Source: Verrucomicrobiales bacterium (GTDB lineage Bacteria > Verrucomicrobiota > Verrucomicrobiia > Limisphaerales > JACDHS01). From it: 38,535 bases of DNA. Both the position numbers and the translations under genes were made by a program. Below are positions 1-38,535 of the stretch, piece after piece. The stretch spans positions 1 through 38,535 of the forward strand of contig JAQGOU010000107.1 of assembly GCA_028293445.1 (NCBI GenBank). Direction: 5' to 3'. Under the pieces are notes generated by a model. It searched no databases. It was not told where the DNA came from and saw only the letters and a list, made by a program, of their open reading frames with translations. The first letter of the stretch is position 1. Each line of letters begins with the position of its first letter.

Positions 1-1732
1 CATTGCTGTCCTCTCTGATCTGCTTTGTTTCGAGAGTTCCATCTTTAATATTGTAAGTGCCCTTGCCGACGCCGCCGTTGCAGAACGCAACGCTGGCACT
101 GGAAACGGTACCACCGACTTGATTGACGATGCTCGTTGCTCCTGCGGCATAGGGGATTGCGAGGATAGCATTACCCATGGTTATGGTGCTGTTATCGATA
201 TTAAGCTGCGCCGTGATCGGGTTCGCGCTGTCTCCCACCCGCAAAGTATTGGTCGAGCTTAAAGTGAAGCTCGCTCCGTTTGTCAGGATGAGTTGCGCGC
301 CTGCTCCGGTCGGGAGGGACCCGACGGAGTAATTGCCTTGCGAAGCGAAGATGCCGCCGTCGACAATATATTTACCTTCATCGATTTTAATCGCAGGAGT
401 CGCCGCGCTGGCCTGACCAATATTCATGGTTCCTTTTAGGTGCACAGTGCCGCCGCCGCTTAAGGTGTGGTCGCCGTTTACGCCCACCGTGTTGAGGTTG
501 GTCAACAGGACTTCACTCCCACTCGCCACGTTCCATGATTTGGGGAATGTGGTGCTCCAGGAGAGGTCTCCGCCAAAGGTGTTCGTTCCCGCGAGGTTCG
601 CGATCGATGTGGTGAGCGTCCATGGCAGTCCGGAAAGTGCAAACCCGCCATTGCTGAAAGTTACGGAGGGCGCGATCAAGTCCGCTATGTCGTTGACGTT
701 CACCTGGCGCGTCGTGCCATTGAAAATGAGCGAGTTGCCAGTGATCGGAGGAACTCCGCCCCAGTTGTCGCCCGTGCTCCAGTTGTCGTCGCCGCCGCCA
801 CCGTTCCAAACCGTTTGCGAAACCGAGGGCGCGGAAATTAAAGTGACCGCAAAGTTGTCGTAGGTTGCAACTGTATTGCCCGCAATGTCCCAGCTTATAA
901 AGCGACCGGGGCCATCGAGTCGCCATTTGTTCGCAACCTCGGCGCTGGCTTGAGTATCGTAGATCAAGTTCGTCGCCGAGGCTCCGATGATATACACTTC
1001 AATCCTCGAGTTATAGTTCGTGCCGCTTTCTGGTCCCGCGTCAGTGACATGAATTCGAAAGGTAACCTCTGTTCCAAATGCTCCAGCGACGCCACCCGTG
1101 ATGATGGGACTGTTGATGTTTGTTGGGCTTGGGAATCCGTGGGATAGCGAGTTAATGCGCTTCTGCACGGTATAATTTAAGTCTGCAGTCCCGATACGAT
1201 AGAGCTGTATGCCGAAATCCCAGTTATTCGCATCAATTTCCGCGGTGGCAAATCCAAGGGAAAAACGCGCGTTACCGTTAGCCGTAGGAGTATCGTTATC
1301 CATGGTGATTTGAATCTCATAGATCGACGGATTCGTCGGACTCGCGTTGGGGACACCCAGTGCAGGAGCAAAATCAAACGGCGCCGTTCCGTTCGCGGAA
1401 AGAGTGAAGCGCCCTGAGCTGCCTGACCCAGCAACCTTTAATCTATTCGTATTCGCCGTTAGACCGTTGCCGATGGTGAATGAGTTTGTTGATTTGGCGG
1501 TGCCGGTCTGAGTATAGAGATAGCGCAGGTTCGCGGCACTCGTCCCCGTGATACGGGTGAATGGAGGCGTCCCTTGCGGATTAATTCCTGAGTTTACCCC
1601 GTTGCCCAAGGCAAAGCCGGCGTTCACATTCGTGGCAGTATAGTTATCCCTGACGATTTCCACGCCTTGAAGGGCGATACCCGATATGGCCAGCACGAGG
1701 CTGAACAGCATTGTTAGTTTATTTGTTTTCAT
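1..1732 (-). CDS. Secreted repeat protein with autotransporter-associated beta-strand repeats, 5' part (truncated by window edge)
   Basis: The reading frame is open without a stop from the ATG at 1732 to the window edge (577 codons); the 3' end is missing. Residues 1-22 form a signal peptide (MKTNKL, a hydrophobic core, then a small-residue cleavage region). Residues of about 25-270 are a beta-rich module also found at the N-termini of the proteins at 3444-5690 and 16223-23128. It is recognised by GFALGNGVNSGINP, RFTLSANGTAPFDFAPAL, NWDFGIQLYR, VTDAGPESG and ATYDNFAV. Then comes a WNGGGGDDNWSTGDNW segment and passenger-type repeats (NGTTRQVNVND, NGGFALSG, GTMNIG) closely parallel to the protein at 16223-23128. 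A GGAAGAG ribosome-binding site lies about 15 nt upstream. The gene follows the sulfatase by 48 bp and probably belongs to its operon. The C-terminal function cannot be seen. Family membership is clear; the surface or structural role is inferred. Confidence 0.85.
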   Translation of the reverse strand, partial: MKTNKLTMLFSLVLAISGIALQGVEIVRDNYTATNVNAGFALGNGVNSGINPQGTPPFTRITGTSAANLRYLYTQTGTAKSTNSFTIGNGLTANTNRLKVAGSGSSGRFTLSANGTAPFDFAPALGVPNASPTNPSIYEIQITMDNDTPTANGNARFSLGFATAEIDANNWDFGIQLYRIGTADLNYTVQKRINSLSHGFPSPTNINSPIITGGVAGAFGTEVTFRIHVTDAGPESGTNYNSRIEVYIIGASATNLIYDTQASAEVANKWRLDGPGRFISWDIAGNTVATYDNFAVTLISAPSVSQTVWNGGGGDDNWSTGDNWGGVPPITGNSLIFNGTTRQVNVNDIADLIAPSVTFSNGGFALSGLPWTLTTSIANLAGTNTFGGDLSWSTTFPKSWNVASGSEVLLTNLNTVGVNGDHTLSGGGTVHLKGTMNIGQASAATPAIKIDEGKYIVDGGIFASQGNYSVGSLPTGAGAQLILTNGASFTLSSTNTLRVGDSANPITAQLNIDNSTITMGNAILAIPYAAGATSIVNQVGGTVSSASVAFCNGGVGKGTYNIKDGTLETKQIREDSN

Positions 1733-1780
1733 GTGTTGCGCGCTTTCTCTCTTCCTTTTTTACAGTCTAAAAATTCAGTT

Positions 1781-3439
1781 TTATTTCGGCATCGTCTGCC
1801 ACCAGGTAATCAGTTGATCCGCCATTGAGTTGGCTAAAGTGCTCTGGCTGCCAACGACATTGGTCGTTTCAAATGGGTCAGTATTGAGGTCGTATAATTC
1901 GATGACGCTCTTGGTGTAATCCGTGAGCACTTTCCAATTGCCGATGCGCAACGCGAGGGGAGGGGCGTGATGATAATTTCCAACTCCCGGACCCGCATCG
2001 TTGATGAACCACCAATAGATCGGTTTCGTTCGCGTTTGGCTTTGACCGAGGATGGCGGCACTCATGTCTTCTCCATCGGGAATGTTATTCGCCGGCAAAC
2101 TGATTTGCGCGAGGGAGCAAACCGTCGGCAGGAAGTCCACACCACTGAGCACTGTGTTCGTGTTGATGGCTCCTTGCGGAATGTGATTGGGCCAACGGAC
2201 AATGAATGGCAATCGCGTTCCACCTTCGTAAAGACTTCCTTTGCGTCCGCGCAATCCACCATTGCGCGCTAAAGCAAATGCGGTCGTCCCATCTCCCGGT
2301 GCTCCGTTGTCGCTCGCGTAAATGACGATGGTATTCGTCGTCAGTTTCAAATTGTCCAGCGCCGTGAGAAAGCGGCCGATTTGCAAATCCAGATTCTCCA
2401 GCACCGCGTAAAACTTTTGTTCATTCACATCGGAAGTAACCGTCGAATATTTCGACCATGTCCCCGCCGCAGGTAGCCAAGCGGTGTGAACATCGTTGAA
2501 CCAGAGATTCACGTAACAGGGGTCGTTGGTATGCGCGGCGAGGAAAGCCACGGCGTCATTGACCTGGTTGGAAGCCGCCTCCGCTTTCGGCATCCACTCC
2601 AACACCCCTTGCTTCGCTTGCGCGCTGAGCGTCGACAATGCATCGCCGTTAAAAAGCACGCGGTTACCCAATCCTTCAAACGACACCACCGATTCATCAA
2701 ACCCGTAAGCCTGCGGCAACGGGGAGTCATCGACGTTTCGACCCGAATCCAAATGCCATTTCCCGAAGTGACCGGTTTTGTAGCCCGCCGCTTTAAAAGC
2801 GCGCCCGATGTTTGGCGCGAGCGGGTCCGCAAAGTCCGCCATGTTCCGCGAGCGGTTAACGCTTTTGTTGTCGAGGTAAGAGGTCACGCGCCAGCGCCCG
2901 GGATAAGAGCCAGTGAGCAACCCGGTCCGTGAAGGTGAGCAAATCGGTGAAGCCGCATGATATTGCGTAAACCGAATTCCCTGTGACGCCAGGCGATCAA
3001 TATTGGTCGTGGTGACGACGGGCGTTCCGCTCGTGCGATAACAGCTCGTGTCCGCATAGCCCATATCATCAATGAGGATGAAGACCACGTTCGGCTTGTT
3101 CGTTTGCGCCGCGCTCGCGACATGAACGAACAACGAAAGCGCGCAAATCAAAACAGTCCCGAGAATCCCAACGGGATTCCGTCCCAGAGCCCAGGGTTGG
3201 CAAAGCCTACCCTGGGATAAACGCACAAGGAATTCATCAACCACAACGTGGTTGCGTCCACCCCGTTCCTCAGTTCGTGACGCAACCCCTTCAGGGTTGA
3301 TTGAAATTGATCGCTTGACCCAGGGTAGCTCGTTCCTCGCAACCCTGGGCTTTGGGGCGCAATCCCGTTGGGATTGAAGAGAGAGCGCCCGATGCAGTCC
3401 GGTCCTCGCGCTTGCCAAATATGTTAAAAATCTTTTCAT
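1781..3439 (-). CDS. Secreted type I sulfatase (arylsulfatase family) with an interrupted signal peptide
   Basis: This 552-aa protein carries the alkaline-phosphatase-fold sulfatase signature. Metal-binding DD is in FILIDDMGYAD (about residues 120-130). The formylglycine cysteine (about residue 167) sits in PICSPSRTGLLTG, a CxPxR motif. GKWHL follows, then a second metal site in ASDNGAPGDG and GLRGRKGSLYEGGTR. Such enzymes hydrolyse sulfate esters, usually of polysaccharides, outside the cytoplasm; the substrate cannot be predicted. The N-terminus is odd. A basic start (MKRFLTYLASARTGL) is separated from the hydrophobic core (ILGTVLICALSLFVHVASA) by about 71 residues encoded by the palindromic element at 3164-3375, which is read through in frame. 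Start: ATG at 3439, with an in-frame TTG one codon upstream, 4 nt after the stop of the SUMF1 gene, so translation is probably coupled. Activity needs cysteine-to-formylglycine conversion, and the neighbouring SUMF1 protein looks unable to do that. Confidence 0.9.
   Translation of the reverse strand: MKRFLTYLASARTGLHRALSLQSQRDCAPKPRVARNELPWVKRSISINPEGVASRTEERGGRNHVVVDEFLVRLSQGRLCQPWALGRNPVGILGTVLICALSLFVHVASAAQTNKPNVVFILIDDMGYADTSCYRTSGTPVVTTTNIDRLASQGIRFTQYHAASPICSPSRTGLLTGSYPGRWRVTSYLDNKSVNRSRNMADFADPLAPNIGRAFKAAGYKTGHFGKWHLDSGRNVDDSPLPQAYGFDESVVSFEGLGNRVLFNGDALSTLSAQAKQGVLEWMPKAEAASNQVNDAVAFLAAHTNDPCYVNLWFNDVHTAWLPAAGTWSKYSTVTSDVNEQKFYAVLENLDLQIGRFLTALDNLKLTTNTIVIYASDNGAPGDGTTAFALARNGGLRGRKGSLYEGGTRLPFIVRWPNHIPQGAINTNTVLSGVDFLPTVCSLAQISLPANNIPDGEDMSAAILGQSQTRTKPIYWWFINDAGPGVGNYHHAPPLALRIGNWKVLTDYTKSVIELYDLNTDPFETTNVVGSQSTLANSMADQLITWWQTMPK
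3164..3375. repeat. 212-bp multi-hairpin palindromic element inside the sulfatase signal-peptide region
   Basis: The element is bounded by AATCCCAACGGGATT (3164-3178) and its exact complement AATCCCGTTGGGATT (3361-3375). Inside are two CCCAGGGT..ACCCTGGG hairpins (3190-3216 and 3319-3349). In the middle are the palindromes AACCACAACGTGGTT (about 3240-3254) and CAACCCCTTCAGGGTTG (about 3283-3299). It resembles the GC-rich palindromic elements scattered in Verrucomicrobiota and Planctomycetota genomes, which often leave odd peptide stretches when inserted into genes; that comparison is from memory. No transposase is encoded, so it would be a MITE- or REP-like element. Its insertion kept the sulfatase frame open. 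Confidence 0.8.
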
Positions 3440-3443
3440 CAAC

Positions 3444-5690
3444 TCACGGTGTCAGGCTGAACGTTGCAGATTCCGCCGCGACCAGGTCGTTGCCCGCGGG
3501 CAACGCCACTCGAAAACCAAAATGACCCATCGCAAAACGCGGCGGCGCATCCGCTCGGTTCGCCACGCGACTCTTCCACGCGATATCCACGCCACTGCCG
3601 CCGCGATAAACTCGATCGCCGCCCCACGATGCTGAGGACGGTCCGCGGGTGTTGTCACTCGAAGAGCGCGCGTCGGAATACCAGGCGTCGCCGTAAAGAT
3701 CCCAACACCATTCCCAGGTGTTTCCGGCCATGTCGTAAACTCCGTAGCCACTCGGACGGAAACTGCCGGTCGGCAAAACATTGGGATACGCGAGCGCCTG
3801 CGGATGAGGTCCCGGCGCGTTGTTCACGTCGAAGCTTTCGAACGAAGTGCTCCAATAATTTGCTTCCACTTGCGTAATCGTATCGCCGAAAGGAAAGCGT
3901 TTTCCTACCAACCCGCCGCGTGCCGCTTTCTCCCATTCTGCTTCCGTTGGTAAGCGATAGCCCGCGCCGTTCCAGCGCACATTGGCTTCCTTCAAATTGA
4001 CCTGGCCCGTCCGGTAGACGCTGGTCCATGCCTTGTCGACGAAGTAAGCGGGAGGGAAACTTTCTTTCTCCGAACGCGCGTTGCACCATTTCACGGCGTC
4101 GTGCCAACTCACTTGTTGGATGGGTAAATTAGCGGCTGCCGCGACGCCTGCATTATCAAAGGTGTAGCCGTGGTTGGTCGCCCATTGGGTAACATCGTCC
4201 CAGAGCGCCTTCGTGACTTCATGACGTCCGAGGTAAAATGCGCTGACGTTAACGGTGTGCGTCGGCAATTCGCAGGAGAGCCCTTCGCCTTTGCTGTCGC
4301 CCATGCTGAATGCGCCCGCTGGAATCAACGCCAGATCTGGTCCAATGAGAGATCGATCAGCCACAATTTTGATTCGCACCGTCGCGGCCGCGAGCACCGA
4401 CCAGTCAGCTCCGGCATCCCAGACAATGTGCAGGCCCGTGCCGGGATTCACTCCATCACCCACATCACCGCTGAAGCTCGCCGCCGCTGCGTGGTAGGTT
4501 TGGCCTCCGTCCGTGGAAATTAAAACAGAGATGGAAGCAGCGCCTCCGTACACATCCGACAAGTTGAAATAAATATCCACGAGGCTCGTTCCTGTCCGCG
4601 GCACGGCGATCACGTTCGTCAAGGCCAGTCCGGAATGCGCCAGTTGCGCGACGGCAAAATAGTTCGCTGCCGTGCGATTGATCGTGGCGGTCACGGCCGT
4701 GCTGGTGGTCGCGGCGGTTAAGTTCGCGGCGAGCAACCACGCCGGTGAACCGAGTTCCGTCGATCGCAGCACAGAATAATTCGTTCCGGGCAGACTATTC
4801 CACGCCAGTTGCAAGCCGCTCGGCGGAACAAGCTGCTGCGAAGTAATCTTAAATGGATGATTGGTGAGAACAGGGGGCGCGGGCGGGGGCGATACCGTCA
4901 GCGAGAAGGCGTCGTAAGTGACGGGGCCGGCGCCGCCCGCCGTATCGAACAGAACGAGTCGTGCGGCTGAACCTTCAAAACGAAAATCATTCGTCGCACT
5001 GGTAAAGAGGAGTGAATTGTTGACGAACACTTCGTAACGCGAATTGAAATTTCCCGCGCCCGACTCCGCGCCCGCGTCGGTGATGCGCAGCCGCAAATCA
5101 ATTTCGTCACCCGCGGCGTCGATCAGGGTGGCGATAATGTTATTGTAATCGGCGCCACTTGGATTCGAGCCGCCATCGACGCGGCGATAGATATAGAGAT
5201 TGGCATTACTGTTCACCAGTTGGATGCCGAGGTCCCAGTCTTGAATGCCACCATCAACGGGTGCCAGGCCGAAGGAGGTCCGCTCGGTCCCCGGACTTTT
5301 ATTGGCAATCTTCACCGCCAATTCGTAAATGACCGGATCGGTTGGAGTCGCCTCGCTGGTCCCGAGGGCGGGTTGTAAATCGAATGGATTGGAGCCATCG
5401 GACGTGAAGGTGAAACGTCCCGCCCCGCCCGTCGCGGTCACGTTGATTTTGTTACTGAGAATAGAATAGCTGGAAGGCGACCTGGTCGTGGCGGTTTGCA
5501 GATAACTCACCCCGGACGCCGCCGTCCCGCCGAGGCGCGTGCTGACCTGATAATTGACACCCGTATTCACGTTAAAACCAGACCCTGAAGAACTGCCTCC
5601 CGTCACATCACAGGAGTCAGAAAGTACAACCTGCCCGAAAAGCGACACCGAGCGAAGCGCCAGGAGCGTGATGAGAAGGAAATATTTCAG
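3444..5690 (-). CDS. Secreted SUMF1 (formylglycine-generating-enzyme fold) protein with shared beta-rich N-terminal module; lacks the catalytic cysteines
   Basis: Numbered from the GTG at 5648 (734 aa). Residues 1-225 are the module shared with the proteins at 1-1732 and 16223-23128 (SGSGFNVNTGVN, ITDAGAESG, VTYDAFSL). Residues of about 240-435 are Ig/Fn3-like, ending in a GDVGDGVNPGTGLHIVWDAG segment typical of bacterial SUMF1 proteins. Residues of about 438-718 are the SUMF1 domain: LIPAGAFSMGDS, YLGRHEVTKALWDDV, VSWHDAVKWCNARS, GYRLPTEAEWEKAARGG, YDMAGNTWEWCWD, VYRGGS, FGFRVAL. The stretch after RGGS reads GVDIAWKSRVANR, without the two cysteines that true FGEs carry in this loop, so it is probably not a formylglycine-generating enzyme. 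The frame continues upstream of the GTG into LKYFLLITLLALRSVSLFGQ, a good signal peptide, but the stop at 5697 leaves only ATC (5696, 5693) or CTG (5690) to start it. CTG 5690 is given here. It heads the cluster with the sulfatase. Confidence 0.85.
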   Translation of the reverse strand: MKYFLLITLLALRSVSLFGQVVLSDSCDVTGGSSSGSGFNVNTGVNYQVSTRLGGTAASGVSYLQTATTRSPSSYSILSNKINVTATGGAGRFTFTSDGSNPFDLQPALGTSEATPTDPVIYELAVKIANKSPGTERTSFGLAPVDGGIQDWDLGIQLVNSNANLYIYRRVDGGSNPSGADYNNIIATLIDAAGDEIDLRLRITDAGAESGAGNFNSRYEVFVNNSLLFTSATNDFRFEGSAARLVLFDTAGGAGPVTYDAFSLTVSPPPAPPVLTNHPFKITSQQLVPPSGLQLAWNSLPGTNYSVLRSTELGSPAWLLAANLTAATTSTAVTATINRTAANYFAVAQLAHSGLALTNVIAVPRTGTSLVDIYFNLSDVYGGAASISVLISTDGGQTYHAAAASFSGDVGDGVNPGTGLHIVWDAGADWSVLAAATVRIKIVADRSLIGPDLALIPAGAFSMGDSKGEGLSCELPTHTVNVSAFYLGRHEVTKALWDDVTQWATNHGYTFDNAGVAAAANLPIQQVSWHDAVKWCNARSEKESFPPAYFVDKAWTSVYRTGQVNLKEANVRWNGAGYRLPTEAEWEKAARGGLVGKRFPFGDTITQVEANYWSTSFESFDVNNAPGPHPQALAYPNVLPTGSFRPSGYGVYDMAGNTWEWCWDLYGDAWYSDARSSSDNTRGPSSASWGGDRVYRGGSGVDIAWKSRVANRADAPPRFAMGHFGFRVALPAGNDLVAAESATFSLTP

Positions 5691-5718
5691 GATGATCTAT
5701 TTTAGCCCCCGCCAGAAC

Positions 5719-5747
5719 GCGAAAGGAATACCCGCAAATTAGGGTGT
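5719..5747 (-). promoter_or_regulatory. Operator-like dyad ACCC-N8-GGGT upstream of the SUMF1/sulfatase cluster
   Basis: On the plus strand, GCGAAAGGAATA is followed directly by CCCGCAAATTAGGGTGT. Almost the same sequence occurs at 23262-23292 upstream of the metallophosphoesterase gene: an extra A and G in the first part, and G to A within the dyad. The core is an inverted repeat, ACCC-N8-GGGT. In both places it lies upstream of a minus-strand gene whose product has the shared N-terminal module. A shared regulator-binding or promoter element is inferred; no factor is identified. Confidence 0.5.
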
Positions 5748-5771
5748 TTCGATTTATGGCCAACCGCCAAC

Positions 5772-5820
5772 CGTCTATCGTCTATCGTCTATCGTCTATC
5801 GTCTATCGTCTATCGTCTAT
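5772..5820. repeat. Seven exact copies of the 7-bp repeat CGTCTAT
   Basis: Seven perfect head-to-tail copies of CGTCTAT occupy 5772-5820. A slippage-prone microsatellite like this could vary in copy number between strains. It lies upstream of the SUMF1 cluster, beyond the dyad at 5719-5747. No coding role is seen. Confidence 0.95.
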
Positions 5821-5901
5821 GTGAGCGCAGCGAGCTCAGCGATTGGCCGACAGGTTTGGCTATTGGCAATGTGAGCGTTAGCGAGCCCGATCCGTGATCG
5901 A

Positions 5902-6216
5902 CGATTGCAGAAGAAAAATTCCGACGTTGGATCCGCGAACCACGATTGCAGAAGAAAAACTCCGACAAGGTTCCAACGAGGGTCGATTGCAGAAGAAAAT
6001 TTCCGACGTTGGATCCACGAACGGCGATTGCGGAAGAAAAACTCCGACGTTGGATCCATGAACGACGATTGCGGAAGAAAAATTCCGACGTTGGATCCAC
6101 GAACGACGATTGCAGAAGAAAAATTCCGACGTTGGATCCAAAAACCACGATTGCGGAAGAATAACTCCGACTAAATTGCGAAAAACCACGATTTCGGAGG
6201 GAAAACCAGCTCAAAT
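5902..6216. repeat. 41-bp minisatellite array 1 (TGGATCCA core)
   Basis: CGATTG/CGATTT anchors fall at 5902, 5943, 5984, 6025, 6066, 6107, 6148 and 6189, exactly 41 bp apart each time; a partial unit precedes the first. A typical unit runs CGATTGCAGAAGAAAAATTC then CGACGTTGGATCCACGAACGA. Most units hold the 8-bp palindrome TGGATCCA; unit 2 and the last units are degenerate. Because 41 is not a multiple of three, open frames appear on both strands here, but they are repeat artefacts. The array lies between the SUMF1 cluster and the ArsR-type gene. From 6217 to 6331 nothing is recognised. Confidence 0.95.
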
Positions 6217-6331
6217 CTTCCCTGAAGTCCTTTTTCGGAGTGATTTTGCCTGCTTTGGGAGTTCAGACGAGGAATTGAACCTTCGGGATGAGTGCTTGCC
6301 GAAATAAAGGCCGTTGGGAAAGATCGAAGGC

Positions 6332-6673
6332 ATGTCTAACAGCAAAATGGCTCCGGTTCCGGGTGCGAACGAGGTGCAATGGGATCAAAACGAGATTTAT
6401 TTAATGCTCAGCGATCCGATGCGGCGCGGAATGCTTTTGTCCATGGCCCGAAAGGGTCCAAATACGGCGACGGTTCTGGCTGGCGGAGGAGTAAAGCGCA
6501 CCGATTCCGCATTGAAACATTTAGTTTGCCTGCGAGCGGCTGGTTTGGTGATTACCAAGCCGAACCCGAATGACGGTCGCCGACTGCTTTACGCCCTCTC
6601 ACCCGCCGTGTCGGTCACCCTGACCGAAACCGGTGCCGTCATCGACTTCGTCTTCTGCGTCGTGCGGTTGTAG
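6332..6673 (+). CDS. ArsR-type winged-helix transcriptional regulator
   Basis: This small (113 aa) DNA-binding protein has a winged-helix fold. IYLMLSDPMRRGMLLSMARKGP is the first helical part typical of ArsR-like domains (about residues 20-42). The recognition-helix region is about 52-72 (GVKRTDSALKHLVCLRAAGLV). The wing is ITKPNPNDGRRLLYALSP. It ends in a conserved-looking VIDFVFCVVRL tail that I recall from Verrucomicrobiota homologues. There are no obvious metal-binding cysteine pairs of the classical arsenic-sensor kind, so the signal is unknown. Start: ATG at 6332. An in-frame TTG at 6314 has a better spaced AAAGG and cannot be excluded, and an ATG at 6347 is also possible. It is a single gene upstream of the cassette-like cluster, and its target is not evident. 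Confidence 0.8.
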   Translation: MSNSKMAPVPGANEVQWDQNEIYLMLSDPMRRGMLLSMARKGPNTATVLAGGGVKRTDSALKHLVCLRAAGLVITKPNPNDGRRLLYALSPAVSVTLTETGAVIDFVFCVVRL

Positions 6674-6722
6674 AAGGGACCCGAGCCACCTCGACAAAGC
6701 AAAAGTGCCGGCTTAAGGTCAA

Positions 6723-6773
6723 CACCTAAACCGTGATAACCAACGGTTCTGTTGCGCAATATAAATGTTAGGA
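6723..6773 (+). other. Possible degenerate attC-like site at the head of the small-gene cluster
   Basis: ACCTAAAC near the left end and GTTAGGA at 6767-6773 resemble the paired core sites of integron attC sequences. Between them is a perfect 6-bp stem, AACCGT..ACGGTT. The GTTAGGA lies 18 bp before the first small ORF, and the next core-like sites follow at 412, 802 and 1192 bp. Taken alone it is weak, and it may be just a hairpin. Confidence 0.3.
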
Positions 6774-6784
6774 ACTGACAGTTC

Positions 6785-7129
6785 ATGCTTCATCCCCTTG
6801 CTAAAAAGTATCTCATCAAGTTCCTGTTTTTCTTTTGGTTTGTCGTCACGTCACCTCCGCTTTTGCTGCTTATTTGGCTTCGTCAGTCCTACCCAACCGT
6901 CGCACCAGCAATTTCATGGATTGCAATTCCCTTAGCCTTGGCTTGGCTATACGGAAGTTGGTGGCTTGCTTTGACGACCGCTCATCACATGGTCAACGAA
7001 AATCGGATGTTCCTCACCGCTGTTAAGTATACTTTTTGCGATCTAAGGTTTCGGTTGGCCTTTTTGCCGTTACTCGGTTGGTTGTTTACGCCGGACAGGG
7101 AGAACAAGCATGACGATGACGATGTCTAA
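6785..7129 (+). CDS. Small integral membrane protein, cassette-like gene A
   Basis: A 114-aa protein of unknown function. Hydrophobic segments lie at about residues 11-30 (FLFFFWFVVTSPPLLLLIWL), 40-62 (IAIPLALAWLYGSWWLALTTA) and 90-104 (LAFLPLLGWLF). The tail is highly acidic (HDDDDV). No known domain is recognised. It starts at ATG 6785 without a clear ribosome-binding site. The TAA stop is embedded in the GTCTAAC core of the attC-like site that follows, as is common in integron cassettes. Its codons are more AT-rich than those of neighbouring genes such as the lysozyme. Confidence 0.55.
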   Translation: MLHPLAKKYLIKFLFFFWFVVTSPPLLLLIWLRQSYPTVAPAISWIAIPLALAWLYGSWWLALTTAHHMVNENRMFLTAVKYTFCDLRFRLAFLPLLGWLFTPDRENKHDDDDV

Positions 7130-7185
7130 CCAACCAGATCTGTTTACCACTCGCGCGGGCTCGCTGATCCGAAGTACCGTTAGGC
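7124..7185 (+). other. attC-like recombination site 1
   Basis: GTCTAAC (7124-7130) fits the R'' consensus RYYYAAC and GTTAGGC (7179-7185) fits the R' consensus GTTRRRY. The 62-bp length suits an attC site. The outer cores pair well and a GATC/GATC pair lies inside, but the other inner-arm complementarity is weak. It falls exactly at the end of small gene A. No integrase gene lies in the window. Confidence 0.5.
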
Positions 7186-7206
7186 GGCACTAAGCATCTT
7201 GACAAC

Positions 7207-7497
7207 ATGAAGCCAAACGAAATCGCCATCATCGGCATCCGGCTCGTGGGTGTCGCCTCGATTGCCTTCGGCGTGATTTTGGCATTGAGCAGCGCAGTGA
7301 TGCACGGACTGTTCCAGCTTCCAATGGCGGATACTTTCACTTCAGACCTCCATCTCCACGACACCTACTACGTCATTTCTCAGGTTCACTACGACTTGCT
7401 CGTTCCGAGTGGAGCCGGCATCGTGGTCGGAGTGTTGCTGCTTGTAATGAGTCGCCGACTTGCCCGGTTGCTTGTGCGCGGCTTAGACGTTTCGTGA
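7207..7497 (+). CDS. Small membrane protein with a cytochrome-oxidase-subunit-I-like HDTYY motif, cassette-like gene B
   Basis: This 96-aa protein has two hydrophobic segments (about residues 7-33 and 65-82). Between them, residues 47-65 read DLHLHDTYYVISQVHYDLL. This resembles the heme-binding stretch of heme-copper oxidase subunit I (HDTYYVVAHFHY): HDTYYV and the final HY are kept, but the first histidine of the HxH pair is glutamine here. The rest of subunit I is absent, so it is not an oxidase. A heme-binding or decoy role is speculation. The ATG at 7207 follows the R' core of the upstream attC-like site by 22 bp; no strong ribosome-binding site is seen. Confidence 0.6.
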   Translation: MKPNEIAIIGIRLVGVASIAFGVILALSSAVMHGLFQLPMADTFTSDLHLHDTYYVISQVHYDLLVPSGAGIVVGVLLLVMSRRLARLLVRGLDVS

Positions 7498-7575
7498 GAG
7501 AGGACAGCGCTGCAGCCCTTCGTCCATTCTGGTTGCGTGTCCCGTGGGCTGGGTCGCTGAGTTCACCCGTTAAAC
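7484..7575 (+). other. attC-like recombination site 2 (imperfect)
   Basis: The right core GTTAAAC (7569-7575) fits GTTRRRY. The left core is degenerate (GACGTTTCG, overlapping the stop of gene B). The inner arms pair strongly: CAGCG-ctg-CAGCCC on the left against GGGCTG-ggt-CGCTG on the right, 11 base pairs around a 3-nt internal loop. The imperfect-hairpin layout is what attC recombination uses. Confidence 0.4.
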
Positions 7576-7652
7576 GACATCAAGCGTGAGGATTGCCAGA
7601 TTGCTTGGTCTGATCTTAGTAGAATGGCGAACATCAAAACAGAAAGATGACT

Positions 7653-7865
7653 ATGAAGAAGACCGTATCCACAGTTCTTTGGACGATCGCATCTCAGATT
7701 GTCGGCCTTGTGATATTCTTTGTTTACATCACCGATCCGCTCCGAACGCACGCTAGTCTCGTTAGTCGCCTATTCGTTATCGGATTACCTCTGCTTGTGT
7801 TGCTACTCGGCGTTCGGGGGTTATTGCCAGGCACGGGCCGCAGCAAAGATGTAGCGCACGCATGA
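7653..7865 (+). CDS. Small two-helix membrane protein, cassette-like gene C
   Basis: This 70-aa protein has two hydrophobic helices, at about residues 8-25 (VLWTIASQIVGLVIFFVY) and 38-55 (LFVIGLPLLVLLLGVRGLL). Its N-terminus is short and basic (MKK) and its tail polar (GTGRSKDVAHA). No known family is recognised. The ATG at 7653 is preferred over the in-frame ATG at 7647 because AGAAAG then sits 6 nt upstream. It lies 78 bp after the core of attC-like site 2 and just before attC-like site 3. Confidence 0.5.
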   Translation: MKKTVSTVLWTIASQIVGLVIFFVYITDPLRTHASLVSRLFVIGLPLLVLLLGVRGLLPGTGRSKDVAHA

Positions 7866-7872
7866 CATTGTG

Positions 7873-7965
7873 GCTTAACCATGTCCCTGACTCTAACAGC
7901 CGATTGCGTCTTTCATTCCGCTTCGCGGTTCACATCTGGGCCGGTTGTGGCTCAGGTCGTTAGCT
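7873..7965 (+). other. attC-like recombination site 3
   Basis: GCTTAAC (7873-7879) fits RYYYAAC. GTTAGCT (7959-7965) differs from GTTRRRY at one base. Inner arms show partial complementarity: CCTGACTC..ACAGCCG on the left against CGGTTGT..GGCTCAGG on the right. Length is 93 bp. The interior segment 7896-7921 recurs with three mismatches at 11273-11298. Confidence 0.4.
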
Positions 7966-8046
7966 GGTTTCATCCATATCGTCGCCGAACGTCGCGCGTG
8001 ACGAATAGACCTGAGCATGGTCGAATCAAATAGAAGAAGGAAAACA

Positions 8047-8241
8047 ATGAAACGAATCTCCATATTCATCGGGGTTGTGGCTGCCTTGATTGGCGTCACC
8101 GTCATCCTCCCGGCTCTTGCCAACTACGGACGTACAGGCCCGATGGCGAACGACGCACTGAAGTTTCTTCTGCTGGGAAGTCTCGTGAGCATAGCTGGTG
8201 GCAGCGCGATATTCCACGGAGTCCGGAAGCGCAAGGCTTGA
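8047..8241 (+). CDS. Small two-helix membrane protein, cassette-like gene D
   Basis: This 64-aa protein has helices at about residues 5-23 (SIFIGVVAALIGVTVILPAL) and 38-55 (FLLLGSLVSIAGGSAIF), basic ends (MKR and HGVRKRKA) and no recognisable family. The ATG at 8047 has a good ribosome-binding site, AGAAGG ending 6 nt upstream, so it is chosen over the in-frame upstream ATG at 8017. It is followed after 11 bp by attC-like site 4. Confidence 0.55.
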   Translation: MKRISIFIGVVAALIGVTVILPALANYGRTGPMANDALKFLLLGSLVSIAGGSAIFHGVRKRKA

Positions 8242-8252
8242 AGCTACGGCGG

Positions 8253-8341
8253 GCCTAACCACTTGGAGCTGTCACGGCGGTTGAACCCAAGGACTGTGCG
8301 AACATCGTCGCCGCCGCGCAGCTCAACGGCGAGTCATAGGC
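8253..8341 (+). other. attC-like recombination site 4 (right core altered)
   Basis: GCCTAAC (8253-8259) fits the left core. The right core is GTCATAGGC, that is GTTAGGC disrupted by two bases. Inner arms pair well: GAGCTG..GGCGG on the left against CCGCC..CAGCTC on the right. It ends the run of small genes, and the altered core may have made it inactive. Confidence 0.4.
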
Positions 8342-8659
8342 GGCATTGTGCGTGAGGATTTGCGTTCGCCTCTGTCAATTAGGCCGCAACAACCAACATC
8401 ACATACTTCATTTGTGTCCTGAGCGTTGTATGGCTTGGAGTCGAGTCCTTACAGTTTCGTAGTCGCTGACTGTCTCAAAACGCGACACGATCGGAGAGAA
8501 GGCTCGATGGCTCCTGTTCATTTTCCAAAAAAAGATTTGTGCAAAATAAGGGGTTTTCACATCTCCGTGACTTTTGACAACACAATCCGGAATTGAGGCA
8601 TTTAAAATGCTATCCGCAAGGGTCCCCTAGTCCCTAAAACCTAAATCCATTGTGCCCTG
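8342..8659. other. Intergenic region upstream of the lysozyme gene
   Basis: No gene is supported here. A TTAGGC at about 8381 resembles half of an integron core. An AT-rich stretch at about 8520-8630 (runs of A, then AAAATAAGGGG, then TTTAAAATGC) probably holds the promoter of the lysozyme gene, but no clean -35/-10 pair is evident. Confidence 0.4.
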
Positions 8660-11173
8660 ATGAAAAAATCCTTCCCACCCACTCTCGGCTTGTTGTTCTC
8701 GTCAAAAACATCATTCCCACTGATTCAAAAGCTCTTTGCGGGCGGAGCCGCAAGCAGCGATCGAAAAAGAACGGTGGGGTTTGGTGGAATGCTGGCTCTG
8801 GTTGCATTAATCCTGAGCCTGGGGACCGGAAACGCCATGGCGGTACGCGCCCTGGGAATCGACGTGTCACGCTGGCAAAACACGGTCAATTGGACGAGCG
8901 TCAAGGGTTCAGGCATCACCTTTGCCTGGGCTCAAGCCACGCGCGGCAACTATCTGACCAATAATAATTTCGTCGCCAACATGAAAAATGGCAAGACGGC
9001 TGGCGTCCTGATGAGTCCTTATCATTATGCCACCCCGGCCACGAACAGTGCGGCCACTGAAGCTAGTTATTTCTGGAACCGCGCTGGCGCCCAAATTCTG
9101 GCCGATGGGAAAACCCTCATGCCCATGCTCGATATCGAAGAGTGGAACGGCCATGTGGGCGCGAGCAGTTACTCGGAATGGGCCAACCAATGGGCCACCT
9201 GGGTTATAAACAAAGCCGCTTCCAACGGGGTCAGCATCAAAGTCGTGCTTTATTCGAGCGCCAGCTTTATGTGCAACTTTGACAGTAGTTGCTCTCAATT
9301 TGGCAGTTGGGTAGCCAATTACGGCGGCGCTCCGCAAACGGGCACGCCCTGGAGCTGTTGCACGAGTTGTAACCTTTGGGGCGGAGGCTCCTGGGATTTT
9401 TGGCAGTACTCCAGCACTGGAACGGTTCCGGGCGTGTCCGGAGACTGCGATCTCGATGTCTTCAACGGCACTGTGGCGGAGCTCTCGCCGTGGGTTGCTA
9501 CCGCTCTCAGCGCGCCGGTTATTTCGGGGGTATCGGCCGGCAATTTCTCCGACGCCGGGGCAACGATCACCTGGAACACTGACATCAGTGGTGACAGCGT
9601 TGTGAATTACGGACTGACGACTAGTTACGGCACCACGTCTTCCAACGGCACGATGGTCGTGAGTCACTCCAGAAACCTCAGCGGTTTGAACGCCTTGACC
9701 ACTTATCATTACCGCGTCAAATCCAAGAATGCTATCGGCCAGTTGTCCACCTCAGGCGATTTCACCTTTACGACTCTGGCGCCGGGACAGGTTAATGACA
9801 TTATCATCGACAATCCGCAGGCGACGTTCGTGGGCACGTGGTCCACTGCTACGTCCGCGACAGACAAATTCGGCGCGGATTATCGCTACAATGGCCAAGG
9901 CACCGGTTCGTCCTATGCGCAATTCACACCGACCATTTTGACTGCCGGCGACTATCAGGTTTACGAATGGCATTCGCAGGGCAGCAATCGCGGCTCCGAT
10001 ACGCCTCACGTGGTGACTTACAACGGTGGAACACTGACAGTGGACGTCAATCAGCAAACCGGCGGCGGCGCCTGGAATCTTCTCGGCACGTTTAATTTTG
10101 CGGCGGGTACGGCGGGCAAGGTGAAAATTACCGATGCCGTTTCCGGGGCAAGCCTCCTGGCGATGGCTGATGCCATCAAGTTTTCCTATGCTCAACCGAT
10201 CATGCCCCCGGCGGCGCCCAGCGGTTTGACGGCGACAGCCATCAGCCAGACTCAAATCAATCTCGCCTGGACGGATAACTCCGCGAACGAAGATAATTTC
10301 ATTGTCTCGCGCAGCACCACTTCCGGTGGACCTTACACCGATATTGCGACGCCGGCAGCGAACGCAACTACCTACAATAACACGACTGGTTTAAGTGCCG
10401 GCACGACCTATTATTACGTTGTTCGCGCGGCCAACACTGGCGGTTCTTCCGCCCTCTCCGCGCAGGCCAGTGCCACGACCCAATCGGCGCCCGTCCCGAA
10501 TGCTCCCAGCGGACTGACCGCCACCGCCGTCAGTGCCACCCAAATCAATCTGACCTGGACAGACAATTCATCGGATGAAAGCGGTTTCCGCGTGGAGAAG
10601 TCCACGGACAATGTGAATTTCACCCAGTTTATTTCCCTGAGCGCGAATGTGACCTCCACGTCGAGCAGCGGCTTGAACGGCAGCACGACTTACTACTTCC
10701 GTGTTCGCGCTTACAATGGCGCGGGCAACTCCGCCTATTCCAACACGGCCACCGCGACGACTCAGCCTGTCGCCGATATTATTGTCGACAATCCTTCGGC
10801 CACCGTGACCGGCACGTGGTCCACCGCCACAACTTCGACTGATAAATTTGGCGCCGATTATCGATTCAAGGCTGGAGGCACGGGAACGGCATTTGTGACT
10901 TACTCACCCAATATTCTCGTCGCGGGAAATTATCAGGTCTATGCATGGTATCCGCAGGGTGCCAATCGCACGACCGTCGCGCCTTACGTGATCAATTACA
11001 ATGGGGGTTCCGGTTCTGCCACGCTCAACCAGCAGAGCAACGGCGGCGTCTGGAATTCGATCGGAACATTTAACTTTGCGGCGGGCACAACCGGTAACGT
11101 CCGCGTTACGGACAACTTCACTGGTACCAGTGTCGTCATGGCCGACGGAATCAAATTCGTTTACGTGCCGTAA
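8660..11173 (+). CDS. Secreted GH25 lysozyme with Fn3 and golvesin-type carbohydrate/cell-wall-binding domains
   Basis: An 837-aa secreted muramidase. A hydrophobic signal segment lies at about residues 43-60 after an unusually long basic leader; cleavage is probably after NAMA. The GH25 domain (about 63-275) opens with LGIDVSRWQ (D68), and the acidic pair of MLDIEEW (D158, E160) is the catalytic DxE. The WDFWQYSS and GDCDLDVFNG blocks close the barrel. Next come an Fn3-like domain (about 285-370), a golvesin-type domain (about 375-515, DIIIDNPQATFVGTW..FGADYRYNGQG), two Fn3 domains (about 520-700) and a second golvesin-type domain (about 705-837, DIIVDNPSATVTGTW). GH25 enzymes cut the MurNAc-GlcNAc bond of peptidoglycan, and the repeats probably anchor the enzyme to walls or glycans. 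Six cysteines clustered at about 205-237 may form disulfides. The gene stands alone, divergent in content from both neighbours. Attack on other bacteria or on its own wall are both possible. Confidence 0.9.
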   Translation: MKKSFPPTLGLLFSSKTSFPLIQKLFAGGAASSDRKRTVGFGGMLALVALILSLGTGNAMAVRALGIDVSRWQNTVNWTSVKGSGITFAWAQATRGNYLTNNNFVANMKNGKTAGVLMSPYHYATPATNSAATEASYFWNRAGAQILADGKTLMPMLDIEEWNGHVGASSYSEWANQWATWVINKAASNGVSIKVVLYSSASFMCNFDSSCSQFGSWVANYGGAPQTGTPWSCCTSCNLWGGGSWDFWQYSSTGTVPGVSGDCDLDVFNGTVAELSPWVATALSAPVISGVSAGNFSDAGATITWNTDISGDSVVNYGLTTSYGTTSSNGTMVVSHSRNLSGLNALTTYHYRVKSKNAIGQLSTSGDFTFTTLAPGQVNDIIIDNPQATFVGTWSTATSATDKFGADYRYNGQGTGSSYAQFTPTILTAGDYQVYEWHSQGSNRGSDTPHVVTYNGGTLTVDVNQQTGGGAWNLLGTFNFAAGTAGKVKITDAVSGASLLAMADAIKFSYAQPIMPPAAPSGLTATAISQTQINLAWTDNSANEDNFIVSRSTTSGGPYTDIATPAANATTYNNTTGLSAGTTYYYVVRAANTGGSSALSAQASATTQSAPVPNAPSGLTATAVSATQINLTWTDNSSDESGFRVEKSTDNVNFTQFISLSANVTSTSSSGLNGSTTYYFRVRAYNGAGNSAYSNTATATTQPVADIIVDNPSATVTGTWSTATTSTDKFGADYRFKAGGTGTAFVTYSPNILVAGNYQVYAWYPQGANRTTVAPYVINYNGGSGSATLNQQSNGGVWNSIGTFNFAAGTTGNVRVTDNFTGTSVVMADGIKFVYVP

Positions 11174-11511
11174 ATCCGGGCGTTGACGAAGGATTGCAGC
11201 GGCAGAACCAGGAGCGTCAAAGCTCACGCGAACGCTCCTGTCCATCGCGGGCGAACAAAAACACTGGTGCCGACAGCCGACTGCGTCTTTCGTTCGGCAT
11301 CAGCGTTCGCCAGATGGCGTCTGGTTCTCTCGGCTCTATTGTCGGGAGTCGCTGTTGGCCTCGTTGCCCTCGGTTTGCGTCATTGGGTGCAGAGGGCCGT
11401 CGGTTAACGAACAAAAATAGGATTGGTTCAATTGCCAAACAGGCCGAATACGATTCTCCCCTCCTGGGAAGAAGAGTGCGGGATGGTTTTGTTTTTCCGG
11501 CGCTATCGAAA
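11174..11511. other. Intergenic region with hairpin and a possible gene remnant
   Basis: An 8-bp inverted repeat, AGGAGCGT (11210-11217) and ACGCTCCT (11232-11239), follows the lysozyme gene; no T-run follows, so it is not a typical terminator. The segment 11273-11298 matches 7896-7921 at 23 of 26 bases. A frame ending at 11407 could encode a transmembrane stretch (RLVLSALLSGVAVGLVALGL), but it lacks a convincing start and may be a decayed gene. Confidence 0.4.
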
Positions 11512-12138
11512 CTACCGGCTTCCGGCTTTTAAGATCGCCTGCGTTCGGGAATGAACGTGCAGCTTACCGTAGATCGTTTTCAAATAACTGCGGACCGTCG
11601 CGGCCGTGAGGCCCAGGGCGTCGGCCACTTCTTTGTCGCTGTAACCACGCGCGACGTACCCCAACACTTCGGACTCACGTTTGGAGAGGAGTTCATCGGG
11701 CTTGGCCGAAGGAGTCTGGCGCTGGAAGGATTGCACCACTTTTCGCGCAATGTAGGCGGACATCGGCGCTCCACCACGATGGACATCCTGGATGGCCTGG
11801 AGAATTTCGTCGGCCGGGGCGCGTTTGAGCAGGTAACCGCTGGCGCCCATTTGTAACGCCTGAAAAATGCGATCGCTGTCGTCGTAAACGGTCAGCATGA
11901 CAATGTGTGTGTCGGGAAGGAGCGCGCGTAATTGCCGGGTGCATTCCACGCCTGAAATTCCGGGCAGGTTGATATCCATGAGCACCACCTTCGGTCGACG
12001 CGCGGGTAGATCCCGAATGGCTTCTTCGCCGCTGGCGTAGCTGCCGACGCATTCCAGCCCTTCGGTTTCCCGAATCAGTCGCTCCAGATTCGTGCGCCAA
12101 CGCGGGTCATCTTCAACGATAGCAACTTTGAGCAACAT
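11512..12138 (-). CDS. NarL/FixJ-type response regulator
   Basis: This 208-aa regulator has an N-terminal receiver domain (about residues 3-120): acidic pocket D10/D11, phospho-acceptor D55 in VVLMDINLPG, T83 and K105. The LuxR-type helix-turn-helix lies at about 148-205 (LLSKRESEVLGYVARGYSDKEVADALGLTAATVRSYLKTIYGKL). It is expected to be phosphorylated by the kinase encoded 4 nt upstream and then to bind DNA as a dimer. The linker is short, as usual in this family. It is the last gene of the four-gene run. Its targets are unknown; the operon itself and genes with the ACCC-N8-GGGT dyad are candidates. Confidence 0.95.
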   Translation of the reverse strand: MLLKVAIVEDDPRWRTNLERLIRETEGLECVGSYASGEEAIRDLPARRPKVVLMDINLPGISGVECTRQLRALLPDTHIVMLTVYDDSDRIFQALQMGASGYLLKRAPADEILQAIQDVHRGGAPMSAYIARKVVQSFQRQTPSAKPDELLSKRESEVLGYVARGYSDKEVADALGLTAATVRSYLKTIYGKLHVHSRTQAILKAGSR

Positions 12139-12142
12139 AAAA

Positions 12143-15100
12143 TTAGTTCGACTTCACCTTCGGCAATGGGACTGTGAAATCCAATCTCGTCCCTTTTCCT
12201 TTTTTACTTTGGATAGCGAGCGTGCCTCCAAGCCGCTCGATGCGTTCGCGAAGATTGGCCAATCCATCGTGACCTTCGCCTTCCGCTTTTCCAAACAGGC
12301 CACGGCCGTCGTCAGCGATCGTGAGACGGAGTTGGCTGTCGTCACAGGCGAGTTCCAGATAAACCTCCGTGGCCTTCGCATGTCGGACCACGTTGTTAAA
12401 ACATTCCTTAACGATGAGGAGCAGTTGATGACGCGTTTCCATCGCCAATGGGTGCGACGGCAGATTCGCGGGAAGTTCCAAGCGGGTTCGCAGTTCGGTT
12501 GGTCGGAAAAAATCGCGCGTAAATTGTGCGACGTAATTCGCGAAGTTGTCGACTGAATCATTGCGGGGATTCAGCGCCCAGACGATGGCATCCATGGCGG
12601 CGACGCTCTCTCTCGCGGTTTCCGAGATCTGGTCGAGTTCCCGCGCAACGGCAACGGGATCGGATTTATGTCGAGCGCCCATGTCAGCCATCAAACCGAT
12701 ACTGGTGAGATTGGCGCCGAGTTCATCATGAATGTCCTGCGCGATGCGGGCCCGCTCACGGTCGAGGGCTTGTTGTTGACGCAACACTTCGACGCGGCGT
12801 CTCAATTTCAGCACCGTCGCGCGCCGGATCATCCAGACACCACCGCCGGCCAATGCGGCAGCAACTGCCGCTAGAAACCAATTCGTTTGCCAATAATAGG
12901 GATGAACCGCCAGCGCCAGCATGGCCGGTTGTGAACTCCATACGCCTTCAGGACTGCACGCGATGACACGGACCACGTGATCGCCCGCCGGAATGCTCGC
13001 GTAATTGACGGAGCGGGTTGTGCCCGCATCCACCCAGGCGGCATCCAAACCTGACATTTGATAACGAAAGCGGACGCGTTCCGGCGCGGTCAAACAGGGT
13101 GCGGTGAAGCGAAATTCCAATTGTGCCGGACCGGGGCGAAGGCGTTGCAATTCGGCTTTTGTGACTGGTTTTCCATTCAACAGAGTTTGCTCAAGCAGTG
13201 CTTGCGGTGGTTTGCTCTCCGGCAAATCTTCAGGCTTAAAATGAATCGCGCCATTTGCAGTGGCGAACCAAAGTTCTCCATTTTGCGCGCGCCAGCAACG
13301 TGGGTCGCACCAGGAGGCAAACGAGACATCGGGCAATCCATCGCTCCGGCCATAAGTAATGGCATCGACTTTGTCTCCGTGACCGTCAGCCACGGCGTTC
13401 AACTGCGTGAGCGTCATTCGAAAAAGTCGATGCGGCGTGCCGCCCCAGAGGAAGTTTTTGTCGAGAAGCAATTGTTGAATGCAAACATCAGGCAGACCTT
13501 GCTCCTGCGAGATGCGGGTGGTCTGTCCGTTTTTGACGCGTAATAATCCTCCTCCGCTGGTCCCGAGCCAGAGCGCTCCGTCGTGGGCGACCATGGCTCG
13601 CACGGCGTCGGCGTGTCCGCTTGCTTTGCGAACAACTTCCCAACGCTCGTTCTTGAATCGAGCGACGGCTCCTTCCCAATCGCTCGCCCATAAATTACCG
13701 GCATCGTCTTCGACCATTCTCCGGATGTGTTCGCTGGGCAAGCCTTCGGGCACGGAGTAACGCTTGAGATTATTTTTTTCCAGACAGTAGATTCCCGAAT
13801 TGTCGGTCACCATCCACAAGCGGTTCTGTCGGTCTTCGAGGAGATCCATCACGGATTCGGTTGGACCTTTAGGGCCCAGGTCGCGCCGGCTCAATTTACC
13901 ATTTGACCAGTGCCACAAGCCGCGGTGAATCGTGGAGATCCAGACACTGCCATCGTTGACCGGCAACACACAAAGCGAATCAAAACTGCGCCAGCCGTCC
14001 GTTTCGCCTAAGCCATGCCAAACACCATTTTGCCACCAGCCCAATCCGCCGTCCGCAGTGACGAGCCAAACGCGGCCGGCTTTATCCTGTGAAAGACTGC
14101 GCACGAATTCATTTCTCAGGCCGCTTCTTATATCGTGCATGAAAAACTGTCGCTGCCGCACGCGCACGAGGCCGCTTCCTCGCGTACCGACCCAGAGATT
14201 TTCCTGCTCATCTTCCAACAGGCACGAAATGCTGCTCGCCGTCGGAACGACTTGTTTAAACTCACCACCGACGTAGCAGAACAAACCTTGCCCGAGCGTT
14301 CCGATCCAAACACGTTGCCGACTGTCCTCGAAGAGGCAAGTGACTCGTGACAGACCTGCCCAGGGAAAGGTCGCAATGTCGCGAGTGACACCATTCGCTG
14401 TGACAATCCGGAGCTTGGCTTCGCGCGCGATCCACATTCCACCGGCCTGTCGTGGAGCTGCCATCAAGGTTGCGGTGCCGGGCGTCGCGATATCGCGCCA
14501 TTTTTCATTTTCGTAAATCTTAAGGTTGCGCGCGCCAGCCAACCACAAATTGCCCTCGAAGTCGCGGACCCACCTTGATGCCGACGACGCTTCGACATCG
14601 CTCAACTGTTCCGCCTTATGCGGTGCTTCAATTGAGAATCGTCCCACGCCGCCATTTACATCGACCCAAACAATATTTTTATTGGTGTCCGTGCACAGAC
14701 TAACCACGCGGGCTTTCACCGAGCCATTCGTCAACACCTCCGTAAACCCGGTAGCGTCACGTCGAATGAGCCCAGCTTGATCAGGAGCAATCCACAGTCG
14801 ACCCAGGGCATCCAGTTCGAGCGGCCCCATATGTGTGCCAATGCGCGGACCGGTGGGGGTGTTGTAAAAGGTTTCGAAGCGAGCACCGTCGAACCGGATC
14901 AATCCCTGATGGCTCCCCATCCAGAGATAACCATCCGGTGTCTTTTTCAACTCCTGGATTTCATTCACTGGCAAACCGTCGCCCGTTTTCCAGGTCGTGA
15001 TCATGAACTCGGACGTTTGATCAATGTCATCCCGGAGTAGCGTGGCGGGAGGTTCGTCGCTGGTGTTTAAATCTGGAGCACTTAACAAAGGAAAAGCGCC

Positions 15101-15214
15101 GACGCCGAGCGCGCCTATCGAGAGTAGAGCGATAACGATCCGTTTTAAAGTCACAGCCGTCTTGAGTGAGGGCTTAGTGTAACAGAAGAGAATCACTGAG
15201 CCTATCAAATCCAC
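12143..15214 (-). CDS. Sensor histidine kinase with beta-propeller sensor, Y_Y_Y domain and HisKA_3/HATPase core
   Basis: This 1023-aa membrane sensor has an N-terminal signal segment (about residues 24-45, RIVIALLSIGALGVGAFPLL). A long run of two-component-regulator propeller repeats follows to about 690 (repeated GLIRFDG, LWIAPDQAGL, VWIGTLGQGLF, LWVGTRGSGLV, LWLGTSGGGLLR). Next come a Y_Y_Y domain at about 705-770 and one transmembrane helix at about 779-796. The kinase core has phospho-accepting H829 in RIAQDIHDELGANL (HisKA_3 type), the N-box KECFNNVVRHAKA, IADDGRG, and GHDGLANLRERIERLGG. Unlike the hybrid kinases of Bacteroides it has no receiver domain; that is a separate gene next door. 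Such propellers usually sense oligomeric breakdown products outside the inner membrane. The start is GTG 15214, one base after the stop of the nuclease gene (TGACGTG). A GTG at 15154, just before the signal segment, is the alternative. Confidence 0.92.
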   Translation of the reverse strand: MDLIGSVILFCYTKPSLKTAVTLKRIVIALLSIGALGVGAFPLLSAPDLNTSDEPPATLLRDDIDQTSEFMITTWKTGDGLPVNEIQELKKTPDGYLWMGSHQGLIRFDGARFETFYNTPTGPRIGTHMGPLELDALGRLWIAPDQAGLIRRDATGFTEVLTNGSVKARVVSLCTDTNKNIVWVDVNGGVGRFSIEAPHKAEQLSDVEASSASRWVRDFEGNLWLAGARNLKIYENEKWRDIATPGTATLMAAPRQAGGMWIAREAKLRIVTANGVTRDIATFPWAGLSRVTCLFEDSRQRVWIGTLGQGLFCYVGGEFKQVVPTASSISCLLEDEQENLWVGTRGSGLVRVRQRQFFMHDIRSGLRNEFVRSLSQDKAGRVWLVTADGGLGWWQNGVWHGLGETDGWRSFDSLCVLPVNDGSVWISTIHRGLWHWSNGKLSRRDLGPKGPTESVMDLLEDRQNRLWMVTDNSGIYCLEKNNLKRYSVPEGLPSEHIRRMVEDDAGNLWASDWEGAVARFKNERWEVVRKASGHADAVRAMVAHDGALWLGTSGGGLLRVKNGQTTRISQEQGLPDVCIQQLLLDKNFLWGGTPHRLFRMTLTQLNAVADGHGDKVDAITYGRSDGLPDVSFASWCDPRCWRAQNGELWFATANGAIHFKPEDLPESKPPQALLEQTLLNGKPVTKAELQRLRPGPAQLEFRFTAPCLTAPERVRFRYQMSGLDAAWVDAGTTRSVNYASIPAGDHVVRVIACSPEGVWSSQPAMLALAVHPYYWQTNWFLAAVAAALAGGGVWMIRRATVLKLRRRVEVLRQQQALDRERARIAQDIHDELGANLTSIGLMADMGARHKSDPVAVARELDQISETARESVAAMDAIVWALNPRNDSVDNFANYVAQFTRDFFRPTELRTRLELPANLPSHPLAMETRHQLLLIVKECFNNVVRHAKATEVYLELACDDSQLRLTIADDGRGLFGKAEGEGHDGLANLRERIERLGGTLAIQSKKGKGTRLDFTVPLPKVKSN

Positions 15215-15215
15215 G

Positions 15216-16211
15216 TCACCAGGTCTGTTTCAATTCCAGGGCGATACGCTCGGCTGCGAGGACGAGGCGTTGCCGCGCAATCTTCCGGGCGTCTTTGATA
15301 AAATCCTCACTCAAGGTTGGAATGGCGGACGTTGGAATTTTTCCTGATTCCACATCCTCCTCGTGTACAAATTGCATGCGATCCTCGGCATAGGCAAAAT
15401 CGACGGCGAGGTGAAAACTTTCCTGCACCCATGAGGCGATGGTTTTGTGTTGCTCCAGGTCTTTGAGTTTCTGTGGCTTGAGTTCAGGAGCGGCATTGAG
15501 TTCATCCGCCAGCGCGGCCGCTGTTTGGTACGAGGGATTCACGCCCGGCAACTGATCCCAAAATGAGTGAAGGTCGATCTGTCTCTCTCCTTCAACCCTA
15601 ACAATATGGTGTCCGCCCAAACTGTCTCCACGCGGCCGTTTTTTCGTCACGAGATTTGCGGCATGCAGCGGTTGATGCAGATCGCCGCACAAGTGAAGAG
15701 CCCAGCAGAGACTTACCGCACGATCGGATGCCGTCGCCTTTACGTTCTTCAGATTCGCGAAGGAGTTCGACAGCACCATTTCGGCATCGGGTTTGGCGAT
15801 GTAAAAATCCTCGAGCGAAACGCGATTCGTATCCCGCGACAACATGAAGGGATAACCAATGGCGTGCGGATACAGATCGTACTTCGTAACGGAATGCGGT
15901 TTGGAGCGTTGCCCATGTTTTGCCGGACGCACCATATCCGGCCAGTTGGCAGCCATCAGAAATGCCCACTCATTTTTATCCACTCCGCGAGGGACATCCG
16001 CCGTAAGAATTGATTTGTAATGCGGATGTTGCTTCAGGAGATCTGAAACTGCCTGGCGCTCGTCTTTATCCAGTTTTCGCCAGACCAGTTCAGCAATCGT
16101 ACGGTGTCCCACGTTATTCCAGGCCCTCACGGGGAGGGCCTGGAATGTTAACGCGATCCACACTACGAACAGCAACTTGGTTGAGTCTCGGGAGATACGT
16201 TTTGCGTTCAT
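15216..16211 (-). CDS. Secreted S1/P1-type zinc-dependent nuclease
   Basis: A 331-aa protein. Residues 1-30 are a signal peptide ending in ALPVRA, which would expose tryptophan 31 at the mature N-terminus. In the S1/P1 family that N-terminal Trp directly ligates zinc, and the WNNVGHR start matches. Further zinc-binding blocks are NWPDMVR, CWALHLCGDLHQPLHAA and GGHHIVRVEG..IDLHSFWD, which together give the His/Asp trinuclear zinc site. Family members degrade single-stranded DNA and RNA and act as 3'-nucleotidases; some bacterial and eukaryotic relatives are phospholipase C-like. Start: ATG 16211, 11 nt after the stop of the metallophosphoesterase gene. An in-frame TTG at 16226 overlaps that stop. 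Translational coupling and joint secretion with the phosphoesterase suggest nucleic-acid or phosphate scavenging. Length is typical of the family. Confidence 0.92.
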   Translation of the reverse strand: MNAKRISRDSTKLLFVVWIALTFQALPVRAWNNVGHRTIAELVWRKLDKDERQAVSDLLKQHPHYKSILTADVPRGVDKNEWAFLMAANWPDMVRPAKHGQRSKPHSVTKYDLYPHAIGYPFMLSRDTNRVSLEDFYIAKPDAEMVLSNSFANLKNVKATASDRAVSLCWALHLCGDLHQPLHAANLVTKKRPRGDSLGGHHIVRVEGERQIDLHSFWDQLPGVNPSYQTAAALADELNAAPELKPQKLKDLEQHKTIASWVQESFHLAVDFAYAEDRMQFVHEEDVESGKIPTSAIPTLSEDFIKDARKIARQRLVLAAERIALELKQTW

Positions 16212-16222
16212 CAATATCGCCG

Positions 16223-19200
16223 TCAAGGAACTACTTTGATGCGATAAAAGCGAACTCCATTTAAAACAGCGTCAGCATCCGTGAACGATTGGGTCGAAGG
16301 TTCTCCCGATGGACTGTGATCTGTTTCAGTCTCAGTATCCTGCTCGATGTCATTGAAATCTCCGTCAAGCCCGTCCGCATATTGGACCCGGTAGCGTGTG
16401 CCGCCAACAGAAGACCAAGTCAGCGTAACTTGTCCGTCCGCTTCGAGTTTCGTATCAACAACACGCAGAACGGATGCCGCGTTGGTTGGATTCGTATTGG
16501 CAATGAACTCGGCGAAGTTACTCTGTCCATCACCATCGTTATCTGCTTTGGCGTCGGTGATACCGTATGTCGCTTCCCAGTCATCGGGAATGCCATCAGC
16601 GTTAGCGTCGTTCGAAGCAGTCCTCGCAAAGCCAGCGGTCGTGGTGAATTTCCATTCGGGACTGGTGGAGTAATCACCTAACTCATCGGCCACGGTGACG
16701 TACCATTCATAGCCCTTGCTCGCCAGCAGGCCCGACCAGGTATTGCTCGTTTGCGTGCCGGCAACGACGTTGATGTTTGTTTTCAAGGCGGTGTAAGCCG
16801 TGGCTGGCGAACCAGCGCCATTCGGTTGCATATTATACGTATACGAGAACTGGCTATTGGCATCGGTCTCGAAGTTACCCGTGTAAGGCGAGAAGGTTTT
16901 GATGCTGATCGTATTATTGGCCGGTGAAAAATACATCAGCCGCATCAAGCCATTGCCGCCATTGAAGCGTCCCTGGTAATCAGAGATCAACGTGCGCACG
17001 GTGTGGCCGTTAAATGTATCCGAGCGACGGCCTTCGCCACCTTCGTTGAAAACGTGGCCCCCGAGCATCATGAAAAAGTTGGGGTTAGGTTTAAGCGCAG
17101 CGTAGATGGCCGCGCCTTGTGTGCTGAAAGGCGCTGTTACGGTGTCATCCGGAGTATCATCGCCAGCGTGATGTGTCAGGACCAGCACGCGGCGAGTCGG
17201 ATATGTCGCGATAACGTTGTTGGCCCAATCCATGATTAACGAACCGTAGCGCCCGTATTCAAAAGAGATGACGAGGAAATCCATTCCTCCAGCACTGAAC
17301 AGATCATACCAACTGTCATTGTTCGTGTCGTAATGGCCTCCGTAATAGGACTTGCCGGTAAAATGCGAACTTCCGAAATATTGGTTGTAAAAAGCGGTCG
17401 AACCATCTGGATCGCCATTGGGATCCTGGTCATGATTGCCCACAGTGATGCCGTAAGGAATGCCCTCCAGGAGCTGGGTGCTGGACTGTTTTTCCAACCG
17501 ATAATTGGCGTTGGTAGCATTCTTCCACTGGAAAAGTTGATCTGCATTGTTGACGCAATCACCCAATGTCGCGACGAAAGGAATGTTCTCAGAGACACGA
17601 TTAGCGATAATCCAATCCATTTGCGCAAACCACATTTCCTTCGTTGCCGTACCGCTGCCGGCGGCTTCTCGCGCGTAATTTTGCGTGTCAGGCAAAACTG
17701 GAATGAGGAAGTCGGGACCGGGTCCAGGTACGGCGAGCCGGTGCCCGAAGAAGGTCACCGTTAAATTGCCGCCCGCCGTGTTGTTGGCGGTAACTTTCAA
17801 ACTCGGAGCCGAAGCAATGTTGGTGGCGTTATTAGCCGGGGCGACGAGCGTCGCGGTTGGTGCGGGAATGAACACGAACGAAACTGCTGCTTCAGGGGGT
17901 GTTTGCAAGCCCATCCCGGGAATGTCGCGCGATTGAATAATCCAGTCATTGCCGCTCGGTTGTGCGCTAACAACGTTGTCGGCGTTGAAGGGGGCGCCAC
18001 CTTCCGCGGAAATAACCAGGACGCCTTTGGACGATGAGTAGCCAGGGATCGTCAGCTTCCAGGTGCCATTGGTGGTGTTCGTGACACTGAAACGTGCCGA
18101 ACTCCCATTATACATCAGGATCGTGCCATCACCGTGAAATTTCCCGGAGATAATCGAAACGTTTGTCTTGGGAATAAAGGCAAAAGCGACCGGGCCCTGC
18201 GCCGTGGTTGTTGAATTGGTCAGGTTATTTTTAACATATACCGACCAGGTCCCATCGGTATTGGCTTTCGATGAAGCGTAGTAGTTGTTATTGGCGCCGG
18301 CGGTGACGAGCAGAACACCATCCGTTTGTGAATTGATTCCGAAGCTACTCAGATTCACGGTGGAAAGCCCGGCACCGTTATCGACGAAATGCGTTCCCAA
18401 CGTCAATCCGGATGAGGCGGTCAGCAGATCATTCGCGCCGCCAACGGTTCCCGCGGAATTGCGCGCATAGCCACCGAGCCATTTTGCGTAAGGGAAGAAG
18501 GCCGCGGAGACGTTGATATTATATTCGGCTCCGTCCTCGGTTGTTGCAGTAGGAATAAAGTATCCAGTCGAGGTGCTGGCCATGGCGCTGGTGCAATAGT
18601 TAATGCCAGAGTCTTCGCCGTGATCGCGTCCGTTTTCAGCCACCGACGTCACCAGGACGCCGGTCGTTAAATCATCCGTGGCCGACGTTCCAACCTGCAC
18701 CGTGTAATCGCCGCGACTGGAACCATCCCGAACCAGCAAGCCGTTGATCGAAACGGTCGTCGTGACTTCTACGGAATTAGTCGTGTTGGCCAAATCTTTT
18801 TCAATTACTTTGATGCTTGCCGCAGAAACTCCATGCGCCGGGACAAACACTTTCACGGAGATCAATCCGGCGGATTCCACAATCTTCGCGACGAGACCCA
18901 TTCCCAGGCCGGAACCAGTGATCGTCGGAGTCACGTTGAATGAACCGGTTTTTGTTCCCGTGTAGGTAATCAATGAATACGTGCCAACATCGAGGGGGCC
19001 GCCGGTGACGTTGACCGTGATAACGTTGGCACTCAGCGTGATGTTGCCTGAAATATTCAAGGTGCCGACGGTTCCGGTGGTGCCGTCCGCCGTGAGAGAA
19101 GCTTTCGCTCCCGAAGCGAAGGTAACGGCGCCGGTGACAGTCCCCGCGCCCGTCGCAGAATTGCGTGATAGCGTCTGGCTTGCGGTGAGCGCATAACCGG

Positions 19201-22200
19201 CAATGGCAGACACGTTGTAAGTGGCGCTGCTGGCCAGTGAGATTGTGGTGCTCGCGAGTGAGCCGCCGACCGCCAACGCCACCGTTCCAGCGCTAATTGT
19301 GGTTGCGCCCGTATGCGTATTGGCACCACTCAACGTTAGTGTGCCCGCGCCTTGCTTCACCAGGCTGCCGCTGCCGGAGATGCTTCCCGCAAACGTGCTC
19401 GCGCTCGCATCACCAACGGTCAGTGTACCTGAACCGAGAACAACCTGACTGAAGCTGCTCGCACTGGAAATCGAAGCAACCGTTTCGCTGAAGCTATTCA
19501 AATCGAAACGTCCACTTCCAGAAATGTCGACCGCCCCGGAATCAACGATTTGGTCTGCGGCATCCAATCGAAGGATATCCGCCGCTGCACCACCTACACC
19601 GTCACCGACAGTAATACTGCCGGCGATGGCATTGACGCCCGCGGATTTCGCCAATGAAAGAGTTCCTGCATTCACGAGCGTAGCACCCGAATATGTATTC
19701 GCACTTGCGCCGGAAAGTTGGAGAAGACTATTGCCTTCTTTAGTCAGGCCGCCTGCCCCGCTGACGATGCCGCCGAGGGTAAAAGCCCCCGAATCAGATT
19801 GAATCCGCAACGCGGCGCCAAGCGTCAATCCCGCGTTCAACGCGTTGTTTCCAGTGGCGTTTGTAATCGCGGCCGTGACGGTTAAGGCATTGCCATAAAG
19901 CGCAAATCCATCGCTGTTGAAATTCACAGAGGGCACGCTCAGTCCACTGATGTTGTTGGTGTTGATCAGGCGCGTCGTGCCGTTAAAGATGAGTTTGTCA
20001 CCCGTAACCGGAGCCACACCATCCCAGTTTGCCACTGTGCTCCAATTGCCGTCAGTTCCGCCGCCGGACCAGTTGCGTCCGGTCGAATAAATACGAAGGC
20101 TGATTTGGCCGGTGGTTTCCACCAGCTCAATCAAGTAACCGGGAGCTACTCCGGAACCGGTGATGACCGGTGTGGAATTAAAGGATCCACTTTTCGCGCC
20201 GCTGTAAGTGACGAGGGGATAAGTGCCAGCGCCAAGCGGGGAACTATTAATATTGATGGTCAGTGTATTTCCGTTCAGCGTTAGTCCGCCCACGATGCTT
20301 AATGTGCCAATGGATCCCGCCGTTCCATCCGCTTGCAAAGAAACCTGCGCACCTGAGGTGAAAGCCACGGAGCCGTTTACATTTCCTGCGCCGGAAGATG
20401 CGTTGCGAATCAGGGTCTGACTCGCCCCAACCGCGTAGCCACTCACCGCCGAAACATTGAACGTTGCGCCACTCACAATCGTGATGCTGGGTGAACTAGC
20501 AATTGAACCGCCCGCTCCCAACGCCAGCGTTCCTGCGCTGATGGTAGTGGTTCCACTAAATGAATTCGCACCGCTCAACGTCACCGTGCCGGAACCTTGC
20601 TTCACCAGATTTCCGGTGCCGGAAACAGTTCCTGCAAACGTATTCGCGCTGGTATCGCCGACTGTCAACGTGCCTGCGCCCAAAATGATTTGGCTGCTCG
20701 CACTTGCACTGGAAACAGAACCGATCGTTTCACTGAATCCATTCAAATTTAACGAACCGCCCGCGGCAATCGTAACCACTGCTGAATCCGCAATTTGATT
20801 GGCCGCATTCAATTGCACGGTATCCGTGCCGATTCCGTCCCCGATCGTGACATTGCCGGGAAGAGCGTTGCCCGCTGTTTTCGCCAGCAAAAGCGTTCCC
20901 GCATTCACCAGCGTGTTGCCGGAGTAAGTATTCGCACTGCTTCCGGAAAGCTGGAGAACGCCGGTTCCATCTTTGGTCAAACCGCCGGTGCCACTCACGA
21001 TTCCTGAAAGTGTCGTTGTTCCACTGCTGGTCGCTGCGATAGATCGCGTCGCGCTGCCGAGGTTAACTCCGCCGGACAAAGTAACGGCTTCGATTCCTGC
21101 CACCGTAAAATTCCCACCGACTACCACCGCACCACTTAATGTCTTGGCGCCGCCAGTTCCCGTCAGTGTGCCGCCGTTGATCGTGATGGTTCCGGTGCCG
21201 AGCGCAGCATTATTGCCCACGGTCAACGTTCCCGCAGTCAAAGTTGCACCGCCACTGAAACTGTTGTTCGTGTTCAACGTTAAGGCAGCGCTGCCCGTTT
21301 TGGACAATGCGCCGGTGCCGCTCAAGGTTTGGTCAACGATGATATCACTCAGGACATCCAGCGTGAGTCCGCCTGCTTGAATTTGCGCGACATCGAGAGT
21401 GTTCATGAACGGACTGAGCGCTCCGGCGTCGGTGCGCACAGTTGCATTGTCGAAGAAAATGGACGACGAACCTCCGGTGATATTCTTCCGGATTTGTTTG
21501 GCTACGAGCGTGCCGTTTTTAATGGTGTAGGTACCGGTGCCTGCGCCGACGTCATTGAAGAGAATCGTACCGGGAGTAACGGTGCCGCCTACCTGGTTGA
21601 TGACGCCGATGGCACCCGCTGCGTAAGGAAGCGCGAGATGGACACCACCTGCCAGCGTCAAGGTGCTATTATCAATATCCAGTCGGCTGGCGACGGGATT
21701 GGCGCTGTCGCCGACCCGCAAATTGCCACCGGCCGCCGTAATCGTAAGATTTGCGCCATTGGTTAGAATCGTTTGTGCGCCCGGGCCCGTGGCGAGCGAT
21801 CCGACGCGATAGCCACCGATCGTATTAAACGTGCCGCCGTCGATAATGTGCTTGCCTTCATTAATGGCAAAGGCCGGATTGGCCGTAAAATTCATGGTCC
21901 CTTTTTGCCGCAAGGTGCCGCCGCCGATCACGCTGTGGTCTCCGATGTCGCGAATCGTAGTTGTATTATCCAGCAACAGTTCGCCGCCAGTGGCGATACT
22001 CCAGGTTTTCACTGCGGTGGAACTCCAGTCGAGGCCAGCCTTCAACGTGTTAACACCTGCGAGATTGGTGAGTGCACTCGTGTTGGTGAATGTATTGCCC
22101 CAAAGCGTGAACCCTCCGTTGTTGAAAGCCACATAAGGCACAGTCAAACCAACGAGGTTATTCGTGTTGGCAGGACGGGTGGTTCCGTTGAAAATCAACG

Positions 22201-23128
22201 CGCTCCCATTGATCGGAACCGCGCCGTTCCAATTTGTCGTGTTGTTCCAATTGGCATTGGCGCCAAGGCCGTTCCAGATCCGAGGACCGGAATTCCAGTT
22301 CAAAGAAAAATTGTCATAAGTGACCGCCGCATCGGGTGCGATGTCCCACATCAGGATCCTGCTCGCGCCGTCCAATCGCCAGCCGCTGGTGAGATTGGCA
22401 TCGGTGGCAGTATCATAAAACCAGGTGCTGCCGCCATTGATTGATAGTTGCACGCGGGAGTTGAAACCACTGGTTTGCGCCCCCGCATCCGTGACGCGCA
22501 TCAAAATGGTGATCTCCGTTCCGTAAGTCGCCGCGGCCATGGTCAAAACCGAGGCATTCAAATCGGCGGCCAAACCCGAGGAACCGGTATCAATCCTTTT
22601 TCCGATCGTATAGAAATTATCCGTGGCGACATTGCGATAAACCTGGAAGCCAAAATCCCAGGTCGTAGCATCGCCCTCCGCAGTGCCCAGAGCGAATGAG
22701 GACCGTTGCGTTCCGACTGAGTCGTTGTCGATGCTGATGGAAAGATCATAAACGGCGGGATTCGCAGGACTCGCATTCGCGATGGCCAGTGCCGGAGCGA
22801 AATCGAACGCCGTCGTTCCGTTTGCCGAAGGAGTGAACCGCCCTGGATTGATTGCTGAGGTCACCTTCGCTTTGCTGGTGGTAATCGTGTAGACATTTGT
22901 CGCCTTGGTTCCGGTATTGATATATCGGAGTCCAGCGGCCACGGATCCAGTCAAACGGGTCGTAGGCGGATTGATGCCCGAATTGACGCCAGCATTCAGC
23001 GCGAAACCGGACCCGGTCCCGGTCACATTGTAACTATCGCTGAGAATTGTTGTTGCGCCATGAACTGGAGCAACGGACAAAATGCCCAGAAGGACGCCGG
23101 AGAGCAGTATTTTATGAGATGTTTTCAT
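16223..23128 (-). CDS. Giant secreted protein: shared N-terminal module, autotransporter-type repeats, calcineurin-like metallophosphoesterase, Ca-binding C-terminus
   Basis: A 2301-aa secreted protein. Signal peptide 1-24 (MKTSHKILLSGVLLGILSVAPVHG). The shared beta-rich module spans about 25-260 (GSGFALNAGVNSGINP, VTYDNFSL). About 265-1400 holds two WNGLGANANWN / WSGGGTDGNWS segments and many autotransporter-associated repeats of the type TLSGANSFSGTTTISAGTLALG. About 1400-1790 is a beta-rich region with VAFAFIPKTNVS and FVFIPAPTA. The phosphoesterase spans about 1807-2100: VLPDTQNY (DxQ in place of DxH, as in related secreted members), LGDCVNN, VGNHDQD, LTHHAGD and GGHVF supply the two-metal site. 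After an Fn3-like part, about 2170-2215 has Ca-binding DxDxDG repeats (DANADGIPDDW, DNDGDGQSNF). There is no autotransporter barrel and no PEP-CTERM tail. The ATG at 23128 is chosen because it begins the signal peptide and the upstream open frame contains the regulatory dyad. It is the first gene of a four-gene run. The substrate (nucleotide, phosphoester or phosphoprotein) is unknown. Confidence 0.9.
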   Translation of the reverse strand: MKTSHKILLSGVLLGILSVAPVHGATTILSDSYNVTGTGSGFALNAGVNSGINPPTTRLTGSVAAGLRYINTGTKATNVYTITTSKAKVTSAINPGRFTPSANGTTAFDFAPALAIANASPANPAVYDLSISIDNDSVGTQRSSFALGTAEGDATTWDFGFQVYRNVATDNFYTIGKRIDTGSSGLAADLNASVLTMAAATYGTEITILMRVTDAGAQTSGFNSRVQLSINGGSTWFYDTATDANLTSGWRLDGASRILMWDIAPDAAVTYDNFSLNWNSGPRIWNGLGANANWNNTTNWNGAVPINGSALIFNGTTRPANTNNLVGLTVPYVAFNNGGFTLWGNTFTNTSALTNLAGVNTLKAGLDWSSTAVKTWSIATGGELLLDNTTTIRDIGDHSVIGGGTLRQKGTMNFTANPAFAINEGKHIIDGGTFNTIGGYRVGSLATGPGAQTILTNGANLTITAAGGNLRVGDSANPVASRLDIDNSTLTLAGGVHLALPYAAGAIGVINQVGGTVTPGTILFNDVGAGTGTYTIKNGTLVAKQIRKNITGGSSSIFFDNATVRTDAGALSPFMNTLDVAQIQAGGLTLDVLSDIIVDQTLSGTGALSKTGSAALTLNTNNSFSGGATLTAGTLTVGNNAALGTGTITINGGTLTGTGGAKTLSGAVVVGGNFTVAGIEAVTLSGGVNLGSATRSIAATSSGTTTLSGIVSGTGGLTKDGTGVLQLSGSSANTYSGNTLVNAGTLLLAKTAGNALPGNVTIGDGIGTDTVQLNAANQIADSAVVTIAAGGSLNLNGFSETIGSVSSASASSQIILGAGTLTVGDTSANTFAGTVSGTGNLVKQGSGTVTLSGANSFSGTTTISAGTLALGAGGSIASSPSITIVSGATFNVSAVSGYAVGASQTLIRNASSGAGNVNGSVAFTSGAQVSLQADGTAGSIGTLSIVGGLTLNGNTLTININSSPLGAGTYPLVTYSGAKSGSFNSTPVITGSGVAPGYLIELVETTGQISLRIYSTGRNWSGGGTDGNWSTVANWDGVAPVTGDKLIFNGTTRLINTNNISGLSVPSVNFNSDGFALYGNALTVTAAITNATGNNALNAGLTLGAALRIQSDSGAFTLGGIVSGAGGLTKEGNSLLQLSGASANTYSGATLVNAGTLSLAKSAGVNAIAGSITVGDGVGGAAADILRLDAADQIVDSGAVDISGSGRFDLNSFSETVASISSASSFSQVVLGSGTLTVGDASASTFAGSISGSGSLVKQGAGTLTLSGANTHTGATTISAGTVALAVGGSLASTTISLASSATYNVSAIAGYALTASQTLSRNSATGAGTVTGAVTFASGAKASLTADGTTGTVGTLNISGNITLSANVITVNVTGGPLDVGTYSLITYTGTKTGSFNVTPTITGSGLGMGLVAKIVESAGLISVKVFVPAHGVSAASIKVIEKDLANTTNSVEVTTTVSINGLLVRDGSSRGDYTVQVGTSATDDLTTGVLVTSVAENGRDHGEDSGINYCTSAMASTSTGYFIPTATTEDGAEYNINVSAAFFPYAKWLGGYARNSAGTVGGANDLLTASSGLTLGTHFVDNGAGLSTVNLSSFGINSQTDGVLLVTAGANNNYYASSKANTDGTWSVYVKNNLTNSTTTAQGPVAFAFIPKTNVSIISGKFHGDGTILMYNGSSARFSVTNTTNGTWKLTIPGYSSSKGVLVISAEGGAPFNADNVVSAQPSGNDWIIQSRDIPGMGLQTPPEAAVSFVFIPAPTATLVAPANNATNIASAPSLKVTANNTAGGNLTVTFFGHRLAVPGPGPDFLIPVLPDTQNYAREAAGSGTATKEMWFAQMDWIIANRVSENIPFVATLGDCVNNADQLFQWKNATNANYRLEKQSSTQLLEGIPYGITVGNHDQDPNGDPDGSTAFYNQYFGSSHFTGKSYYGGHYDTNNDSWYDLFSAGGMDFLVISFEYGRYGSLIMDWANNVIATYPTRRVLVLTHHAGDDTPDDTVTAPFSTQGAAIYAALKPNPNFFMMLGGHVFNEGGEGRRSDTFNGHTVRTLISDYQGRFNGGNGLMRLMYFSPANNTISIKTFSPYTGNFETDANSQFSYTYNMQPNGAGSPATAYTALKTNINVVAGTQTSNTWSGLLASKGYEWYVTVADELGDYSTSPEWKFTTTAGFARTASNDANADGIPDDWEATYGITDAKADNDGDGQSNFAEFIANTNPTNAASVLRVVDTKLEADGQVTLTWSSVGGTRYRVQYADGLDGDFNDIEQDTETETDHSPSGEPSTQSFTDADAVLNGVRFYRIKVVP

Positions 23129-23261
23129 GATGAGTTCTGCGTCTGGGCAAATCACACCGGACCAGGGTGGATTCATAAACAGCCAGCTCCTCGCGGGCAC
23201 ATTGAGGCCAGCAAAGAGACGGCGAAAGTTGCGGGAATGGTTGGATACTGAAATGAACTGA

Positions 23262-23292
23262 GCGAAAAGGGAATACCCACAAATTAGGGTGT
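23262..23292 (-). promoter_or_regulatory. Operator-like dyad ACCC-N8-GGGT upstream of the metallophosphoesterase operon
   Basis: This is a near-copy of 5719-5747: GCGAAAAGGGAATA followed by CCCACAAATTAGGGTGT on the plus strand. The dyad ACCC-N8-GGGT is exact. It lies about 130 bp upstream of the ATG at 23128, which leaves room for a leader. The match extends over about 29 bases while the flanks are unrelated, which favours a functional site or a mobile remnant over chance. Confidence 0.5.
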
Positions 23293-23360
23293 GGACAAGA
23301 AATCGCATGCAGGGTGACCGCGCCACTCGTTAAGCGTCGACCCAGTCGTGAACTTCGATG

Positions 23361-24428
23361 CTATAGCTGGCGGCTTCGGAGGATTTCGTGGACGAATCGA
23401 AGTTTCTCGATCGCAGGATTGGAGAGCACGAAGGGATACAAGTCCGGGAGTCCCATGCCACGATTCAGTTCGTTGAACGCATAAGTAAGCGGGAACCAGT
23501 TCCCAAGAATCCGATCGAACGACGAATTCAACTTCGCAATGGAATTAGGATCAGCCGTCATCGATTGCGCCTCCGGGTGCCGGGGCTTTAGCGTCACACC
23601 AAAGCTGCCGGCGGTTTCGACGGTGTCGACAATGTGAAAATAATGTGCGGAGGTTTCGGCCCAGTCTTCCCAAGGATGCGCGGTGGCGTACGCACTGACG
23701 TGACGCAACTGCCAGTCCGCCGGTGCGCCGTGTTGATAGTAGTTCTGAAGCGAAGTCTTATAGTCCTGCCTCTCATCGCCAAACAATTCGCGAAAGCGAT
23801 CGAGGTGTTGAGGATGTTCCACGAGCTCACCCCAATAATAATGAGCAATCTCATGCCGCATATGTCCGAGCAAGGTTCGGAAAGGTTCACGCAAATGAAC
23901 TCGACGCCGCTCGCGCTCAGCTGGTTCGGCTTCTGCAATATTAATCGTGATTACACCTTCATCGTGCCCGGTCATCACCGGTGGACCGCCACTCGCATCA
24001 GTCATGAAGCGAAAACGTAGTGGCGCGCGGTTGTGATTCGAGGTTCCTTCGGTCGAAAGTCCCAGACGGAGCAACGTGTAAACCATGCGCCTCTTGGCGA
24101 CTTCCATCTGATGCCACAACTCACGATGGTTCGAGATCGTCAAATCAGGAATCACCGTGTTGAGCCGGCAGGCCGTGCAGAACGGATTCGGGTCTTCGAC
24201 TGGAATCATCCAGTTACAAATCTCATGCTGCTGACCGTTTGCGCATTGGCGGTATAAATGGTTGTGGGCGTTCGGTGTCAGCGCCCGCCATAATCCGTCC
24301 GGCGCAGGTTGGATCGTGCTGAGGTCAATTAGGTCCGGAAGAAAGCCCAATGAGTTGTCGCACTTGAGACAGTGGACATTTTCAAAAAAGGCGAGACTTC
24401 CACAGACATCGCAATGAAACGCTTTCAC
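23361..24428 (-). CDS. Zinc-ribbon zincin-like metallopeptidase (DUF2248 / COG4307 type)
   Basis: A 355-aa cytoplasmic protein. The N-terminal zinc ribbon has CxxC pairs at C6/C9 and C20/C23, and a second set of cysteines lies at C62, C71, C84 and C87. The C-terminal half carries HMRHEIAHYYW with the HExxH zincin motif at 192-196; ERQDY and HPWEDWAETSAHYFHI follow. The motifs imply a zinc-dependent peptidase. In the family it is called putative, with no known substrate. The start is GTG 24428, overlapping the transglutaminase stop by 4 nt (GTGA), so the two are co-translated. Its place in the ATP-grasp/transglutaminase cluster suggests that it processes the same peptide product or tag. Confidence 0.88.
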   Translation of the reverse strand: MKAFHCDVCGSLAFFENVHCLKCDNSLGFLPDLIDLSTIQPAPDGLWRALTPNAHNHLYRQCANGQQHEICNWMIPVEDPNPFCTACRLNTVIPDLTISNHRELWHQMEVAKRRMVYTLLRLGLSTEGTSNHNRAPLRFRFMTDASGGPPVMTGHDEGVITINIAEAEPAERERRRVHLREPFRTLLGHMRHEIAHYYWGELVEHPQHLDRFRELFGDERQDYKTSLQNYYQHGAPADWQLRHVSAYATAHPWEDWAETSAHYFHIVDTVETAGSFGVTLKPRHPEAQSMTADPNSIAKLNSSFDRILGNWFPLTYAFNELNRGMGLPDLYPFVLSNPAIEKLRFVHEILRSRQL

Positions 24429-25351
24429 GACGCGACGACCTTCCGTGCGGATTTCTCTACAACCGCTTTAGCGGGTTCTCCCATGGCGACAACATCCACT
24501 GCGACTTTGAGAGTATGTTGACCGGCACCGAGAATAACGCCTCGGATGGGGCTGACATCATCGTAGTCGCGCCCGTAAGCCACAGTGATATGACGTGCTG
24601 TGGGTAAAACATTATTCGTGGGATCGACGTCAATCCAACCGATACCGTGGCAGTAAAACGAAACCCATGCATGCGACGCATCTGCTCCGACGAAGCGCGG
24701 CTTGCCGGGTGGAGGATCTGTTTCCAGATAACCGCTCACATAGCGCGCGGGCAAACCGAGCGAGCGGAAGCAGGCGATTTGGAATTGCGCAAAATCCTGG
24801 CACACACCGCGTCGATTCTTGAACACCTCTTCCAACGGTGTCGCCAGCGTCGTGGCTTTCGGATCAAATTTAAAGTCGGCGTGAATGCGCTTCGTGAGAT
24901 TAAGCGCCGCCTCGAGGATGGGCCGATTCTTTGGAAACGACGGCGCCGCGTACGCAGCAAAGTCATCCTTCGTTCTGACCAGAGGCGAATCGAAAACAAA
25001 TTCGCTGGCATCGAGCGAGTGGCCGATCTGCTGTCCGCGACTTGATTCCCGCACGCTTTCCCACGCGAGTGTTTCGGCAGGCGGAGGAATAACCCGAGGT
25101 GTCACGGCCACGCTGCTTTCTGATTTCACGATCAGCTTCCTGTGCGCGCCTTCAATGGTCAGGAACGTCACCGCGTTGCCAAAATAATCAAAGTGACGTT
25201 CGGCGATCGCCGGTTTTGGATCGATGTCGACCGCGTGAGTGAGGCAGCGTTGATGCGGCAGGTCGCGCGGCATTAATCGCAGGAGATGATGCGACAGCGA
25301 AACACTATCTGTGTAATCGTAAGTGGTGGTGTGAGTGACTCTGTAAATCAT
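24425..25351 (-). CDS. Transglutaminase-like cysteine peptidase of the ATP-grasp/alpha-E cluster
   Basis: A 308-aa protein. The N-terminal bacterial transglutaminase-associated domain (about 1-90, MIYRVTHTTTYDYTDSVSLSHHLLRLMPR) precedes the papain-like core with the triad C184 (RRGVCQDFAQF), H227 (ASHAWVSF) and D243 (WIDVDPTNN). No signal peptide is present, so it is cytoplasmic. Members act as peptidases, or possibly as amide-forming enzymes, in these clusters; specificity is unknown. The start is ATG 25351, with homology beginning at MIYRV. It lies 8 bp after the ATP-grasp-alpha-E fusion gene and overlaps the zinc peptidase gene. It pairs functionally with the DUF2126-type transglutaminase at 28589-31945. 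Confidence 0.92.
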   Translation of the reverse strand: MIYRVTHTTTYDYTDSVSLSHHLLRLMPRDLPHQRCLTHAVDIDPKPAIAERHFDYFGNAVTFLTIEGAHRKLIVKSESSVAVTPRVIPPPAETLAWESVRESSRGQQIGHSLDASEFVFDSPLVRTKDDFAAYAAPSFPKNRPILEAALNLTKRIHADFKFDPKATTLATPLEEVFKNRRGVCQDFAQFQIACFRSLGLPARYVSGYLETDPPPGKPRFVGADASHAWVSFYCHGIGWIDVDPTNNVLPTARHITVAYGRDYDDVSPIRGVILGAGQHTLKVAVDVVAMGEPAKAVVEKSARKVVAS

Positions 25352-25359
25352 GGCTGCGA

Positions 25360-27876
25360 TTAACTCACGCGCGCGATGGTGAGGCTGAAGTAATGATTCG
25401 TCAGATCGTTCGAGACGGCGGTCAGTTCCGCACTCCATTCGCCAAGCCACTTCGCAACAGTCTCCTTTTGGTCTTTTGGATCCAGGCGAGTGACTTCGGC
25501 GATACTACACTTTTGAAGATCGGCGGAGAGTTCACCCAATCGTTTTTGCGCCAGGTTCCCAACGTGCGTGTATTCATCGTGCGGCAGGTTCGCAGCGTGT
25601 TCTGTCAACGCATGCAACTGAAACGCCAGCGCCCGGGGATTTCCTTTGTCGATGACCAGCAACTCTAGCACCGATGGTAATTGCGCCTGCGCCAGGTAAC
25701 GCCGTCGATAAGTCATCGAACTATCGGCGATTTCCAACAACGGTTCCAAGAGGACTGCCGTGTTTGTTTTCGCGGAAAGCGCACCTCTCAGGAGATTGAC
25801 AAGATTGGTGCCGCGTTCGAGTCGGCGACCAAAATCGAGAAAACGCCAACCATGACCACGTGTCATGTTTTCCATTTCCATGCCACTGAACGCCGCGAGA
25901 TCCACAATGAGCGTGTTGATCAGGCTGAGCGCGTTGGCGAGAGGAATGCGGCCCGGTCGCGTGCGTGAATCAGACTGGAGTTGATGAAGGATACTCCAGG
26001 TATCGACCGAGAACCGGTCGCGCACCACGGAGATGATGTGGCGAATCCGCAAGCCGAGTTCGCGCACACTGCCGACCCGTTGTGGGTTATAAACCAGGGC
26101 CAATATTTCCTGCTGCAATTCCGTTGCGGGAACTCTGTCGGCAAATTGTTTGGGCAACATTTCGGTTCGAACCAACAGTTGCACGAGTTCCTCAAGTTCC
26201 GCAGCAGTTTCGGAAGTGGCTTCGTCGATCATCCGCGCGATCACGCAACGTAAGACCCGCATCGTGTTTTCCAGCCGTTCGACGTAGCGACCGAGCCAAT
26301 ACAAATTATCCGCAACACGGCTGGGCAATTCTGCCGAAGCCCGTGCGACGCTGACGGGTTGTCCCGCTGCCGTGAGTAACGAGACCGGAGCCACCGGTCC
26401 GTCTGATAGAATCCAAGTATCTTTGCTGCCGCCGCCACTTTGCATCGAAACGATGGGGTCGCCAGCCGCAGAGGAAACGCGAGTCAAACCGCCGGGCATG
26501 ACTGTAAAAGAATCTCCATGAGCCGCGACGTAAGCACGAAGCGCAATGCGACGCGGTTCCAATTTGTCGTTAAACCACACGGGCGCGGTCGAGAGTGAGA
26601 CTTGTTCCTGACCCACAAAATCAAAGGGGCGAGCGCGTATCGCGGCCACAAGTTCTTCGCGTTCTTGTTTGTTGAGCCGGCCACCGAACGAAGGTTTGCG
26701 CGCCTGGGTTGAGATTCCCGACTTCACGACGATGTCGTCGAGATGATCGAGGACGTATTGATGTTCTTTCGCCTGACCGCACCACCACGTCGCGACATTT
26801 GGCAGGATCAATTCTTCGCCGAGAATGTGGCGGCACAGGGTAGGGAAGAAGGCGAGGAACGCGGGGCTTTCAATCATTCCCGAGCCGAGCGCATTGGCAA
26901 TGACCACGTTGCCGGCCCGTGCCGCTTCGACCAAACCAGGCACGCCGAGAAACGAATCGCTCCGTAATTCCAACGGATCGCAAAAGCTGTCATCCACCCG
27001 GCGGAAAATCACATCAACCGGTTGCAATCCTTCGAGCGTCTTCAGGAAAACGCGACGGTCACGCACGGTAAGATCGCCACCTTCCACTAACGTGAAACCG
27101 AGATAGCGCGCGAGGTAGGCGTGTTCGAAATAGGTTTCGTTGTGCGGCCCAGGTGTGAGCAGGACCACGTTCGGATTGCTTGTATGCGGCGCGAGATTGC
27201 GCAAGGCGTCACGTTGCAGTCGAAAGAAGGAAGCCAATCGTTGCACCTGTGTATCGCGAAATTCATCGGGCAAAATTCGCGAGAGCACGATGCGGTTTTC
27301 GAGCGCATAACCGGTGCCGGACGGCGACTGCGTTCTATCTCCGAGGACCCACCATTTTCCATCCGGTGCGCGGGCCAGGTCGACCGCATGGAGGTGCAAG
27401 TAGATTTGTCCGGGCACACGCAAACCGTGACAGGAGCGAAGAAATCCCGGGTTCGCAAAGACCAGCGCCGGAGGAATCAGGCCGTCGCGCAGCAACCGTT
27501 GCGGGCCGTAAAGGTCCGTGAGAATGAGATTAAAAAGTTTCGTGCGTTGGGCGAGGCCAGCTTCGAGTTTGCGCCATTCGTCCGCCGGAATTAACAGCGG
27601 CACCATATCCAATTCCCACGGTCGATCCATTCCTTGCGGATCGCCATATACATTGTAGGTGACGCCATGCTCGCGAATGATGCGGCGTCCGCTTTCCCAG
27701 CGACCGCCAAGTTCTTCGCGCCCGAGTTTTTCAAAAGACGAGATGAAATTCCGCCAGTGCGGACGTGGACAACCCGGCGACGACGCGCTTTCGTCGTAAA
27801 CATCTGTCGTCGAGCGGTAGCCACCAAAGATTTTGGCGGCCGAGGCGGCGATTTTAGATGTGGATGAGTCACTCAT
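25360..27876 (-). CDS. Fusion of circularly permuted ATP-grasp ligase (COG2308) and alpha-E domain
   Basis: An 838-aa protein. Residues of about 45-500 are the circularly permuted ATP-grasp domain: [97 protein letters not shown] and [11 protein letters not shown]. Residues of about 516-835 are the alpha-E helical domain (ELPSRVADNLYWLGRYVERLENTMRV, TRGHGWRFLDFGRRLERG). The ATP-grasp part is expected to join a carboxylate to an amine via an acylphosphate. The alpha-E partner always accompanies it and has no defined activity. The same two domains are separate genes at 32011-34496. The start is ATG 27876, with only an AAAAAAG upstream. The gene opens the second operon, just downstream of minisatellite 2. 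Confidence 0.92.
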   Translation of the reverse strand: MSDSSTSKIAASAAKIFGGYRSTTDVYDESASSPGCPRPHWRNFISSFEKLGREELGGRWESGRRIIREHGVTYNVYGDPQGMDRPWELDMVPLLIPADEWRKLEAGLAQRTKLFNLILTDLYGPQRLLRDGLIPPALVFANPGFLRSCHGLRVPGQIYLHLHAVDLARAPDGKWWVLGDRTQSPSGTGYALENRIVLSRILPDEFRDTQVQRLASFFRLQRDALRNLAPHTSNPNVVLLTPGPHNETYFEHAYLARYLGFTLVEGGDLTVRDRRVFLKTLEGLQPVDVIFRRVDDSFCDPLELRSDSFLGVPGLVEAARAGNVVIANALGSGMIESPAFLAFFPTLCRHILGEELILPNVATWWCGQAKEHQYVLDHLDDIVVKSGISTQARKPSFGGRLNKQEREELVAAIRARPFDFVGQEQVSLSTAPVWFNDKLEPRRIALRAYVAAHGDSFTVMPGGLTRVSSAAGDPIVSMQSGGGSKDTWILSDGPVAPVSLLTAAGQPVSVARASAELPSRVADNLYWLGRYVERLENTMRVLRCVIARMIDEATSETAAELEELVQLLVRTEMLPKQFADRVPATELQQEILALVYNPQRVGSVRELGLRIRHIISVVRDRFSVDTWSILHQLQSDSRTRPGRIPLANALSLINTLIVDLAAFSGMEMENMTRGHGWRFLDFGRRLERGTNLVNLLRGALSAKTNTAVLLEPLLEIADSSMTYRRRYLAQAQLPSVLELLVIDKGNPRALAFQLHALTEHAANLPHDEYTHVGNLAQKRLGELSADLQKCSIAEVTRLDPKDQKETVAKWLGEWSAELTAVSNDLTNHYFSLTIARVS

Positions 27877-27980
27877 CTTTTTTGAAAGGCTATGATATTA
27901 GGTCGCGCAAAACAATCAACCGTAGTGCAAATCGGGTGGTGGTTGAGTTGCTAATCTCCAAAGAGGGGAATGAACTTTCC

Positions 27981-28385
27981 TAGCTTGGTGGACGTTTTTC
28001 CAGAGCGGTAAAAGACTTTCCGAGCTCGGCGGGCGTTTTTCCGGAGTGGGAAAAGAGTTTCCGAGCTCGGTGGACGTTTTTCTGGAGTGGAAAAAGACTT
28101 TCTGAGCTCGGCGGACGTTTTTCCGAAGCGGAAAAAGACTTTCTGAGCTCGGCGGACGTTTTTCCGGAGTGGAAAAAGACTTTCCGAGCTCGGTGGAGGT
28201 TTTTTCGGAGTGGAAAAAGATTTTCCAGCTCGGTGGAGGTTTTTCTGGAGTGGAAAAAGACTTTCCGAGCTCGGCGGATGTTTTTCCGGAGTGAAAATGA
28301 ACGTTCTGAGCTCGGTGGACCTTTTTCCAGAGTGAAAATGTACGTTTCGAGCTCGGAAACTCTTTTTCCAGAGTGAAAAACCCCA
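27981..28385. repeat. 41-bp minisatellite array 2 (CCGAGCTCGG core)
   Basis: GAGCTC or its variants recur at 27981, 28022, 28063, 28104, 28145, 28186, 28226, 28267, 28308 and 28349. All steps are 41 bp except one 40-bp step, where a G is lost. Each unit contains the palindrome CCGAGCTCGG (or variant) and a second dyad, TTTTTCC-ggagt-GGAAAAA. Open frames on the minus strand here are artefacts of the repeat. The array fills the gap between the two ATP-grasp operons (27877-28588). The remaining bases, 28386-28588, show no further recognisable feature. Confidence 0.95.
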
Positions 28386-28588
28386 CATTTTCGTTAAAAG
28401 GGAGGCGTGGAGAGCTGTTTGGGGGCTTACCGAGCGTTGAATTGGCTCTTTTTGACCATTTAAACGGAAAAGGAAGCGTTCAGACGACTTGGCCCAAACC
28501 CAGCTGAGAGGGATTTCATGCCGAGTTTCTTCTGGCCCGTTCTCGCCCAGTCCTGAAGGAGTTATTTCCAGGCACAGAACCTTGAACA

Positions 28589-31500
28589 TCAGCCGTGGCG
28601 CAAATCGAGCGTGAATGGAAATTCCGGGTTTCGCTTTGCCGGTTGGACAATCAGCGGACCCGCCGTGTGGCCGATTTTTAAGAACCGCGCCAGACGACGA
28701 CTCTCGGCTTCGTAAGCATTTACTGGAAGTGTCGTGTAGCTGAGTCCGCCCGGATGGGAAACGTGATAGGTGCAGCCGCCCAACGAACGATTGTTCCAGA
28801 TATCTACAATATCGAAGGTCAACGGCGCATGAACCCCAATCGTGGGGTGTAGACATTGTGGCGGTTGCCACGCGCGGAACCGTACGCCTGCGACATATTC
28901 ACCTTCAGTGCCGGTCGGATGGAGCGGGATAGTGTGTCCGTTGCAGGTCACGACGTGGCGTGAATCGATCATGCCGCTGACTTTTACCTGCAGCCGTTCA
29001 AGAGATGAATCGACATAACGAGTGGTGCCACCCGTCGCGCCTTCTTCGCCCAGCACATGCCATGGTTCGAGCGCCTGTCGGATTTCCAGACTCACGCCAC
29101 GTTGTGCGACGGTGCCGTAAGTGGGGAAACGAAATTCCAAATGCGGCGCGAACCATTCTTCTTTGAGCGGATAACCGTTGTCCTGTAAGTCCTCAATGAC
29201 ATCGCGAAAATCCTGCTCCACGAAATGCGGCAGCATGAAACGATCGTGCAACTCCGTGCCCCAGCGGACGAGGGAGCGTTGATACGGATGTTTCCAAAAG
29301 CGGGCAATCAACGAACGCAGCAGCAATTGTTGCGTCAGACTCATGCGCGCGTGCGGCGGCATTTCAAAGGCGCGCAATTCAACCAATCCAAGCCGGCCGC
29401 TGCTGCTGTCGGGAGAATACAGTTTATCGATGCAGAACTCGGCGCGATGAGTGTTGCCAGTGACATCGATGAGCAGGTGGCGGAACAGTCGATCAACCAG
29501 CCATGGCGCGATGTCGCCTTCATCGGGGATCTGGCGAAAGGCAGTTTCGATTTCGTAAAGCGAATCATTGCGAGCCTCATCGACACGCGGATGCTGACTA
29601 GTCGGACCGATGAACAAGCCACTGAACAGAAACGAAAGGGATGGATGATTTTGCCAATACGCAATCATGCTGCGCAAAAGATCTGGCCGCCGAAGGAAAG
29701 GACTGTCCGCTGGCGTCGCACCGCCAACCACAACGTGGTTCCCGCCACCGGTCCCGACATGGCGACCGTCGATCATGAACTTCTCGGTGCCGAGTCGTGC
29801 CTGCCGAGCTTCTTCGTAAAGCACCGTGGTATTCTTGACCAAGTCGTCCCAGCTGTGGGCTGGTTGCAAGTTTACTTCAATGACACCGGGGTCGGGCGTG
29901 ACTTTGACGTTATCCAACCGCGGATCGCTCGGCGGTGTATAACCTTCAATGACCACGGGCGTTTGCAATTGCGCGGCGGTATCTTCGATCGCCGTGATGA
30001 GTTCGAGATAATCCTCGAGCGTGGCGACCGGCGGCATGAAAACGTGGAGCTTGCCGTGACGCGTTTCGATGCAGAGCGCAGTGCGCACAATCCATGCTGC
30101 GGATTCACCCGATTGAGGTAAGCGGGTGGGATCCTGACGGAGAGCGAGCTTTCTGATTTCTTCTTCGCTTGGAGCAGCTTCTTTTTTCGAAGGGGCTTTA
30201 GCGCCAGTGGACGCTTTAATCTTTTGATAACGTTGGCGAAATTCTTCTAGTGCGGGTAGCGGCGGACGCTCAACCGTTGGGTCGAGTTCATTCAGATACG
30301 GATAATCGGACTGGCTCACCCAAGGCAGCGAATCGAGCGGGAGCCGAAGTCCCATTGGCGAATCGCCCGGTGTGAGAAAAAGTTTTTCCGAGCGCAGGAA
30401 CCATGGGCCACTTTCCCAGGCAGGTTGTTTGTTCGGGCACGAACGTTGAATCGGGAGAATGTAACCGACAATGCTCTCGAGACCTTGCGCGAGGATTTTC
30501 GCCAGACGCACGCGTTCTTCTTCATCCTTCCGGTCTGCCTTCTGCGGATCAACGTTCGTCGGGAGGCGTCGCCCTTTCCATACGTGATAAAACGGATCTT
30601 CGTAACCAGCCATCGCCCACTTCGGATCTGCGCCTAATCGGGTGGCGAGCGCGGTGATGAACTTCGACGCATGTTCAGCGGTATAGCTGGATGGAGTTTT
30701 TTCTCCTGCGATCAGCGCGTCGTTGTTCCAGATGGGCTTGCCATCCTTTCGCCAGTAACAGGCGAAGGCCCAGCGTGGGAGTGATTCGCCGGGGTACCAT
30801 TTGCCTTGTCCCCAATGGATCAAGCCGCCGGGCGCGAACTTTTGTTTTAAGCGCAGCAGCAGTTCGCCAGAAAGTTTACGTTTCTCTGGGCCGACAGCGG
30901 TGAAGTTCCATTCCGCACCGTCCATGTTGTCGATGGAAATGAACGTTGGTTCGCCGCCCATCGTGAGCCGCACGTCGCCGGTCTTGAGTTCGCTATCAAT
31001 GGCATTACCGAGGGTCGCAATTTCTTTCCATTGTTCCTCGGTATACGGCTTGGTCACGCGCGGCGTTTCGTGAATGCGCGTGATCTTCATCTCGTGGACG
31101 AACTTCGTTTCGCACTTATCTACTGCGCCACTGATCGGTGCGGCGCTGGAAGGTTCAGGCGTGCAGGCGAGGGGAATGTGACCTTCACCTGCGAGCAGCC
31201 CCGAGGTGGGATCGAGGCCAATCCAACCGGCGCCCGGCAAAAAGACTTCGCACCACGCGTGCAAATCCGTGAAATCAACAGCCGTTCCACTGGGGCCATC
31301 CAACGATTTTACATCCGGCGTGAGTTGAATGAGGTAGCCGGAAACGAAGCGAGCGGCGAGGCCGAGGTGACGGAATAGATTCACCAGCAACCATGACGTA
31401 TCACGGCAGGAACCGGAACGGAGTTGCAGCGTTTCCTCCGGCTTTTGCACTCCGGCTTCCAGGCGGATGAGGTATTTAGTTTCTTGCGAGAGGCGGAGGT

Positions 31501-31945
31501 TGAGTTGAACCAGGAAATCAATGCTGCGCACTTCAGCGCGGCTAACACTCTTGAGGTATTCAGCAATTAACGGGGTCGCGGGCGCAGTTTCGAGAAACGG
31601 GGCCAACTCCTTCAGCAAGCCGGGTTCATATTTAAACGGAAACTTTTCCGCATACGGTTCGAGAAAGAAGTCGAAGGGATTGAACACCGACATCTCCGCC
31701 ACGAGATTTACCTCCACGAGCAGTTCGGTCGTCTGTTCCGGAAACGCGAGTCGCGCAACGTAATTGCTAAAGGGATCCTGCTGCCAATTAATGAAATGTT
31801 TTTTCGGCAACACGTTGAGCGTGTAACTGAGAATCGGTGTGCGGCAGTGCGGGGCAGGGCGGAGTCGCACCAGATGCGGTGCATGCGCGACCGCACGATC
31901 GTACGTGTAATGCGACCGGTGAAGCAGAGAAACGTGGATTGCCAT
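28589..31945 (-). CDS. Large transglutaminase-like protein with DUF2126 domain
   Basis: An 1118-aa protein. The transglutaminase N-terminal region (about 1-100, MAIHVSLLHRSHYTYDRAVAHAPHLVRLRPAPHCRTP) precedes the papain-like core with the triad C180 (RSGSCRDTSWL), H229 (DLHAWCEV) and D245 (WIGLDPTSG). About 290-1118 is the long DUF2126 region (MGGEPTFISIDNMDGAEWN, GQGKWYPGESLPRWA, GGGNHVVVGG, RFPTYGTVAQRGVSLEIRQALEPWHVLGEE). DUF2126 has conserved features recalling glutamine-synthetase-like amide-forming enzymes; that is a published prediction and is not proven here. No signal peptide, so cytoplasmic. It is the third gene of the split operon, 65 bp after the alpha-E gene. Length is normal for the family. 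Confidence 0.93.
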   Translation of the reverse strand: MAIHVSLLHRSHYTYDRAVAHAPHLVRLRPAPHCRTPILSYTLNVLPKKHFINWQQDPFSNYVARLAFPEQTTELLVEVNLVAEMSVFNPFDFFLEPYAEKFPFKYEPGLLKELAPFLETAPATPLIAEYLKSVSRAEVRSIDFLVQLNLRLSQETKYLIRLEAGVQKPEETLQLRSGSCRDTSWLLVNLFRHLGLAARFVSGYLIQLTPDVKSLDGPSGTAVDFTDLHAWCEVFLPGAGWIGLDPTSGLLAGEGHIPLACTPEPSSAAPISGAVDKCETKFVHEMKITRIHETPRVTKPYTEEQWKEIATLGNAIDSELKTGDVRLTMGGEPTFISIDNMDGAEWNFTAVGPEKRKLSGELLLRLKQKFAPGGLIHWGQGKWYPGESLPRWAFACYWRKDGKPIWNNDALIAGEKTPSSYTAEHASKFITALATRLGADPKWAMAGYEDPFYHVWKGRRLPTNVDPQKADRKDEEERVRLAKILAQGLESIVGYILPIQRSCPNKQPAWESGPWFLRSEKLFLTPGDSPMGLRLPLDSLPWVSQSDYPYLNELDPTVERPPLPALEEFRQRYQKIKASTGAKAPSKKEAAPSEEEIRKLALRQDPTRLPQSGESAAWIVRTALCIETRHGKLHVFMPPVATLEDYLELITAIEDTAAQLQTPVVIEGYTPPSDPRLDNVKVTPDPGVIEVNLQPAHSWDDLVKNTTVLYEEARQARLGTEKFMIDGRHVGTGGGNHVVVGGATPADSPFLRRPDLLRSMIAYWQNHPSLSFLFSGLFIGPTSQHPRVDEARNDSLYEIETAFRQIPDEGDIAPWLVDRLFRHLLIDVTGNTHRAEFCIDKLYSPDSSSGRLGLVELRAFEMPPHARMSLTQQLLLRSLIARFWKHPYQRSLVRWGTELHDRFMLPHFVEQDFRDVIEDLQDNGYPLKEEWFAPHLEFRFPTYGTVAQRGVSLEIRQALEPWHVLGEEGATGGTTRYVDSSLERLQVKVSGMIDSRHVVTCNGHTIPLHPTGTEGEYVAGVRFRAWQPPQCLHPTIGVHAPLTFDIVDIWNNRSLGGCTYHVSHPGGLSYTTLPVNAYEAESRRLARFLKIGHTAGPLIVQPAKRNPEFPFTLDLRHG

Positions 31946-32010
31946 GACGAGTTACCGAGACGATGCGGGAGGTCCGTTCAGATAGGAAACGATTTTGCGT
32001 GAGCGGTGGG

Positions 32011-32994
32011 TCATTGCGTCCGTTCCGCAGAGGTTTGTTTGTTTGCTTCGCGAACGCGCTTGGCGAAGAACGTTTCGAAAATGCCCGTCCCAACGAGATT
32101 CATCTGATCCTGCAAATTATCAAGATGCTCGTGCAAACCACTCTTAACAATCTCATCAACGCCCGCCGAAGCCAGATTCGAACATAGACCGCTGAGCAAT
32201 GTTTCAACATTATTGCTCGCCTTGTCGAGCGGTGTGCCGGAAATGGCGTGGAGCGAATCATTCGCCGCGCTCAGGCAAAAACGAATCGCGCGTGGGAATT
32301 CTGAGTCGAGTAAAAGAAATTGCACGATGCCATTCGGAGAGATGCGGCCATGCCGTTTGCGATACATTTCAAAAGCGCTCGCCGAGCGGAGCACCGCGGC
32401 CCATTGCGTGTCATCAAGCGGTGTCCCCACATCCGCGACCGAGCGCAGGAGAATAAAATATTTTACATCCAGAATGCGCGAGGTCTTATCCGCGCGCTCG
32501 AGCTTTCGACCCAACCGACAGAAATGCCAGCCTTCGCCATGGGTCATCGTCGCATCAGTGATGCCGGTGAAGAGGTGACTGGAAAGTTTGACGTCCGTGT
32601 AGAAATCGTGCGGCGACTCCATTCCTTTACCGGTCGTGGCGGCATCATTTACCTTCAGATAAAAAGTGTTTAACTGAAGCCACATTTCGGACGAAATAAT
32701 TTCGCGGACTGAGCGGGCATTTTCGCGAGCGGATCGCAGGCACGAAATGATCGAGTTCGGATTATCGCGGTCGAAGGTTAGGAAATGGAGAACGTTTTCT
32801 TCCGTGGCGAATTTGTAACGTTTCTCGAAATCCTTGTGATCGCCGGTGGTGTTCACGAGCGGCCACCATTGCTGTTCACGATCGCTGGAATCCAACATCA
32901 ACGTAAGATTGACGCCAATGAAACGCGCGACGTTCTCCGCGCGTTCGACGTAACGGCTCATCCAGTAAATCGACTCGGCAACGCGACTGAGCAT
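32011..32994 (-). CDS. Alpha-E domain protein
   Basis: A 327-aa, all-helical, cytoplasmic protein. It starts [30 protein letters not shown], the defining alpha-E block, equivalent to residue 516 onward of the fusion protein at 25360-27876. Other blocks: THGEGWHFCRLGRKLERADKTSRILDVKY and FLLLDSEFPRAIRFCLSAANDSLHAI. Alpha-E proteins occur beside circularly permuted ATP-grasp ligases and are thought to assist them, for example as an acceptor or scaffold; no activity is known. The ATG at 32994 shares one base with the stop of the ATP-grasp gene (TAATG), so expression is coupled. Confidence 0.93.
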   Translation of the reverse strand: MLSRVAESIYWMSRYVERAENVARFIGVNLTLMLDSSDREQQWWPLVNTTGDHKDFEKRYKFATEENVLHFLTFDRDNPNSIISCLRSARENARSVREIISSEMWLQLNTFYLKVNDAATTGKGMESPHDFYTDVKLSSHLFTGITDATMTHGEGWHFCRLGRKLERADKTSRILDVKYFILLRSVADVGTPLDDTQWAAVLRSASAFEMYRKRHGRISPNGIVQFLLLDSEFPRAIRFCLSAANDSLHAISGTPLDKASNNVETLLSGLCSNLASAGVDEIVKSGLHEHLDNLQDQMNLVGTGIFETFFAKRVREANKQTSAERTQ

Positions 32995-34496
32995 TAAGAG
33001 TTGCCTCCCATGCTTTGAGTTTGTGAGAAACCTGTGTCTTCCGGGATGTCCGTGTCGTTGGAGGTCTTATCGGCGAGGACCCAGGTATCCTTGCTCCCGC
33101 CGCCTTGGGAAGAGTTGACGACGAGCGAACCTTTCTTGAGCGCGACGCGCGTTAATCCGCCCGGCATGACAAAAATATCTTTGCCATAAAGTATGTAAGG
33201 GCGCAGATCGACATGCCGGCCTTCGAGATGATCATCCACCACGGTGGGCACACGTGACAATGCCAGCGTCGGTTGCGCGATGTAATTACGGGGATCGGCC
33301 ACGATACGTTTAGCAAAGTCCGCACATTGTTCCTTTGTCGAATGCGGGCCAATCAGCATGCCGTAGCCGCCTGATTCGTTGGCGGCTTTGACGACAAGTT
33401 GATTCAGGTTTTCGAGCACGTAAGCCAGATCCTTCTCTTCATCGCAGATATAGGTGGGGACATTCGGAAGGATTGCTTCCTGACCTAAATAATATTTGAT
33501 GATCCGCGGCACGTAGGCGTAGACGACTTTGTCATCCGCGACGCCTGATCCGGGAGCGTTGGCCAGTGCCACATTCCCGGCTTTGTAAACTTCCATGAGT
33601 CCGGGTACGCCCAGCATCGAGTCAGGACGGAATGCTTCAGGATCAAGGAAGTCGTCATCGATACGTCGATAGATTACATCGACGCGTTCGAAGCCTTTTG
33701 TGGTCCGCATCCAGACGTAACCGTCGGAGACTACAAGGTCTGAACCTTCCACCAACTCGATCCCCATTTGTTGCGCCAAAAAGGAATGTTCGAAATAAGC
33801 CGAATTGAAAACGCCTGGCGTAAGCAATACCACGCGCGGACTCAGATTACCGGGCGCGAGATATTCCAAAACATCACGTAAACGCAGCGGATAGTTTGAA
33901 ACAGGACGAACTTTTGAAGCCGCGAACACCTCGGGAAACAGGCTCTTCATCAGATGCCGATTCTCGAGAACGTAGGAGACTCCGGAGGGACAGCGCAGAT
34001 TATCTTCAAGGACGTAAATCTTGCCATCACCATGCCGCACCAGGTCAGTGCCGGTGATATGGCACCAGACACCCCGCGGCGGATTCATTCCGATGCATTG
34101 CTTTCGAAAACCTTTGGAGGATTCGATGACATGCGCGGGCACGATCCCGTCTCGAATGATTTGCTGGTCGTGATAAAGATCGTTGATGAACAGGTTCAGC
34201 GCTTCAATCCGCTGCTTGAGTCCGAGTTCAATCTGCGTCCATTCGTCGGCTGCAATGATTCGCGGAACGAGGTCGAAGGGCAGGGTCTTTTCTACGCCGG
34301 CACTTTCCCCGTAAACGTTGAAAGTAATGCCCATTTGAATCAACGCTCGATCCGCCGATTTTTGACGACGGATTAACTCGCCCTCTGGAAGCGCTTCGAG
34401 ATTGCGGGCCAGGTGACGGACAGACGCGCGGGGTCGACCATTCTCGCCCACCATTTCGTCATAAAAGCCGCCAAGATTATAGTCACCAAATTTCAT
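32994..34496 (-). CDS. Circularly permuted ATP-grasp ligase (COG2308)
   Basis: A 500-aa stand-alone ligase. Its motifs parallel the fusion protein: [131 protein letters not shown] and [12 protein letters not shown]. It should form an amide bond using ATP, possibly adding amino acids to a peptide or protein; the substrate is unknown. The start is ATG 34496, where family similarity begins ([15 protein letters not shown]). The open frame continues to 34577, but that part ([18 protein letters not shown]) has no family match that I recognise. It is the first gene of the split operon; its promoter should lie within 34497-34748, where I see no clear boxes. Confidence 0.93.
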
Positions 34497-34748
34497 CAAA
34501 AGGGAAAACAAGAGCACTCTACTCCGTCGAATCCTCAAAGCAACGGTCATGCCGTGTCTTCGAGTAATCGCGATCAACTATAAAAGGGCGGAGTATTTAA
34601 ACAATTCTGATCGGTAATCTTTTCCGATTTTGTCGAAATTTTGCGTCGCTGCACAAAATTCGCCAGAGTCATTAAAGAATCCGCTTTCATCATCCGCCTT
34701 GGATAGACAAGCCAGGAGCACAGAGAAATCTCCGGAGGGGAGTTGAAG

Positions 34749-34824
34749 TGGTGGGCCCACTCGGATTTGAACCGAGGACCAAGCGATTATGAGTCGCCTG
34801 CTCTAACCGCTGAGCTATGGGCCC
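34749..34824 (-). tRNA. tRNA-Ile2 (anticodon CAT, lysidine type)
   Basis: A 76-nt cloverleaf on the minus strand with encoded CCA. Acceptor stem GGGCCCA/TGGGCCC, D-arm AGCTCAGCGGTTAGAGC, anticodon stem GGCGA/TCGCT around CTCATAA, T-arm with GGTTCAAATCC. The anticodon is CAT. The body (AGAGCAGGCGACTCATAATC) matches bacterial isoleucine tRNAs that read AUA after TilS-type lysidine modification, as in E. coli ileX, rather than methionine tRNAs. It lies between the ATP-grasp operon and rpoD. Confidence 0.95.
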
Positions 34825-34836
34825 ACGAACGCGTCG

Positions 34837-34864
34837 AATCTAATCCAACCGTCCGCCAAAACAA
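34837..34864 (-). promoter_or_regulatory. Putative promoter of the tRNA gene
   Basis: On the minus strand, TTGTTT (34864-34859) and TAGATT (34842-34837) are separated by 16 bp, with the tRNA 5' end 12 bp downstream. The -35 box is weak, so this is tentative. Confidence 0.3.
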
Positions 34865-34890
34865 ATGAATTTGCGCAGGTCAATAAAAGA

Positions 34891-34923
34891 AAAAATCCTC
34901 CGAACTTTCGCGCGGAGGATTTT
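34891..34923 (-). terminator. Rho-independent terminator of rpoD
   Basis: On the minus strand, AAATCCTCCG and CGGAGGATTT form a stem around a short loop, followed by a T-run (TTTTTTC then TTTTATTG). It lies about 20 bp after the rpoD stop. Confidence 0.85.
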
Positions 34924-34941
34924 CGTAAATATTAAACGGAC

Positions 34942-36774
34942 TTAAATCGGCTCTTCGGTTTCGAGGAAGCCTTGCAACTGACGGATACGCGTCGGGTGAC
35001 GCATCTTGCGCAACGCTTTCGCTTCGATCTGACGAATACGTTCGCGTGTCACTTTGAATTGTTTACCCACTTCTTCCAGTGTGCGGCTGTAGCCGTCACC
35101 CAGACCGAAGCGCAGTTCGAGAACTTTGCGTTCCCGTTCATTCAAGCTCGAGAGAACATCACCCAATTTGTCTTTCAACAAACTGTAGCTGGTCATGTCC
35201 GACGGATTTTCCGCCGCCTTGTCTTCGATGAAATCACCGAAGTTCGTGTCTTCGCTGTCACCGACCGGTGATTGCAGGGAGATCGGCTGTTGCGCCATCT
35301 TCAAGACAGCACGCACGCGCTCAACCGGCATCTGCATTTCGTCGGCGATTTCTTCCGGAGCAGGTTCACGACCGAAATCCTGAATCAACTGCTTCTGCAC
35401 GCGCATCAGCTTGTTGATCGTTTCGATCATGTGCACTGGAATACGAATCGTGCGCGCCTGATCGGCAATGGAGCGGGTGATCGCCTGGCGGATCCACCAC
35501 GTCGCATACGTCGAGAACTTATAGCCGCGACGATATTCGAATTTTTCGACCGCTTTCATCAAGCCCATGTTCCCTTCCTGAATCAGATCCAGGAACGACA
35601 GGCCACGGTTGGTATATTTCTTGGCAATCGAAATGACGAGACGCAGGTTGGCTTCCACCATTTCCGTCTTGGCCTGAATCGCCTTCTTGGTGAAGTGCTG
35701 CAACTCATTGTAAGACTTCAGATACACGTCATTCGGCGTGCGGACGAATTCTTCGAGCGCTTTGATTTTGCGTTGCTCAGACTGGATGATCTGCTGTTGT
35801 TGCGCTGATTTGCGTTGCGCTTCCATCTCAGTGATCGAGCGCAGGCTCGCCTGGATCTTGTCGTGGATGTTATCCGCGACCAACGACATTTCTTCGATGA
35901 CTTTCTGTTTGTAGAAAAACTTCGGAAAGGTGCGTTGCAGCTTCGTGTCGAGCTTCTTGAATTCTTCGTTCAGCTTTTCCTGCTTGGCCTTGTTCGGCGC
36001 GTTTTGAGCTTCCGCATATTTGTCGTCCACTTCCTGGTCGACCACACGGACGTTCTTCACCAAGCGACGCAAATCACGAAGATGCGCGTCGCGGCTGTCG
36101 ATCTTCTTGTCGACGATCACGCGATCAAAGCGTTCCTTCGGCGGTTCGGAAATCAGTTTCTCCGCGAGGGCAATGTGTTCTTTGCCGGAAAAGCCAAAGC
36201 TGTAAATAATACGTTTGACTTCGTTTTCCGCATCTTCAATGCGTTTGGAAATTTCCACTTCCTGTTCGCGGGTAAGCAATGGCACCTGGCCCATTTGCTT
36301 CAGATACATGCGGACAGGGTCGTCGAGAATATCGAGGCGCGACTTGTCTTCTTCCTCTTCGGGTTCCGGTTGTTTGACGCGATCGACTTCCGCCTGGTCG
36401 ACAATCTCGATTTCGAGATTGCGCAGTCGGATATAGATATCGTCCATATCTTCCGGGGTAACCACGGCGTCCGGCAACGCTTCATTGATATCTGTATAGG
36501 TCAGATAACCTTGTTCCTGGGCAAGGCGAACGAGATCCTTGATCTTCTCGGTCAAATCGATTCCCGACTGACTCTTCACCGGTCCGATCGCGACGATTGG
36601 TTCCACGGGCGGTGGAACGGCAGCGGCCGAACGTGCGTTTTTCCGACCGACTGTGGCCGTAACAACGCCACCCGCATGGTTATCGGCGCCTTTAGCAGTG
36701 GCAACGGGTTTGGTTGAACGGACTGCGGGTTGTTTCTTCAGACGGGCAGGTTTCTTTTCCTTCAATTTGGCCAT
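34942..36774 (-). CDS. rpoD: Primary RNA polymerase sigma factor, sigma-70 (RpoD)
   Basis: A 610-aa housekeeping sigma factor that directs RNA polymerase to -35/-10 promoters. The N-terminus is basic and Ala/Pro-rich (about 1-60). Region 1.1 lies at about 75-135 ([25 protein letters not shown]). Region 1.2 is at about 153-190 ([29 protein letters not shown]). A charged non-conserved insert follows (about 200-370). Region 2 is at about 375-450 ([57 protein letters not shown]). Region 3 begins [14 protein letters not shown], and region 4 has [51 protein letters not shown]. The basic N-terminal extension before region 1.1 is longer than in E. coli. The gene is monocistronic with its own terminator. 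All core regions are present, so it is the vegetative factor. Confidence 0.97.
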
Positions 36775-36987
36775 AGGTTTAACGCAACTACAATTCTCTT
36801 CAAAAAAGGCCGAACACTATGGTTAAAAGGCAATCGGCAAGTCAAGCGACCAAAAATTTATTTTCGAACTCTCTCAGTTGGCACGCAACTATGAAACGGG
36901 CTATTGACGGCCTGTTTCAGCAGGTAGGCGATTACCCGAATCATCGGCTCCGTGACTGGCTGACTCGTTGTCGTGGAGCAGGGGAGG

Positions 36988-37177
36988 AAACACCAAAGCC
37001 CAAAAACAAAACAACAAAAAACTTCCAATTTCAAAGCTCAAAGCCTTCACACTTTGAAGGCTTTAGAGGCTGGATCGGTTTAGATTTTCTGCACTCCATG
37101 TTCTAAAGATTCTATAAACTTGGTGTTTGAATTTTCTTTGGTGTTTGGTTTTTGGGTTTTGGTGTTTTTTTTAAACA
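36988..37177. repeat. MITE-like imperfect inverted repeat between rpoD and Ku
   Basis: The left arm (36988-37030: AACACCAAAGCCCAAAAAC and more) is mirrored by the right arm (about 37117-37177: CTTGGTGTTTG, TTTGGTGTTTGG, TTTTTGGGTTTTGGTGTTT). In the middle AAAGCCTTC (37040-37048) and GAAGGCTTT (37056-37064) form a perfect 9-bp stem. The low-complexity CCAAACACC style recalls small elements I have seen in Verrucomicrobiota and Planctomycetota. No ORF lies here; the open frame at 36819-37106 is not gene-like. The rest of 36775-37261 should hold the divergent promoters of rpoD and the Ku gene, but no clear boxes are seen. Confidence 0.6.
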
Positions 37178-37261
37178 CGGTTTGCCTCAGGCCGTGATAC
37201 ATCCTTTTCCGCAACGTCATTTCATGATGCACCGCCGCTGGTCAGGAGCGAGGTTCTTACC

Positions 37262-38077
37262 ATGCGAGCAATTTGGAAAGGTGCCATCAGTTTCGGGCTC
37301 GTGAATATTCCGGTCGGGCTTTATACCGCGACGAAATCCGCCAGCCAAATCAAGTTACATATGCTCCGGGACAGCGATGCGAGTCCCATTCGCTACAAAC
37401 GGGTCGCTGAGGCCGATCAAAAGGAAGTTGAATGGGAACATATCGTCAAAGGCTACGAGTATTCCAAAGGGGAATTCGTGATCCTGACCCCGCGGGACTT
37501 TGAACAAGTGGAAATCAAGTCTGCGCAGGTCGTTGATATCAAAGAATTCGTGGATCTGGCCGACATTGATCCCATGTATTTCGACGAACCCTATTATTTG
37601 GCCCCCGAGAAGGGAGGCGACAAAGCGTATACGCTCTTGCGCGAGGCGTTGGCCAGGAGCGGCAAAGTCGGGATTGCTAAAGTCGTGATCCGAACCCGTG
37701 AACATCTGGCCGCGGTCAAACCGGCCGGCAAAGCTTTGGTTTTGGAACTGATGCACTTCGCCGATGAGCTGGCTGACACGAGTGAGCTGAAACTGCCCGA
37801 TGCTGAAGCGGGGAAAAAAGAGCTGACGATGGCGGAGTCATTGATTGACCAGATGTCCGGCGAATGGGAACCCGAACAGTACAAAGATGAGTATCGAGAA
37901 GCTTTGGTAAAACTGATTGAAGAGAAGGTCGCGAGCGGTGGGAAGTTGCCGGAGAAAAAGGGCAAAGCGCCGAAACCGAGCAAGGTGGTGGACATCGCTT
38001 CGCTCCTGCAGGCCAGCCTCGATCAAGCCGGAAAAGGGAAGAAGTCGCACAAAACCAAGTCCCGGAAAGCGGCGTAA
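37262..38077 (+). CDS. ku: Bacterial Ku protein (non-homologous end joining)
   Basis: A 271-aa protein opening MRAIWKGAISFGLVNIPVGLYTAT, the hallmark of bacterial Ku. The beta-barrel core continues through KLHMLRDSDASPIRYKRV, GYEYSKGEFVILTPRDFEQ, DIDPMYFDEPYYLAPEKGGDKAYTLLREAL and LELMHFADEL. The C-terminus (about 225-271) is a lysine-rich tail (KLPEKKGKAPKPSK, then GKGKKSHKTKSRKAA) of the kind that helps Ku slide inward on DNA. Ku homodimers encircle broken ends and recruit the ligase LigD; no ligD lies in this window. A purine-rich AGGAGCGAGG about 10 nt upstream supports ATG 37262. Length is typical. Confidence 0.96.
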   Translation: MRAIWKGAISFGLVNIPVGLYTATKSASQIKLHMLRDSDASPIRYKRVAEADQKEVEWEHIVKGYEYSKGEFVILTPRDFEQVEIKSAQVVDIKEFVDLADIDPMYFDEPYYLAPEKGGDKAYTLLREALARSGKVGIAKVVIRTREHLAAVKPAGKALVLELMHFADELADTSELKLPDAEAGKKELTMAESLIDQMSGEWEPEQYKDEYREALVKLIEEKVASGGKLPEKKGKAPKPSKVVDIASLLQASLDQAGKGKKSHKTKSRKAA

Positions 38078-38219
38078 TTCCGTCCACAGCGATGGATTCG
38101 TCAAACTCGTCCGTCCAATCTCCTGCTCACCCTCCGTTCCCGCCCCATTTTGCGTAATGGTTCACTTTCCGGCTGAGATTTTGACGCCTCGGGGAAGTTG
38201 AGGTCTATAAAAAGAGTTT

Positions 38220-38535
38220 AAGACAGGAGTTTCACGCGAAACTGCTAACTTTGGGCCACCCAAAACAGGAGTTTCACGTGGAAGTGGCAACTTTGGGTCG
38301 CCCAAAACAGGAGTTTCACGTGAGAGTGGCAACTTTGGGTCACCCGAAACAGGAGTTTCACGTGAGAGTGGCAACTTTGGGCCGCCCGAAACAGGAGTTT
38401 CACGTGAGAGTGGCAACTTTGGGTCACCCGAAACAGGGGTTTCATGTGAGAGTGGCAACTTTGGATCACCCAAAACAGGAGTTTCACGTGAGAGTGGCAA
38501 CTTTGGGCGGCCAGAAACCGGAGTCTCACGTGAAA
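38220..38535. repeat. 42-bp minisatellite array 3 (TCACGTGA core), continues beyond the window
   Basis: CACGTG or its variants recur at 38233, 38275, 38317, 38359, 38401, 38443, 38485 and 38527, exactly 42 bp apart. A typical unit runs AACAGGAGTTTCACGTGAGA then GTGGCAACTTTGGGTCACCCGA. Dyads in each unit are TCACGTGA and GGGT-C-ACCC. Because 42 is a multiple of three, all frames are open and give 14-residue repeats (SRETPVSGDPKLPL on the minus strand), but nothing suggests translation. It follows the Ku gene; 38078-38219 shows no feature. Confidence 0.95.

Follow-up and report, generated by a model that had tools for sequence, protein, structure and literature searches.

The inverted repeat ACCC-N8-GGGT that stands upstream of two operons in the 38,535-nucleotide stretch analysed here (the window) is likely the operator of the response regulator encoded at 11512-12138, used at promoters that this regulator would activate. 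We infer binding by the regulator, its dependence on phosphorylation, activation rather than repression, and the signal. For a cluster of secreted proteins that share an unannotated domain, in an order that has received little study, sequence alone thus allows the regulator, its site and its targets to be proposed. Dyad operators of NarL-type regulators are familiar; the regulon and the operator described here are new, and we found no description of the dyad operator in the open-licence literature. The window is one entire contig of a 6.9-Mb draft genome in 659 contigs (G000), whose relatives are verrucomicrobial.

Two Near-Identical Dyads Upstream of Module-Encoding Operons

Site 1 (5719-5747) reads gcgaaaggaatacccgcaaattagggtgt and site 2 (23262-23292) reads gcgaaaagggaatacccacaaattagggtgt. 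They have 29 bases in common, apart from a single G/A substitution and two bases inserted 3' of gcgaaa. The exact inverted repeat in both is ACCC-N8-GGGT, and the flanks are unlike each other. Read in the orientation of the genes, on the minus strand, the dyad is ACACCCTAATTTGYGGGTATTCC. The full palindrome is longer than ACCC-N8-GGGT, since other sites of the same genome extend it to ATACCCTA-N4-TAGGGTAT, as found at positions 159-178 of locus L036. The pattern ATACCC-N8-GGGTGT has exactly two perfect matches within the window; when up to two mismatches are allowed there are five, against a shuffle mean of 1.7, and the two sites, each counted once per strand, account for four of the five. The two sequences and this count bear out the initial annotation, which had described near-identity over about 29 bases, an exact inverted repeat core and differing flanks. 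It had also placed both sites ahead of minus-strand genes whose products share an N-terminal module, and this is correct: dyad 1 lies 38 nt upstream of the lead gene of operon B and dyad 2 lies 144 nt upstream of that of operon A (Table 1). Tandem CGTCTAT heptamers adjoin dyad 1 at 5773-5820 and are followed, at 5880-6190, by a repeat of about 60 bp that contains cgattgcagaagaaaaattccgacgttggatcc.

Table 1. Dyads, promoter elements and genes of the two operons in the window.
Feature	Position	Strand	Remarks
Dyad 1, proposed response regulator operator	5728..5747	-	ACACCCTAATTTGCGGGTAT; extended identity 5719-5747
-10-like hexamer TAAAAT	5699..5704	-	23 nt after dyad 1
Operon B gene 1, shared module (4896-5630) and FGE/SUMF1-like domain	3444..5690	-	G172 orthologue with dyad directly upstream
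Operon B gene 2, sulfatase	1781..3442	-	Pfam PF00884
Operon B gene 3, shared module (842-1657)	1..1731	-	cut by contig end
Dyad 2, proposed response regulator operator	23273..23292	-	ACACCCTAATTTGTGGGTAT; extended identity 23262-23292
-10-like hexamer CAGTAT, weak match	23245..23250	-	22 nt after dyad 2
Operon A gene 1	16223..23128	-	signal peptide, shared module, PATR/autotransporter-type beta-strand repeats, metallophosphoesterase-like domain
Operon A gene 2, secreted S1/P1-type nuclease	15216..16226	-	Pfam PF02265; 4-nt overlap with gene 1
Operon A gene 3, sensor histidine kinase	12143..15214	-	Reg_prop, Y_Y_Y, HisKA_3, HATPase_c
Operon A gene 4, NarL/LuxR-type response regulator, proposed dyad-binding factor	11512..12138	-	recognition helix TVRSYLKTIY

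The genes of operon A are separated by gaps of -4 to +4 nt. Its first gene encodes a secreted protein of 2301 aa, with the module at 22286-23053 and the metallophosphoesterase-like domain at about residues 1802-2101; the latter is 67% identical to a separate phosphatase-like secreted protein of the related genome G001, which has a dyad of its own. The first gene of operon B has no ATG, GTG or TTG near its signal peptide, and its start codon is probably the CTG at 5688-5690. This start comes only about 10 nt after the -10 hexamer, which would leave a very short leader or none. The module gene at 1-1731 comes last in the same operon and therefore lacks a separate site.

No Pfam family matches the shared N-terminal module, which is about 255 aa long. 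AlphaFold2 models it (pLDDT 78) as a beta-sandwich that weakly resembles the structures of alginate lyases and (ConA-like) lectins, so that a carbohydrate-related role is possible. The module is present in 6 of 320 genomes of the order (G000, G001, G172, G247, G271 and G028). Elsewhere in the window, the minus strand at 27951-28600 has an open frame that repeats the unit LFPLRKNxRRARKVFxRSGKTS, and L070 and L088 contain repeat-like frames similar to it.

Genome-Wide Distribution of the Sites

Across the whole genome, allowing up to three mismatches to the 20-base pattern gave five matches, and none for the reversed control. The 17-base core ACCCTANTTTNNGGGTA, at up to one mismatch, gave eight matches in 6.9 Mb, all of them preceding secreted-protein genes: two in the window, two at module genes of contig C29, three at tandem secreted MBL-fold genes of C455 and one at a secreted amidase gene of C327, where the site lies 391 nt before the gene and matches the search pattern without mismatch. 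Included in the eight are the sites of the three tandem secreted MBL-fold (ComEC-like) paralogues at L036 159-3463, each of which has its own dyad and -10. A loose pattern at two mismatches did no better than its reversed control (26 matches versus 47), and we therefore kept to matches with no more than one mismatch. Among operon-leading module genes with available upstream sequence, the dyad is found in 4 of 4 in G000 and in 1 of 1 in G001; the other module genes of these two genomes are operon-internal or at contig ends.

The near-identity of some 29 bases at two places of one contig is what copies of a mobile or repeated element could look like. There are, however, just eight sites in 6.9 Mb, nearly all in one orientation and at a fixed distance from a -10 hexamer, their flanks are unrelated, and the sequence has diverged at the promoters of relatives. 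Copies regardless of gene context were not observed and the distribution of the sites contradicts them, which makes this explanation extremely improbable. Scatter inside genes or at random positions, named at the outset as the outcome that would speak for a mobile repeat, was thus absent: the genome-wide search with inspection of downstream genes showed that every match with no more than one mismatch precedes a secreted-protein gene, and sites fall almost only at such promoters.

Promoter Geometry

Across 15 oriented sites, the -10-like hexamers peak 21-23 nt after the dyad, a value reached by 0 of 2000 shuffles. Visual inspection had already revealed the 22-nt spacing at some of the sites, so this 15-site test is partly confirmatory. 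It excludes the C327 site at 2080, whose -10 candidates proved a poor fit on inspection; it fits the spacing only via a second, adjacent dyad on its 3' side, TGTACCCCCATAAGGGGGAT, with TAAACT 22 nt further on. In an unselected set of 42 palindromes located after paralogous response regulator genes, the hexamer peak falls at 20-22 nt and 0 of 1000 shuffles reach it. At some sites the hexamers are weak (CAGTAT, TACCGT). If the start of the hexamer is taken as -12, the centre of the dyad is near -44.5. NarL activates the E. coli ogt promoter from -44.5 (PMC7419079).

As an inverted repeat, the dyad could also be read as an RNA-level element, a hairpin or terminator. Its position upstream of the -10 puts it outside the transcript of the following gene, its centre is A+T-rich with no T run, and an Rfam search over the window returned tRNA only, with no match at the dyad. 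We give this reading next to no weight.

The Response Regulator as the Probable Binding Factor

The protein encoded at 11512-12138 combines Response_reg (PF00072) with a GerE/LuxR HTH (PF00196) and is thus of the NarL/FixJ type. It is encoded in the operon behind dyad 2, alongside its cognate HisKA_3-type kinase (12143-15214). Of the 320 genomes, five (G000, G001, G172, G247 and G271) have a close orthologue, defined as at least 68% identical and with a helix R[SA]YLK, and all five bear the module; the RxY-class regulators of contig C38 (47%) and of G102 (51%) lie outside this definition. Counted by genome, the hypergeometric probability of this co-occurrence is 2e-10, and counted by family 9e-6; both values are too small owing to relatedness, but four families are involved. 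The initial annotation had suggested this regulator, or else another factor, as the one behind a co-regulation of the two clusters. Its place in one of the operons, the tracking of the module by its orthologues in 320 genomes, and the presence of paralogues with the helices RSYIK, RSYLK and RGYLK beside ACCC/GGGT dyads all point to it as the predicted factor.

Two other candidates for the binder have to be weighed. With the same promoter geometry, the main binder could be another RxY-class regulator, that of C327 or C38, or several could act in crosstalk. These two have the helices RSYIK and RSYLK, similar dyads lie beside both, and the C327 site has zero mismatches to the search pattern. On the other hand, the sole RxY-class regulator of the subfamily in G001 is the orthologue of the window regulator, and the sites are still present there; in G172 and G247 sites are kept adjoining the orthologue; and the dyads of C38 and of the RGYLK regulator differ in their centre (CCCCCATTCGGGGG). 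A different main binder is therefore unlikely, if worth keeping in mind. Less probable again, by our estimate, is an unlinked transcription factor of another kind, for which the regulator would merely be one of the regulated genes. Palindromic operators are common to many regulator families, binding of the dyad by the response regulator is a prediction, and an AraC-type regulator adjoins the C455 sites. Against this, neither window operon encodes another regulator, the response regulator and the module co-occur across families, and paralogous kinase-regulator operons have their own dyads at the same distance from the -10.

Conservation of the Dyad in Relatives

We trained a weight matrix on the sites of G000 and G001 and tested it on module promoters of other genomes. 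Scores of 6.9-26 were obtained for module promoters of G172 (4) and G247 (2) and for a module-gene remnant of G272, while among random 300-nt stretches the 95% point lies at 5.0 and the 99% point at 8.2. It was the pattern alone that led to the G272 site. In G172 the kinase and regulator genes are followed directly by a dyad and then by an FGE-module gene, a sulfatase gene and a module gene, the counterparts of operon B; in G247 another dyad precedes a sulfatase gene. The dyad at corresponding promoters of distant relatives argues that the site is real.

The correspondence between regulator and site is incomplete. Among relatives that carry the regulator, the dyad is present at module promoters of G001, G172 and G247 and absent in G271, where the weight-matrix scan recognised no dyad at the single module gene; as G271 has an orthologue (helix RAYLK), this counts against a simple model. 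G272 has a dyad before its module remnant, yet no orthologue at 68% identity or above. The same scan recognised no dyad at the module gene of G028, a genome without a close orthologue. At L305 1-480 of G028, the module gene without dyad has TTGACC upstream, which suggests a promoter independent of the regulator.

A scan of 146 relatives with the 20-mer at two mismatches returned only G000 and G001 and missed G172, G247, G271 and G272, which were found later. Order-wide matches to the pattern are partly intragenic or before unrelated genes (G147, G149, G265 and others) and were not counted. Absence from the promoters of all relatives, the other finding that would have spoken against the dyad as a regulatory site, is not what we see: it is present in G001, G172 and G247 and absent in G271 and G028. 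Together, the location at secreted-protein promoters, the fixed distance to the -10 and the recurrence in G001, G172, G247 and the G272 remnant support the co-regulation first proposed for the two clusters.

Paralogous Kinase-Regulator Pairs

G000 encodes about 20 paralogous pairs of Reg_prop/Y_Y_Y kinase and NarL-type regulator. In L035 and L070-L088 (contigs of G000 and G001) the pairs often adjoin a gene for a secreted N-acetylmuramoyl-L-alanine amidase, and each pair may have a palindrome of its own. Several regulator paralogues, some from other genomes, have a palindrome just after the regulator gene and before a secreted-protein gene. ACCC/GGGT-type dyads are found with RSYIK (C327) and RSYLK (C38), ACCCCC/GGGGGG types with RGYLK, TAGTC/GACTA with RAHLR and RAHIR, ATGAC/GTCAT with SNHLR and NNHLR, ATCCCCC/GGGGGAT with RSHLK, and GTCNCC/GGNGAC with HTYIR. 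The variable helix positions of the paralogues align with the recognition helix of VraR.

Palindromes follow 32 of 126 regulator genes, against 8.5 in shuffles, terminator-like hairpins being among them. Downstream dyads score higher for regulators with RxY[LI]K than for 110 others (P = 0.005). A partial Mantel permutation of helix against dyad, given overall regulator similarity, yielded r = 0.076 and P = 0.058, which falls short of significance, with a noisy choice of dyads (53 chosen, 24 expected by chance). Individual helix-dyad pairs are in line with a helix-site code, which is therefore a lead. We consider it quite possible, while stopping just short of favouring it, that in this order the paralogous pairs, as an expanded family, form a readable specificity system, in which many regulator genes directly precede a target gene, a single cognate palindrome lies at the target promoter at a fixed distance, about 32 bp from centre to -10, and its arms follow the recognition helix. 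Examples, to be taken as tentatively as the system itself, would be RSYLK with TACCC/GGGTA, and RSHLK, RAHLR, HTYIR and NNHLR with the arms given above. If true, the DNA code of LuxR-type output domains could be read from genomes. The pairs, with palindromes next to them, lend themselves to working out how LuxR/NarL-type regulators select their DNA, and to us are the most interesting part of these results.

Proposed Mechanism

In our proposal, a signal sensed by the Reg_prop/Y_Y_Y kinase (12143-15214) would lead to phosphorylation of the response regulator. A dimer of the phosphorylated regulator would bind sites resembling the full palindrome, about 44.5 bp upstream of the transcription start, and would recruit RNA polymerase to promoters whose -10 hexamer follows the site at 21-23 bp. 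The targets would make up a small secreted-protein regulon of module-bearing phosphatase, nuclease, sulfatase-cluster and MBL-fold proteins, operon A included. Since the kinase and regulator genes are inside operon A, the switch may exert positive feedback on its own kinase-regulator pair.

Comparison with Known Systems

The consensus of NarL sites is a pair of TACYYMT heptamers arranged as a 7-2-7 inverted repeat. The dyads described here do not conform to the E. coli site, as their arms are TACCCTA and their spacer is 4 bp. At the E. coli ogt promoter, NarL uses 7-2-7 sites centred at -44.5 and -77.5 (PMC7419079). Shared with that promoter are the LuxR/NarL-type output domain, the inverted-repeat operator, its centre near -44.5 and a TATCTT-like -10. 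Besides the arms and spacer, the differences are a single dyad at most promoters, the Reg_prop/Y_Y_Y kinase and the other target genes.

The solved structures closest to the window regulator are VraR, LiaR, DesR and DevR, the best being VraR (E = 3e-32, full-length). The HTH aligns with that of VraR without gaps, but the recognition helix is TVRSYLKTI in the window regulator and TVKTHVSNI in VraR. As far as is known, neither the operators nor the functions of these four proteins are shared with the window regulator.

In Bacteroidota, hybrid two-component systems with Reg_prop/Y_Y_Y sensors carry an AraC-type output in the same protein. The system described here has the same sensor domain types and, like those systems, adjoins its target genes; unlike them, it consists of a separate kinase and a NarL-type regulator.
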